DNA of 52,718 nucleotides from Desulfatitalea alkaliphila. Its GTDB lineage: Bacteria; Desulfobacterota; Desulfobacteria; Desulfobacterales; Desulfosarcinaceae. The DNA lies in contig NZ_JALJRB010000031.1 of assembly GCF_022968795.1 (NCBI RefSeq), forward strand, positions 1-52,718, given 5' to 3'. Both the position numbers and the translations under genes were made by a program. The notes under the pieces were generated by a model. That model was given only the letters and a program-made list of their open reading frames with translations. It had not been told where the DNA came from and searched no databases. Shown here in pieces: positions 1-52,718 of the stretch. The first letter of the stretch is position 1. Each line of letters begins with the position of its first letter.

Positions 1-34
1 CTTTAAACTTTAAACTTTAAACTTTAAACTATCT
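1..34. repeat. AT-rich heptamer tandem repeat
   Basis: Four copies of the heptamer CTTTAAA run from the left edge into an AT-rich tail. It resembles the 7-bp units (AAGTTTT/AACTTAA) of the R repeats elsewhere in the window and may be the truncated end of such a copy. Nothing else stands out before the synthetase gene at 181. Confidence 0.55.
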
Positions 35-180
35 TATGGTAGCTTGCCCATCGCTGTTGAACAGGGACAGGCACCGGACCGGCGGCGGAATTAAAGGACC
101 ACCCCCGGCCCCGCGTCAAAAAGCGGTTCACGTTGACTGTCCACCGTCACACAATCCACATGAGCAACGGACAGATCGCT

Positions 181-2298
181 ATGACACACCTCAATCGTAC
201 CAACTGCGGCGCGCTGCGCCCGGCCGATGCAGGCCGCGATGTCACGCTGGCCGGCTGGGTCGACGCCCTGCGGGACCACGGCGAAGTGCTTTTCATCCAT
301 CTACGCGACCGCAGCGGCATCGTCCAGGTGGTCTTCACACCCGAGGCCGCCAGCCGGGCGGTTTGCGACACAGCAGCCACCCTGCGCAGTGAATTTTGCA
401 TCCGGATCGGCGGCAAAGTGGTGGCACGGGCGGACGGCACCGAGAATCCGGGCATCGCCACCGGCGCCGTCGAGGTGGTGGCCGACACCCTGACCATTCT
501 GAGCGGTTCGGCGGCCCTGCCCTTTCCCATATCGGAAAAGTCCATGGTGGTCGGCGGCGCCGTCAAGGGGGACGAACCGGTGAACGAAGAGTTGCGCCTG
601 CAGTACCGTTATCTGGACCTGCGGCGACCGACCATGCAGGACCACCTGATCAAACGCCACCGCATCGTCAAAACCATCCGCGATTTTCTGGACGATCAGG
701 GTTTCATCGAAGTGGAAACCCCCATGCTGACCAAGAGCACACCGGAAGGGGCCCGCGATTACCTGGTGCCGAGCCGGCATTTTCCGCAAAATTTCTACGC
801 CCTGCCCCAATCGCCCCAGCTGTTCAAGCAATTGCTGATGGTGAGCGGCCTGGAGCGCTACTTCCAGATCGTGCGCTGCTTCCGGGATGAGGATCTGCGC
901 CCCAACCGGCAGCCGGAGTTCACCCAGTTGGACCTGGAGGCCTCCTTCATCGACGAAGCCTTCATCTACGATTTGATGGAAGCGCTGACCGTGCGCATGT
1001 TCCAGGTCGGAGGCATCGATCTGCCGCGGCCCTTTCCCCGCATCACCTGGCTGGATGCCATGAACCGCACCGGCTCGGACCGTCCCGATCTGCGCTTCGA
1101 CATGACCTTCCGCGATGTGACCGACCTGTTCGGCGAGACCCGCTACGGCATCTTCCGCCGGATCCTCGAACGGGGCGGCTGCATCAAAGGAATCAACGTC
1201 AAGGGGCAGTCGGAGCGTTTGAGCAAGAACGTGCTGCAGAACGAATACGCCAAGGAGATCGTGCCGGGTTTCGGCGCCAAGGGCATGACCTGGATGCGGG
1301 TGATCGAAGGGGGGCTGGAGTCCAACATCGTACAGTTTTTCAGCGAGGCGGAACGCCAGGGGGTGCCGGCGCGCTTCGAGGCTCAACCGGGCGACGTGCT
1401 GCTGTTGATCGCCGACCCCTCCTGGTCCCTGGTCTGTTCCGCCCTGGGGCAATTGCGGCTCCACCTGGCCCACCGCCTGGGGCTGATTCCGCCGGACAGC
1501 TACAAACCCATGTGGGTGACCGATTTTCCCCTGTTCGATGAGACCGACGACGGCGTCACCTCCTGCCACCATCCCTTCACCATGCCGGACCGCACCGATT
1601 TCGATCCGCAGGACCAAACCGACCTGCTGGCCTTGCGCTCGCGGGCCTACGACCTGGTGATGAACGGCGAGGAGCTGGGGGGCGGCAGCATCCGCATCAA
1701 TGACATGGACCTGCAGCAGCGCATTTTCCAGGCCCTGGGTCTCAATGACGCCGAAGTGTCTGAGAAGTTCGGCTTTTTCCTCAAGGCCCTGACCTTCGGC
1801 GCCCCGCCCCACGGCGGCATCGCCCTGGGCATCGATCGGGTGGTTTCCATGATCCTGGACACCCCTTCCATCCGCGAAGTGATCGCATTCCCCAAGAACC
1901 GCAGTGCCTACTGCCCCCTGACCCAGGCGCCATCACCGGTGGCGGCGGCCCAACTGCAGGAACTGGGGCTGCTCGACCTGGGCGGCGCCTGTGATCTGCC
2001 CGGCGCCGAAGCCCGGCAGGATCCCCTGGAAAATCTCTCCTGGGTTTCGCGCATCGGCTTCGCTGAAGCCGAACGGCCGGCGCTGACGACTGCCGTGGCC
2101 GAAGCCCGCGCCTGTGCCCAACGACTCGGGAAGGAACCCGCCACCGAGGCACCGCTTTTCACCGTGGCCCCCGTCACCAACCACACCCGCCCGGGCGCCG
2201 TCGCACGGACCCACCCCTTGGCGGAAAACGGCGCGCTGCTGCAGAATGCGCCCGCCGTCAAAGGCGGCTACTTCAAAGTGGCCGCCGTACTCGATTGA
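181..2298 (+). CDS. aspS: Aspartyl-tRNA synthetase fused to GatC
   Basis: About 705 aa, roughly 110 longer than a usual bacterial AspRS. Residues 1-120 form the OB-fold anticodon domain. The class II core carries motif 2 (FRDEDLRPNRQPEFTQ, from about 234) and motif 3 (GAPPHGGIALGIDR, about 540-553), with the GAD insertion between. RDHG near residue 30 and a Gly in ADGTENP match positions reported for non-discriminating AspRS, so charging of both tRNA-Asp and tRNA-Asn is likely. The AspRS part ends near 610. Residues 614-705 match GatC from end to end: LENLSWVSRIGF, then PVTNH, and a tail LLQNAPAVKGGYFKVAAVLD like GatC's NAPDHKDGYIRVPSILD. No stop or frameshift lies between. Start 181 was chosen by alignment to the AspRS N-terminus; ATGs at 163 and upstream are possible. 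gatA-like and gatB genes follow directly. Confidence 0.93.
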   Translation: MTHLNRTNCGALRPADAGRDVTLAGWVDALRDHGEVLFIHLRDRSGIVQVVFTPEAASRAVCDTAATLRSEFCIRIGGKVVARADGTENPGIATGAVEVVADTLTILSGSAALPFPISEKSMVVGGAVKGDEPVNEELRLQYRYLDLRRPTMQDHLIKRHRIVKTIRDFLDDQGFIEVETPMLTKSTPEGARDYLVPSRHFPQNFYALPQSPQLFKQLLMVSGLERYFQIVRCFRDEDLRPNRQPEFTQLDLEASFIDEAFIYDLMEALTVRMFQVGGIDLPRPFPRITWLDAMNRTGSDRPDLRFDMTFRDVTDLFGETRYGIFRRILERGGCIKGINVKGQSERLSKNVLQNEYAKEIVPGFGAKGMTWMRVIEGGLESNIVQFFSEAERQGVPARFEAQPGDVLLLIADPSWSLVCSALGQLRLHLAHRLGLIPPDSYKPMWVTDFPLFDETDDGVTSCHHPFTMPDRTDFDPQDQTDLLALRSRAYDLVMNGEELGGGSIRINDMDLQQRIFQALGLNDAEVSEKFGFFLKALTFGAPPHGGIALGIDRVVSMILDTPSIREVIAFPKNRSAYCPLTQAPSPVAAAQLQELGLLDLGGACDLPGAEARQDPLENLSWVSRIGFAEAERPALTTAVAEARACAQRLGKEPATEAPLFTVAPVTNHTRPGAVARTHPLAENGALLQNAPAVKGGYFKVAAVLD

Positions 2299-2308
2299 GA
2301 GGTTGCGC

Positions 2309-3526
2309 ATGTCCCAAACCCATACCCAACACACGCCGGCCGTGCCGGATAACCCTGCCGCCGGACCGCTGGCCGGCAAGCGGGTGGCCCATCAACCCAA
2401 TTGGTCCGTGCGGGGCCACCTTTGCAGCGCCGGTTGCCGGGCCCTGGAAGGCTACCGGGCCCTGGAAGATGCCACCCTGATCGCCCGTCTGCAAACAGCG
2501 GGCGCCGTCCTGGCCAACCCGGCCGCCATGGCCGAGCTGGGGTTCGGTCTGCACGGCGACACCACCGTCCAACCGGTCGCCCAGGGAGCAGCCGACCTGG
2601 CCCTGGTCAACGACACCCTGGGCGAGGCGCGAGTGGCCGCCGCCGCCCACGGTATGTTCGGCTTCAAACCCAGCTATGGTCGCGTCTCGCGATGCGGCAT
2701 GATCGACCTGGTCCCCTCAATGGCGTGTCCCGGGTTCATCGCTGCCGGACCGCAAGCCATTCTGGACGCCCTTGCCGCCGTGGCCGGCCCCGACCCCGCC
2801 GACGTCGCCATGCCCGACGACTGCCGGGAGATCCCGTTCGACGCCAGGCCGTCCGACACCGATCCGTTGCAAAACGCCGGCGTGATCATCCAATCCCTGG
2901 CATCCCTGGATGGGACCGCCCGCCGCGCTTTCGAGGCCGCTTTGGCCCGCCTGGCCGCGGCGGGTGTGGCCGTTCAAGAGATCGATCTGCCCGACTACCC
3001 CCTTTTCCGCGACACCCATCAGGTCATCGCCGCCGTGGAAGCCTCATCCAGCGCCGGCAAATTCGACGGCGTGCGCTACGGCTACCGCGCGCCGACCGCC
3101 AAGCATTGGAACGAGATGTATCTGGAGACCCGCAAGTCGGCCTTCGGACCACTGCTCAAGGCACTGCTATTTCAAGGCGCCTACTTGCAGTTCGACAACT
3201 ACGCCGCCTTCGAACAGGCCGCGCGCCTGCGCCGCCGCCTTGTCGATGCCCTCGCCGGCCATTTGAAGAAGGTGGATCTGCTGGTCATGCCCACGCGCAA
3301 TCCGGCGACCGATGCGGCCACGGCCACCACCATCGCCGCCATCTACGACGCCTTCGCCTACACCCTGCCGGCCAATCTCGCCGGCTTGCCGGCCCTTCAC
3401 CTGCCCGGCCCGCAGACGACGGACGCACAAGACCCCGGCCTGCAGCTCATCGGCCGGCGCCTGGACGATACCCGTCTGCTGGCCCTCGGTGTCCGGATGG
3501 CCGATTTTGAAAAGGAGGGCCGGTAA
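2309..3526 (+). CDS. GatA-like protein lacking the amidase triad
   Basis: 405 aa against about 485 for GatA. The amidase fold is recognisable: DATLIARLQTAGAVL, GMFGFKPSYGRVSR, a C-terminal half with GVRYGYRAPT, and TLPANLAGLPALHLPGP followed by GLQLIGRRLDD. The N-terminal 50 residues of GatA are missing. GatA's catalytic Lys (IKDN) is Gln29 (VAHQPN). The GGSSGGS loop with the cis-Ser lies in a deletion of about 22 residues. The DTGGS nucleophile segment reads NDTLGE, with Glu106 at the Ser position. The frame is open with normal codon use, so this looks like a maintained protein without glutaminase activity rather than a fresh pseudogene. It begins 10 bp after the AspRS-GatC gene and ends 1 bp before gatB. 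It could be a scaffold, an ammonia-dependent partner, or part of a repurposed complex. Confidence 0.85.
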   Translation: MSQTHTQHTPAVPDNPAAGPLAGKRVAHQPNWSVRGHLCSAGCRALEGYRALEDATLIARLQTAGAVLANPAAMAELGFGLHGDTTVQPVAQGAADLALVNDTLGEARVAAAAHGMFGFKPSYGRVSRCGMIDLVPSMACPGFIAAGPQAILDALAAVAGPDPADVAMPDDCREIPFDARPSDTDPLQNAGVIIQSLASLDGTARRAFEAALARLAAAGVAVQEIDLPDYPLFRDTHQVIAAVEASSSAGKFDGVRYGYRAPTAKHWNEMYLETRKSAFGPLLKALLFQGAYLQFDNYAAFEQAARLRRRLVDALAGHLKKVDLLVMPTRNPATDAATATTIAAIYDAFAYTLPANLAGLPALHLPGPQTTDAQDPGLQLIGRRLDDTRLLALGVRMADFEKEGR

Positions 3527-3527
3527 A

Positions 3528-4961
3528 ATGGCATACGAAGCGGTCATCGGCCTTGAGATCCACGTACAGCTCAATGCCGCCACCAAACTGTTCTGCGATT
3601 GCCCCAACCGTCCGGGTGACGATCCCAACCGCAACATTTGCCCGGTCTGTCTCTGGCTGCCGGGGGTGGCACCCCAATTGAGCCGGACCGCCCTGGAAAA
3701 AGGGGTGCTGGCCTGCCTGGCCCTCAACTGCACCATCCAACCGGAAAGCGCCTTCGATCAGAAGGTGTATTACTATCCCGATCTGCCCAAGGGCTACCAG
3801 TTGTCCCAGCACCACCAGCCATTGGCGCGTGATGGCTGGGTGGAAATCATCGACGCGGACAACCAGCTCAAGCGGCTGCGCATCCATCACATCCACCTGG
3901 AGGAGGACGTGGCCAAGCTGGTGCACGAAACCGATGGCCGCACGCCCATCAGCCTGGTGGACTTCAACCGTGCCGGAACGCCGCTCATCGAAATCGTCAG
4001 CGAACCGGACATGCGCAGCCCCCATGACGCCATGGCGTACGTCAAGACCCTGCGGGCCCAACTGCGCTACACCGGCTGCGCCGAGTGCAGCCTCGAACAG
4101 GGAACGCTGCGGGTGGACGCCAACATTTCCGTGCGCCCCCGAGGCAGCGACCAGCTCAACACCAAAGTGGAGGTCAAGAACATGAACTCCATCCGCAACG
4201 TGGGCGACGCCATCGCCTATGAAATCGAACGCCAAAGCGCCTGCATGGAAAAGGGCACGCCGATCACCCTGCACACCCGCTTGTGGGACCCGGACAAACG
4301 GATGACGGTGCCCATGCGGGCCAAGTTCGAAGGCCCCTGCATCCCCGACCCGTCCGTGGCCCGCATCGTGATCGATGCACCCTGGCTTGCCGAGATCAAG
4401 CAACGCCTTCCCGAAATGCCGGCCCAAAAGATCGCGCGCTTCATCAAGGATTTCGGCCTGACCCCCGATGAAGCCGCCGCCATGACCGCCGAGCGCGAAT
4501 GGGCGACCCTTTTCGAAGCCACCTCGGACCATGGCCTGCCGCCGCGCAAAGTAGCCAACTGGATCTCCACCCGCCTGATCCCCGTGCTGCGGGAACGCCG
4601 CCAATCGTTGCAAGAGACCCGTTTGTCCGCAGACCGCTTCGCCGCCCTGCTGGACCTGCTGGAACAAGGGACGATCAACGCCCAAGCCGCAAAAGAGGTC
4701 CTGCCGCAACTGCTGGACAGCGACGATCCGCCGGAGACCATCGTCGCGCGCGGTGGCTTCGCCCAGGTCTCCGCCGGCGACGAATTGGAGGCCCTGGTGG
4801 ATCGCGTCATTGCGCAACACCCCGCCGATGTGCAAGACTTCCGTAATGGCAACCCCAAGGTGCTGGGCTTCCTGATGGGCCAGGCGATGAAGGCTTCGGG
4901 GGGCAAAGCCAATCCCAAACGGTTGAAGGAACTGTTGGGGACGAAATTGGGCGCCGCCTGA
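3528..4961 (+). CDS. gatB: GatB, Asp-tRNA(Asn)/Glu-tRNA(Gln) amidotransferase subunit B (diverged)
   Basis: 477 aa, normal length. GatB phosphorylates the tRNA-bound Asp/Glu side chain and transfers ammonia to it. Visible motifs are IGLEIHVQL at the N-terminus, the zinc cysteines FCDC and CPVC, YYYPDLPKGYQLSQ, HLEEDVAKL, DFNRAGTPLIEIVSEPD, KVEVKNMNSIRNV, and a YqeY-like tail with NPKVLGFLMGQAMKASGGKANP. The motif normally reading SKEEAHDYRYFPEPDL is replaced by AKFEGPCIPDPSV (about residues 265-280), a striking change in an almost invariant segment. An AAGGAGGGC Shine-Dalgarno lies just upstream. It is translationally close to the triad-less gatA-like gene, so the three parts AspRS-GatC, GatA-like and GatB were probably inherited as a unit. 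Confidence 0.9.
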   Translation: MAYEAVIGLEIHVQLNAATKLFCDCPNRPGDDPNRNICPVCLWLPGVAPQLSRTALEKGVLACLALNCTIQPESAFDQKVYYYPDLPKGYQLSQHHQPLARDGWVEIIDADNQLKRLRIHHIHLEEDVAKLVHETDGRTPISLVDFNRAGTPLIEIVSEPDMRSPHDAMAYVKTLRAQLRYTGCAECSLEQGTLRVDANISVRPRGSDQLNTKVEVKNMNSIRNVGDAIAYEIERQSACMEKGTPITLHTRLWDPDKRMTVPMRAKFEGPCIPDPSVARIVIDAPWLAEIKQRLPEMPAQKIARFIKDFGLTPDEAAAMTAEREWATLFEATSDHGLPPRKVANWISTRLIPVLRERRQSLQETRLSADRFAALLDLLEQGTINAQAAKEVLPQLLDSDDPPETIVARGGFAQVSAGDELEALVDRVIAQHPADVQDFRNGNPKVLGFLMGQAMKASGGKANPKRLKELLGTKLGAA

Positions 4962-4975
4962 AAGGGAAACAAGAG

Positions 4976-5971
4976 ATGCTGCAAACGGGCGAAAAGAATG
5001 CGATCACCGATGTCGATGGCATCTGGGTGGGCCACTTCAGCGAAATCCGACAGGCCTCCGGCACAACGGTGATCATCTGCCCCGACGGAGCCGTGGGCGG
5101 CGTGGATGTGCGGGGATCGGCGCCGGGGACCCGCGAGACCGATCTGCTGGAGCCCCACAATCTGGTGGAGCAGGTCAACGCGGTGGTGTTGTGCGGCGGA
5201 TCCCTTTACGGCTTGGCCGCGGCCGACGGGGTGGTGCGCTGGTTGGCGCAAAGGGGCTGGGGATTTCCCCTGGAAGGCGGCCATGTGGCCCCCATCGTGC
5301 CGGCGGCGGCCCTCTTCGACTTGGGCCGGGGCGCGGCCTTCACCCCCGCCGTGGGTCCCGAATGGGGTCTGGCCGGCTGCCGCGACGCCGGTCCGGACAA
5401 CACGGCCCGGGGCACGGTGGGCGCCGGCACCGGGGCCGTCAGCGGCGGCATCAAAGGTGGCCTGGGCAGCGCCAGCCAAGTGTTGACAAGCGGTGTCACC
5501 GTGGGGGCCATCGTGGCGGTCAACTCCCTGGGCAGCGTCATCGATCCCCGAACCGGCCGTGCCTGGGAACACCGTCTGGAGATCGACGATGAATTCGGCC
5601 CGGAGGGACACCGTTCCGTACAATTACCGCCGCCCCCCGCCGGCTCAGCGGCCGCCAACACCACCATCGGACTGGTGGCCACCGATGCCACCCTGACCAA
5701 ACCCCAGGCCAAGAAGCTGGCCCAAATGGCCCAGGACGGCCTGGCCCGTGCCATCCGGCCGGCCCACACCATGTTCGACGGCGACACCATTTTCTGTCTG
5801 GGCACCGGCAAACGCCCTCTGCCCGAAACCCCCGGCTTTTTCAGTGTCCGCCACGCCCAGGCCATCAACGATCTGGGCCACGCCATGGCCGACTGCCTCA
5901 GCCGCGCCATCATCCACGCCATCCTGCAAGCCACCGGCTTCGGCCCCTGGAAGGCCCATCGGGACTTGTAG
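4976..5971 (+). CDS. P1 family peptidase (DmpA/NylC-type Ntn hydrolase)
   Basis: 331 aa. The family self-cleaves at an internal Asn-Thr/Ser bond to expose an N-terminal nucleophile, and members are aminopeptidases or amide hydrolases. The cleavage site is visible as AANTTIGLVATDA, with Thr229 the predicted nucleophile after Asn228. Other family marks are ITDVDGIWVGH at the N-terminus, VLCGGSLYGLAAADGV, and GTVGAGTGAVSGGIKGGLGS, all glycine-rich segments of the fold. No signal peptide is seen, so it is probably cytoplasmic. It lies 14 bp after gatB, hence in the same transcript. Substrate unknown. Confidence 0.88.
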   Translation: MLQTGEKNAITDVDGIWVGHFSEIRQASGTTVIICPDGAVGGVDVRGSAPGTRETDLLEPHNLVEQVNAVVLCGGSLYGLAAADGVVRWLAQRGWGFPLEGGHVAPIVPAAALFDLGRGAAFTPAVGPEWGLAGCRDAGPDNTARGTVGAGTGAVSGGIKGGLGSASQVLTSGVTVGAIVAVNSLGSVIDPRTGRAWEHRLEIDDEFGPEGHRSVQLPPPPAGSAAANTTIGLVATDATLTKPQAKKLAQMAQDGLARAIRPAHTMFDGDTIFCLGTGKRPLPETPGFFSVRHAQAINDLGHAMADCLSRAIIHAILQATGFGPWKAHRDL

Positions 5972-5986
5972 CAAAAAGGAAAAATT

Positions 5987-6283
5987 ATGCCGCTGAAAGG
6001 CGCACAACGCAAAATGCTTCGTTCCCTGGCCCACCCCCTGAAGCCGGTGGTTTTGGTCGGCGCCAGGGGGTTGACCGAACAGTTGATCGGCACCGTCGAA
6101 TCGGCCCTCAACGACCACGAATTGATCAAGGTGAAGTTCGGCGAATTCAAGGAAGAGAAAAAGCATCTCGCCGAACAAATCGCCACCGCAACCCACGGAG
6201 AATTGATCGGCATCATCGGCCACATCGCCATCGTCTACCGGCCCCACCCCGATCCTGAAAAGAGAAAAATCCACCTTCCCTAA
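5987..6283 (+). CDS. yhbY: YhbY family RNA-binding protein
   Basis: 98 aa, a single CRS1-YhbY (CRM) domain. The N-terminal LKGAQRKMLRSLAHPLKPVV and VGARGLTEQLIGTVESAL, followed by HELIKVKF and GHIAIVYRP, are characteristic. Members bind RNA and associate with pre-50S ribosomal subunits. The start ATG follows an AAAAGGAAAA ribosome binding site and lies 15 bp after the peptidase gene, continuing the operon. Confidence 0.93.
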   Translation: MPLKGAQRKMLRSLAHPLKPVVLVGARGLTEQLIGTVESALNDHELIKVKFGEFKEEKKHLAEQIATATHGELIGIIGHIAIVYRPHPDPEKRKIHLP

Positions 6284-6306
6284 CCAACCCACGAAGGAGG
6301 TGCGCA

Positions 6307-7638
6307 ATGCTCGACTTTTCCCTCACACCCGAACAGGAAAAGCTGCAGGCCGAGGCCCGGTCTTTCGCCATGCAAGAGATTCTGCCGGTGGCCTGGTATT
6401 ATGACGAGATTGACGACACACCCCTGCCGCTGATCCGCAAAGCCTACGATAAGGGCCTGATCAACGGCGACATACCCAAGAAGTATGGCGGCAGGGGATG
6501 GGGCCTGATGGAGAGCGTCGTGGTGACCGAGGAGTTCGCCGCGGCCTGTCCCGGCCTGGCCACCTCGCTGTTCGACAACTCCCTGGGCATGGAGCCCCTG
6601 ATCCTGTGCGAAAACGAGCCTCTCAAGAAGCGGATGCTGGACCAGCTGCAGCAGGAATTCAAACTGATCTGCTTTGCCACCTCCGAGCCCACCATGGGAT
6701 CGGACGTGGCCGGGATCCGCTGTCGAGCCGAGAAAAAAGGGGATGACTACATTCTCAACGGCACCAAGTTCTGGATCACCAACGCGGGCATCGCCGATTA
6801 CATGACGATCTTCGCTACCACCGATCCCAAGGCGGGGCACGAAGGCATCGCCGCATTCCTCGTGGAACGGGAGTGGGAAGGGGTCTCCGTCGGCCGCAAA
6901 ATTCCCAAGATGGGGCAGCGGGGCTCCAACACCGCCGGCATCCATTTCGACAACGTGCGGGTGCCCGCGGAGAATGTGCTGGCGCCGCCCGGCAAGGGGT
7001 TTGTGCTGGCCATGCAGACTTTTTCGCGCACCCGGCCGGCGATCGGCGCCTTCGCCATCGGCGCCGCCCGCTCGGCCATGGAATTCGCCATCCACTACGC
7101 CAAAAAGCGCCAGGCCTTCGGCGCCGCCATCGCCGACTTCCAGGCCATCCAGCACAAGATCGCCGAGATGTATCAAAAGGTGGAAACGTCCCGCCTGCTG
7201 GTCTGGAAAGCAGCCTGGGAGGCCGACCAGGGACGTGATCCCACCATCGCCGCCTCCATCGCCAAGTTTTACGCCACGGAAGCGGCGCTGCAGGTGGCCG
7301 ACGAAGCATTGCAGGTTTTCGGCGGTTACGGCTACACCAAGATGTTTCCCATCGAAAAATTCCTGCGCGACATTCGCCTCTACCGGATCTACGAAGGCAC
7401 CAGTGAAGTACAGCGCCACATCGTCGCCGGCTACGTCCTCAACAGCTATGAGCCGGTCATGCCGCCGCTGGAAGAATTACCGCTGCACCGCGAAAAGGAT
7501 CCCATGGAAGCGGCATCCGAAGCGGGAGACAAGGAAACCGCCTGGCGCTGCCGAATGTGTGGGTATGTGCATTATGGGGAGGAAGCGCCGGAGGAGTGTC
7601 CTTATTGCTTCTTTCCGGAGAAAGCGTTTATGAAATAG
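6307..7638 (+). CDS. Acyl-CoA dehydrogenase with C-terminal rubredoxin-like domain
   Basis: 443 aa. Residues 1-390 form a standard FAD-dependent acyl-CoA dehydrogenase: CFATSEPTMGSDVAG and FWITNAGIADY in the FAD/substrate region, and RIYEGTSEVQR with Glu363 as the usual catalytic base. An acidic linker leads to a rubredoxin-like knuckle with Cys415/Cys418 (CRMC) and Cys431/Cys434 (CPYC), able to bind one iron. The fusion suggests electrons leave flavin through the built-in rubredoxin centre rather than, or as well as, through ETF. The start follows a strong GAAGGAGG site. It is the last gene of the operon; its specific acyl-CoA substrate cannot be read from the sequence. Confidence 0.92.
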   Translation: MLDFSLTPEQEKLQAEARSFAMQEILPVAWYYDEIDDTPLPLIRKAYDKGLINGDIPKKYGGRGWGLMESVVVTEEFAAACPGLATSLFDNSLGMEPLILCENEPLKKRMLDQLQQEFKLICFATSEPTMGSDVAGIRCRAEKKGDDYILNGTKFWITNAGIADYMTIFATTDPKAGHEGIAAFLVEREWEGVSVGRKIPKMGQRGSNTAGIHFDNVRVPAENVLAPPGKGFVLAMQTFSRTRPAIGAFAIGAARSAMEFAIHYAKKRQAFGAAIADFQAIQHKIAEMYQKVETSRLLVWKAAWEADQGRDPTIAASIAKFYATEAALQVADEALQVFGGYGYTKMFPIEKFLRDIRLYRIYEGTSEVQRHIVAGYVLNSYEPVMPPLEELPLHREKDPMEAASEAGDKETAWRCRMCGYVHYGEEAPEECPYCFFPEKAFMK

Positions 7639-7750
7639 TATAAAGTTTTAAGTGTTAAGTTTTAAGTTTTAAGTTTTAAGTTTTAAGTTAAGGAATGCTG
7701 TCGATTATAGGGTGTTAGAGGGAGGCGAGCGGATGGGGCTTTCCACATAT

Positions 7751-8000
7751 CGTAGGGGCACGGCATGCCGTGCCCAATAAGACCCGATCCTCCCGTAGGG
7801 GCATGGCACCCCGTGCCCAATAAGACCCGATCCTCCCGTAGGGGCATGGCACCCCGCGCCCAATAAGACCCGATCCTCCCGCAGGGGCACGGCACGCCGT
7901 GCCCAATAAGACCCGATCCTCCCGTAGGGGCACGGCATGCCGTGCCCGAGTAGCCCCGGGGATCTCGCCCGGGCACGGCATGCCGTGCCCCTACGGGTTA
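7751..8000. repeat. 43-bp tandem array of GTAGGGGCACGGC palindromes
   Basis: Five units start at 7751, 7794, 7837, 7880 and 7923 with period 43. Each has CGTAGGGGCA, a GGCAYGCCG-type palindrome centre, GTGCCC, and the spacer AATAAGACCCGATCCTCC; the fifth has a different tail. An oppositely oriented copy (GGGCACGGCATGCCGTGCCC and CCTACGGG) closes the array near 7969-8000. The constant spacer rules out CRISPR. Another copy lies at 8272-8297. Confidence 0.9.
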
Positions 8001-8072
8001 TTCCTTGGCCGGCCGGCCCGTAGGAGGCCATTGCACATCCCGGCCGAGGTCACGTCTGAAGGGGAATAAAGG

Positions 8073-8199
8073 GCTTCGATGCGCTTCCTTCGTCAGCACA
8101 TCCTATGATCTTTGCCCTCAGGGAATACCGACTTTTCGACCCGCTGGAAGAGGAATGATTTGCTTCGATGCGCCTCCTTCGTCAGCACATCCTATGATC
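8073..8199. repeat. 38-bp direct repeat pair
   Basis: 8073-8110 and 8162-8199 are identical except at one position; both run from GCTTCGATGCG to CATCCTATGATC. The 89-bp spacing suggests a duplicated segment within the element. No gene is visible. Confidence 0.8.
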
Positions 8200-8417
8200 T
8201 GCGCTACATTGTCGGGTACCCCCGCAGGAGAACGGCGTACGCTTGCCCTTGCGGCGTGATCGGTACTACCCGGGCACGGCGTGCCGTGCCCCTACGGGGG
8301 ATGCAAGGCACGATTCGGGGAAGAACCCGTTTGCTTGATTGCCCCAACCCCCTATAATCGATAGCATTCCTTAACTTAAAACTTAACACTTAAAACTTAA
8401 AACTGCCCGATAGGGCC

Positions 8418-9221
8418 CTATAACTTTAAACCATCTTTCATTCTCCTATGCCCCAACGCCGGCAATTTCTGCCGCACCGCCGCGATACGCTCCACATCGA
8501 TCTCACCCACCACCAGGTTCTCGACCTCGCCTGCGGCGGCGATTGGAATGCCGAAGGGGTCGAAGATGGCGCTGCGGCCGCAGAAGGAGGGGCCCACCAG
8601 GTTGCAACCGGCAACATAGAGGGTGTTTTCAATGGCCCGCGCTTGCAGCAAGGTCAGCCAGTGGGTCTCCTTGACCGGTCCCTGATACCAGGCCGAGGGG
8701 ATGACGATCAGTTGGGCATCCGCTTGGGCCAGGTAACGGAAAAACTCCGGAAAGCGAAGGTCGTAGCAAATGGCGAACCCCACCCGGACGCCGTTGATCG
8801 CCACCACCGGCGGCAGGTCGTCGCCGGGGGCCATGGTGTCCGACTCGCGTACGCTGAGGGCGTCGAACAGGTGGATTTTGCGGTAGGCGGCCACCCGTTC
8901 CCCTTGGGGTGAGAAGGTGATGACCGTATTGTAGACCCGCTGCTCTCCGGGAATCGCCTCCCAACCGCCGGCGGCGATATGGATGCCGGTTACCTTGGCC
9001 AGGCGGCCCATGCTTTCCCAGAAGCGCCCCCCATCCCGGTTGGCGATTTCAGCGGGCGGCAGGTCGGGACCCGGGGCGCCCATGAACATTTCGGGCAGCA
9101 CCAGCAGGTCGGCCCCTCGAGATGCCGCCTGCCGGGCGCAGGCGCCGGCCTTGTCCTGGTTTTGCGCCGGGTCGGATGTGGTTTCCACCTGGGCCAGTGC
9201 GACCCGCAACAGGTTTGTCAT
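8418..9221 (-). CDS. Carbon-nitrogen (nitrilase-superfamily) hydrolase
   Basis: 267 aa, the usual size of the Nit/omega-amidase branch. The Glu-Lys-Cys triad is clear: Glu44 in VLPEMF, Lys115 in YRKIHLFD, Cys152 in AICYDLRFPEF. These enzymes hydrolyse small amides or nitriles in the cytoplasm; resemblance to Nit1-like deaminated-glutathione or omega amidases is suggested by YRKIHLFD and CYDLRFPE but the substrate is not certain. The start at 9221 follows GGGAGGCGAAA and matches family N-termini (NLLRVALAQ); an open frame continues upstream without homology. The stop codon lies in the edge of the R-repeat element, so the last residues may derive from it. It is downstream of the DUF1499 gene on the same strand. 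Confidence 0.9.
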   Translation of the reverse strand: MTNLLRVALAQVETTSDPAQNQDKAGACARQAASRGADLLVLPEMFMGAPGPDLPPAEIANRDGGRFWESMGRLAKVTGIHIAAGGWEAIPGEQRVYNTVITFSPQGERVAAYRKIHLFDALSVRESDTMAPGDDLPPVVAINGVRVGFAICYDLRFPEFFRYLAQADAQLIVIPSAWYQGPVKETHWLTLLQARAIENTLYVAGCNLVGPSFCGRSAIFDPFGIPIAAAGEVENLVVGEIDVERIAAVRQKLPALGHRRMKDGLKL

Positions 9222-9283
9222 TTTCGCCTCCCTGCAATCGTATGCTTTTGTTTTTGACCCGTATCCGGAATGATGCCACAATG

Positions 9284-9757
9284 TCAGGGCGTGTCGCCGG
9301 CCGGGGAAGTTGTTTGGAACTGTTGCCGCAATTGTTCCACCCGCTTGCGGTTGACCCCCAGATCGGATCGGCCCACGCGGGATGCGGAGCGCACGTGGAT
9401 GACCCGATCTTCCTCGTCCAGGCGCAGCTCCAGGTCGTCCACGAAACGAAACAGGCGACTGGTGAAGGTCGCCCAAAGGTGATCCTCGGAGCGCGATTGG
9501 ATCCGGCCACCGATGGCGACAACGGCTTGGCCGGCGCGCTCCCAGGCGGCGACGGGATCTCCGGAAACGGCCAGGGGTGCAATGGCGGCGGTGGTGCTTT
9601 TGCTTTCACTGGACACGCAATTGGGGGTGTCCGGACAGGGCCGCAGCTTGCCCTCCACCAACTGCACCCGGGGCGCCGGGGCGCTGCACGCCATAACCAC
9701 CAGCGACAGGACGGCGGCCACGACCAAGAGCAGCAGTACCAACACGACGATTTTCAT
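9284..9757 (-). CDS. DUF1499 family membrane-anchored protein
   Basis: 157 aa. A single hydrophobic segment (about residues 3-24) is followed by a lipobox-like VMAC, so it could be a lipoprotein or a signal-anchored periplasmic protein. The body matches DUF1499: LRPCPDTPNCVSSES, a central variable part, WATFTSRLFRFVDDLEL, then a tail with SASRVGRSDLGVNRKRVEQL. Function of the family is unknown. A strong AAAGGAG precedes the start. It probably forms a two-gene operon with the nitrilase-family gene 62 bp downstream. Confidence 0.85.
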   Translation of the reverse strand: MKIVVLVLLLLVVAAVLSLVVMACSAPAPRVQLVEGKLRPCPDTPNCVSSESKSTTAAIAPLAVSGDPVAAWERAGQAVVAIGGRIQSRSEDHLWATFTSRLFRFVDDLELRLDEEDRVIHVRSASRVGRSDLGVNRKRVEQLRQQFQTTSPAGDTP

Positions 9758-9769
9758 GGCGGCTCCTTT

Positions 9770-10114
9770 ATGATCTACAACGTGATCGGCCCGCCGGGGG
9801 CCGGCAAAACCACCTACATCCGCAAGCGTTTCGGGTTTTCACCGCCCATGCGCCATATCGACGACGAGGTGTTCGACACTTTCGTGCAACGTAAGGTGTT
9901 CGAACACACCGGCCTCAATCCGCGCATCAATCAATACCTGGCGGGCACCCCGGAGCCGGTCACCACCATCTGGCTGCAACCCGGCGCCTGGCGCTGCATC
10001 CAGCGCATCTTGAAGGATGGCTTCAGCGGCAAGGCCACCCTGAAACAGACCTTCAACCGTTTGAAGATTCTCCGATTCTATCACCACCACCGCAAGGAAA
10101 TCTACCACCCGTGA
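9770..10114 (+). CDS. Small P-loop protein of unknown function
   Basis: 114 aa beginning MIYNVIGPPGAGKTTYIRKR, a perfect Walker A motif at the very N-terminus. A Walker B is not obvious, and the C-terminus is basic and His-rich (FYHHHRKEIYHP). It starts 12 bp from the divergent DUF1499 start, and no good Shine-Dalgarno is visible for this strand (the purine-rich site there serves the other gene). It is far shorter than typical P-loop kinases or AAA proteins. It may be a real small NTPase or the head of a decayed gene. Its end converges with putA 31 bp away. Confidence 0.55.
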   Translation: MIYNVIGPPGAGKTTYIRKRFGFSPPMRHIDDEVFDTFVQRKVFEHTGLNPRINQYLAGTPEPVTTIWLQPGAWRCIQRILKDGFSGKATLKQTFNRLKILRFYHHHRKEIYHP

Positions 10115-10145
10115 AAATCCCGCCGGATAGCGTCGCCTCCCCGTC

Positions 10146-13100
10146 TCAGTTGGTCGGCAGCTCCGCCCGATCCCCCAGATTGCCGTACCGGTGGTAGGTG
10201 TCGCAAATGCTCTGGTTCTGCACATAGTGCAGCAGTTCGATGCGGCCTTCCATCAACACCGGCGCGCGGGCGATGTAGAAACCGCTCCGGGCGGCAGCGG
10301 CCAGCAGATCGGCGGGCACCCGGTTGGGTGCGGCATAGCGGATGCGGGCCAGATCGGGCAACAGGTCGATCACTGCTTGCTCCGATTGACGCTTTGTCAC
10401 GGCATCCGCCAGCAGTTGCCGGCCCTCCACGCCGTCCAGGAAGGCGGTCACCTCATTGTCCAGGGCTTCGGGAATGCTCACCAGCACCCGGTTGCCCGTG
10501 ATCCGGGCTGCGGCGATGCGGGCCAGGGTTTCGAAAAGGGTGTCGTCGGGATGAATCCGGATCATGATCCGTCCCAAGGGCCGGTACCGGTGGCGGTTGT
10601 CCTGGCCGCGCAGATGAAAGGAGTCCTTCTCCAGGCCGAACTCCTGCTCCCAGTGATACAGATAACTCTTGACGGCCCGGATGGCGCGGGTCACGTCCGC
10701 GCCGGCGGCGGCGAGCCCGCCCCACAGCCGTTTGCGGCGCCACTCCGATATCACGCGCCACAAGCGGTGCTCCCTGTGCAGCGTGCCGATGCGCGGCAGG
10801 TCATGCTCCTCGAAATCCATGAACTGACTGACGTAGTTGGGTCCGCCGGCCTTGATGGCGGGCCCCAGGGCCGATTTGCCCGTTCCGCCGAAGGGCTGGC
10901 GCAGGGTGATGGCGCCGGTGGTGCCGCGATTGATGTACAGATTGCCGGCCCGAATGGCCTCCTGCCAGCGTGTCTGTTCGCGGATGTCCAGGCTCTCCAG
11001 GCCGGCGGTCAGCCCGTAGCCGGTCATGTTGGCCAGCTCAACGGCATGATCCAGGTCGTCGGCCCGCATCACGCCCAGCACCGGCCCGAAGAACTCGGTC
11101 AGATGGGTGTAACTGCCCGGTTGAACGCCGTACTTGATGCCCGGCCGCCACAGGTGGGGGTTGTCCGCCACCGGTTCGGGCGGCAGGGCCCAGGACTCGC
11201 CGGGCTCCAGGGTGGTCAGGGCCCGCTCCAGGTCGCCCTTGGGCGGACGGATCAACGGCCCCATGCGGCTGCTGAAGTCCCAGGCCGGCCCCACGCGCAA
11301 GCTGGCGGCGGCATCCACCAGTTGGCGCTGGAACTCCTTGCTGTCGTACACTTCCCGTTCCAGGATCAGCAGGGAGGTGGCCGAGCACTTCTGCCCGGTA
11401 TTACCGAAGGCGGAGTAGATGACGTTTTTGATGGCCTGGTCCCGGTCGCACATGGCGGTGACGATGGTGCTGTTTTTGCCGCCGGTTTCGGCGCACAGAA
11501 ACAGGTCCGGCTTGCGTGCCAGCATGTGCAGGCCGGTTTCGGTGCCCCCGGTGAGGATTACGAAATCCACTTCTGGGTGGGTGACCAGGTGATTGCCGGC
11601 CTCACCGCCGGCACACGGCACGAACTGCAGCACATTGCGGGAGATGCCCGCGCGCCAGAAACACTGCACCAACACCCAGGCCGTCAACACGGCATCGGAG
11701 GCGGGCTTGAAGATCACCGTGTTGCCGGCGGACAGGGCCGCGACAATGCCGCCGCAGGGAATGGCGATGGGAAAATTCCAGGGGGACACCACGGCCCCCA
11801 CCCCCTTGCCGCGGGCCGTGACGTTCTCGATGCGCGTGAAGGTGCGCGCCGAGAAGGGGTAGTACTCCGCGAAGTCGATGGCCTCGGACACCTCCACGTC
11901 GGCTTCGCTGAACAGCTTGCCGGTTTCGGCCGCCGCGGCGCCGATCAGATCTCCCCGCGCCTCGCGCAGCGCCATGGCCACCTTGGAGAGCATGCGATGG
12001 CGTTCATCGGGGGGCATTGAGCGCCAGCCGTCGGGATCGGATCGGGCCACGGCCACCGCCTGCTCGATGTCCGCCGTGCCGGCCAGGCGGTATTCGGCCA
12101 CCGCCACCTGTTGCGGTTGGCGATTGGGGTCGTAAATGGTGCGCGTTTCCCGTTGCTCCAGGAGGGTGTCACCGGCCACCACCAGTGGAATCTGAATTGT
12201 TTCGGCTTCTTCTGCGACCTGCCAGCGGCGGCGAATCGCATCGGCCCAGCGCTGATTGGCCGCCAGGGCCCAGTCGGTGTCCGGCTCGTTGTTGAATTCT
12301 CCCTCATGAAAAGTGCCCATGGCCTCGGGAAAACGCTCACTGTTGCGGTCCTGGATGCGATTGGGCCCCAAGGGGGCATCGGGAATGTGGCGGCAGGCGG
12401 CGACGAACTGATCCCGCAGCCCCTGCCAGGCGGCCCCGCGGGTGGTCAGTCCCGGGCCGTGGCGCAGGAAATTCTCCGCGCCGGTGTTTTCATCCAAACG
12501 CCGCACCAGGTAGGCGATGGCATTAATGAACTCTTCGGCGGTGGCCACCGGCGCATAAAGCAGCACCGCTCCGCTCATCTCGGCGATGGCCCGGCGCACA
12601 TGGTCGGCCATCCCCTCCAGCATTTCGAAGATCACCCCTTCACTCACCCCCCGGCGCCGCGCCAGGCAATCGGCATAGGCCAATTCAAACAGGTTGTGGG
12701 AGGCGATCCCCAGCTGCACCGCCCGGATGTGGTCCGGCTGCATGCCGTAATGAAGCATGCGCTTGAAGTTGGCATCCACGTCCCGCTTGTTGTCGTAGGG
12801 GGCCAGGGGCCAGTTGAACAGGGCGGACTCCACCTGTTCCATCTCCAGGTTGGCCCCCTTGACGACACGGATCTTGACAGGGGCGCCGCCGCGCTCCACC
12901 CGCTCCATGGCCCAGCGGGTCAGGCGCTCCTGGATGCCAAGACTGTCCGGCAAATAGGCCTGCAGCACGATGCCGGCGCTGTGATCCAGGAAAGGTTCCT
13001 GGTCCAGGGCGTGCATGAAGGCGGTGGTGGTGATCTCCAGGTCCCGATACTCCTCCATGTCCAGGTTGACGAATTTGACAACCCGCGTTCCGTCGGCCCG

Positions 13101-13757
13101 CACGAAGGCATTGGCGGCGGCGGCCTGGTAGAGGCGCGACAGCCGCTCCACCAGCACATCCACCGTATGGTCGAAGGCCAGGGGCTGGATCTGGGAGTAG
13201 ATGGTGGAAATCTTGACCGAGATGTACTCCACGGCCGGATTCTCCAGGTCCGCCACATAGGTGGCCAACCGCCGCCGGGCCTCGCGTTCGCCCAACACCG
13301 CCTCGCCCAGGTGATTGATGTTCACCCGCACGCCCTCGGTCTTGCGTTTGTCCAGGTGAGACAGCAGGGCTTGGCGTTCGCCGGGAATGATCATGCGGCG
13401 GCTCTCCTCGCGCATCTTCTCGATCACCTTGGGCACCGTCAAACCAGGCAGGTAACGGCCGGCATTGAGAAACAGCTGCATCAAAAGCCGATCCGTGGTG
13501 CCGAAAAACTCGGGTATGCCGTAGCGTCGGAGCAGGTCGTTGATCTGGTCGGCCACCCTGCCGGCGTCCTGGCTGCGAAAACTCTGGTCGATGATCCGCG
13601 TCAGGGTCACCTTGTCCCGGGGATGTTCCAGCAGGCGCTGCATCTGCTTGCGGTATTGCTTCTCCTCGGCGGTCAGCAGCTGGTTGGCCCGATCCTGCCA
13701 AGCGCGGGCCAGTTCGGCGGCCTCTTGGATGATCCGTTCATCGCATTCCGGTTGCAT
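10146..13757 (-). CDS. putA: Bifunctional proline dehydrogenase / L-glutamate gamma-semialdehyde dehydrogenase
   Basis: 1203 aa. It oxidises proline to glutamate in two steps, with P5C channelled between the domains. The N-terminal third is the FAD-dependent PRODH barrel (KFVNLDMEEYRDLEI, LQAYLPDSLGIQERL, KIRVVKGANLEMEQ). The middle is the aldehyde dehydrogenase: SPWNFPIAIPCGG, NTVIFKPAS, LCAETGGKN, catalytic Cys in GNTGQKCSATS, and TEFFGPVLGVM. A further C-terminal region of about 200 residues lacks catalytic motifs; the size fits the longer PutA types. No N-terminal ribbon-helix-helix DNA-binding domain is evident. The start follows GGAAAGGATGC. It is monocistronic; the upstream region is AT-rich with an inverted repeat. 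Confidence 0.95.
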   Translation of the reverse strand: MQPECDERIIQEAAELARAWQDRANQLLTAEEKQYRKQMQRLLEHPRDKVTLTRIIDQSFRSQDAGRVADQINDLLRRYGIPEFFGTTDRLLMQLFLNAGRYLPGLTVPKVIEKMREESRRMIIPGERQALLSHLDKRKTEGVRVNINHLGEAVLGEREARRRLATYVADLENPAVEYISVKISTIYSQIQPLAFDHTVDVLVERLSRLYQAAAANAFVRADGTRVVKFVNLDMEEYRDLEITTTAFMHALDQEPFLDHSAGIVLQAYLPDSLGIQERLTRWAMERVERGGAPVKIRVVKGANLEMEQVESALFNWPLAPYDNKRDVDANFKRMLHYGMQPDHIRAVQLGIASHNLFELAYADCLARRRGVSEGVIFEMLEGMADHVRRAIAEMSGAVLLYAPVATAEEFINAIAYLVRRLDENTGAENFLRHGPGLTTRGAAWQGLRDQFVAACRHIPDAPLGPNRIQDRNSERFPEAMGTFHEGEFNNEPDTDWALAANQRWADAIRRRWQVAEEAETIQIPLVVAGDTLLEQRETRTIYDPNRQPQQVAVAEYRLAGTADIEQAVAVARSDPDGWRSMPPDERHRMLSKVAMALREARGDLIGAAAAETGKLFSEADVEVSEAIDFAEYYPFSARTFTRIENVTARGKGVGAVVSPWNFPIAIPCGGIVAALSAGNTVIFKPASDAVLTAWVLVQCFWRAGISRNVLQFVPCAGGEAGNHLVTHPEVDFVILTGGTETGLHMLARKPDLFLCAETGGKNSTIVTAMCDRDQAIKNVIYSAFGNTGQKCSATSLLILEREVYDSKEFQRQLVDAAASLRVGPAWDFSSRMGPLIRPPKGDLERALTTLEPGESWALPPEPVADNPHLWRPGIKYGVQPGSYTHLTEFFGPVLGVMRADDLDHAVELANMTGYGLTAGLESLDIREQTRWQEAIRAGNLYINRGTTGAITLRQPFGGTGKSALGPAIKAGGPNYVSQFMDFEEHDLPRIGTLHREHRLWRVISEWRRKRLWGGLAAAGADVTRAIRAVKSYLYHWEQEFGLEKDSFHLRGQDNRHRYRPLGRIMIRIHPDDTLFETLARIAAARITGNRVLVSIPEALDNEVTAFLDGVEGRQLLADAVTKRQSEQAVIDLLPDLARIRYAAPNRVPADLLAAAARSGFYIARAPVLMEGRIELLHYVQNQSICDTYHRYGNLGDRAELPTN

Positions 13758-13889
13758 GGGGCATCCTTTCCGTCAGACAGGGCTTGCATCGTTCGCATGT
13801 TTCGACTTGCTTCCGACGTGTGCGCCCGACTGCCCGTAGTAACCCGATGCGCAACGCACACGGAATCCATCTGATATTTGGTTTGAGCG

Positions 13890-13935
13890 GATTCAAAACC
13901 GGAGCCATGGCGCGCTATTCCGAGGGTTTTGAATC
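13890..13935. promoter_or_regulatory. Inverted repeat upstream of putA
   Basis: GATTCAAAACC (13890-13900) and GGTTTTGAATC (13925-13935) are perfect 11-bp arms with a 24-bp spacer, 130-180 bp upstream of putA. The rest of 13936-14128 is AT-rich with no coding signal. It could be an operator or an RNA hairpin; no factor can be named. Confidence 0.4.
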
Positions 13936-14128
13936 TGCTGATCGAACCAAGACGGCCTGAAGCAAGTATGCATAAAATTTGAAGTTATTGTTTTTTTTCG
14001 CGAGCCCTTAGCGATTTTGGGTTGGTAAAGTTTGTTGCGTTGGTTCGGTTGGATAATCGAAATCGCTGATGTTGTTTTCGACTATTTTGGAAAACAAACC
14101 TAAATTCGATCAACAAAGGGGCGCGCCC

Positions 14129-14193
14129 ACCCCCAAAACCCTATTATCGATAGAATTCATCAACTTAAAACTTAACACTTAAAACTTAAAACT
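14129..14193 (-). repeat. R repeat copy (heptamer-rich)
   Basis: Reads CCCCCAAAACCCTATTATCG, then ATAGAATTCAT, then CAACTTAAAACTTAACAC and further AACTTAA units. It is the same unit as the right end of the 7.6-8.4 kb element, in the same orientation. No partner of opposite orientation is nearby, so this is a solitary copy, ending 24 bp from the livF stop. Confidence 0.85.
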
Positions 14194-14216
14194 GTGATAC
14201 AAATCGCAAGGGTGCC

Positions 14217-14927
14217 TCAACGGGCCCCGCCGAGGTAGGCTTTCTGGACTTCCGGGTCGGCCAGCAGGCGGTCGGCGGTGTCCTCCAGCACAATGCGTCC
14301 CACCTCCATCACATAACCGCGGTGCGCCAACTTCAATGCGGCGCGTGCATTCTGCTCCACCAGCACCACCGTCAGTCCGGAACGGTTGATCTCCCGGATG
14401 GTTTCGAAAATGGCCTTGACCAGCAAGGGGGCCAGTCCGAGGCTGGGCTCGTCCAGCAGCAGGATTTTGGGGTTGCCCATCAGGGCACGGCCGATGGCCA
14501 GCATCTGCTGCTCGCCCCCGGACAAGGTGCCGGCCAATTGATCGACCCGTTCGGCCAGCCGTGGAAACAGCGTGTACACCCGCTGCCGATTGTCGGCCAC
14601 GCGCGCCTTGTCATTGCAAGTGTAGGCGCCCAGGTTGAGGTTTTCGCGCACGGTCAGGGTGCCGAAGACGCGCCTGCCCTCGGGCACCTGGGCGACACCG
14701 CGGGCAACGATCGCGTGGGCCGCAAGGGTGTGGATATCCTCTTTCTCGAACCGGATGGCGCCCTCCGTGGTTTTGAAAATTCCGCAGATGGCATTCAGGG
14801 TGGTGGATTTGCCGGCGCCATTGGCACCCAGGATGGTGACGATCTCCCCTTGCCGCACGTCGAGGCTCACCCCATGCAAGGCTTCCACGCGACCATAGCT
14901 GACATGAATATTCTCCACCTGCAACAT
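14217..14927 (-). CDS. livF: Branched-chain-type ABC transporter ATPase LivF
   Basis: 236 aa. One of the two ATPases of a high-affinity Liv-type importer. Walker A is GANGAGKST, the signature LSGGEQQMLAIGRALM, Walker B ILLLDEPSLGLAPLL, and the H-loop position carries the LivF-typical VVLVEQNA. LivF size and YGRVEALHGVSLDV at the N-terminus separate it from LivG. The start at 14927 was chosen because family alignment begins at MLQVENI and no ATG lies upstream in frame. Last gene of a five-gene minus-strand operon. Confidence 0.95.
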   Translation of the reverse strand: MLQVENIHVSYGRVEALHGVSLDVRQGEIVTILGANGAGKSTTLNAICGIFKTTEGAIRFEKEDIHTLAAHAIVARGVAQVPEGRRVFGTLTVRENLNLGAYTCNDKARVADNRQRVYTLFPRLAERVDQLAGTLSGGEQQMLAIGRALMGNPKILLLDEPSLGLAPLLVKAIFETIREINRSGLTVVLVEQNARAALKLAHRGYVMEVGRIVLEDTADRLLADPEVQKAYLGGAR

Positions 14928-15001
14928 CGGCCTGTCCGTCCTCACCCTTTCCGCGCAATGCAAAATGTGCGACCGAATCCAATCAAAGGTTTACCCCTTC
15001 G

Positions 15002-15762
<761 letters not shown>

Positions 15763-15766
<4 letters not shown>

Positions 15767-16722
15767 GACGCCCCCTCCCCGCCCCCGGACGCAGGCGCCG
15801 GATAGCGCCGCGGCCTTGGCGGCAGGATCCCTTCGGTGCGGAAGATCATCATGGCGATCATGATGGCGCCGAAAATCAGCATGCGGGCCGAGGCGAATTG
15901 CCGGAACAGCTCGGGCAGGCCCGCGATCAGAAAGGCGCCCAGGATCACCCCGGGGATGCTTCCCCGGCCGCCCAGCAGCACGATCATGAACAGGATCACC
16001 GACTCCCAGAAGTTGAACGACTCGGGGGCGATGATGGTCATCTTGGCGGCGAAGATGTTGCCGGCCATGCCGGCCCAGACGGCCCCCACCACGAAGGCGA
16101 TCAGCTTGTAGTGGGCGGTGTTGATACCGCTGCCCTCGGCGGCCGTCTCGTCTTCACGCAGATAGTTGAGGGCCCGGCCGAAACGGGAATTTTCCAGGCG
16201 GTGGAACAAAAAGACCGTAACCGCCGCGAACCCCCAAATCAGAAAGAAGAAATGCTCGGGGCGGCGGATCCGGAACCCGAATATCTCGGGGCGCGAAATA
16301 CCGAAAATGCCGTTGGAACCGCCGGTGATGCCGAAGATGTTGTTGACCAGGGCGATGCGCGTGATCTCCACCAGGCCGATGGTGACGATCAGCAGGTAGT
16401 CGCCCCGCAGGTGAATGATGGGCCGGGCGATCACCAGCGCCAGCACCCCGGCCACCAGGCCGCTGATAGGCATCAGCCACAGCACCGGGATCTGGTAGGT
16501 GGTGTTGATGATGGCCGTGGTGTAGGCCCCCATGGCGTAGAAGGCGGCATGCCCCATGTGAAACAGACCGGCATGCCCCAGAATGATGTTGAGGCTCAAT
16601 CCCAGAATGGCATAGAGCCCCACGTTGTTGAGCACGTCCACCCAGTAGGCGTTGAGAAAGAAAGGCGCCAGCAGCAGCAAGACGCAGAAGGCGGCATAGA
16701 CGACCGGGCGATAATCTTTCAT
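15763..16722 (-). CDS. livM: Branched-chain-type ABC transporter permease LivM
   Basis: 319 aa inner-membrane permease, with about eight to ten hydrophobic segments. Family marks are LSLNIILGHAGLFHMGHAAFYAMGAY cut here to LSLNIILGHAGLFHMGHAAF, and LNYLREDETAAEGSGIN near residue 195, the coupling-helix region that docks to LivG/LivF. The C-terminal tail is short and Pro/Gly-rich. It overlaps both livH (4 bp) and livG (4 bp), so the three are translationally coupled. Confidence 0.95.
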
Positions 16723-17624
16723 ACCTTCTCCGCGACCCGCTCACCGAGCAGTCCGGTGGGCCGAACGATGAGAATGGCGATGAGTACGATGAAGGTGATG
16801 GCATCCTTCCAGGCGATGGAGAGATAGGCCGCCCCCATGGCCTCGATCACCCCCAGCAGCAGCCCCCCCACCATGGCGCCGGGGATGTTGCCGATGCCCC
16901 CCAGGATGGCGGCGGTGAAGGCCTTTAAACCGTACATCCAGCCCATGGTGAAGTTGATCTGGCCGTAGTAGAGCCCCACCATCAGTCCGGCCGCGCCGCC
17001 CAGGGCCGGCCCGATCAGAAAAACGATCATGATCACCCGGTCCACGTTGATACCCATCAGCTTGGCGGCCCGCTGATCGATGGCCGCCGCGCGGATGGCC
17101 GTACCGATGCGGGTCTTCTGGATGAACAAATAGAGGGCCACCATCATCAACACGGAGGTCAGCAGCACCAACAGCCGCACCAATGGTACTTCGACCCCCA
17201 GAAGGGAGACGACGTTCTTGGGCAGGATGTCATGGGGATAGACTTTGTAGCGGGCGCCGTAGATCAGCATGAGGGCGTTTTGAAAAAAGATCGACGCCCC
17301 CATGGCCGATACCACGGCGGAAAGCCGATGGGCCTGGCGCAGGGGCCGGTAGGCCACCCGTTCGAGCACGGCGCCCACCACGGCCACCAGGCCCATCACC
17401 ATCAAGGCCAACACGATCACCACCCCCAACGGCCCCAGGAAACGGGTGAGGCCGAAGGCGGTCAACAGGGTCAAGCCGAGGTAGGCGCCAATGGCGAACA
17501 GATCGCCGTGGGCGAAGTTGATCAGCTTGAGCACCCCGTAGACCATGGTGTACCCGAGGGCGATCAGGGCGTAGATACTGCCCACCGCAAGGCCGTTGGT
17601 CAGCTGCTGCAGGAAGAAGTCCAA
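16719..17624 (-). CDS. livH: Branched-chain-type ABC transporter permease LivH
   Basis: 301 aa permease. The N-terminal LTNGLAVGSIYALIALGYTM and YGVLKLINFAHGDLFAIGAY are diagnostic of LivH, as are AIRAAAIDQRAAKLMGIN (coupling helix) and LGGIGNIPGAMVGGLLLGVIE cut to LGGIGNIPGAMVGG. It is 21 bp downstream of the binding-protein gene and forms a heterodimer with LivM. Confidence 0.96.
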   Translation of the reverse strand: MDFFLQQLTNGLAVGSIYALIALGYTMVYGVLKLINFAHGDLFAIGAYLGLTLLTAFGLTRFLGPLGVVIVLALMVMGLVAVVGAVLERVAYRPLRQAHRLSAVVSAMGASIFFQNALMLIYGARYKVYPHDILPKNVVSLLGVEVPLVRLLVLLTSVLMMVALYLFIQKTRIGTAIRAAAIDQRAAKLMGINVDRVIMIVFLIGPALGGAAGLMVGLYYGQINFTMGWMYGLKAFTAAILGGIGNIPGAMVGGLLLGVIEAMGAAYLSIAWKDAITFIVLIAILIVRPTGLLGERVAEKV

Positions 17625-17645
17625 GGTGGAAGGTTCCTTCTTCGT

Positions 17646-18767
17646 CTATGGCAGCATGACGAACTTGCCTTCTGCATTCACCTCGTAAACCCGGTACAGG
17701 TCGCCCACCCGATCACCCTTCTCGTCGAAGGAGATCTCGCCGGTCAGGCCGGGGAAGTCTTGCATCTCATTTTTCAGGTAGGCCACGATTTTATCGCGAT
17801 CGGTGCTGTCGGTCGCCTCGATGGCTTTGGTAATGACCCGGAAACCGTCACCGGCCAACACCGCCCAAACCGAACCGGGCTCGGCATTGTACTTGTTGCG
17901 GTAGCTCGCCATGAAGGCCTTGGCTTCAGGGGTGTCCAGATCCTGGGGCACGGGCGGGCTCAGAAAACGGTACCCGGCGGCCGCCGTCGGTCCGGCGATC
18001 TTGACCAGGTCCGGGTTGTTGGTGGCATCCCCGCCGATAAAGGGCACCGTCCAGTTCATCTCCATTTTTTGACGCAGCAAGAGCCCCGCTTCGCCGTAAT
18101 AGCCGGTGAAAAAGACCACGTCGGGGTTGGCGGCCCGCATGCGGGTCAGGATGGCGGTGTAATCGTTCTGCTGCGGGGTCAGGGCGTCGAAGAAAACAAT
18201 ATTGGCGCCGTCTTTCTGCAGCAGGGCCCGCGTTTCGTCGGCCAGCCCCTTGGCGTAGCTGGAGTTGTCGTGCAGAATGGCGATGGCCTTGAAACCACCA
18301 TCCTTCAGGGCCTTGAAACCGACCAGTCCCTGCTCATCGTCCCGCGGGCAGGTGCGCAGAAAATATGGGTTGCCCTTCTCGGTCAGTCGGATGGCAGTAG
18401 AGCCGTTGGCCACCTGGATGATGCCGGCCTCGTCGTAAATCCCCTGGGAGGCCTCGGTCACCGCCGAACCGTAGGTGCCGATGACCGCCAGGATGTTCTG
18501 GGTCGAGAGCCGCTGGGCCGCCAGGGCGGCGGTGCGCGGGTCGCCGCCGTCATCGGCGATGATCACCCGCACCTGCCGGCCGTTGATCCCGCCGGCCGCA
18601 TTGAGATCCTCGGCCAGCAACTCGACGATCTGTTTCATGTCCTGCCCCTCGCTGGCCCATGCGCCGGTCAGCGGGGCCATCAGCCCGATGCGAATCGGAT
18701 CGGCTGCCAACGCGGAACCCACCGTCAACAGTCCGATCAACAGTACCAACAGCAACATCTTTTTCAT
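17646..18767 (-). CDS. livK: Branched-chain-type ABC transporter substrate-binding protein
   Basis: 373 aa periplasmic binding protein (Peripla_BP_6 type). A signal peptide covers about residues 1-23 (MKKMLLLVLLIGLLTVGSAL, cleavage at ALA-ADP). PIRIGLMAPLTGAWASEGQD, LNAAGGINGRQVRVI and DDGGDPRTAALAAQRL are typical of the leucine/amino-acid group. The start at 18767 follows GGAGGATTCCATC; upstream codons are not homologous. First gene of the operon livKHMGF. The ligand is probably a branched-chain or other hydrophobic amino acid, but related proteins bind other carboxylates. Confidence 0.94.
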   Translation of the reverse strand: MKKMLLLVLLIGLLTVGSALAADPIRIGLMAPLTGAWASEGQDMKQIVELLAEDLNAAGGINGRQVRVIIADDGGDPRTAALAAQRLSTQNILAVIGTYGSAVTEASQGIYDEAGIIQVANGSTAIRLTEKGNPYFLRTCPRDDEQGLVGFKALKDGGFKAIAILHDNSSYAKGLADETRALLQKDGANIVFFDALTPQQNDYTAILTRMRAANPDVVFFTGYYGEAGLLLRQKMEMNWTVPFIGGDATNNPDLVKIAGPTAAAGYRFLSPPVPQDLDTPEAKAFMASYRNKYNAEPGSVWAVLAGDGFRVITKAIEATDSTDRDKIVAYLKNEMQDFPGLTGEISFDEKGDRVGDLYRVYEVNAEGKFVMLP

Positions 18768-18892
18768 GATGGAATCCTCCTTCAATATAGGGTTGGCCAA
18801 GCCGCTGCCGAAGGTTGCGATCCTCCCCTTCGGACAAGGCCTGCAGATCACAATACGAACGAAATTCAGGCAGTTGCCATTAAGGCAACAGG

Positions 18893-18934
18893 AGATTAGT
18901 GGAATCGGGCAGGTGTGTCAATCCTTTTGACACA
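18893..18934 (-). promoter_or_regulatory. Promoter of livKHMGF overlapped by a perfect palindrome
   Basis: TGTGTCAA (18914-18921) and TTGACACA (18927-18934) form perfect 8-bp arms with a 5-bp spacer. On the minus strand the arm contains TTGACA (18921-18916), followed after 17 bp by TAATCT (18898-18893), a reasonable sigma-70 promoter for livKHMGF. A repressor dimer bound here would cover the -35 box. The regulator is unknown. The rest of 18768-19191 shows only a second -35-like TTGACA on the plus strand (19076). Confidence 0.55.
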
Positions 18935-19075
18935 TGGCACAGGTCGACCAGTTTCGGGAATGTGGGAGGCGCCGGCCGTCCGATCCCTTCTCTATTCTTC
19001 TATCCAGGCGACATAAAAATGCAAGCACAAAATGACCCGCCTTCACTGGCTGCTGGTTGTTCATTCGCTTTTGCC

Positions 19076-19104
19076 TTGACAACCTCCTGAAGCTCCATTA
19101 ATTA
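19076..19104 (+). promoter_or_regulatory. Possible promoter of the second liv operon
   Basis: A consensus TTGACA (19076-19081) is followed after 16-17 bp by the AT-rich TTAATTA, a poor -10. It lies about 90 bp upstream of the first gene of the plus-strand transporter operon. The weak -10 leaves this tentative. Confidence 0.3.
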
Positions 19105-19191
19105 GCGCAGTTCATTCTCGTTTTTCGAATCGGCGCGGTTCGGCAGTGGCCCTTGATCTCGATATGACGATGCTCGCGAGGTGCAGTTGAA

Positions 19192-20262
19192 ATGGACATG
19201 AAGCGTTCCTATTACGAGGATATCGAACTGTTCGGCAGCGGCACGGTTCTATTTTGGGCCATCATACTGCTTGCCGGTCTCCTGGCGGCGCCCTTCTTCG
19301 CCACCCAGTACCATGTTTACCTGTTCAACCTGATCTTGGTGCACATCATCGTCGCCGTTGGGCTTAACATCCTGGTCGGGTCCACCGGCCAGATCGCCTT
19401 GGGCCACGGCGGTTTTTTCGCCATCGGCGCCTTCGTCACCGTGCTGCTGATGACCAAGCTGCAACTTCCCTTTTTCGTCGCCCTGCTGGGGTCGGCCTTC
19501 ATCGCCGCCTTCTTCGGTTTTCTGCTCGGTTTGCCCGCCCTGCGCCTGGAAGGCCCTTATTTGGCCATCGCCACCCTGGCTTTCGGCCTGGCCATCATGC
19601 ATATCATCGGTCACATGGAGCTGTTCGGCGGCCGCACCGGCCTTTCGGCGCCGCCGCTGGATATCGGCATACCGCAACTGGGCTTCAGTTGGGTGCTCCA
19701 CTCCCAGGTGAGCAAATACTACCTGATCCTGGCCATCACCGTCGGCATGGTGCTTTTCGCTATCAACATTTTGAAAACCAAGGCGGGGCGTGCCTTTGTC
19801 GCCATTCGCGACAGCGAGATCGCCGCCGAGGTGATCGGCATCAACCTGGCGGTCTACAAAACCCTCGCCTTTGCCGTCAGCGCCTTTTATGCCGGCATTG
19901 CCGGCGGCCTTTACGCCTTCGTGCTGGGTTTCTTCGATCCGTTCACCTTCAACCTGATCCTGTCGGTGATTTTCCTGGTGATGGTGGTGGTGGGCGGACT
20001 GGGCTCGGTGATGGGGGCCATCGCCGGCGCCACCTTGATCACCTACCTGATGTACGATCTGTTCAAGAACGTCGGCGAGGTGCCCGTCGTGGGCGACCTG
20101 CTGGTTTCCTTCTCGCGGCAATGGCTGACGGTCAGCGGTATCGACAACTTCAACCTGATCGCACTGGGGCTGGTGATGATCGGCATCATCATCTTCGAAC
20201 CGCTGGGCATTTTCGGCGCCTGGATCCGAGTCAAAAAATATTGGAAGACCTGGCCCTTTTGA
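19192..20262 (+). CDS. livM: Liv-type ABC transporter permease LivM (second system)
   Basis: 356 aa. Multiple membrane segments; NILVGSTGQIALGHGGFFAI is the LivM hallmark, and FVAIRDSEIAAEVIGINLAV is the coupling helix. GLGSVMGAIAGATLITYL lies near the C-terminus. It is longer than the first LivM and is the first gene of a divergent operon with the order M-H-K-G-F-ligase, unlike the K-H-M-G-F order on the other strand; the two systems are therefore not a recent tandem duplication. Confidence 0.94.
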   Translation: MDMKRSYYEDIELFGSGTVLFWAIILLAGLLAAPFFATQYHVYLFNLILVHIIVAVGLNILVGSTGQIALGHGGFFAIGAFVTVLLMTKLQLPFFVALLGSAFIAAFFGFLLGLPALRLEGPYLAIATLAFGLAIMHIIGHMELFGGRTGLSAPPLDIGIPQLGFSWVLHSQVSKYYLILAITVGMVLFAINILKTKAGRAFVAIRDSEIAAEVIGINLAVYKTLAFAVSAFYAGIAGGLYAFVLGFFDPFTFNLILSVIFLVMVVVGGLGSVMGAIAGATLITYLMYDLFKNVGEVPVVGDLLVSFSRQWLTVSGIDNFNLIALGLVMIGIIIFEPLGIFGAWIRVKKYWKTWPF

Positions 20263-20321
20263 GGGCCCGCGCAAGCCTCACTACCCAACATATTTCTAAT
20301 CGCGCAATGCATGGGGGAACG

Positions 20322-21197
20322 ATGCCGTTCGGACAGTTGTTGATCGAAGGATTGGCCATGGGGGCGTGCTACGGCCTTTTCGGATTGGCGGTGGTGATCA
20401 TCTACAAAACTTCGGAGGTGGTCAATTTCGCCGCCGGCGACATGGCCATGTTCTCCACCTTTGTCTCCTTTCATGTATTGACGGTCTACGGCGCGCCCTT
20501 TTGGGTCTCCTTTCTCGCCGCCCTGGCCTTTGCCGCACTGCTGGGGGTTTTCATCGAGTTTTTCTTTCTGCGGCCGGCCAAGAACCCGAGCCTGTTGGGT
20601 CTGATCGTGATCACCATCGGCACCCAACTGCTGCTGGCGGGCGTGGCCAGCTGGAAATGGGGCGCCGAGCAGCAAGCCTTCTCCATTCCCTTCTCCTATC
20701 AGGTGACCTACGAAATTATGCCGGGCTTCGTGATCAGTCAATGGGCCATCGCCGTGTTCATCATCGCCGCCTTGATCATGGCCTTTCTCTATTTCTTCTT
20801 CAAACACACCAAGCTGGGCACCGCCATGCGCGCTACCCAGCAGAACAAGCACGCCGCCAAGATCATGGGCATCAAGACCAACCGGGTCTTCGCCTTCGCC
20901 TGGGCCTTCAGTTCGGTCATCGGCGTCACGGCGGCGGTCCTCCTGTCCGCCCGCACCATCCTGGATCCCCAGTTCATGATGGAGCCTTTTCTGCGCGCCT
21001 TCGCCGCCGCCGTGCTGGGCGGCCTGATGAGCATCCCCGGAGTGCTCATCGGTGGCGGCATCATGGGGTTGATCGAGAACTTTTTCGGCTACGCCTGGCC
21101 CACCTGGAAACCGATCACGGCCTTCGTGGTCATCGTTCTGGTGCTCTGCATCCGCCCGGCGGGGCTTTTCGGCAAGCATTACGTCAAAAAGGTGTAA
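20322..21197 (+). CDS. livH: Liv-type ABC transporter permease LivH (second system)
   Basis: 291 aa. LIEGLAMGACYGLFGLAVVI, IYKTSEVVNFAAGDMAMFST and TAMRATQQNKHAAKIMGIKT identify LivH. ATG 20322 was chosen over ATG 20307 because GGGGGAAC precedes it. It lies 59 bp after livM. Confidence 0.94.
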   Translation: MPFGQLLIEGLAMGACYGLFGLAVVIIYKTSEVVNFAAGDMAMFSTFVSFHVLTVYGAPFWVSFLAALAFAALLGVFIEFFFLRPAKNPSLLGLIVITIGTQLLLAGVASWKWGAEQQAFSIPFSYQVTYEIMPGFVISQWAIAVFIIAALIMAFLYFFFKHTKLGTAMRATQQNKHAAKIMGIKTNRVFAFAWAFSSVIGVTAAVLLSARTILDPQFMMEPFLRAFAAAVLGGLMSIPGVLIGGGIMGLIENFFGYAWPTWKPITAFVVIVLVLCIRPAGLFGKHYVKKV

Positions 21198-21235
21198 CGG
21201 CAATGGATCAATTCACCACAAAAAGGAGAATGGCA

Positions 21236-22426
21236 ATGAAGATGAAACGCATCTTGACGGCACTGGCAGTTCCGCTGCTGGCCTTGTTCCTCCTGGCCGA
21301 TACCGGTTTTGCACAACGCGAGCGCGGCTTCGACGACAAGGAGATCCGCATCGGCCAATGGGGGCCGCAGACCGGTCCGGCCGCTCCTTGGGGCGCCGTG
21401 GCCAGGGGCAGCAAGCTGGTTTTCGACATGGTCAACGAAAAGGGCGGCATCCACGGGCGCCAGATTCGTTACTTCATCCGTGACGATCAGTACAACCCGT
21501 CCCAGACCATGGCCGGCGTGCGCGAATTGGTGGATCGCCGCGGCGTCCTGGCCTTCGTGGGCGGCGTGGGCACCGCGCCGGGCATGGCGGTGCAATCCTA
21601 CCTGCGCCAGAACGAGATCATCTGGGTGGGCGTCTGCTCCGGCGCCGAGGCCTTCCAGGACAACCCCTGGCAATGGAACATGTGGCCCTCCTATTTCGAC
21701 GACGGCAGCCTGCTGGCCAAGTTCGCCGTGGAGAACAAAGGCTACAAGAAGATCGCCCTTTTCTATCAAAATGACGATTGGGGCATGGACGCCATGAAAG
21801 GGATCAACCGCCGCCTGAAAGAGCACAACATGGAACTTGTAGCCGCGGTTCCCGTGGAACCCATCGAGCGGGATCTCTCCTCCCAGATCGCCCGGCTGCA
21901 ATCTTCCGGCGCCGAGGCGATCATCGGCATCGTGGCGCCCACCCAGGCGGCCATCGCACTGCGCACTGCGGTTTCCGTCGGTTTCCAGCCCCAGTGGTTG
22001 CACTCCTACAACCTGTGCGACTTCGCCCTGATGAACCACATCACCGACGGGCTGTGGGCAAGGGAAGGGGTGATCACCTCCGCCTTCACCGATGATCCCA
22101 ATGCCGACACCCCCCTGATGAACAGCTACCGCGAGGCCGTCAAAAAGCTCGCCCCCGAGGAGCGCTGGGGCATCTTCTACATGGCCGGCATCGTAGTGGC
22201 CGAACCTTTGGTGCATGCCCTGGAAAAGGCCGGCCCCGACCTGAGCACCGCCGCCCTGCGCGATGCCCTGGACAGCATCGCCGACTTCAAGGGCATCGGC
22301 CCCCGCATTACCTGGAGCAAAGAGAGCCATCGGCCGCCCAGGGAACTGCAGATCTGGCAGTGCGGCCCCAACGGGGAAACCATCGTGGTGCAGGACTGGA
22401 TCGAGAACGAACTGTCCATGGAGTAA
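21236..22426 (+). CDS. Liv-type ABC transporter substrate-binding protein (second system)
   Basis: 396 aa. A signal peptide (residues 1-23, ending GFAQ) precedes a Peripla_BP_6 fold: DDKEIRIGQWGPQTGPAAPW, VNEKGGIHGRQIRYFIRDDQ, then YQNDDWGMDAMKG. This subgroup (IGQWGPQTGP...) differs from the leucine-binding group and is often beside acyl- or aryl-CoA ligases, so an aromatic or aliphatic carboxylate is a plausible ligand; this is inference. Of three in-frame ATGs, 21236 has AAGGAG at ideal spacing; 21230 overlaps the site and 21203 has none. Confidence 0.9.
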   Translation: MKMKRILTALAVPLLALFLLADTGFAQRERGFDDKEIRIGQWGPQTGPAAPWGAVARGSKLVFDMVNEKGGIHGRQIRYFIRDDQYNPSQTMAGVRELVDRRGVLAFVGGVGTAPGMAVQSYLRQNEIIWVGVCSGAEAFQDNPWQWNMWPSYFDDGSLLAKFAVENKGYKKIALFYQNDDWGMDAMKGINRRLKEHNMELVAAVPVEPIERDLSSQIARLQSSGAEAIIGIVAPTQAAIALRTAVSVGFQPQWLHSYNLCDFALMNHITDGLWAREGVITSAFTDDPNADTPLMNSYREAVKKLAPEERWGIFYMAGIVVAEPLVHALEKAGPDLSTAALRDALDSIADFKGIGPRITWSKESHRPPRELQIWQCGPNGETIVVQDWIENELSME

Positions 22427-22435
22427 ATCGGCCTT

Positions 22436-22473
22436 AAGCCGGCGGGGTCTGAATCTGCTTTACCCGCCGGCTT
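22436..22473 (+). terminator. Hairpin after the binding-protein gene
   Basis: AAGCCGGCGGG (22436-22446) pairs perfectly with CCCGCCGGCTT (22463-22473), loop 16 nt. There is no T-run, so it more likely stabilises the upstream mRNA or attenuates read-through within the operon than fully terminates. This would allow more binding protein than ATPases. Confidence 0.55.
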
Positions 22474-22595
22474 GCAGCCCCGATTGCGGCGCGTTGGTAC
22501 GACAGCCGCACCAACGGGCGAACCCAAGGGTGTTTGATCAATCTCCGCGACGGCCACCGGAATCGGCGGCCGTCGCCATCGAAAGCGGTAGGTTC

Positions 22596-23374
22596 ATGGC
22601 TTTTTTCAATGTCGCCCATCTGCACATCAGCTTCGGTGGGCTCAAAGCGGTCAACAACATCAGTTTCGATGTGCAACGCAACGAGATTTTCTCCATCATC
22701 GGCCCCAACGGTTCGGGCAAGACCACCATCTTCAATCTCATCAGCGGCATCTACCGACCCGACGAGGGACGGATCGTGCTGGAGGGCGAGAACATGGTGG
22801 GCAAAACACCGGACCGCATCGCCCGCAAGGGCATCGCCCGCACTTTCCAGAACATCGAGCTGTTCGCCAATGCCACGGTGATGGACAACCTGATGCTCGG
22901 CCGTCACATCCACATGCGCACGGGCATCTTCGGCGGCGCCTTCATGTTCGGCAGCCGCTCCCGGGCGGCCCGCGAGGAGGTGGCGCACCGGGAGAAGGTA
23001 GAGCGGATCATCGACTTTCTCGAATTGCAATCGGTACGCGACCAGTTCGTCGGCGGCCTGGCCTACGGCAAACGCAAACTGGTGGAACTGGGCCGCGCCC
23101 TGGCCATGGAACCCAAGGTGATGCTGCTCGACGAGCCGTCGGCCGGAATGAACACCGAGGAGAAGGACGATCTGACCATCTGGATCAAGGACATCCGGGA
23201 CGACTTCCAGGTGACCATTTTATTGATCGAACACGATATGAACATGATCATGGGCATTTCCGACCGGGTGCTGGCCATGAACCAAGGCCGGGAGATCATC
23301 CAGGGCGCGCCCGGCGAGGTGCAACGCCACCCGGAAGTGATCAAGGCCTATCTGGGAGAGGAGGCGATCGCCTG

Positions 23375-23375
<1 letters not shown>
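22596..23375 (+). CDS. livG: Liv-type ABC transporter ATPase LivG (second system)
   Basis: 259 aa. Walker A GPNGSGKTT, ARTFQNIELFANATVMDNLM, signature region GLAYGKRKLVELGRALA, Walker B VMLLDEPSAGMN, LLIEHDMNMIMGI with the catalytic His. Its stop overlaps the next start by one base (TGATG), so translation of livF is coupled. Confidence 0.95.
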
Positions 23376-24157
<782 letters not shown>

Positions 24158-24220
24158 GAGGTGTCCGTTCAACCGGTTCCGCAATATGGCTGCTGAAGAT
24201 CGATCTGAAGAGGAAAAGGG

Positions 24221-26023
24221 ATGACCATCGAAACATTGCCCAAAGCGCTGCTGCACATCGCGTCCACTCAACCCGAACGCGTGGCCCTGCGTCGCAAGGA
24301 GTTCGGTATCTGGCGGGACATCACCTGGGCTGAATATCTGCGCAAGGTAAAGTATACGGCCCTCGGGCTGCACGCCCTGGGGCTCTCCTATGGCGAGCAT
24401 GTATCGATCATCGGTGAAAACCGCCCCGAATGGCTCTATTCAGCCCTCGGCGCGGTGTGCGCCGGCGGCGCCTGGGTGGGCATCTACACCACCAATCCGG
24501 CGCCGGAGTGCGAATATGTGGTCACCCATTCCGATGCCGTGTTCTACATCTGCGAAGACGAGGAGCAGTTGGACAAGGCGTTGGTGTTCCGGGAGAAAAC
24601 CCCCAAGCTGCGTCGGCTGATCGTCTGGGAAATGGAAGGTCTGAAGCACTTCCAGGATCCCATGCTGATGAGCTTCGCCCAGCTGCTGGAGCTGGGCGAA
24701 GCTACGGACAAGGCCCAACCGGAACTGTTTCAACAATTGATCGAACAGGTGAAACCCCAAGACACCGCCGGCATCATCTACACCTCCGGCACCACCGGTC
24801 CGCCCAAGGGCGCCATGCTGAGCCACGAAAACTACCTGTGGGTCGGCCAGGCGGCGCGCCAGGTGATGTACACCACCCGCGACGACGAAACCATCTCCTT
24901 TCTGCCCCTGAACCACGTCTACGAGCAGATCTTCGACATCATGTTCCACCTGACCGTGGGCCACACGGTCAACTTCACCGAGAGCACCGACACGGTGATG
25001 GCCGACATGCGGGATGTTTCCCCCACCGTTTTTCACGCGGTGCCGCGCATCTGGGAAAAATACTACTCGGCCATCGTGCTCAAGATGGCCGACGCCACCT
25101 GGATCAAACGAACCCTTTACAACATGGCCATCAAGATCGGCACCCAATACAACAACAAGGCCCTTGCCAAGCAATCCATACCCGTGCACCTGACACTGGC
25201 CTACCATCTGTTCTATTTCGTCGTCTTCCGCAAACTCAAAAAGCGGCTGGGCTTCGATCGCATCCGCTTCGGCGGCTCCGGTGCCGCGCCCATTTCCCAT
25301 GAAATCCTGAAGTTCTTCCAGAGCATCGGCATCCCCATCCGGGAGGGCTACGGCATGACCGAGACCACGGGCGTGACCCACATGTCGGACGAGCGCAACT
25401 TCAAGGTGGGCACCGTCGGCCGCGCCCTGCCGGAGACCGAGGTGCGCATCGCCGAGGACGGTGAAATCGTAGTCCGCCACAAAGGCATTTTCAAGGGCTA
25501 CTACAAGGATCCGGAGAAAACCGCCGAAGTCCTCAACGACGGATGGCTGCACACCGGCGATGTCGGTGAAATCGACGACGAAGGCTATCTCAAGCTGACG
25601 GACCGCAAAAAAGACCTGATCATCACTGCCGGCGGCAAGAACATCGCACCCCAGTTCCTGGAAAACCTGCTCAAGTTCTCCCCTTACATCAACGACGCGG
25701 TGGTGATCGGCGACCGGCGCAAATACCTGACCGCCATCATCGTCATCGACGAGGAGAATGTCACCAAGTACGCCCAGGACCAGAAGGTGCAGTTCACCAC
25801 CTTCGCCACCATGACCAAAGCCCCCGAGATCGTCGATTTGATCCAGCAGGAGGTGGACAAAGTCAACCGCCAGGTGGCCCGCGTGGAAAACATCCGCAAA
25901 TTCCGCATCCTGGACAAGAAACTTTACACCGAAGACGGCGAAGTGACCCCCACCATGAAGGTCAAACGCAAATCGATCAACGAGCAGTACAAAGATTTGA
26001 TTGAATCGATGTACGCGGCGTGA
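24221..26023 (+). CDS. AMP-forming acyl-CoA synthetase (long-chain FadD15-like)
   Basis: 600 aa. It activates a carboxylic acid to its CoA thioester through an acyl-adenylate. Adenylation motifs are IIYTSGTTGPPKGAMLSHEN (A3/P-loop), FLPLNHVYEQI, FGGSGAAPISHEI, EGYGMTETTGV, GWLHTGDVGEIDDEGYL and LTDRKKDLIITAGGKNIAPQ. Length and FLPLNHVYEQ/GGKNIAPQ place it with long-chain acyl-CoA ligases. It lies 63 bp after livF on the same strand, so the operon plausibly imports an organic acid and traps it as a CoA ester for beta-oxidation. Chain length specificity is not readable. Confidence 0.93.
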   Translation: MTIETLPKALLHIASTQPERVALRRKEFGIWRDITWAEYLRKVKYTALGLHALGLSYGEHVSIIGENRPEWLYSALGAVCAGGAWVGIYTTNPAPECEYVVTHSDAVFYICEDEEQLDKALVFREKTPKLRRLIVWEMEGLKHFQDPMLMSFAQLLELGEATDKAQPELFQQLIEQVKPQDTAGIIYTSGTTGPPKGAMLSHENYLWVGQAARQVMYTTRDDETISFLPLNHVYEQIFDIMFHLTVGHTVNFTESTDTVMADMRDVSPTVFHAVPRIWEKYYSAIVLKMADATWIKRTLYNMAIKIGTQYNNKALAKQSIPVHLTLAYHLFYFVVFRKLKKRLGFDRIRFGGSGAAPISHEILKFFQSIGIPIREGYGMTETTGVTHMSDERNFKVGTVGRALPETEVRIAEDGEIVVRHKGIFKGYYKDPEKTAEVLNDGWLHTGDVGEIDDEGYLKLTDRKKDLIITAGGKNIAPQFLENLLKFSPYINDAVVIGDRRKYLTAIIVIDEENVTKYAQDQKVQFTTFATMTKAPEIVDLIQQEVDKVNRQVARVENIRKFRILDKKLYTEDGEVTPTMKVKRKSINEQYKDLIESMYAA

Positions 26024-26181
26024 TGCGATTCGTAAGTTGAACAACCGACGGAAAATAGTTCAAAGTTGAAAATTTGTGGTCGACATGCGCTCCGTTCACC
26101 ACTGAGGATAGTGTCGCGCTGCGGCACCCCTACCGACCATTCATCGCAAATTTGCGACGCAACCCTTCGTCTTCCTTCGCA

Positions 26182-26637
26182 TCACTTTATCCGGGAATCG
26201 GCATCCAGTATGGTGTGTCGCATATAATCGCTGAGGGCTTCCTGCAGGGTGGCCGCGGCAAGAAAGGCGCAGTGGCGGTCCTCTTCGGGAAAAACACCCA
26301 ATAATTCCAGTATTGTTTCACCCGTGATGTCGGCGATGGCCTCGGGCGTGCATCCATGGGCCATCTCGGCGGCCAATGATCCGCATACGGTGCTGGCGCC
26401 GCAACCGTCGGTCAAATAGGATGCAGACACGACCCGGCCCTGTTCGAATTTCAGAAACAGTTGCATCGTATCGCCGCAAGTGCCTTTAAGGCGCGCGCGG
26501 CCATGGGCGTCCTGCATGGCGCCCTGGTACAACGGGTTGCGCCAGCGTTCAAACCCCAGCTCACCATAGGCCGCTCGTGTCTCTTCGAATATACGGCCTT
26601 GCAAATCGTTGACGAAATCATCCAGCTTGTCGCTCAT
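26182..26637 (-). CDS. IscU/NifU N-terminal-type iron-sulfur scaffold protein
   Basis: 151 aa. The three scaffold cysteines are present: Cys54 (GTCGDTM), Cys79 (DGCGASTVCGS) and Cys123 (DRHCAFLAAATLQEAL); Cys85 and Cys96 are extra. YQGAMQDAHGRARLKGTCGD corresponds to the family's NPxNxG...GxCGD region, though the NPRNVG motif is degenerate. This matches the NifU-like group common in anaerobes rather than canonical IscU. It probably assembles or transfers Fe-S clusters in the cytoplasm. It stands alone, not beside a cysteine desulfurase. A 14-bp palindrome (26144-26157) lies downstream. Confidence 0.85.
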   Translation of the reverse strand: MSDKLDDFVNDLQGRIFEETRAAYGELGFERWRNPLYQGAMQDAHGRARLKGTCGDTMQLFLKFEQGRVVSASYLTDGCGASTVCGSLAAEMAHGCTPEAIADITGETILELLGVFPEEDRHCAFLAAATLQEALSDYMRHTILDADSRIK

Positions 26638-27110
26638 GTTTGCCTATCGCTCCTGTAACGGTATCTATTGCCGATGAATCTCATCGAAGTCGGCGCGCGG
26701 GGAGTGAAACAAAGGATTTCACCCCCCGCCACCTTGGCAAAACCGATACACCCGGTTGGGTTGACAGCAAAGCTTGTGCCGGGAGCGCGAAAGTATCCTA
26801 AGGATTATCATAAGTCCCTGTAATGATTTCCATTGCAGGATTAGGTGTTCCGGCCCCACGGAAAAGATGGATACGGAAGATAGCACGGGTGCGACACTCT
26901 CATGGCGAGATGTCCCTGGAAAAACGCATTCAGGCAGGCGCATGCATGCATATAGCCGGGATGGTTGTTTGCCACCGACCGCATCTACGGCCTGTCCGGC
27001 GATCTGCAAAAATGCATGCCACGCAAAACGTCGAAGGAGGCCTAAATTGAGCCGACAACGTTCTATTGAGCTTGATCACCGGCACCTGTCGCGGGGCGAT
27101 GTGACATAAG

Positions 27111-27937
27111 TTGTTTTTCTATAACTCTAAGCATCTGTTGAGGATTAATCGGTCAGGAAATATAACACCAGGAGATCCACCTGGCGGTGATTTGTATCCC
27201 GGTGCGGCCAAGTTGCTGGTGAAGTTCGGCTATGTGTTGTCGATTGCGGACGTACAGGGACTGTATGCCTCCTACGGCAGCGCCTTGAACCACCTGGCGC
27301 GGGCCAACCGGTCTTACTGGATGCCGCCGGCATTCTGGGGCGCCTACGATTTGAAGGAAGATATGGAACCCCTCACCCCCGGCAGGCAACACCGACTGGA
27401 CTTCGCCCTCGGGCCGCTCTCTTATATCTTCAAATTAGATCACCGCATTCGCCTGACCATTACCTGTGTCCAACCGGAGGTCACGCCCGAGATTTTCCCT
27501 GAACCGCAGGTGTTTGTCTGGTTCGATGCCATCAGACGCTCCAGCCTCGATCTGCCCGTTATCGATACGTCACCCATCAAGGCGACGGTGAAGGTGGCCA
27601 CGCCGCAACACAGGCACGGCAAGAAGGGTTTGGTCTTTAGGGCTCGCGAAAAAACAATTTCCCCGACCGCCTGGCCGGAGGCTACATCGCCGACATCGCT
27701 CTCGACACCGTCCGGTGCAATGGCGCGCCCGCCAGGGATACCTATGTGGAAAGGGGCGCCTTGTTCGTGCAATGCAGTGAGAAAGATTTGACCAAAAAGG
27801 GACGGGGCGTTACAATCACCGGAAATTTCGGCGCCCGATACGATTACGGCGACACATCCTTCGAAGCCTCGAACAAGGCAGCGCAAATCGCCGACCGTAT
27901 AAAAGGCATGATGGAGAAAAAACGCGCCACCAGATGA
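27111..27937 (+). pseudogene. Decayed CocE/NonD-type hydrolase remnant and adjoining fragment
   Basis: One frame reads KFGYVLSIADVQGLYASYGS, resembling the alpha/beta-hydrolase part of CocE/NonD proteins, then jumps directly to PGRQHRLDFALGPLSYIFKL and HRIRLTITCV, typical of their C-terminal jelly-roll, ending RRSSLDLPVI. The catalytic middle is missing. From about 27670 another frame reads AGGYIADIALDTVRCNGAPA and VERGALFVQCSEKDLTKKGR up to a stop at 27937; its family is not recognised. No good start exists. The upstream stretch 26638-27110 holds no gene I can support. Confidence 0.45.
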
Positions 27938-27951
27938 TACGCCCGACAATC

Positions 27952-28050
27952 CCCGTTGGGGCACCACATGCCGTGGTCCAACACCACAGGCAACCCCTGT
28001 AGGGACGGCATGCCGTGCCCCTACGACAGCGGCGGTGCCGTTTGCCGCAG
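27952..28050. repeat. GTAGGGGCACGGC-family palindromes
   Basis: A degenerate copy (GTTGGGGCACCACATGCCGT) is followed by GTAGGGACGGCATGCCGTGC ending in CCCTAC. From 28003 to about 28050 the sequence continues as ACGACAGCGGCGGTGCCG and TTTGCCGCAG, nearly identical to the flank of the copy at 29167-29214, so the repeated unit is longer than the palindrome. Confidence 0.85.
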
Positions 28051-28152
28051 GGTACGCTTGGGTGGCACCACTGGGCCCATCGGCAAATTCCGCATAAACC
28101 CTTTAAACCTGCACAAGCCTTTTAAACAGGCATTTTCGCGAAAGAAACCAAG

Positions 28153-28911
28153 ATGATCAAAGTGGTGTTCGACCAAGCCTTCTACCAAGTGTACGACCAC
28201 GACCCGGCCGCCGCGGCAGGTCGCATGGAAGCCATCATGCAAGTCATCGAGGGCGAGGTGACCTTCGTCCCCGCAGTTGAAGCCACCGAAGCACAAATCG
28301 CCGCCGTACACGGCCCAAGCCACATCACGGCGGTTCGCCGGGAAGGCCTCTACGAGATCGCCGCCTTGGCGGCCGGCGCCGCCATTCAAGCCGCCGTAAT
28401 CGGCCTCGCGGAGCCCTGCATGGCCCTGGTGCGCCCTCCCGGCCACCACGCCTCCGCCGATGACGCCTGGGGTTTCTGCCATTTCAACAACATGGCCGTC
28501 GCCCTGCACCACCTGCACAGCCAAGGCAAAATCGGCAGCGCCCTGGTGCTGGACATCGACCTGCATTACGGCGACGGTAGCGTCGACATCCTCGGCAACC
28601 GCCCCTGGGTGACCATCGAAAACCCCACCGCCACCAACCGCAAATCCTATCTGCAGACCGTGGAACGCTGCCTGGCCGCCGCACCCTTCGATATCGTGGG
28701 TATCTCCGCGGGATTCGATCACCACCAGCAGGATTGGGGCGGGCTGCTGGCTACGGAAGACTACGAAGCCATCGGCCGCATGGCCGTTGAAGCCGTGCGC
28801 CCCCGCGCTGCCGGCTGCTTTGCGGTGTTCGAGGGAGGGTACAACCACAAGGTGCTGGGTTACAATGTGCAAGCCCTACTCAGGGGAATGGCGCGCGGCC
28901 GGCTCAGTTGA
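28153..28911 (+). CDS. Histone deacetylase family protein (acetylpolyamine amidohydrolase-like)
   Basis: 252 aa. A zinc amidohydrolase of the class I/II HDAC fold. Catalytic motifs are RPPGHHA (His-His), GFCHFNNMAVAL, DIDLHYGDGS (zinc Asp and His) and AGFDHHQ (second zinc Asp), and the late loop FEGGYNHKVLGYNV. It is shorter than the usual 300-350 residues. Bacterial members deacetylate polyamines, acetoin-like compounds or proteins; the substrate here is unknown. No signal peptide. It stands alone between two repeat-rich gaps, preceded by a modest AAAGAAACCAAG site. Confidence 0.9.
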   Translation: MIKVVFDQAFYQVYDHDPAAAAGRMEAIMQVIEGEVTFVPAVEATEAQIAAVHGPSHITAVRREGLYEIAALAAGAAIQAAVIGLAEPCMALVRPPGHHASADDAWGFCHFNNMAVALHHLHSQGKIGSALVLDIDLHYGDGSVDILGNRPWVTIENPTATNRKSYLQTVERCLAAAPFDIVGISAGFDHHQQDWGGLLATEDYEAIGRMAVEAVRPRAAGCFAVFEGGYNHKVLGYNVQALLRGMARGRLS

Positions 28912-29034
28912 TCACCCGGATAACGACGCCTTCTCAACCCATGGCAGCCACAGCGAGATGGTTGTGGCCATGAATGATTGCGGGCGCGCACCGAGATGGC
29001 CACGGCGACCCTTGCAGGGTACAGGTTCAAACGC

Positions 29035-29214
29035 GAAGGGGCACGGCATGCCGTGCCCCTTGTTCGACCGGCTAAAATGGCACCTATTGCCCTGCCCTTC
29101 TGCAACCTTCCAATAGACCAGGGCATACGTCCGGGGCATACGGTGCCCCTGCGCAACCGTCCACCAGGGCACGGCATGCCGTGCCCCTACGACAGAGGCG
29201 GTGCCGATTGCCGG
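29035..29214. repeat. GTAGGGGCACGGC-family palindromes overlapping a gene end
   Basis: A perfect AAGGGGCACGGCATGCCGTG-type palindrome lies at about 29037-29062. A half-copy (GGGGCATACGGTGCCCC) follows near 29136, and a full copy GGGCACGGCATGCCGTGCCC at 29167-29186 runs into CTACGACAGAGGCGGTGCCG. This last part includes the stop and final codons of the transglycosylase on the other strand. The gap 28912-29186 has no gene. Confidence 0.88.
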
Positions 29215-30470
29215 AGACGTTGCAGGAGGGCGGGCGAGGGATAACCGTCTGGCGGTAGTGCATGCTGTTTCTGAAAATCGCGGATGGCCGATTGTGTGCT
29301 CGGGCCCGGCAAGCCGTCGGCAGCCCCCGCCACGAAACCGAGTTGGTTGAGCAGTTGTTGCAGTTCCATGATCTCGCTGCGTGTCAGTGGCGCGTGATCC
29401 GCCTCGCGTCCGTTCGCTAATGGCGGCATACCGACAATGCGGTCGGCCAAATGACCGACGGTGACGGCATAGTTGACCGAACGGTTCCAACGCATGATCA
29501 CCCGGAAATTGTCGTAGACCAAAAAAGCGGGGCCGCTTTGGCCCTGGGGCATGACAATGGCGCCTTCCATGTCCGCCGGCGGCAGTGGGCCGCCTGCGGC
29601 CCGCCGCACACCGAGGGCCGACCACTGCGCAATCGTCTTACGGGTGCGGATATCGGCCAGAGCCAGGTCGAAACGGGCGGGCAACCGCACCTCCCGACCC
29701 CATAGTTCCCCAGCTTGCCAGCCCGAATTGGCCAGAAAATTGGCCGCCGAGGAGAAGGCATCCGGCAGGCTGCCCCATATATCCTTGCGGCCGTCACCGG
29801 TGTGGTCCACGGCATACCCCATGAATGTGGAGGGCATGAATTGCATGTGCCCCATGGCACCGGCCCAGGAACCCATCATGCCGTCCGGTGTGATGTGACC
29901 CTGGTCGATGATCTTCAGCGCTTGCAAGAGCTCCGCCCGAAAAAAGCGGGCCCGGCGTTGATCGTAGGCCAGGGTCACCAGCGCATCGATGACGCGGTTG
30001 TTGCCCATATAGTCACCGAAATTGGTCTCCAAGCCCCACAGGGCAATCAAGTAGCGCGCCGGCACGCCGTAGCTGGCCTGAATTTCATTCAACAAAAGAC
30101 CATGCTTTTCCAACAGCATCCGACCGCGTTCAACCCGGGTATCGGTGACCCGGCGGTCCAGATATTGCCAGAACGTCTGCGTAAACTCCGGCTGGCGACG
30201 GTCCAGCTCGATTACGCGCACCAGGAGCGCTACATCTTGCAGGGCGGCGTCCAGGGTGGCCTCCGAGATGCCACTGTCGCGCGCCTCTTCGCGCAGGGAT
30301 GCCAGCCAGGTCGCAAAGGCCGGATCGGGGGCATCCGCCGATGCGGCCTTTGCCTGTGTCTCCGCACTTACCTGCGCCGTGCCGCCGCAGAGGACCGACA
30401 GCAAAATCAAAGCCGCTACTGCAGCCGGCACCCATGCGCTCCAATGGATTATTGATCGCGGAACCATCAT
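29187..30470 (-). CDS. Lytic murein transglycosylase (MltB family) with peptidoglycan-binding domain
   Basis: 427 aa. An N-terminal signal or signal-anchor (about residues 12-38) sends it to the periplasm. The SLT_2/MltB domain carries the catalytic Glu in LIALWGLETNFGDYMG, then AGAMGHMQFMPSTFMGYAVD and DIWGSLPDAFSSAANFLANS. A PG_binding_1 repeat closes the protein (LQQLLNQLGFVAGAADGLPG, then STQSAIRDFQ). It cleaves glycan strands to form 1,6-anhydro-muramyl ends. The last ten or so residues (RLRQSAPPLS) are encoded within a copy of the GTAGGGGCACGGC repeat flank, so the C-terminus was probably altered by repeat insertion. Confidence 0.93.
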   Translation of the reverse strand: MMVPRSIIHWSAWVPAAVAALILLSVLCGGTAQVSAETQAKAASADAPDPAFATWLASLREEARDSGISEATLDAALQDVALLVRVIELDRRQPEFTQTFWQYLDRRVTDTRVERGRMLLEKHGLLLNEIQASYGVPARYLIALWGLETNFGDYMGNNRVIDALVTLAYDQRRARFFRAELLQALKIIDQGHITPDGMMGSWAGAMGHMQFMPSTFMGYAVDHTGDGRKDIWGSLPDAFSSAANFLANSGWQAGELWGREVRLPARFDLALADIRTRKTIAQWSALGVRRAAGGPLPPADMEGAIVMPQGQSGPAFLVYDNFRVIMRWNRSVNYAVTVGHLADRIVGMPPLANGREADHAPLTRSEIMELQQLLNQLGFVAGAADGLPGPSTQSAIRDFQKQHALPPDGYPSPALLQRLRQSAPPLS

Positions 30471-30611
30471 CGTCTCCTTCTTTCAACCGAAACGCAGCTT
30501 GTCCCATTGCGACATGCCACAACCATTCTGACAGAAATGCGGCAAAGGATGCAATCTTTATCCATCTGTGGTAACGCAAAGTGTGGACAGCGAAGCCATT
30601 CGAGGACCCAC

Positions 30612-31202
30612 GTGAAGATATTAAACGCAACCATCCTGGCCAAGGTAAAATACGCAACCCTTTTTGCCATCTCCTACCTGGACCGCAAAGGCAATGCCAA
30701 ACGCTGGCACCTGGTCAGCCGGGGCGATCAGCCCAAATGCATCACCGGCGAACGCCGGCGCCCCGATGCGGCGATCATCGTTCCCTATCACCGCAACATG
30801 GACAAACTGGTGGTGATCAAGGAGTTCCGCATCCCCGTCGGTGATTACCTGTACGGTTTTCCCGCCGGCCTGCTGGACCCTAACGAAACGGTGGCGAAAG
30901 CGGCGGGCCGCGAACTGCGCGAGGAGACAGGCCTGGACCTGGTGCGCGTGTACCGTCACAGCCCGGCGCTTTTCTCCTCCGCGGGCATCACCGATGAAAC
31001 CATCGCCATGGTCTTTGCCGAAGTCGAAGGCACGCCCACCGCGCGCCACAACGCCGATTCCGAGGAAATCGAGATTTGCCTGATGGACCGCCAGGAGATT
31101 CGCGCCCTGCTCAACCGCACCGAAATCGTTTTCAGCGCCCGCGCCTGGCTGGCCATGGATGCCTTTGCGCAGCAGGGCAAAGCCTACCTGATTGGAGATT
31201 GA
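30612..31202 (+). CDS. Nudix hydrolase (ADP-ribose pyrophosphatase-like)
   Basis: 196 aa from a GTG start. The Nudix box is intact: GLLDPNETVAKAAGRELREE then TGL. FRIPVGDYLYGFPAGLLD upstream is characteristic of the ADP-ribose/NDP-sugar group. The GTG at 30612 follows CGAGGACCCAC and matches the family N-terminus; the open frame extends upstream to an ATG at 30507 without homology. It is divergent from the transglycosylase gene with a short promoter gap. Confidence 0.87.
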   Translation: MKILNATILAKVKYATLFAISYLDRKGNAKRWHLVSRGDQPKCITGERRRPDAAIIVPYHRNMDKLVVIKEFRIPVGDYLYGFPAGLLDPNETVAKAAGRELREETGLDLVRVYRHSPALFSSAGITDETIAMVFAEVEGTPTARHNADSEEIEICLMDRQEIRALLNRTEIVFSARAWLAMDAFAQQGKAYLIGD

Positions 31203-31220
31203 TTGGAGGTTCGGATGCAT

Positions 31221-31264
31221 GTAGCCGTAAATGGGACATCGCCTGTTCTCGCACGGAGGCGCCT
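31221..31264. repeat. Partial B repeat
   Basis: GACATCGCCTGTTCTCGCAC followed by GGAGGCG matches the conserved end of the B repeats at 48.5 and 52.4 kb with one change. No other part of that repeat is present. The remainder of 31203-31390 shows no gene. Confidence 0.7.
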
Positions 31265-31390
31265 CTAATCTTCCACTCTTACGCAGATTTGAGAAGTTGA
31301 AGCTTGTTTAGCTGCACGGCCCAGCATCAACTGTCATTGGCGCGAAGAATGGGCGCCCCGTTCATCCGTTTGTGAATGGCCATCGACAGA

Positions 31391-32527
31391 TCAGGTCGTG
31401 ATCTTGATCGCTTTGCGTGACGGTTGATGGGGGAAACCTTCCAGGCTTGAGATGTCGTCCTTGTCCCGCATGAAGGTGGGAGGGCTTTGCATGTAAAGTC
31501 CCAACAATTGTCCCACTGCCGCCAGGGAATCGAGGTGGGTGCGCTCGTTGCCGTGTGAGCCGTCCAGGCCGAAGCCGATCAGCGCGGTGCGGGTGTCGTT
31601 GCCGGCTTCCAGGGCCGAGGCTGAATCGCTGCGGTAGTAGCGGAACACATCGGTGCAGTACGGCACTTCATGGGCCTCGCACAAATCGATCAACTTGTGG
31701 CTCAAATGGTAGTCGAAGGGACCGGTCTGGTCCATCATGCAGATGGTGGTGCTGTGTTCGCTGGAGTTTTGCCCTTCGGCCACCGGTGCGTGATCGATGA
31801 CCACCATTTCCGCCACATCACCGTAGAGAATGGATGAGGCGCCGGATCCCACCTCTTCCGAGATGGTGAACAGCAGGTAGCAATCGGTGGGCAGGCGGAT
31901 CTCGCCGGACCGGATGGCCAGGGCCGTGGCCAGCAGGGTGGCGACCCCCGCCTTGTCGTCCAGGTGACGGGCGCAAACATAGCCGCCGGGGGTGATTTCG
32001 GGGGCCGCGTCGAAGGCGATGAAATCCCCAACCCTGTAGCCGACGGATTTCAAATCCGCGATGGTGTGGCACTTTTCGTCCACGCGCACTTCGACGTGGT
32101 CCCAGTCAATGGGCTGGGTGTCGACTTTGTCATTGTAGACGTGCCCGGAGGCCATCAGGGGCATCACGGTGCCGCGGGCGGCCTCGCCGTTGCTTTTGAA
32201 AATGGTGACCCGGCCCCCTTCGGCAAAACGGCTGGACCAGGTGCCCACCGGCGCCGGCGCGAGGCGGCCGTTGGGTTTGAGCATGCGGGTCATGGCGCCC
32301 AGGGTGTCCAGATGAACGCACACCGCCCGTTCCACTTTGCTGTTGCTGCCGGCCAGGCAGGCGCGAATGGCGCCGCGGCGCGTGACGCTGAACGGTATGT
32401 CCAGGTGGGTCAGCGCTTCGCCGACGTAATGGACCACCTGGTCCGAATAGCCGGAAGGGCTGGGGATGTTGAGCAGATCGATCAAGGTCTTCCGAAGGTA
32501 TTGCATGTCGATATTCACAGGAACCAT
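31391..32527 (-). CDS. M42-family peptidase of the NAGGN osmolyte system
   Basis: 378 aa. Metal ligands of the M42 (glutamyl aminopeptidase) fold are visible: AVCVHLDTLGAM, ARHLDDKAGVATLL (bridging Asp), TISEEVGSGAS (catalytic Glu-Glu) and VIDHAP. This subtype is a regular partner of the N-acetylglutaminylglutamine amide genes, where it may process or degrade the dipeptide; its precise role is not established. The start 32527 has GGAGG about 14 bp upstream; a later Met (32506) lacks one. It lies 24 bp after ngg and is last in the operon. Confidence 0.9.
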   Translation of the reverse strand: MVPVNIDMQYLRKTLIDLLNIPSPSGYSDQVVHYVGEALTHLDIPFSVTRRGAIRACLAGSNSKVERAVCVHLDTLGAMTRMLKPNGRLAPAPVGTWSSRFAEGGRVTIFKSNGEAARGTVMPLMASGHVYNDKVDTQPIDWDHVEVRVDEKCHTIADLKSVGYRVGDFIAFDAAPEITPGGYVCARHLDDKAGVATLLATALAIRSGEIRLPTDCYLLFTISEEVGSGASSILYGDVAEMVVIDHAPVAEGQNSSEHSTTICMMDQTGPFDYHLSHKLIDLCEAHEVPYCTDVFRYYRSDSASALEAGNDTRTALIGFGLDGSHGNERTHLDSLAAVGQLLGLYMQSPPTFMRDKDDISSLEGFPHQPSRKAIKITT

Positions 32528-32551
32528 GTTGAGCTGAATCGCCTCCTTTGA

Positions 32552-34303
32552 TTAAGCTTTTTTGCCGAGCGGCAGCGTTTCGGGGAAGAGCAAGTCGATG
32601 AACCGCTCGACCACCGGTTGGGGTTCGTGATTGGCCAGCCCGGGCCGCTCGTTGGCTTCGATGATATGGTAGTCGGGCGCCTGCAGGTCCGGCACACATA
32701 AATCGAGGCCGGTGACCGGTATGTTCAGCGCCACGGCGGCCTTTTCCGCCGCCTCGACAAGGGCGGGATGGATCTCTTCGGTGACATCGTGAATGGTGCC
32801 ACCGGTGTGCAGATTGGCCGCCTTGCGCAGCACGATGGTCTGCCCGTCGGGGGGCGTGTCCTCCATGGCGAATCCGGCCTCCGCCACGCAGCGGGCGGTT
32901 TCCTCGTCCAGGGGCACGCTGCTTTCGCCACCCGTGGCGGCCATGCGGCGGCGGTTGTACTTCTCGATCAATTGGGCCACGGTGTGTTGCCCGGTACCGG
33001 TCACCTGGGGCGGCCGGCGCACCGCGGCGGCGACGAATTTATATCCCAGAACGATCACCCGCAGGTCTTGGCCCTCCACATAGGCCTCGATGATGACATC
33101 CGGGCAGACTGCCTCGGCCGCTTGGATGGCTTTGGCCAGCGCCGCACCGTCGCGGATGTCCACGCTGATGCCGCGGCCCTGCTCGCCCCGGGCCGGTTTG
33201 ACCACCACGCGGCTCAACCGGTCGAGCACGGCCTGGTTTTCCTCATCGCTGCCGGGGGCGAACTGTTGCGGCACGTGCAGCCCGGCACGCGCCAGGGCGC
33301 GGTGGGTCAGACGCTTGTCGTCGCAGCGCATCATGGCGATTGCGGAAGTCAAATCGGTGAGCGATTCGCGGCAATGGATGGTGCGTCCCCCCAGGGTGAG
33401 GGTGAAAATAGCGGCCTCCTGGTCGACCACCTCCACCCCGATGCCCCTGCGCCGCGCTTCGTCGATGATGATCCGGGCGTAGGGGTTGAGCTCGCTGTCG
33501 GGTGCCTGGGGCATGAAGAGCTTCTCGTTGATCGGGTTCTTGCGTTTGACGCAGAAGACCGGCACGCGTTGAAATCCGATCTTCTCGTAGAGATGGATCG
33601 CCTCCTGGTTGTCGTGCATCACCGACAGATCCACGTAGTTGCGCCCGCGGGTGAAGTAGTGCTCCACCAGGTGGCGCACCAGTGCTTCGCCCACACCCGG
33701 TGCGTCGGCCGTCGGATCCACGGCCAGAGACCATAGGCTGGCGCCGTTTTCCGGGTCGTTGAAGGCCTCCACGTGATCGACCCCGGTCACCGTGCCGATG
33801 ATGCTTTGGTCGTGCAGGGTCTCGGCCACCATGTAGGTGCGCAGTTTGGTGGCATGGTAGTCCAGAATGAAATCGGGATCGCAGGTGACCATCCGGCGGC
33901 AACGGTAGATTCTGTTCATCCCTTCCACATGTTCCCGGGTGGAGACGCGGCGCACCGTGAAGATCTGGCTTCTGGCCTTGAGCGGCCGGTAATCGTGGGC
34001 CCAGATCCGGTAGGTGTGGGAGGGGTCCAGAAAGAAGCGATCCGGTGCCATGGCCAGCAGCACATGGGGATCGCGCAAGTAGAACGTGACGTCCCGCCGG
34101 CCCGGCGCTTCGCTGTTCATGGCCGCGAACAAACTGTCCGCGTCGGCGAAGGTTTGGCCGAAGATGATGCGTCCCCAACCCATGTCCACGCTGGTGTCGG
34201 GCCGCATGCGATCATAGGCCGGACTGCGCGGGGGCTCCCAATTTTTCAAGGAAGGCGAATGCATGCGATCCATTCGTCCGCCGGGGCGTTGATGCTTGTC
34301 CAT
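32552..34303 (-). CDS. ngg: N-acetylglutaminylglutamine synthetase
   Basis: 583 aa. It joins N-acetylglutamine and glutamine with ATP on the way to the osmoprotectant NAGGN. The N-terminal half holds a GNAT acetyltransferase domain (about residues 80-255; VDPTADAPGVGEALVRHLVE and HLYEKIGFQRVPVF). The C-terminal half is an ATP-grasp/GshB-like domain (RVVVKPARGEQGRGISVDIR, IIEAYVEGQDLRVIVLG, YHIIEANERPGLANHE). This domain pair is specific to the family. The start 34303 follows CTGGAGGCCATCC. It sits 17 bp downstream of asnO and upstream of the M42 peptidase. Confidence 0.93.
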   Translation of the reverse strand: MDKHQRPGGRMDRMHSPSLKNWEPPRSPAYDRMRPDTSVDMGWGRIIFGQTFADADSLFAAMNSEAPGRRDVTFYLRDPHVLLAMAPDRFFLDPSHTYRIWAHDYRPLKARSQIFTVRRVSTREHVEGMNRIYRCRRMVTCDPDFILDYHATKLRTYMVAETLHDQSIIGTVTGVDHVEAFNDPENGASLWSLAVDPTADAPGVGEALVRHLVEHYFTRGRNYVDLSVMHDNQEAIHLYEKIGFQRVPVFCVKRKNPINEKLFMPQAPDSELNPYARIIIDEARRRGIGVEVVDQEAAIFTLTLGGRTIHCRESLTDLTSAIAMMRCDDKRLTHRALARAGLHVPQQFAPGSDEENQAVLDRLSRVVVKPARGEQGRGISVDIRDGAALAKAIQAAEAVCPDVIIEAYVEGQDLRVIVLGYKFVAAAVRRPPQVTGTGQHTVAQLIEKYNRRRMAATGGESSVPLDEETARCVAEAGFAMEDTPPDGQTIVLRKAANLHTGGTIHDVTEEIHPALVEAAEKAAVALNIPVTGLDLCVPDLQAPDYHIIEANERPGLANHEPQPVVERFIDLLFPETLPLGKKA

Positions 34304-34320
34304 GGATGGCCTCCAGGAAG

Positions 34321-36093
34321 TTAAACCCCGTGCAACGTCAACCAACGCTCCAGCAGGGCGACCTGCCACAGCTTGGAACCCCGCAGGGGTGTGTGATGTG
34401 CTTCCGGGTCATCGAGCAACATCTTTACGTAGGCCGGCTCGAAAAGGTTGCGCTGCCGGGCGCTGGTGCTGGTCAGCGTATCCCTCACATAATCCAGGTA
34501 TTCGCCTTGCAGGTACTTGAGCGCCGGCACCGGAAAGTAGCCTTTGGGGCGATCGATCACGTCTGCGGGAATGATTTCACGGGCCATTTCCTTGAGGATG
34601 TACTTCCCGCCGTGATCCACCTTGAGGGCGGCCGGCATGCGGGCGGCCAGCTCCACCAGCTCGTGATCCAGAAAAGGCACCCTGGCTTCCAGCCCCCAGG
34701 CCATGGTCATATTGTCCACGCGCTTGACCGGGTCGTCCACCAGCATGACCGTGGTGTCGATCTTCAAAGCCTTGTCCACCGGCGACATGTGCGGATCTTT
34801 TTCGAACAGCCGGCGCACCAGGTTGCGGCTCCAATCTCCCTGGTGATAATCGGGGTGAACCATGCTTTTGTACTCTTCGTAACCACGGTCGAAGAACTCA
34901 CGGGCATAGTCCTCCACCGGGTCTTCACTGGCCATCATCGGCGGATACCAGTAGTAGCCGCCGAAGACTTCATCGGCGCCCTGGCCGCTTTGGACAACCT
35001 TGGCGTGGCGGGCCACTTCCCGGCTCAGGAGGTAAAAGCCGATGCAGTCGTGGCTCACCATGGGCTCGCTCATGGCCCGGATGCAGGGATCGAGGGACGG
35101 CAGCACCTGGCCGGTGTCCACCTCGATCTTGTGATGAAACGTGCCGAAATGGTCGGCGATCAGGTCGGAGTAGCGGAACTCGTCGCCCGCCTCCCCGCCG
35201 GCGGCCTCGAAACCGATGGAGAAAGTGTTCAAATCGTGAGCCCCGGCCCGGGCCAGCAACCCCACCAGCAGGCTCGAATCCAGGCCGCCCGACAGCAGCA
35301 CACCCACGGGCACGTCGGCCGTCAAGCGTCGCTGCACCGCCGCTTCCAGCGATTCCCGCAACAATCGCCCCCAATCCTCGAGGCTGTACTGTTGCCGCGC
35401 CTCATCGCGATCGAAAGAGAGCTCCCAGTAGGTGTTGAACCGTGTTTGCCCGTCGGGCGTCACCGTCATGGTGGTGGCCGGCGGCAGTTTGCGAATCCCC
35501 TGCAGGATGGTGTGGGGTGGCGGCACCACGGCATGAAAGCTCAAGTAATGGTTGAGGGCCACCGGATCGATCCGCGTGTCGATCCCGCCGCCTGCCAGCA
35601 GGGCGGGCAGGGTCGAGGCGAAGGCGAACCGCCGTGCATTCTGAGTGTAGTAAAGGGGCTTGATGCCCAGGCGATCTCGGGCCAGAAAGAGACGCCCCTC
35701 ATCACGGTGCAGGATGCAGAAGGCGAACATCCCGTTGAAACGGGTGACGCACTGTTCGCCCCAGTGGTGATAGGCTTTGAGAATCACTTCCGTGTCGCCG
35801 CTGGAGAAAAAAGTGTATCCCTTACCCTCCAATTCTTCACGCAACGCTTTGTAGTTGTATATGGCGCCGTTGTAGACGATGGTCAGCCCCAAAAAGGCAT
35901 CCACCATCGGCTGCTGCGCCTTGTCGCTCAAATCGATAATTTTCAAACGCCGATGCCCCAGCGCCACCGTGTTTTGCATGACGAGCCCGGCGCCATCGGG
36001 TCCCCGGGAGGCCATCGCATCCATCATCCGTGTCAAGCCGGACGCATCGACCGTCGATGGGTTGAAGGCTGCAATGCCGCATATGCCGCACAT
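34321..36093 (-). CDS. asnO: N-acetylglutaminylglutamine amidotransferase (asparagine synthase-like)
   Basis: 590 aa. It amidates the C-terminal carboxylate of N-acetylglutaminylglutamine, using glutamine as nitrogen donor. The mature N-terminus is MCGICGI with Cys2 the glutaminase nucleophile, followed by MASRGPDGAG, HRRLKIIDLS and VYNGAIYNYKALREEL. The synthetase half shows the PP-loop VLLSGGLDSSLL and QGADEVFGGY. The start 36093 is fixed by the required Cys2 and by GAAGGAGAAATGAC. First gene of asnO-ngg-M42. The upstream gap to argF (36094-36361) should carry divergent promoters, but none is strong. Confidence 0.94.
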   Translation of the reverse strand: MCGICGIAAFNPSTVDASGLTRMMDAMASRGPDGAGLVMQNTVALGHRRLKIIDLSDKAQQPMVDAFLGLTIVYNGAIYNYKALREELEGKGYTFFSSGDTEVILKAYHHWGEQCVTRFNGMFAFCILHRDEGRLFLARDRLGIKPLYYTQNARRFAFASTLPALLAGGGIDTRIDPVALNHYLSFHAVVPPPHTILQGIRKLPPATTMTVTPDGQTRFNTYWELSFDRDEARQQYSLEDWGRLLRESLEAAVQRRLTADVPVGVLLSGGLDSSLLVGLLARAGAHDLNTFSIGFEAAGGEAGDEFRYSDLIADHFGTFHHKIEVDTGQVLPSLDPCIRAMSEPMVSHDCIGFYLLSREVARHAKVVQSGQGADEVFGGYYWYPPMMASEDPVEDYAREFFDRGYEEYKSMVHPDYHQGDWSRNLVRRLFEKDPHMSPVDKALKIDTTVMLVDDPVKRVDNMTMAWGLEARVPFLDHELVELAARMPAALKVDHGGKYILKEMAREIIPADVIDRPKGYFPVPALKYLQGEYLDYVRDTLTSTSARQRNLFEPAYVKMLLDDPEAHHTPLRGSKLWQVALLERWLTLHGV

Positions 36094-36307
36094 GTCATTT
36101 CTCCTTCCTGAGGCATCCAAGTGATTTTCGAATCCCTCGTAGAAATTCAATAATAGATGGTATCCATTTCAGCCGAACAATTCAAGGTGCGCTGCAATCG
36201 CTGACGGCACCATTGAATCCTTGACGCAGACACCGAGATTTGATTTATGTATTTTTTTTCCGCTGATCGACCATCATTACGGGGTATTGGATGCGCAGAA
36301 ACCATGA

Positions 36308-37279
<972 letters not shown>

Positions 37280-37297
37280 TGGGCTGTGTGCGGCGCC

Positions 37298-38173
37298 CTA
37301 CCAGTCCCGGACGTCGTTGCGTTGTGCGGTTGTCGGATCCCAACGCGAGCCGTTGAGGTAGTTGGGGTCCAGGCGGCGATGCACCAGCGGCAATCGATCC
37401 ACCTCCGGCGGCTGGAAGTCGAACACCCGCGCGAGGAAACTCAAGGTGATGCGGTAGGTGGCGCCCCATAGCATTTCCCGGCCGTGATCATCCTCGTGGA
37501 TGAAACAGGGAAAGTCCTCATGGCGCAGGCGTTGCCGCTCGTTGTCGTTCTCCGGTATCACCATGGGCCGGAAACGGCCGTATCGCGCCGGATCGAGCAA
37601 GTGGCGCAGGGGAATGGGAACGATCCGCGCCACCTCCCAGTTGGGCCTGAGCCGTTGGGCCGGGGCCCATCCCACCATGGGGTGGATCACCCGCTTGAAC
37701 ATCACCAGATGTTGTTGGGGCAGCATGCCGAGAAAGCGCACCCCCAAGGGGTTGAGGCGCATCTCCTCCCACGCTTCGCGCAGACCGGCGGACAGCAGCA
37801 AGGCCAGGCGCCGCGTCCGGGGGTTGTGACGGCCACGCCAACCGGTCCACCGTTTGAGCGGAGAGCCCGGCAGGTCCATCAGGCGCGCCAACAACCGATC
37901 GGCGGGCAACGAAAAACCACCGCCGGGGCAGCACAAGTCGCCGGCCTGCCGCACCCGGGGCGAACGCTTGTTCAAGATGAGGCATGGCTCCCCTGCGTCC
38001 GCGCCGCCGGCAAATTGGCTGAGCACGAAAAGCACCACCGAATCCCTTTTGAGGGATGTCGGATCGGTGTCCGCCGGCCCCCGGGACAACGGCTCGATGC
38101 CCACCGTGCGGTCGATGTGGGCCCGCAAGGCGGACGGGTCCCGCAGCAGGTCGTTTTGCCATGCACTTCCCAT
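37298..38173 (-). CDS. CoA-pyrophosphatase-like Nudix hydrolase with an interrupted Nudix box
   Basis: 291 aa. The CoA-Nudix signature is recognisable: LILNKRSPRVRQAGDLCCPGGG, then GLREAWEEMRLNP, FLGMLPQQHLV, HPMVGW and LWGATYRIT. Between the GGG and REAWEEM halves of the Nudix box lie about 35 extra residues (FSLPADRLLA through LALLLSAG), where most CoA pyrophosphatases have about ten. The catalytic REXXEE acids are kept. The start 38173 fits the family; Shine-Dalgarno weak. It is 38 bp downstream of cysS on the same strand. Confidence 0.82.
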   Translation of the reverse strand: MGSAWQNDLLRDPSALRAHIDRTVGIEPLSRGPADTDPTSLKRDSVVLFVLSQFAGGADAGEPCLILNKRSPRVRQAGDLCCPGGGFSLPADRLLARLMDLPGSPLKRWTGWRGRHNPRTRRLALLLSAGLREAWEEMRLNPLGVRFLGMLPQQHLVMFKRVIHPMVGWAPAQRLRPNWEVARIVPIPLRHLLDPARYGRFRPMVIPENDNERQRLRHEDFPCFIHEDDHGREMLWGATYRITLSFLARVFDFQPPEVDRLPLVHRRLDPNYLNGSRWDPTTAQRNDVRDW

Positions 38174-38211
38174 ATACGATGCCTCAAGGGGGTGTTCCCC
38201 CGGCTTGCGCC

Positions 38212-39600
38212 TCAGGCCTTGAACACCTTCATGCCCTGGGGGGTGTCTTGCACAACGTAGCCCTTGGCTTGCAGTTCGTCCCGCAGCTGGTCGGACAAGG
38301 CCCACTGTTTTTCCTTGCGCGCCCGGCGCCGGGCATCGGCCAGGGCACGGATCTCGTCGGGTAGCGCTTCGCCTGCGTCCAAGCCCTGCAGATCGAACCC
38401 CAACACCTGATCGAAATCGAACAAGGTGGCTAATTTGATCGGCGCCGGCAGATCGGATTTGAGCATCTCCTGCACCACGGCCATCGCCTGGGGCATATTG
38501 AGATCATTGTTGACGGCCTGGCGAAACTTCTCTTGATATTGGCTATCGATCACGGCGGGCGAAGCGCCATCCAGCAGGGCGCGCACTTGGTTGCGCAAAT
38601 GCTGCAGCCCGTTCTGGGCGGCCGCCAACCCCTCTTCGCTGAACTCCATGGGCTTGCGGTAGTGGGTCTGAAAGGCGGCGAAACGGAAGGCCAGGGGCTC
38701 CACCCGGTTGCGTGCCACGGTCACATCCAAGGTGAGGAAGTTGTCCTCGCTCTTGGCCATCTTTTTACCGCCGGCAATAATCAAAAAGGCGCCGTGCATC
38801 CAGAAATTGAAAAATTTGCGGTCGGTGGCCGCCTCCGACTGGGCGATCTCGTTGGTGTGGTGCACATCGATGTGGTCGGTGCCGCCGCAATGGATGTCCA
38901 GCATTTCGCCCAGGTACTTCATGCTCATGGCCGAACACTCGATGTGCCAACCGGGAAACCCCGTTCCCCAGGGCGACGGCCACTCCATCTGCCGCTGCAC
39001 ATCGGGTGGTGAGAATTTCCAGAGGGCGAAATCGGTGGCATTGCGCTTTTCCGGGTTCCTTTCCACCCTGGCACCCTCCTGCAGGGCCTCCAGGTTCTGA
39101 TGGGACAATTTGGTGTAACCGGCGAAGCGGGCGGTGTCGAAATAGATGCCGTCGCTGGTGCGGTAGGTGTACCCTTTTTGCTCCAGAATACGGATCAGTT
39201 GGATCTGTTCGGGAATGGTTTCGGTGGCCTTGCACCACACCGTCGGCGACAGGATGTTGAGCCGTTCGATGTCCTTCTTGAACGCTTCGGTGTAGTGCGC
39301 GGCGATCTCCCAGGCGCTTTTGCCTTCCCGTTGGGCCCCCTGCTCCAGTTTGTCCTCACCCATGTCGCGATCACCGGTCAGGTGCCCCACATCGGTGATA
39401 TTCATCACATGGCGCACCTTGTAGCCGTTGTAGGCCAGCACCCGCTTGAGCACATCGGAGAAGATGTAGGTCCGCAAATTGCCGATATGGGCGTAATTGT
39501 AGACCGTCGGTCCGCAAGTATAAAGGCCCACCTGCGGTGGCTGGATGGGGCGAAAGAGCTCTTTTCGCCGCGTCAGGGTATTGTACAACATCAGATCCAT
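38212..39600 (-). CDS. cysS: Cysteinyl-tRNA synthetase
   Basis: 462 aa class I synthetase. Signature motifs are [19 protein letters not shown] (HIGH-type, with the first zinc Cys), [14 protein letters not shown] and [20 protein letters not shown] cut to [17 protein letters not shown] (remaining zinc ligands), and [12 protein letters not shown] (KMSKS variant KMAKS). The C-terminal DALR-like anticodon region follows, ending [14 protein letters not shown]. The start 39600 has GAGG at suitable spacing. The Nudix gene follows. Confidence 0.96.
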
Positions 39601-39710
39601 GGGGCACATCCTCGATGGAAAGAAGTTTTATTTATAAATCGGCAATTTTATGCCTCAAGGACCGCTATCCTGTCAAACAAACAATGGCGGACCGGCGATC
39701 CGAAAAGCGG

Positions 39711-40214
39711 CTAGAAGCGACAACGGTAGTGCAGCACCAGGGTGCCGGGATCCAGCTCGCGCCGGTCCAGCAGCTCCAGGTCCATCTCCAGCGGCTCGGC
39801 AAAAAGGGAGAGCCCTTGGCCGAAGAGTCTGGGGGTGACCGTCAACACCATTTCGTGGATCAGACCGGCGCGTGCAAAAAGGGTGTTGATGGTCGCGCCG
39901 CCTGTCAAGGCGGCCTGCGAATAACCCCGCTCCGCCAGGCGACCGACAATGGCCTCGGGCGGATCGTCACTGAACACCAGGTTCTGAGCGGCGCTGAAGT
40001 GTTGCGGCCGGCGGGTCATCACCCAGTTGAGACGCTCGGGCAAGGGCTTGCCGATGGTGGCATAGGTGCGCGAGCCCATGATAATCACCCCGGCGTTTCG
40101 GGTCAGCTGTTTGAACATGCGCTTGTCCGCTTTACCGGTCCAGTCCGGATAGTGGGTATGATGTCGTGCGATCTTGCCGTCGACGGTCATTGCCATGACC
40201 AGCGTGATTTTCAT
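39711..40214 (-). CDS. RibD C-terminal/dihydrofolate reductase-like protein
   Basis: 167 aa, a single NADPH-dependent reductase fold. MKITLVMAMTVDGKIARHHT, NAGVIIMGSRTYATIGKPLP and ALTGGATINTLFARAGLIHE are characteristic of the RibD-C/DHFR group. Its substrate (folate, a pteridine, or a riboflavin intermediate) cannot be told from the sequence. It lies 110 bp upstream of cysS on the same strand. Confidence 0.83.
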   Translation of the reverse strand: MKITLVMAMTVDGKIARHHTHYPDWTGKADKRMFKQLTRNAGVIIMGSRTYATIGKPLPERLNWVMTRRPQHFSAAQNLVFSDDPPEAIVGRLAERGYSQAALTGGATINTLFARAGLIHEMVLTVTPRLFGQGLSLFAEPLEMDLELLDRRELDPGTLVLHYRCRF

Positions 40215-40407
40215 GGATTTCGTCTTCCCCTCTTTTAAGGCTCAACATTTTTTAATGCTCAACTTTCCTTGGCTTGCAACCGATAATATGGCAGTATGCC
40301 CCCCCGGTGCCGATGGGCGGTCGGCCGCCCCGCGGCGCCGCTGCCACTGAGGGGCGGTAGCGGGAAAAGAACATGGGGGAATGTCAAATGTCAAGTGAGG
40401 CGATTTC

Positions 40408-41445
40408 ATGAAAGTGTCCTGTTCGTCATGTATGAAAAGCTATACCCTGCCCGATGACCGGCTGCCCCACGGCAGATTGGTGAGCTTCCCCTGCCCGTCC
40501 TGCAAGGCCAAGATCACCATCGACCTTCGCCCCGAAGCGGATGATGGGAACCGCCTGGTCTTCAAGCCGCTGTCCGAATCAGCGGATACCGAATTGAGCA
40601 GTGAAGATATTAAAAACCGTATCATCAAGCGTGTCAACGACCTGCCCCCCATGCCCAAGGTGTTGATCAAGGCGCGGGGCGTGTTGTCCGATCCCAATTC
40701 CAGTTTCAAGGACATCGCCGGCATCATCGAATCGGACCAGGCCATCGCCGCCAAAGTGCTCAAGGTGGCCAATTCGGCGTATTACGGATTGAGCGGCATG
40801 GTCAGCTCCATCCACCAGGCATCGGTGGTGTTGGGATATAAAACCCTGGAGCAGGTCATTACCATGGCCTCCTCCAGCGCCCTGCTGGGACAACAGCTCA
40901 AAGGATACGGGCTCAACGCCGGCGGCCTGTGGAAACACAGCCTGGCCACCGCCATGGCATCGCGCCTGATCGCCCAAAAAAGGGCGCCGAGCCTGGAAAA
41001 CGACGCCTTTTCCGTCGGCCTGATTCACGATGCCGGCAAACTCGCCCTCGACCCCCACGTCCTCAAGCAGAGAGACGCCTTCGATGCTTTCCTGCGGGAC
41101 CGTTCCCCCTCCTTCCTGCTGGCCGAACGCCATATCCTCGGCTTCGACCATACGGAAATCGCCTACGATCTGTGTAAAAAGTGGAAACTGCCGGAAAATC
41201 AAGCCGACGCCATGCGCTATCACCACTGCCCGGAAGGTTCGAACGGCAACCAGTTGGCCCACATCGTACATCTTGCCAACCACATCGCGGGTCTGGCCGG
41301 CTTCGGCGGCGGACCGGGCTTCCAGGAGCTGCCGTTGAGTCCGGACAGCCTGGAGATTTTGCGCCTCAAGCCGGAAAACGCGGAAGAGATGGCCGGTCAG
41401 GTCAGCGGCGCCGTCAACGAGTTGACCGCCACGCTGGCCGGATAG
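40408..41445 (+). CDS. HDOD domain protein with N-terminal zinc ribbon
   Basis: 345 aa. The N-terminus is an MJ0042-type zinc knuckle with Cys5/Cys8 and Cys29/Cys32, followed from about residue 65 by an HDOD domain (RVNDLPPMPKVLIKARGVLS, ESDQAIAAKVLKVANSAYYG, SVVLGYKTLEQVITMAS, GLIHDAGKLAL). HDOD proteins act in regulation and signalling, usually without phosphodiesterase activity, even though an HD pair is seen here. Cytoplasmic. It reads away from the RibD-like gene. Confidence 0.88.
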   Translation: MKVSCSSCMKSYTLPDDRLPHGRLVSFPCPSCKAKITIDLRPEADDGNRLVFKPLSESADTELSSEDIKNRIIKRVNDLPPMPKVLIKARGVLSDPNSSFKDIAGIIESDQAIAAKVLKVANSAYYGLSGMVSSIHQASVVLGYKTLEQVITMASSSALLGQQLKGYGLNAGGLWKHSLATAMASRLIAQKRAPSLENDAFSVGLIHDAGKLALDPHVLKQRDAFDAFLRDRSPSFLLAERHILGFDHTEIAYDLCKKWKLPENQADAMRYHHCPEGSNGNQLAHIVHLANHIAGLAGFGGGPGFQELPLSPDSLEILRLKPENAEEMAGQVSGAVNELTATLAG

Positions 41446-41582
41446 AGGTGATTGCCGTTTGACAATGGACGTGTCCTTTTATTAAACAAGGGGACGCCTT
41501 CATTTGTCATTGAACGTTTACACCTGTTGTTCAATGCCCGTCGGAGGCCCCCTTCTCCAAGGAAAAGAAAGGATTGCATGCC

Positions 41583-42017
41583 ATGGCACATATAGACAAA
41601 GGGCATTTTGCGGCCAAACACCCGGCCGGCACAACGGTGGCGCCGGCACTGGCCGAGGCCATCGTCCGGCGCATGACCGGCAAAACCATCACCTGCAGCA
41701 CGGCCCACGCCATCGCCCAAGAGCAGGGGGTTTCTCCCCGTGAAGCGGGCGTGGCCATCGACTTACAGGAAGGGCAAATTCAAAAATGCCAGCTCGGCCT
41801 GTTCGGTTACGGCAAAGGCCGCAAGGCCATCGTACCCGCCGAATCGGTGACGCCCGACCTGCAGTCCGCCATCGAGGCGGCCCTGGTGGACGGACGCCTG
41901 CCGTGCGCCGCGGCCTGGCACATCGCCGACACCACGGGCATGCCCCGCATGGCGGTAGCCAACGCCTGCGAGAAACTGGGCATCCGCATCAACAGGTGTC
42001 AACTGGGCGCTTTCTGA
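41583..42017 (+). CDS. Tandem-domain protein of unknown function (CQLG repeat)
   Basis: 144 aa. The protein consists of two homologous units: residues 31-75 and 101-144. Each has a G+xxxC start (Cys38, Cys108), an A-x-x-I-A helix, a central GV/GM turn, and exactly 31 residues later the motif CQLG-x-F (Cys69 in CQLGLFG, Cys139 in CQLGAF). The AxxIAxxxG pattern resembles a helix-turn-helix, and the paired cysteines could bind a metal. I do not recognise a named family. A GGAAAAGAAAGGATTGC stretch precedes the start, and a TTGACA-like box lies at 41459. It is 52 bp upstream of hemW. Confidence 0.8.
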   Translation: MAHIDKGHFAAKHPAGTTVAPALAEAIVRRMTGKTITCSTAHAIAQEQGVSPREAGVAIDLQEGQIQKCQLGLFGYGKGRKAIVPAESVTPDLQSAIEAALVDGRLPCAAAWHIADTTGMPRMAVANACEKLGIRINRCQLGAF

Positions 42018-42069
42018 ACCATGTCCCAAACGATCCACATCCCGATACAGCCCCCTACAGGATACGGTA

Positions 42070-43230
42070 ATGGCACTTGAAAGCACGGCCGCCGCGCAAC
42101 CGGTCGGCATCTACATTCACATCCCCTTTTGCCGCGGCAAATGCCCCTACTGCGATTTTTACTCCATCTCCGCACTGGACCGCATCCCGGCCTATCTGGA
42201 CGCCCTGCAATGGGAAATGCAGCAAGCCGCAGAGCAGGGGCTGCGGGCCGACACCCTCTACATCGGCGGCGGAACGCCGTCCGTGTTGACCCCCCGCCAA
42301 ATGGGACGGATAGTGGATACTGCGGCGGTCTGTTTCAATCTGACCCCCACGACCGAAATGACCCTGGAGGTCAATCCGGCTTCCATCACCACCCGGGATC
42401 TGCAGGATTACGCCGCTTTCGGCTTCAACCGACTCAACATCGGCGTACAATCCTTCGACGACCGCAACCTCGCCTTCCTGGGTCGCCGCCATTCCGCCGA
42501 GCAAGCTCTAACCGCCGTGCAGGCCGGCGTGGCTGCGGGCTTCAACAACATCGGATTGGACCTGATCTTCGGCCTGCCGGACCAGACACCGGGCACTTGG
42601 AAAAAAGACCTTTTGCAAGCCATCCGGCTGGGGCCCAAACATTTGGCCTGCTACATGCTCTCCTATGAGCCCGGGACCCGGCTGCACGACGATTTGCAGA
42701 CCGGGCGCTTCGCCCCGCTCTCCGAGCTGCGCGTGGCCGATCTGTTCCGCATGACCCATGATTTCCTGGGTGCCGCCGGTTACGATCACTACGAAGTGTC
42801 CAACTATGCCCGCGGCAGCCGCTGGCGCTCCAAGCACAACCAGAAATATTGGAACGGCCACCCGTATATCGGCTTCGGGCCGTCGGCCCATGGGTGCCGC
42901 CTGCCCCATCGCTGGTGGAACCATCGCTCCCTGGACGCCTATCTGGAATCCATCGGCCGCGGCACGCCCCCACTGGCCGACGAAGAGGTGTTGTCTGAAG
43001 AGCAGCAGATGATGGAGGCCCTGTTTCTGGGATTGCGGCAATCGGACGGCATCGACCTGGCCGGCTTTCAAAACCGTTTCCAGATCGACTTCAAACTGTT
43101 TTTTCACACCGCCCTGGACCGCTGCTCCGCCGAAGGCTGGATCGACATGGACGACCGCCGCTGCCGCCTGACCGTTGAGGGCATGCTGTTCCTGGACCGG
43201 ATTGTGGATGAGTTGGTGGAGCTGATCTAG
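42070..43230 (+). CDS. hemW: HemW-type radical SAM protein (heme chaperone)
   Basis: 386 aa. The radical SAM cluster motif is CRGKCPYC with Cys21, Cys25 and Cys28, followed by TLYIGGGTPSVLTPRQM, LEVNPASIT, RLNIGVQSF and DLIFGLPDQT. The C-terminal HemN_C domain includes KYWNGHPYIGFGPSAHG. The CX3CX2C without the extra downstream Cys of HemN fits HemW, which delivers heme to respiratory proteins rather than decarboxylating coproporphyrinogen. Its TAG stop overlaps the stop of the convergent gene. Confidence 0.92.
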   Translation: MALESTAAAQPVGIYIHIPFCRGKCPYCDFYSISALDRIPAYLDALQWEMQQAAEQGLRADTLYIGGGTPSVLTPRQMGRIVDTAAVCFNLTPTTEMTLEVNPASITTRDLQDYAAFGFNRLNIGVQSFDDRNLAFLGRRHSAEQALTAVQAGVAAGFNNIGLDLIFGLPDQTPGTWKKDLLQAIRLGPKHLACYMLSYEPGTRLHDDLQTGRFAPLSELRVADLFRMTHDFLGAAGYDHYEVSNYARGSRWRSKHNQKYWNGHPYIGFGPSAHGCRLPHRWWNHRSLDAYLESIGRGTPPLADEEVLSEEQQMMEALFLGLRQSDGIDLAGFQNRFQIDFKLFFHTALDRCSAEGWIDMDDRRCRLTVEGMLFLDRIVDELVELI

Positions 43231-43562
43231 ACCGTTTCCTCAACGATGAAGGGTGTGCAGCGCAGCGCCAGGCTGCGTTTTTTGACCCACACCCGCACCA
43301 TGGGAATCACCTCCTCGTCGGGACTGACGATATTGGGCAGGTCCTGCACGAAGGCGATGTCGGCGATGCGGAATTCGTAATAAAAAGTACTTCGGCTGTA
43401 GGGATCGGCCACCAGGATCACTTTCGCCGGATCCGTCCAATGTTGCCGCGGTGAGCCGCTGAAGGCCACGTGGTTTTCCTTCAGGCGCCGCATGTCGGCG
43501 GGCCGCTGGAAGGTTTGGATCTCCATGTGAACGGTGTCTTTGATTAACAGCGATGTGCTCAT
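43227..43562 (-). CDS. Conserved-looking hypothetical protein
   Basis: 111 aa, start supported by GAGGGCGCT. The sequence has no signal peptide or membrane segment. It contains many aromatic and basic residues (DPYSRSTFYYEFRIADIAF, MVRVWVKKRSLALRCTPF), suggesting a small beta-rich domain. I do not recognise it. Its stop codon shares CTAG with the hemW stop, so the two genes converge with 4 bp overlap. Confidence 0.7.
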   Translation of the reverse strand: MSTSLLIKDTVHMEIQTFQRPADMRRLKENHVAFSGSPRQHWTDPAKVILVADPYSRSTFYYEFRIADIAFVQDLPNIVSPDEEVIPMVRVWVKKRSLALRCTPFIVEETV

Positions 43563-43662
43563 AGCGCCCTCATTGTTCCAAAACCCGAGTGGCGACGGCC
43601 GGCGGAGCGGACGGCCCATGTGGCGCCATCCGTCCCCTCCGTCCGCCGGGCAAAAATATCGA

Positions 43663-44661
43663 TTACGGCACGAACTTCTCGATTTTAGCGGTATCCCGCA
43701 ATTTTTCCAAGTACGCGACCAATTCCTTTTGGATTTTTTCGTTGCGCAGATTGTCGGCGATCCGGGACTTGACCTCCTCAAACCCCATGGTGCCGGCATC
43801 GCGCTGCTCCTCGACCTTGATCAGGTGGTAGCCGAAATCGGTCTCCACGATGTCGCTGACCGTACCCGGCGCCAATGCAAAGGCCGCCGCTTCGAAGGCC
43901 GGCACCATCTTACCCTTGCCGAAGAATCCCAGGTCGCCGCCGTTCTGGCTGCTGGGACACTCGGAATGGGCCTCGGCCAGCTCGGCGAAATCCGCCCCGC
44001 CGTCCAGCTTCTCCTTGATCCCGACCAGCTTCTGCCGCGCCTCGGCCTTGGCCTCCGCTTCGGCATCCGGCGCCACCTTGATCAGAACGTGGCGCGCGCG
44101 CACCTCCTCGGGCCGTTCGAACATCTCCGGATGGTCGTCGTAGTACGCCTTGACCTCCGTAGCGCCCACATCCACCTTGGTAACGATCTCCTTTTCGAGC
44201 AAGGCGGTGATGGCGGAGCGTTGCGCGATCTGACCCTTGAGCTTCTCCTCGCTCATTTTCATGCTTTGCAAAATTGTGTCGAACTGCTTGGGATCCGGGT
44301 AGCGCTGCTTGATGGCCGCCAACTCCCGATCGACATCCTCGTCCGTTACGGCGATCCCCTGCTTCACGCTCTCTTGAAAAATCAGTTCGCGATTGATCAG
44401 ATCATTGAGCACCTCCTGGCGCACCTGCACCTGGAGATGCTCGGGAATTTGCATCCCCTGCGCCTGAAGCCGCTGGACATAAAGATCGAGCTCCCACTCG
44501 AAATCCTTGTAGGAAATCTCCGTGCCGTTGACCACCGCCGCATTTTCGGGCTTCCCATCCTCTTTTGCCGCCTCCTCGGCGACAACCATCAGTGGCATCA
44601 ACAGGATGCCGCAAACGATGACCAGCGCCACCGTCGTTGACCAAATGCTTACATGTTTCAT
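43663..44661 (-). CDS. Periplasmic parvulin-type peptidyl-prolyl isomerase (SurA/PrsA-like)
   Basis: 332 aa. A signal peptide (about residues 1-28, ending VVAEEA) targets the periplasm. The N-terminal SurA_N-like chaperone region includes VNGTEISYKDFEWELDLYVQ and RQEVLNDLINRELIFQESVK. A single rotamase domain follows (RARHVLIKV, FAELAEAHSECPSSQNGGDL, GFFGKGKMVPAFEAAAF, VETDFGYHLIKV). It likely assists outer-membrane protein folding. The start 44661 follows AAAGGAGAAATTCCC. Divergent from the DAHP synthase. Confidence 0.92.
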   Translation of the reverse strand: MKHVSIWSTTVALVIVCGILLMPLMVVAEEAAKEDGKPENAAVVNGTEISYKDFEWELDLYVQRLQAQGMQIPEHLQVQVRQEVLNDLINRELIFQESVKQGIAVTDEDVDRELAAIKQRYPDPKQFDTILQSMKMSEEKLKGQIAQRSAITALLEKEIVTKVDVGATEVKAYYDDHPEMFERPEEVRARHVLIKVAPDAEAEAKAEARQKLVGIKEKLDGGADFAELAEAHSECPSSQNGGDLGFFGKGKMVPAFEAAAFALAPGTVSDIVETDFGYHLIKVEEQRDAGTMGFEEVKSRIADNLRNEKIQKELVAYLEKLRDTAKIEKFVP

Positions 44662-44794
44662 GGGAATTTCTCCTTTGAAGAATGAACTGGATCGGCGGCT
44701 TTGCAACCAAGACCGTCCGCAAAAACGCATACGGGACCCTCACTTACGGTCCCGCCACAGATTATCGGTCCGCCAACCCAATGTAAATAAAAAA

Positions 44795-44823
44795 TTGACA
44801 TCCACACCCGATCACCATATAGA
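44795..44823 (+). promoter_or_regulatory. Sigma-70 promoter of the DAHP synthase leader
   Basis: TTGACA (44795-44800), a 17-bp spacer, then TATAGA (44818-44823). This is a near-consensus promoter placing the transcript start near 44830, about 85 nt upstream of the leader peptide. Confidence 0.75.
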
Positions 44824-44912
44824 AGTGCAAAAATATGACTTTACCGATAGCAACAGAGAACCGAATCAACATGTTCACCCCCGAAACGACCCACTCACTG
44901 CCGCCATTCGCC

Positions 44913-44972
44913 ATGCGCGATCTCTATTACTATTATTATTTTTACGGCAGCGGTCGACCCGGGGTGCGCTGA
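44913..44972 (+). CDS. Leader peptide MRDLYYYYYFYGSGRPGVR of a Tyr/Phe attenuator
   Basis: A 19-codon frame with five consecutive Tyr codons, a Phe and another Tyr (codons 5-11), ending in TGA at 44970. It lies between the promoter at 44795 and a perfect terminator at 44989, upstream of a DAHP synthase. Ribosome stalling at the Tyr/Phe run would sense charged tRNA-Tyr and tRNA-Phe. No strong Shine-Dalgarno is visible, which is the main weakness. Such a run by chance at this exact place is improbable. Confidence 0.82.
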   Translation: MRDLYYYYYFYGSGRPGVR

Positions 44973-45023
44973 AGCCTTTATAACCAGCAAAAAGCCGCGG
45001 GCCGACCGGTCCCGCGGCTTTTT
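44948..45023 (+). terminator. Attenuator: terminator with competing antiterminator
   Basis: Terminator: AAAAAGCCGCGGG (44989-45001) pairs perfectly with CCCGCGGCTTTTT (45011-45023). Antiterminator: CGGTCGACCCG (44951-44961) can pair with CGGGCCGACCG (44998-45008) at 10 of 11 positions, blocking the terminator's left arm. A small hairpin CAGCG/CGCTG (44948-44952, 44967-44971) could hold the antiterminator strand. A ribosome at the Tyr run leaves 44951-44961 free; one at the TGA covers it, so termination follows when Tyr/Phe is plentiful. Confidence 0.8.
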
Positions 45024-45092
45024 GCGTTCCGCCGCAAAGGGATTACCGGCACGCCTCACGACTTTTTGCACCAACAAGAGAGGAATTGGATC

Positions 45093-46139
45093 ATGAAAAC
45101 CTATGATGTTCGCGTCCGGGAGTTCACCCCCCTCATCGCGCCCGATGCCTTGAAAGAGGAGCTGCCCATCAACGAGGCATCGGCCGAAACCGTCATGCAG
45201 GGCCGCAAAGTGATCCAGGAGATCATCACCCGCAAGGACCCGCGCCTGATGGTGATCACCGGCCCCTGCTCCATTCACGACGAAACGGCCGCCATGGAAT
45301 ATGCCGAGCGGCTGGCCGCGCTGCAGCGCAAGGTGGCGGACCGCCTCTACCTGGTCATGCGGGTCTATTTCGAAAAGCCGCGTACCACGGTGGGCTGGAA
45401 AGGGCTGATCAACGACCCCCACCTGGACGGCTCCTACGACATGGTCACCGGTCTCAAAAGGGCCCGCAAGTTGTTGAGCGACATCACCGCCCTGGGGCTG
45501 CCCACGGCCACCGAACTGCTGGACCCCTTCATTCCCCAGTACATCGCCGGCCTGGTCTGCTGGGCGGCCATCGGAGCGCGCACCACCGAGTCCCAGACCC
45601 ACCGCGAAATGGCCAGCGGCCTCTCCATGCCCGTGGGTTTCAAGAACGGCACCGACGGCAATCTGTCCGTGGCCATCAACGCCATGATCGCCGCCGCCTC
45701 CCCACAGCATTTCCTGGGCATCGACCACAACGGCAAGGCCTGCCTGGTCACCACCACCGGCAATGCCTACGCCCACCTGGTCCTGCGCGGTGGCCGGCGC
45801 CCCAACTACGACTCGTGCAGCATCCGCGAAGTGCTGGACATGCTCAACGCCAAAAAGCGCGCCGAAGCCGTGGTGGTGGACTGCTCCCACGCCAACTCCC
45901 ACAAACGGTTCGAGGAGCAGGCCCTGGTCTGGAAGGACGTCATCAACCAACGGGCCGCCGGTTGCGACGCCATCGTCGGCGCCATGCTGGAAAGCAACCT
46001 CAATGAAGGCCAACAAAAAAACACCGGCGACCTGCGCACCATGGCCTACGGCGTCTCCATCACCGACGCCTGCATCTCCTGGGAAACCACCGAAGAGCTG
46101 ATCCTCTGGGCCGATGACCGCCTGCGCCCCGGCAGCTGA
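45093..46139 (+). CDS. aroF: 3-deoxy-7-phosphoheptulonate (DAHP) synthase, type I-alpha (AroF/G/H)
   Basis: 348 aa. It condenses phosphoenolpyruvate and erythrose 4-phosphate at the entry of the shikimate pathway. Motifs are VITGPCSIHDETAAMEYAER, MRVYFEKPRTTVGWKGLIND, AIGARTTESQTHREMASGLS, VGFKNGTDGNL and VVDCSHANSHKRFEEQ, including the metal-binding Cys and His. The type with GPCSIHD and KPRTTVGWKG is the E. coli AroF/G/H class, usually feedback-inhibited by one aromatic amino acid. The Tyr-rich leader suggests a Tyr-controlled isozyme, so aroF is the likelier symbol, by inference only. The start follows AGAGGAATT. Confidence 0.92.
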   Translation: MKTYDVRVREFTPLIAPDALKEELPINEASAETVMQGRKVIQEIITRKDPRLMVITGPCSIHDETAAMEYAERLAALQRKVADRLYLVMRVYFEKPRTTVGWKGLINDPHLDGSYDMVTGLKRARKLLSDITALGLPTATELLDPFIPQYIAGLVCWAAIGARTTESQTHREMASGLSMPVGFKNGTDGNLSVAINAMIAAASPQHFLGIDHNGKACLVTTTGNAYAHLVLRGGRRPNYDSCSIREVLDMLNAKKRAEAVVVDCSHANSHKRFEEQALVWKDVINQRAAGCDAIVGAMLESNLNEGQQKNTGDLRTMAYGVSITDACISWETTEELILWADDRLRPGS

Positions 46140-46339
46140 CCCACACCCGGAACGCCGCCGGCCATCGCCAGCGGCGCCCCTCTCACACAAATCTCACCAT
46201 TTCCTCACACAACGCTAACACATCCGATATACAAACCATATCAATAACGAAGACAGACACAAACAGGGTTCACTATATATTTAGAAATCATAAAAAAAAT
46301 GGTTTTCTTGCATATTGGAATCTGCTATTAGCCCTAACT

Positions 46340-46530
46340 ATGGTTTTGGAGCGGGCACCAGGGCCCGTTCAGGTCACAAAAACACTCGCAAACACTCGAG
46401 CCGTAAAGACCTGAAGCGCGGTGGCGGTTCCCATGAACGATGTTTGGCGGACATTTCACCCGGACACACCACGAACCTACGCCGAAAGCGTGTTCGCATC
46501 CGGGTGCCGTTCAATGGCTGCCACCCCTTA
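46340..46530 (+). ncRNA. Structured RNA candidate in the porin leader
   Basis: Several nested complementary segments: TTCAGGTC/GACCTGAA (46368-46375, 46408-46415); GGTGGC/GCCACC (46420-46425, 46520-46525) enclosing CACCCGG/CCGGGTG (46457-46463, 46500-46506), CGAAC/GTTCG (46472-46476, 46492-46496) and ACGC/GCGT (46479-46482, 46488-46491). The arrangement resembles a multi-stem leader or small RNA 87 bp upstream of the porin. I could not match it to a named riboswitch. It has no plausible coding sequence; the AT-rich stretch 46140-46340 shows nothing else. Confidence 0.4.
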
Positions 46531-46616
46531 ACGATGCCCTGACCCGAAAGACGTACCGGCCATTTCAGGCCAAGAAGTATTCATTCACTTTTTTAATCTC
46601 CCAAAGGAGGGAAACA

Positions 46617-47678
46617 ATGAAACAGATCAGAAGCAAGTTCGGCTATGGCGTACTGGCAGTGCTCCTCATCCTACCCTTCCTGGCAACACCGGCGGCGGCC
46701 CTCGAAGCCAAACTGTCCGGCCAGGTCAACCAACTGTTCATGTGGGCGGATGACGGGGATCGCACCGACGTCTTCGTGGCTGACAACGCCAACTCCTCCA
46801 CCCGTTTCCGCTTCACCGCGTCCGAGGATTTCGGCAAGGTGAAGATCGGAACGCATTTGGAGTTCGACGCTCAACGCAACAGTTCTTTCGCTCTCTCCAT
46901 GGATCAGAACAACGACGGTGCATTCAACTGGAACGATCGTTGGATGAATATCTACTTCGATACCGCCTTCGGTAAGTTCGAAATCGGCAAGGGCTCCGGC
47001 GCGGCCGACACCACCTCCGAATCGGATCTTTCCGGCACCGGCGTGATCAACTATTCCGGTGTAGCCGATACTGCCGGCGGTTTCATGTTCAAGCAGGGCA
47101 ACGGTGTCGACTTCGGTGCAAGAGTCGGCCAAGTTCGGAGCAATTTTGATGGTATTGGTCGCAGCGAGCGGATTCGCTATAATACTCCGAGCTTTGGCGG
47201 TCTGAAATTGGCCACCAGCTTCACAAATGGAGAAGCTTATGAATTCGGCGCTTTTTATGCCGCTGATTTCGCCGGCAACAAATTAGCTGCTTCAGTTGGC
47301 TATGTCGATGGTAATCAAAGAAATAATTTCAAACAGTTTAGTGGCTCGTTGTCATGGTTGATGCCTTTCGGCCTGAACATCACCGGCGCATACGGTGAAA
47401 GAGACATCGATCAACCAAACCGGCTCAAAGCCTACCACTATTATTTTAAACTTGGATACAAATTCGACATCCATGCACTCTCCGTTGAATACGGCTGGAA
47501 CGAAAACCTGCGGATCAATAACGAGGACTCTTCCAACTGGGGTGTGGCTTATGTGATCACCCCTTGGAAACCGGTTGAATTTTTTGTTTCCTACCGTCAG
47601 TACATGCTGCAGGCCGCCAGTGGCCCCGATCCTGACGATATCCGCCAAGCCATGGTGGGTTCCCGGGTCAAGTTCTAA
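46617..47678 (+). CDS. Outer-membrane porin
   Basis: 353 aa. A signal peptide (about 1-28, ending PAAALE) is followed by a beta-barrel pattern of alternating hydrophobic residues with Gly/Asn-rich loops (LSGQVNQLFMWADDGDRTDV, NRWMNIYFDTAFGKFEIGKG-like segment, SRVKF at the end). The C-terminal Phe is the barrel-assembly signal. It resembles general-diffusion porins of Gram-negative anaerobes; specificity unknown. CCAAAGGAGGGAAACA precedes the start. It is cotranscribed with the lipoprotein gene 21 bp downstream. Confidence 0.88.
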   Translation: MKQIRSKFGYGVLAVLLILPFLATPAAALEAKLSGQVNQLFMWADDGDRTDVFVADNANSSTRFRFTASEDFGKVKIGTHLEFDAQRNSSFALSMDQNNDGAFNWNDRWMNIYFDTAFGKFEIGKGSGAADTTSESDLSGTGVINYSGVADTAGGFMFKQGNGVDFGARVGQVRSNFDGIGRSERIRYNTPSFGGLKLATSFTNGEAYEFGAFYAADFAGNKLAASVGYVDGNQRNNFKQFSGSLSWLMPFGLNITGAYGERDIDQPNRLKAYHYYFKLGYKFDIHALSVEYGWNENLRINNEDSSNWGVAYVITPWKPVEFFVSYRQYMLQAASGPDPDDIRQAMVGSRVKF

Positions 47679-47699
47679 ATCAAAAGATAAGGTTGAACG

Positions 47700-48119
47700 A
47701 TGAAACACTGCAAGTCCAGATGGTCACTGTTGATTTCGATGCTAACGGTTTCGATGTTGGCAATCGGTTGTGGCGGCATGAAACCCAAACCGTTCGAGTA
47801 TGAATCGGCCAACGAAATCCCCAGCGGCCCCGGCCTCTTGACAGGGAAATCGGGGGAATACACGGTGTACGATTCCAACAAGCGCAAAACCGACCAGCAG
47901 CCGTCTGCCGGTGTCGCGCCAACCTCCGAAACCCTCACCCCTGCCGACAGCGAGGAGTTCCGCCGCTTTCAGCAGTGGCAACAAGAGAAAGAGGAGTTCG
48001 AGGAGTTCCAGGAGTGGAAACGCTCCAAGGAGGGGCGTGAAGCCTACGACGAATTCCTGGAGTGGAAGCGTTGGCAGTCCTTCAAACGGTGGCAGGAGTC
48101 GCAGTCCAAGTCCGAGTGA
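47700..48119 (+). CDS. Lipoprotein with aromatic-charged helical repeats
   Basis: 139 aa. The lipobox LAIGC places the lipidated Cys at about residue 24. After a disordered stretch (residues 30-80), the C-terminal 55 residues form an amphipathic run with repeated W/F positions: FRRFQQWQQEKEEFEEFQEW, KRSKEGREAYDEFLEWKRWQ, SFKRWQESQSK. This could be a coiled coil contacting the porin or peptidoglycan. No named family is recognised. It is directly behind the porin and ahead of a strong terminator. Confidence 0.82.
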   Translation: MKHCKSRWSLLISMLTVSMLAIGCGGMKPKPFEYESANEIPSGPGLLTGKSGEYTVYDSNKRKTDQQPSAGVAPTSETLTPADSEEFRRFQQWQQEKEEFEEFQEWKRSKEGREAYDEFLEWKRWQSFKRWQESQSKSE

Positions 48120-48156
48120 TGGACCTGTTTCATCGATCTTGATGTAGCACAAAATA

Positions 48157-48208
48157 CCGGTCGCAGGTATCTTCCCTTAGGGGGGTGTATCTGCGGCCGG
48201 TTTTTTTT
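48157..48208 (+). terminator. Rho-independent terminator after porin-lipoprotein operon
   Basis: CCGGTCGCAGGTA pairs with TATCTGCGGCCGG (one G-U pair) and is followed by eight T at 48201-48208. It closes the porin-lipoprotein transcript. Confidence 0.88.
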
Positions 48209-48219
48209 AGAAGATAGTT

Positions 48220-48300
48220 GGGCCCTGGCGGGCAGTTTTAAGTTTTAAGTGTTAAGTTTTAAGCTAATGAATTCTATCGATTTTATTGGCTTGAGGGTGG
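48220..48300 (+). repeat. R repeat copy (heptamer-rich)
   Basis: GGGCCCTGGCGGGCAG leads into AGTTTTAAGTGTTAAG-type heptamers, then TAATGAATTCTATCGATTTT and TTGGCTTGAGGGTGG. It matches the copies at 7644, 8341, 14129 and 52460, including the GCCCTGGCGGGCAG prefix. Confidence 0.88.
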
Positions 48301-48334
48301 ACGAGCAGATGGGTCCTGCCACGCATCCAACCCG

Positions 48335-48438
48335 TAGGGGCACGGCACGCCGTGCCCAATAAGACCCGATCCTCTTGCACGCCGTGCCCGGGTTCCCCCC
48401 AACATCCAGCAAGGGCAGGGCATGCCGTGCCCCTACGG
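48335..48438. repeat. GTAGGGGCACGGC palindrome pair
   Basis: GTAGGGGCACGGCACGCCGT then GCCCAATAAGACCCGATCCT repeats the 43-bp unit of the 7.75 kb array; a second, reversed copy (GGCATGCCGTGCCCCTACGG) ends the pair. No ORF is credible here. Confidence 0.85.
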
Positions 48439-48574
48439 GAGGTACAATAGCCATCGCTATCAATATTATCCGGCGCCCCATAATCGAACAAATGCATCTC
48501 TATTGGACAGGGTTGTATTTAAGAAAAAGGGATTTGCCCAACCGCAAAAGTGACATCGCCTGTTCTCCCACGGA
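48439..48574. repeat. B repeat copy 1
   Basis: Runs from GAGGTACAATAGCCATCG through CCCCATAATCG and GGACAGGGTTGT to GTGACATCGCCTGTTCTCCC and ACGGAGG. It is almost identical to 52313-52456 and its end matches 52645-52679 and 31221-31264. No coding potential is evident in any frame. Confidence 0.85.
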
Positions 48575-48760
48575 GGCGGGTGGGGCGGGGGGCTGGGTGC
48601 TGCAATGCGTGAAGACGCGTAGGGGCCGTTATGGGGTGGGCGCAGGGCGTTCGGCCCGCACCTGTTTGAGCGCAGCGAGTTGTGCGGGCCGCCCGGAGCC
48701 ACCCCATTACGGCCCCTTGGCGTCAAAACGCGCAGCACCCAGCCCCCCGGCCCACCCGCC
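48575..48760. repeat. Long imperfect hairpin element (C)
   Basis: 29-bp outer arms (48575-48603 and 48732-48760, one mismatch) enclose middle arms AGGGGCCGTTATGGGGTGG/CCACCCCATTACGGCCCCT (48621-48639, 48699-48717) and inner arms CGGCCCGCAC/GTGCGGGCCG (48652-48661, 48682-48691), with loop CTGTTTGAGCGCAGCGAGTT. A transcript would fold into one rod of about 185 nt. The left arm recurs at 52680-52708. Confidence 0.82.
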
Positions 48761-48764
48761 GGCG

Positions 48765-48901
48765 GTCGTTCAACGCTCTCAACATCAGCAATTCAAGCCA
48801 TCACACAACGGTCGCTCAACGCTCTCTACATCCTTAATTAAAGCCACCCCACAACGGACTTCAATGCTCTCCACATCTGCAATTCAGGCCACCACAAAAG
48901 G
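48765..48901. repeat. 46-bp imperfect tandem repeats (three units)
   Basis: Units start at 48765, 48811 and 48857, each with a TCAACGCTCTC-like start and a GCCACnnCACAACG-like end; the third is more diverged. The following 48902-49180 is gene-free and contains a palindrome ATTACTGGTAGTAAT (49009-49023) and a TATAAT (49154) upstream of the binding-protein gene. Confidence 0.7.
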
Positions 48902-49180
48902 CCGCCGACTTGCAAAACAGTTCCCATTTCCAAATCGAAAACAATTTCCACCCGCAATTGATGAACACAACAATTCACAGTGAACCGCGCTCAGAAAAAA
49001 TGTTCGGAATTACTGGTAGTAATCACCTGCCACTCATCTTCTTTTCCTAAAGCTCCAGCGCCCCCGGTCGATATAGAGTGCGTCGAACATCAAATTGCTG
49101 CGTCCGATAACCAACCACACGGAACAGCAACGTGGTTCACAATATGAAAATTCTATAATTTCGGTAAAGGAGCCAAACAA

Positions 49181-50173
49181 ATGAATACCAAGCGCATCGT
49201 ATTATGTCTTATTTGTCTTATCGTCATCTCCCTGACCGCCGGTCAAGCCCTGGCGGCCGCCAAAGTGGCGGTGATTTCGGGCGTGAGCAAGGCCAGCGCC
49301 CCCGGCATCGGATACGATCTGGTCTATGAAGGAATCAACAAAGTGTTTCAATCCGCCGGCATCGTTCCCGATTACCATTGGGTGGAACTGGACAGCCTGG
49401 AAACTCCTGAGGCCAAGACGGCCGCTGGAGCCGCCGCTCTCGAGAAGGTGCGCGCCAACAATCCGGATCTGATCATCACCCTCAACGACGACTGCATCCG
49501 TCACATCGGCCTTCAGGTGGACGATATCCCTGTGGTGTTCGCCTGGGTGTTCGGCACCCCCGACACGCTGGGGCTGCCCAAGGCCAATGTCACCGGAGTG
49601 CTGCGGCGCAGTTACGCCGTGGACATATGGGTGATGGCCAAAAGCCTCCTCAATGTCGAAACCGTCGCCCTGATCAGCAAACAGAGCAACTCCATGGCCG
49701 GGGTGAAGCGCTATCTCGTTGCCGGCGCCGACAAGTTGGCCGAGGCCACGGGCGTCCGCTTCATGGACATGTTCTTGGTGGACACCTTCGAGGAGTGGTC
49801 CGGTGTCGTGAACAATTTTCCGGCCGACTTCATCTACCTGGCCGACACCAGCCGCATCGCCAAGGGCGACAAAGTGTTCAGCCGTTCGGAAATGACCCGT
49901 TGGACAGTGGACAACGCCAAAGTACCGGTCATCGCCGCCTCCGAAGGAGATGTGGAAGCCGGCGCGCTGTTCAGCATCGTCACCTCCGAAGTCGGCATCG
50001 GTGAAAATGCCGCCGAAGTGGCTCTCAAGATTCTCGACGGCACCGCCCCGGCCGACATTCCCTATGTCTCCAGTGCACGCGGCAAACTGGTGATCAATGC
50101 CGCCACCGCCGAAAAGATGGGGGTAACGATTCCCTACGACATCCTTTCCACCGCCGAAGCGATCTACGAATAA
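49181..50173 (+). CDS. Periplasmic solute-binding protein (ABC_sub_bind type)
   Basis: 330 aa. A signal peptide (residues 1-25, ending GQALA) precedes a two-lobe fold typical of the ABC_sub_bind (TrpX/YtrF-like) family: KVAVISGVSKASAPGIGYDL, DLIITLNDDCIRHIGL, VVFAWVFGTPDTLGLP and NVTGVLRRSYAVDIWVM. No transporter genes are adjacent; instead a chemoreceptor follows after 30 bp, so the protein may present its ligand to that receptor. GTAAAGGAGCCAAACAA precedes the start. Confidence 0.83.
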   Translation: MNTKRIVLCLICLIVISLTAGQALAAAKVAVISGVSKASAPGIGYDLVYEGINKVFQSAGIVPDYHWVELDSLETPEAKTAAGAAALEKVRANNPDLIITLNDDCIRHIGLQVDDIPVVFAWVFGTPDTLGLPKANVTGVLRRSYAVDIWVMAKSLLNVETVALISKQSNSMAGVKRYLVAGADKLAEATGVRFMDMFLVDTFEEWSGVVNNFPADFIYLADTSRIAKGDKVFSRSEMTRWTVDNAKVPVIAASEGDVEAGALFSIVTSEVGIGENAAEVALKILDGTAPADIPYVSSARGKLVINAATAEKMGVTIPYDILSTAEAIYE

Positions 50174-50203
50174 GGCGGAAAGGCTATAAGGAAGGACGCA
50201 CCC

Positions 50204-52174
50204 ATGCGAAAGCTCTGGCACAAATTGAGACTGCGCAATAAATTTCTCATTCCCACGGTCCTGTTGATATTGCTTGGGATGGGGGTTTCGTCGACCATAT
50301 CCTACAACGCCTCAAGCGAGACGTTGAGCCGCACCCAGGCGGATGACCTTAAAAAAACGGCGGACTTGACCGCCCGCATGCTGGACGGCTGGTTCCGCGA
50401 CCGGCAGTTGGATGTACAAAGCTGGGCACAACAGCGGGTCTATCTGCAGGCGGTGCAGGACTCGTTCATGGGGCGCGCGGCGCGGGTTGCCGCCAGCGAA
50501 CAACTTACCGGGCTTTCGGAAAGCTACGGCTATTACCGCAACATCTGCCTGGCCGATGAAAAAGGACGGATCGTGGCCGCCGCCGACATGGCGGCCGTCG
50601 ACGATGTCGACATCCAAGATGAGCCCTTTTTCCGCTCCATCACAGAAGAAAACCCCTTCGCCTTAACCGTTCAAAAATACCAGGGCGACGGCCCGCCCAT
50701 CGTGTTGATGGGCGCGCGCATGCACGATAAGGATCAATCCTCCGGGGTGCTGTTCGCCGTGATCACCGTCGAGCGCATCAACGCCCTGTTCATGGACCGG
50801 ATCCGTTTCGGCGAAACCGGATTCGCCTATCTATACCAGCGTTCCGGATTGATCATCACCCACCCCGAACGGGGTATGCAACTCAACTTCGACATGAGCA
50901 CCACTCCCGGTTTCGAAAAGTACGCCGGCATCACAGAGGGGCAATACACCTACAGTTTCGATGGCGAGGAGAAGTGGGCCGCATTCAACCACATCCCTTC
51001 CATGGACTGGCTGGTGGCGGTCACCGTCTCCGCCGATGAAGTACTGGCCCCGGTCAAAAAGATGGGGCGCGTGAACATGATGGTCACCGTCTTGGTCGTA
51101 ATTGCGGCCGGCGCCATCATCTTCTTCATCGCCAACTCGGTGGTCCGGCCGATCAACGGAGTCGTGGCAGGGCTGAAAGACGCCGCCGAAGGTGAAGGCG
51201 ATTTGACCAAACGGCTGGCGGTAACCGGCCGGGATGAGGTGGGCGCCCTGGCCGAGTGGTTCAACGTGTTCATCGGCAAAATGCAGGACCTGATCAAAGA
51301 GGTGGCCGACAACTCGGGTAAACTAAAAAACGCCAGCGGAGAACTTTACGAAATCTCGGCCGCCCTCTCCACCGGGGCCGAACACACCACCGGCCGAGCC
51401 CAATCGGTGGCCTCCGCCTCGGAAGAGATGAGCGCCAACATGGGCTCGGTGGCCGCAACCATGGATCAGGCGGCCAACAACATCCACATGGTCGCCTCGG
51501 CCACCGAAGAGATGAGCGTCACCATCGCCGAGATCGCCCAAAGCACCGAAAAGGCCCGCAACGTCACCCACGATGCGGTGACCCATGCCGACGGCGCCTC
51601 GGGCCAGGTGGATGAACTGGGGCGCGCAGCCCAGGAGATCGGCAAGGTGGTGGAAACCATCACCGACATCTCCGAACAGGTCAACCTACTGGCCCTGAAC
51701 GCCACCATCGAAGCGGCCCGCGCCGGAGACGCAGGCAAGGGGTTTGCCGTTGTGGCCAACGAAATCAAGGAGCTGGCCAAACAGACGGCCGCAGCCACCG
51801 GGGAAATCAAACGCAAGGTGGCGGCCATTCAATCCTCGACCCAGGTGACGGTGGTCCAGATCAACAACATCACCGGCGTGGTCAACGAAGTCAACGACAT
51901 CGTGGCCAAGATCGCGGCCGCGGTGGAAGAGCAGTCCACCACCACCAAGGAGATCGCCGGCAACGTTGCCCAGGCCTCCCAAGGCATCGGCGACGTCAAC
52001 AGCAACGTCGGCCAGAGCAATGCGGTTGCGTCCGACATCGCCAAGGAGATCGCCGAAGTGACCGATGCCGCCGGCAACATGTCCAATAGCAGCGCCCAGG
52101 TCAATCTGAACGCGGAACAGCTGGCCCAATTGGCCGAAGAACTGAACAGCACAGTGCAACGCTTCAAAATATGA
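50204..52174 (+). CDS. Methyl-accepting chemotaxis protein
   Basis: 656 aa. TM1 at about 15-37, a periplasmic Cache-type sensor (residues 38-290), TM2 at 292-314 ([20 protein letters not shown]), HAMP at about 315-370 and a signalling domain to the end. The CheA/CheW tip is [20 protein letters not shown] from residue 491. The C-terminus ([10 protein letters not shown]) lacks a CheR-binding pentapeptide. The upstream periplasmic binding protein is translationally close, implying indirect sensing of its ligand. Confidence 0.93.
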
Positions 52175-52179
52175 CACAA

Positions 52180-52210
52180 AGGGGGGGCATGCGTTTGCGC
52201 CTGCCCCCCT
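52180..52210 (+). terminator. Hairpin after the chemoreceptor gene
   Basis: AGGGGGGGCA pairs with TGCCCCCCT (52202-52210). No clean T-run follows, so termination is likely but not certain. Confidence 0.5.
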
Positions 52211-52237
52211 CCCATTCCAATCGACCAAAGTCACCAA

Positions 52238-52312
52238 CAATTCAAAATGAATTCCGTCGGTTTTATGTGGTTGGGGGTGGTCGAGCAAATCGATCCTGCC
52301 GTGCCCCTACGG
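52238..52312. repeat. Partial R repeat with half palindrome
   Basis: AATGAATTCCGTCGGTTTTA, then GGTTGGGGGTGGTCGAGCAA, corresponds to the part of R copy 48220-48300 that follows the heptamers, and CTGCCGTGCCCCTACGGGAG is one half of the GTAGGGGCACGGC palindrome. The heptamers themselves are absent. Confidence 0.7.
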
Positions 52313-52456
52313 GAGGAACAATAGCCATCGGTATCAATATTCTCCGGCGCCCCATAATCGGGCAAATGCTTCTCTATTGGACAGGGTTGTGTTTAATAAA
52401 AGGGATTTGCCCAACCGTAAAAGTGACATCGCCTGTTCTCCCACGGAGGCGGGTGG
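52313..52456. repeat. B repeat copy 2
   Basis: Same sequence as 48439-48574 with a few changes (CAATAGCCATCGGTATCAAT, CATAATCGGGCAAATGCTTC). It is interrupted after GGAGGCGGGTGG by the R repeat at 52460, where copies at 48575 and 52680 continue into the long hairpin. Confidence 0.85.
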
Positions 52457-52459
52457 AGA

Positions 52460-52535
52460 GCCCTGGCGGGCAGTTTTAAGTTTTAAGTGTTAAGTTTTAA
52501 GTTAATGTATTCTATCTATTTTATTAGTTGAGGGA
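52460..52535 (+). repeat. R repeat copy (heptamer-rich)
   Basis: GCCCTGGCGGGCAG then AGTTTTAAGTGTTAAG-type units, then TTAATGTATTCTATCTATTT and AGTTGAGGG. It appears inserted between a B repeat and where the C hairpin would start. Confidence 0.85.
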
Positions 52536-52644
52536 GATAGAAGTGTTTGAGTGTTTGAGTTGAAAGATTGCTTCAATCCATCGTGATGCTGATCATGCGG
52601 AACCCTCTACAGCCGATGGGAGCGCCGTCCACAAAGGCTTTTTT

Positions 52645-52718
52645 AACCGTAAAAGTGACATCGCCTGTTCTCCCACGGAGGCGGGTGGGTCGGGGGGCTG
52701 GGTGCTGCAATGCGTGCA
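52645..52718. repeat. B end plus left arm of a C hairpin, cut by the window edge
   Basis: AACCGTAAAAGTGACATCGC, CTGTTCTCCCACGGAGG, then GGCGGGTGGGTCGGGGGGCT and GGGTGCTGCAATGCGTG. This reproduces the B-to-C junction at 48540-48610; the rest lies outside the window. Confidence 0.8.

Follow-up and report, generated by a model that had tools for sequence, protein, structure and literature searches.

A GatA homologue without glutaminase residues encoded between an AspRS-GatC fusion and a GatB paralogue in Desulfatitalea alkaliphila

Introduction

To our knowledge, GatA is the glutaminase that feeds GatB in every known GatCAB. The locus described here lies in a window of 52,718 nucleotides, the whole stretch of DNA that was analysed (contig NZ_JALJRB010000031.1 of Desulfatitalea alkaliphila assembly GCF_022968795.1), and encodes a trio composed of an aspartyl-tRNA synthetase fused to GatC (AspRS-GatC), a GatA homologue (GatA*) and a GatB paralogue (GatB2). 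The trio has the same three components as GatCAB and yeast GatFAB and shares with them the GatA fold, the GatB catalytic residues and, apparently, the C-terminal segment of GatC. It differs from both in that GatA* lacks the glutaminase residues, the glutamine-binding Arg and Asp residues and the N-terminal part. The trio is also unlike GatCAB in the fusion of its GatC-like part to AspRS, in a conserved deletion in GatB2 and in its presence beside, not instead of, a canonical set.

The Asn transamidosome (AspRS-GatCAB-tRNA(Asn); PDB entries 3kfu and 4wj3) likewise brings AspRS and an amidotransferase together, and its GatA chains are among the best fold matches to GatA*; in the trio the operon and the fusion suggest such an association. 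The transamidosome differs in having a synthetase that is not covalently joined to GatC and a glutaminase that is not dead. The AspRS-GatC fusion itself is already catalogued, since the window protein matches PRK12820, 'bifunctional AspRS/GatC', along its full length (1196.1 bits over residues 14-721), although the score is below the cut-off of 1379 and the entry names a function and is silent on the accompanying GatA*. Passages of PMC4206432 describe an extra archaeal-type AspRS paired with GatCAB for tRNA-dependent Asn formation in Deinococcus and Thermus, and a second GatCAB in Clostridium acetobutylicum. These cases resemble the trio in supplementing the standard set with another AspRS or another GatCAB, but those passages mention no catalytically dead GatA. 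ATP-dependent amidation without a glutaminase is described in sections of accounts of single-domain NAD synthetase (PMC3376133) and asparagine synthetase A (PMC9437257); the glutaminase part is wholly absent from these enzymes, whereas the trio keeps a conserved inactive subunit. An open PubMed Central full-text search, which leaves subscription literature largely outside, yielded no paper describing either an AspRS-GatC fusion or a GatA with a dead glutaminase site among the titles and abstracts of the matches listed.

Results

GatA* lacks the glutaminase triad

The coordinates of the locus are collected in Table 1. The GatA* reading frame encodes 405 residues from an ATG start to a terminal stop codon with zero internal stops, and it is separated by 10 bp from the AspRS-GatC stop and by 1 bp from the gatB start. 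The protein scores 171.4 bits against Pfam Amidase (cut-off 27) and 201.6 bits against the NCBIfam GatA model TIGR00132, under the equivalog cut-off of 481.1. The canonical GatA of the same genome was used as the catalytic reference (K78, cis-S154 and S177 in its own numbering). In the alignment of the two proteins, Gln29 of GatA* occupies the Lys column, the cis-Ser column is a gap left by a deleted loop, and Glu106 stands at the nucleophile Ser within the segment DTLGEAR, the counterpart of canonical DTGGSIR. GatA* residue 19 aligns with canonical residue 68, which means that the N-terminal part, about 67 residues, is missing. These data agree with a preliminary description of the sequence, which had claimed a GatA-like gene with a clean frame between AspRS-GatC and gatB, the loss of all three catalytic residues and the absence of the N-terminal part.

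Table 1. Positions of the trio and of diagnostic segments within the window
Feature	Position	Strand	Basis
AspRS fused to GatC-like C-terminal domain	181..2298	+	PRK12820, TIGR00459 matches
GatC-like domain with C-terminal NAPxxKGxxFKVxxIL segment	1936..2298	+	hhalign
GatA*, GatA homologue without glutaminase residues	2309..3526	+	profiles, alignments, model, fold search
Gln29 codon at catalytic Lys position	2393..2395	+	Lys in 0/81 sequences (best 80 of 377 loci plus window)
DxxGExR motif (Asp102, Gly105, Glu106, Arg108), standing for canonical GatA DTGGSIR	2612..2635	+	
GatB2, GatB paralogue that retains its catalytic residues and has a conserved 3-residue deletion	3528..4961	+	NF004012, TIGR00133

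Structure prediction gave a GatA* model with a pLDDT of 91.7 and a pTM of 0.92 when 77 sequences were used, and a pLDDT of 76.9 and a pTM of 0.83 with 11 sequences. GatA chains fill ranks 1-9 of a fold search in the PDB at query TM values of 0.80-0.87, and the GatA chains of transamidosome entries 3kfu and 4wj3 match with query-normalised TM values of 0.85-0.86. The model confidently predicts that GatA* retains the GatA (amidase-signature) fold, in line with the earlier claim that the C-terminal fold is kept.

The losses are shared by relatives

A search of 146 relatives' genomes identified 11 close GatA* orthologues including that of the window. The other ten are 44-59% identical to it with E values of 1.5e-89 or better, and the next matches drop to 2.9e-37, where canonical GatAs start. 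The triad losses are common to all 11 orthologues of the order. The GTDB contig collection was then scanned using patterns that avoid the catalytic residues, which gave 377 relatives. The best 80 were kept, and counts on 80 or 81 sequences refer to these best 80 of 377 loci without or with the window; the remaining 297, which stand outside the counts, probably include canonical GatAs.

In all 81 sequences (best 80 of 377 loci plus the window), Glu fills the nucleophile column and the cis-Ser column is a gap, and the Lys column holds Gln (64), Glu (7), His (4), Arg (4), Trp (1) or Pro (1). None of these 81 sequences has the Ser, the cis-Ser or the Lys of the triad, and 30/30 canonical GatAs have all three. 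The DxxGExR motif is maintained in the same 81 sequences, with Asp in 79 (Glu in 2) and Arg in 79. The 77-sequence GatA* alignment contains 30 invariant columns. Glu106, His237, Gly250, Trp267 and Gln294 are present in 80/80 GatA* loci (best 80 of 377), and their canonical counterparts are Ser, Tyr, Ala, mostly Leu (26/30) and Leu, respectively.

Selection was estimated from dN/dS. The pair G002-G007 (Nei-Gojobori) gave values of 0.31 for GatA*, 0.22 for GatB2 and 0.12 for AspRS-GatC, and the GatA* values of the 14 closest pairs among the best 80 of 377 loci, some of which share a member, range from 0.11 to 0.29. The trio is under purifying selection. With the same state in 81/81 sequences (best 80 of 377 plus the window) and dN/dS of 0.11-0.31, the earlier view that the loss was selected and does not reflect decay is upheld. 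Chance or sequencing error as the cause of the losses is ruled out by the 11/11 orthologues, the 81/81 sequences and dN/dS well below 1, and a pseudogene or frameshift reading of GatA* is rejected by the shared losses and dN/dS. Quick trees place sampled GatA* (23 sequences) and sampled GatB2 (25 sequences) each on one side of a branch with a support of 100, which is consistent with a single origin of each. The GatA* stem has 3.61 changes per column, and the tree program warns of long branches.

The glutamine-binding residues are also replaced

The loss extends to residues that the preliminary description had not noticed. According to passages of PMC4027206, glutamine in yeast GatFAB is held by R334 and D418, and R334 is itself held by E330. 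Transferred through the ExxxR motif, these sites fall on E354, R358 and D425 in the canonical GatA of the genome, and these three align with the identically numbered residues of Staphylococcus aureus chain 2df4_A. We take R358 and D425 to be the glutamine-binding residues of S. aureus GatA. The Arg-to-Asp spacing is 84 in yeast and 67 in the genome's canonical GatA, so the bacterial alignment is the basis for assigning the Asp. Canonical GatAs retain the Glu, Arg and Asp in 30/30 cases. Among the best 80 of 377 GatA* loci, the Arg column is Tyr (60), Phe (18) or Leu (2), the Asp column is Phe (71), Cys (5), Leu (3) or Gly (1), and the Glu column is Leu in 62/80 and Glu in 0/80; the window has Leu and Phe at the Arg and Asp columns. 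With both the triad and the glutamine-binding residues gone, GatA* is predicted from its sequence neither to bind glutamine nor to catalyse its hydrolysis.

The AspRS part and GatB2 keep their functional residues

The AspRS-GatC frame is open from position 133, and the ATG in Table 1 fits the length of the relatives (about 705-710 residues). The protein scores 685.8 bits against TIGR00459 (cut-off 373.85). Pfam tRNA-synt_2, GAD and tRNA_anti-codon are all matched, and by these matches the AspRS part has the make-up of a bacterial AspRS, with a class II core, a GAD domain and an anticodon-binding OB fold. The class II and Asp-binding motifs are conserved across 67 aligned AspRS relatives. RDHG is present in both AspRSs of the genome, and its His is presumably a mark of a non-discriminating AspRS. 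An hhalign comparison of 14 GatC-like tails with the genome's canonical GatC gave a probability of 77.7 and an E value of 1.9e-5 over 83 columns; a TIGR00135 search of the genome did not report the fused tail. The sequence comparison suggests a GatC part that is real but divergent.

GatB2 scores 578.6 bits against NF004012 (cut-off 338) and 498.5 bits against TIGR00133, above the equivalog cut-off of 314.8. Nine catalytic or tunnel-side columns and four Cys are identical in 77/77 GatB2 proteins, the sequences long enough of the 79 found in the best 80 of 377 loci, and in 24/24 canonical GatBs, which were collected with a motif filter that missed 6/30 loci and fixes two of the scored residues. 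The columns kept are two Lys that we take to be tunnel-side, four zinc Cys, and the Glu, His, Asn and Ser that hold ATP/Mg; the YqeY tail is also retained. Roles of the ATP/Mg residues were assigned by motif, in part from passages of PMC4027206. GatB2 differs from the 24 canonical GatBs at 26 columns that are each at least 90% conserved in both groups. The HDY of the canonical AHDYRYFP segment is deleted in 77/77 GatB2 and present in 24/24 canonical GatBs.

The trio order is conserved and its neighbours are not

AspRS-GatC lies upstream of GatA* in 79/80 loci and GatB2 lies downstream in 79/80 (best 80 of 377). The ORF search found AspRS-GatC in 78/80 and GatB2 in 79/80, and a translated search added L095, in which the AspRS-GatC end is at a contig edge 1.7 kb before GatA*. 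Both missing partners are at contig ends: L118 starts 185 bases ahead of GatA* and L129 stops shortly past it. Extra DNA separates AspRS-GatC from GatA* in L103 (about 1 kb) and L095 (1.7 kb), as opposed to the tight spacing in the window. AspRS-GatC is split across two frames in L082, and GatB2 of L126 (G170 contig C133) has an in-frame TAG, its locus match ending at residue 243.

Neighbouring genes were clustered over 84 loci: the 80 fetched, three relatives from the order and the window's opening 16 kb. The clustering covered flanks of no more than 6 kb, with many loci shorter still, and would miss a distant partner gene. No conserved biosynthetic neighbour emerged: the largest cluster beyond the trio and its shadow frames spans 9 of the 84 loci and is a HisF-like frame. 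A larger biosynthetic cluster around the trio is rejected within these flanks, and neither an amidase nor a glutaminase gene recurs next to it. A dedicated tRNA gene is likewise rejected, with ARAGORN reporting a tRNA in 3/83 loci, one of them tRNA-Asn. Loci were scanned for 30 of the 44 tRNA matches in the window's genome, and the sole tRNA-Asn among these 30 carries a U1-A72 pair. Bacterial GatCAB requires the U1-A72 pair, as stated in passages of PMC4206432.

The genome also encodes a canonical set

The window's genome is 99.68% complete. It encodes a canonical GatA with the triad (608.4 bits) and a canonical GatC (85.5 bits) on contig C12 and a canonical GatB (588.8 bits) on C45. AspRS is on C23, AsnRS on C89, LysRS on C78, GlnRS and GluRS on C1 and a second GluRS on C2; further amidases are present. 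The canonical aspS (G000 contig C23:240464-242479) directly adjoins a tRNA-Asn gene. The search for canonical gatCAB, asnS and glnS that had been proposed as a check thus recovered all of them, plus a separate AspRS. Two branches had been left to this search: GatA* might be the only GatA, with ammonia coming from elsewhere, or the locus might specify an additional complex with a new role. The former is rejected by the canonical GatA, GatB and GatC on other contigs, and since a canonical GatCAB is also encoded, the trio would form a second complex; the new role is taken up under Discussion in conditional terms.

Canonical GatA scores over its cut-off in 42/45 examined trio genomes; two others show fragments and G167 has only GatA*. 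At least two GatBs are found in 41/45 and at least two AspRS matches in 39/45, a count in which a gene split over contigs can appear twice. AsnRS is over the cut-off in 21/45 and not in 24, absences that are soft in draft genomes (G178 holds an AsnRS fragment). Strict dependence of the trio on AsnRS absence is not seen. The trio occurs in 3/11 genomes of the genus and in 12/297 genomes of the phylum at E<=1e-80, and is accessory and patchily distributed. By title, trio records from the scan are mostly from Desulfobacterota and also from Nitrospirota, Omnitrophota, Chloroflexi, Acidobacteria, Verrucomicrobia and others; those outside Desulfobacterota are mostly metagenome assemblies in which misbinning could have occurred. 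At least three trio records are not marked metagenomic: Desulfosarcina alkanivorans PL12 (complete chromosome), Desulfocicer vacuolatum DSM 3385 and Desulforhabdus sp. TSK. Genome G002 has two amidase matches of the same score and length about 23 kb apart (contig C3:2670282 and 2692907), probably a recent duplication.

Discussion

Judged by sequence and model, the trio combines an AspRS that keeps its Asp/ATP motifs, a GatC-like tail joined to it, a GatB2 that keeps its catalytic residues and a GatA fold without the glutamine residues. The trio may well be a hard-wired Asn transamidosome that performs ammonium-dependent amidation of Asp-tRNA(Asn) with GatA* as scaffold and channel, a reading on which we are evenly balanced and in which we infer the donor, the tRNA and the product. 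The AspRS part would charge tRNA(Asn) with Asp, the 3' end of Asp-tRNA(Asn) would move to GatB2, and GatB2 would activate the Asp beta-carboxylate with ATP. Free ammonium would supply the nitrogen, entering through or beside GatA*, and the former glutaminase pocket with its conserved Asp-Glu-Arg set (Glu106) may bind it. The outcome would be ammonium-dependent formation of Asn-tRNA(Asn) beside the ordinary glutamine-dependent GatCAB, much as other amidotransferase families have members that use ammonia.

Free ammonium would be the simplest nitrogen source because the trio has no glutaminase. The ammonium reading draws on the loss of the triad in 81/81 sequences and of the glutamine Arg and Asp in 80/80 and the window (best 80 of 377), against 30/30 intact canonical GatAs, and on the trio order, the GatB2 ATP/Mg residues in 77/77, purifying selection and the canonical set alongside. 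The U1-A72 pair of tRNA-Asn, the one bacterial GatCAB needs, also favours it, and precedent argues for it by analogy. Passages of PMC4027206 report that yeast GatFAB transamidates with NH4Cl and that one truncation harming glutamine use raised the NH4Cl-driven activity, and according to parts of PMC3376133, ammonia is the sole nitrogen source in vitro for NAD synthetases that lack a glutaminase part. Sections of PMC4206432 describe how bacteria that have AsnRS and GlnRS can nonetheless make Asn on tRNA(Asn) through AspRS and GatCAB. Several observations weigh against the ammonium reading. The AsnRS, canonical AspRS and GatCAB of the window's genome cover Asn-tRNA, so a further route is unneeded for basic translation, and AsnRS is over the cut-off in 21/45 trio genomes. 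The 26 differing GatB2 columns, including the HDY loss, mean that the substrate may differ. If free ammonium sufficed, GatA* might have vanished altogether, and broken members exist (the TAG in GatB2 of G170/L126 and the split AspRS-GatC of L082).

The remodelled and conserved GatB2 segment and the GatA*-specific invariants Glu106, His237, Trp267 and Gln294 would also suit a second complex that transfers a group other than ammonia, acts on another aminoacyl-tRNA or serves an extra-translational purpose, with GatB2 activating Asp and GatA* presenting a different amine or nucleophile. The accessory, patchy occurrence of the trio (3/11 genus genomes, 12/297 phylum genomes at E<=1e-80) points the same way, but the loci offer neither a conserved biosynthetic neighbour (largest non-trio cluster 9/84) nor a dedicated tRNA gene (a tRNA in 3/83, one tRNA-Asn), and we consider this transfer unlikely. 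A role for GatA*-GatB2 without any amidation, in which they hold or check aspartyl-tRNA or regulate the AspRS of the fusion, perhaps as a spare or stress-time enzyme, fits the dN/dS values of the closest pair, in which the AspRS part (0.12) is more conserved than GatB2 (0.22) or GatA* (0.31), and the auxiliary roles of duplicated synthetases noted in passages of PMC9437257. A mere tRNA holder would have no need of the ATP/Mg residues that GatB2 keeps in 77/77, and such a role is distinctly unlikely.

It is very unlikely that GatA* is a scaffold only and that a separate glutaminase, for instance canonical GatA or another amidase, delivers the ammonia: candidates exist, with canonical GatA over the cut-off in 42/45 trio genomes and further amidases in the window's genome, but none recurs beside the trio, and ammonia channelling between separate complexes would be unusual. 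That the trio is a decaying GatCAB duplicate heading to a pseudogene is scarcely credible. The lost catalytic residues, the very long GatA* stem branch (3.61 changes per column) and the isolated broken members G170 (TAG in GatB2) and L082 (split AspRS-GatC) could be read as decay, which is already contradicted by open frames, a conserved operon, 30 invariant columns over 77 sequences, a wide spread and dN/dS of 0.11-0.31 in 15 close pairs. A broader proposal, that the trio is a distinct aminoacyl-tRNA machine whose glutaminase subunit was remodelled about an invariant Glu so that it presents ammonium or a small amine to Asp-tRNA, yielding either ammonium-gated Asn-tRNA or a new extra-translational product, is possible though somewhat improbable.

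A conserved lineage with a GatA fold, none of the glutamine-handling residues tested and a synthetase joined to GatC would naturally part tRNA-dependent amidation into its two halves. The trio offers a means of testing how GatB functions when glutamine nitrogen is not channelled to it, whether ammonium-driven tRNA-dependent asparagine synthesis is possible in anaerobes and what purpose a GatA pseudoenzyme serves. An automatic GatA or amidase name would predict an activity that GatA* very probably lacks.

Other features of the window

A complete N-acetylglutaminylglutamine (NAGGN) osmoprotectant operon is encoded at 31391-36150 on the minus strand; its M42 peptidase, NAGGN synthetase and NAGGN amidotransferase all score over their NCBIfam cut-offs. 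The amidotransferase gene is asparagine-synthetase-like and is therefore not to be mistaken for AsnB. An acyl-CoA dehydrogenase homologue at 6307-7638 on the plus strand, for which all family matches are below cut-off, has a C-terminal tail with two CxxC pairs that presumably resembles a rubredoxin domain. A 43/86 bp tandem repeat (4.6 or 2.8 copies) occupies 7751-7990 between the acyl-CoA dehydrogenase and nitrilase-like genes, and runs of a 7-bp repeat are found at 7643-7689, 8373-8404 and the contig start (1-30). Two gene sets on opposite strands at 15002-24157 are like branched-chain amino acid ABC transporters and are followed by an acyl-CoA ligase-like gene, as read from the translations.
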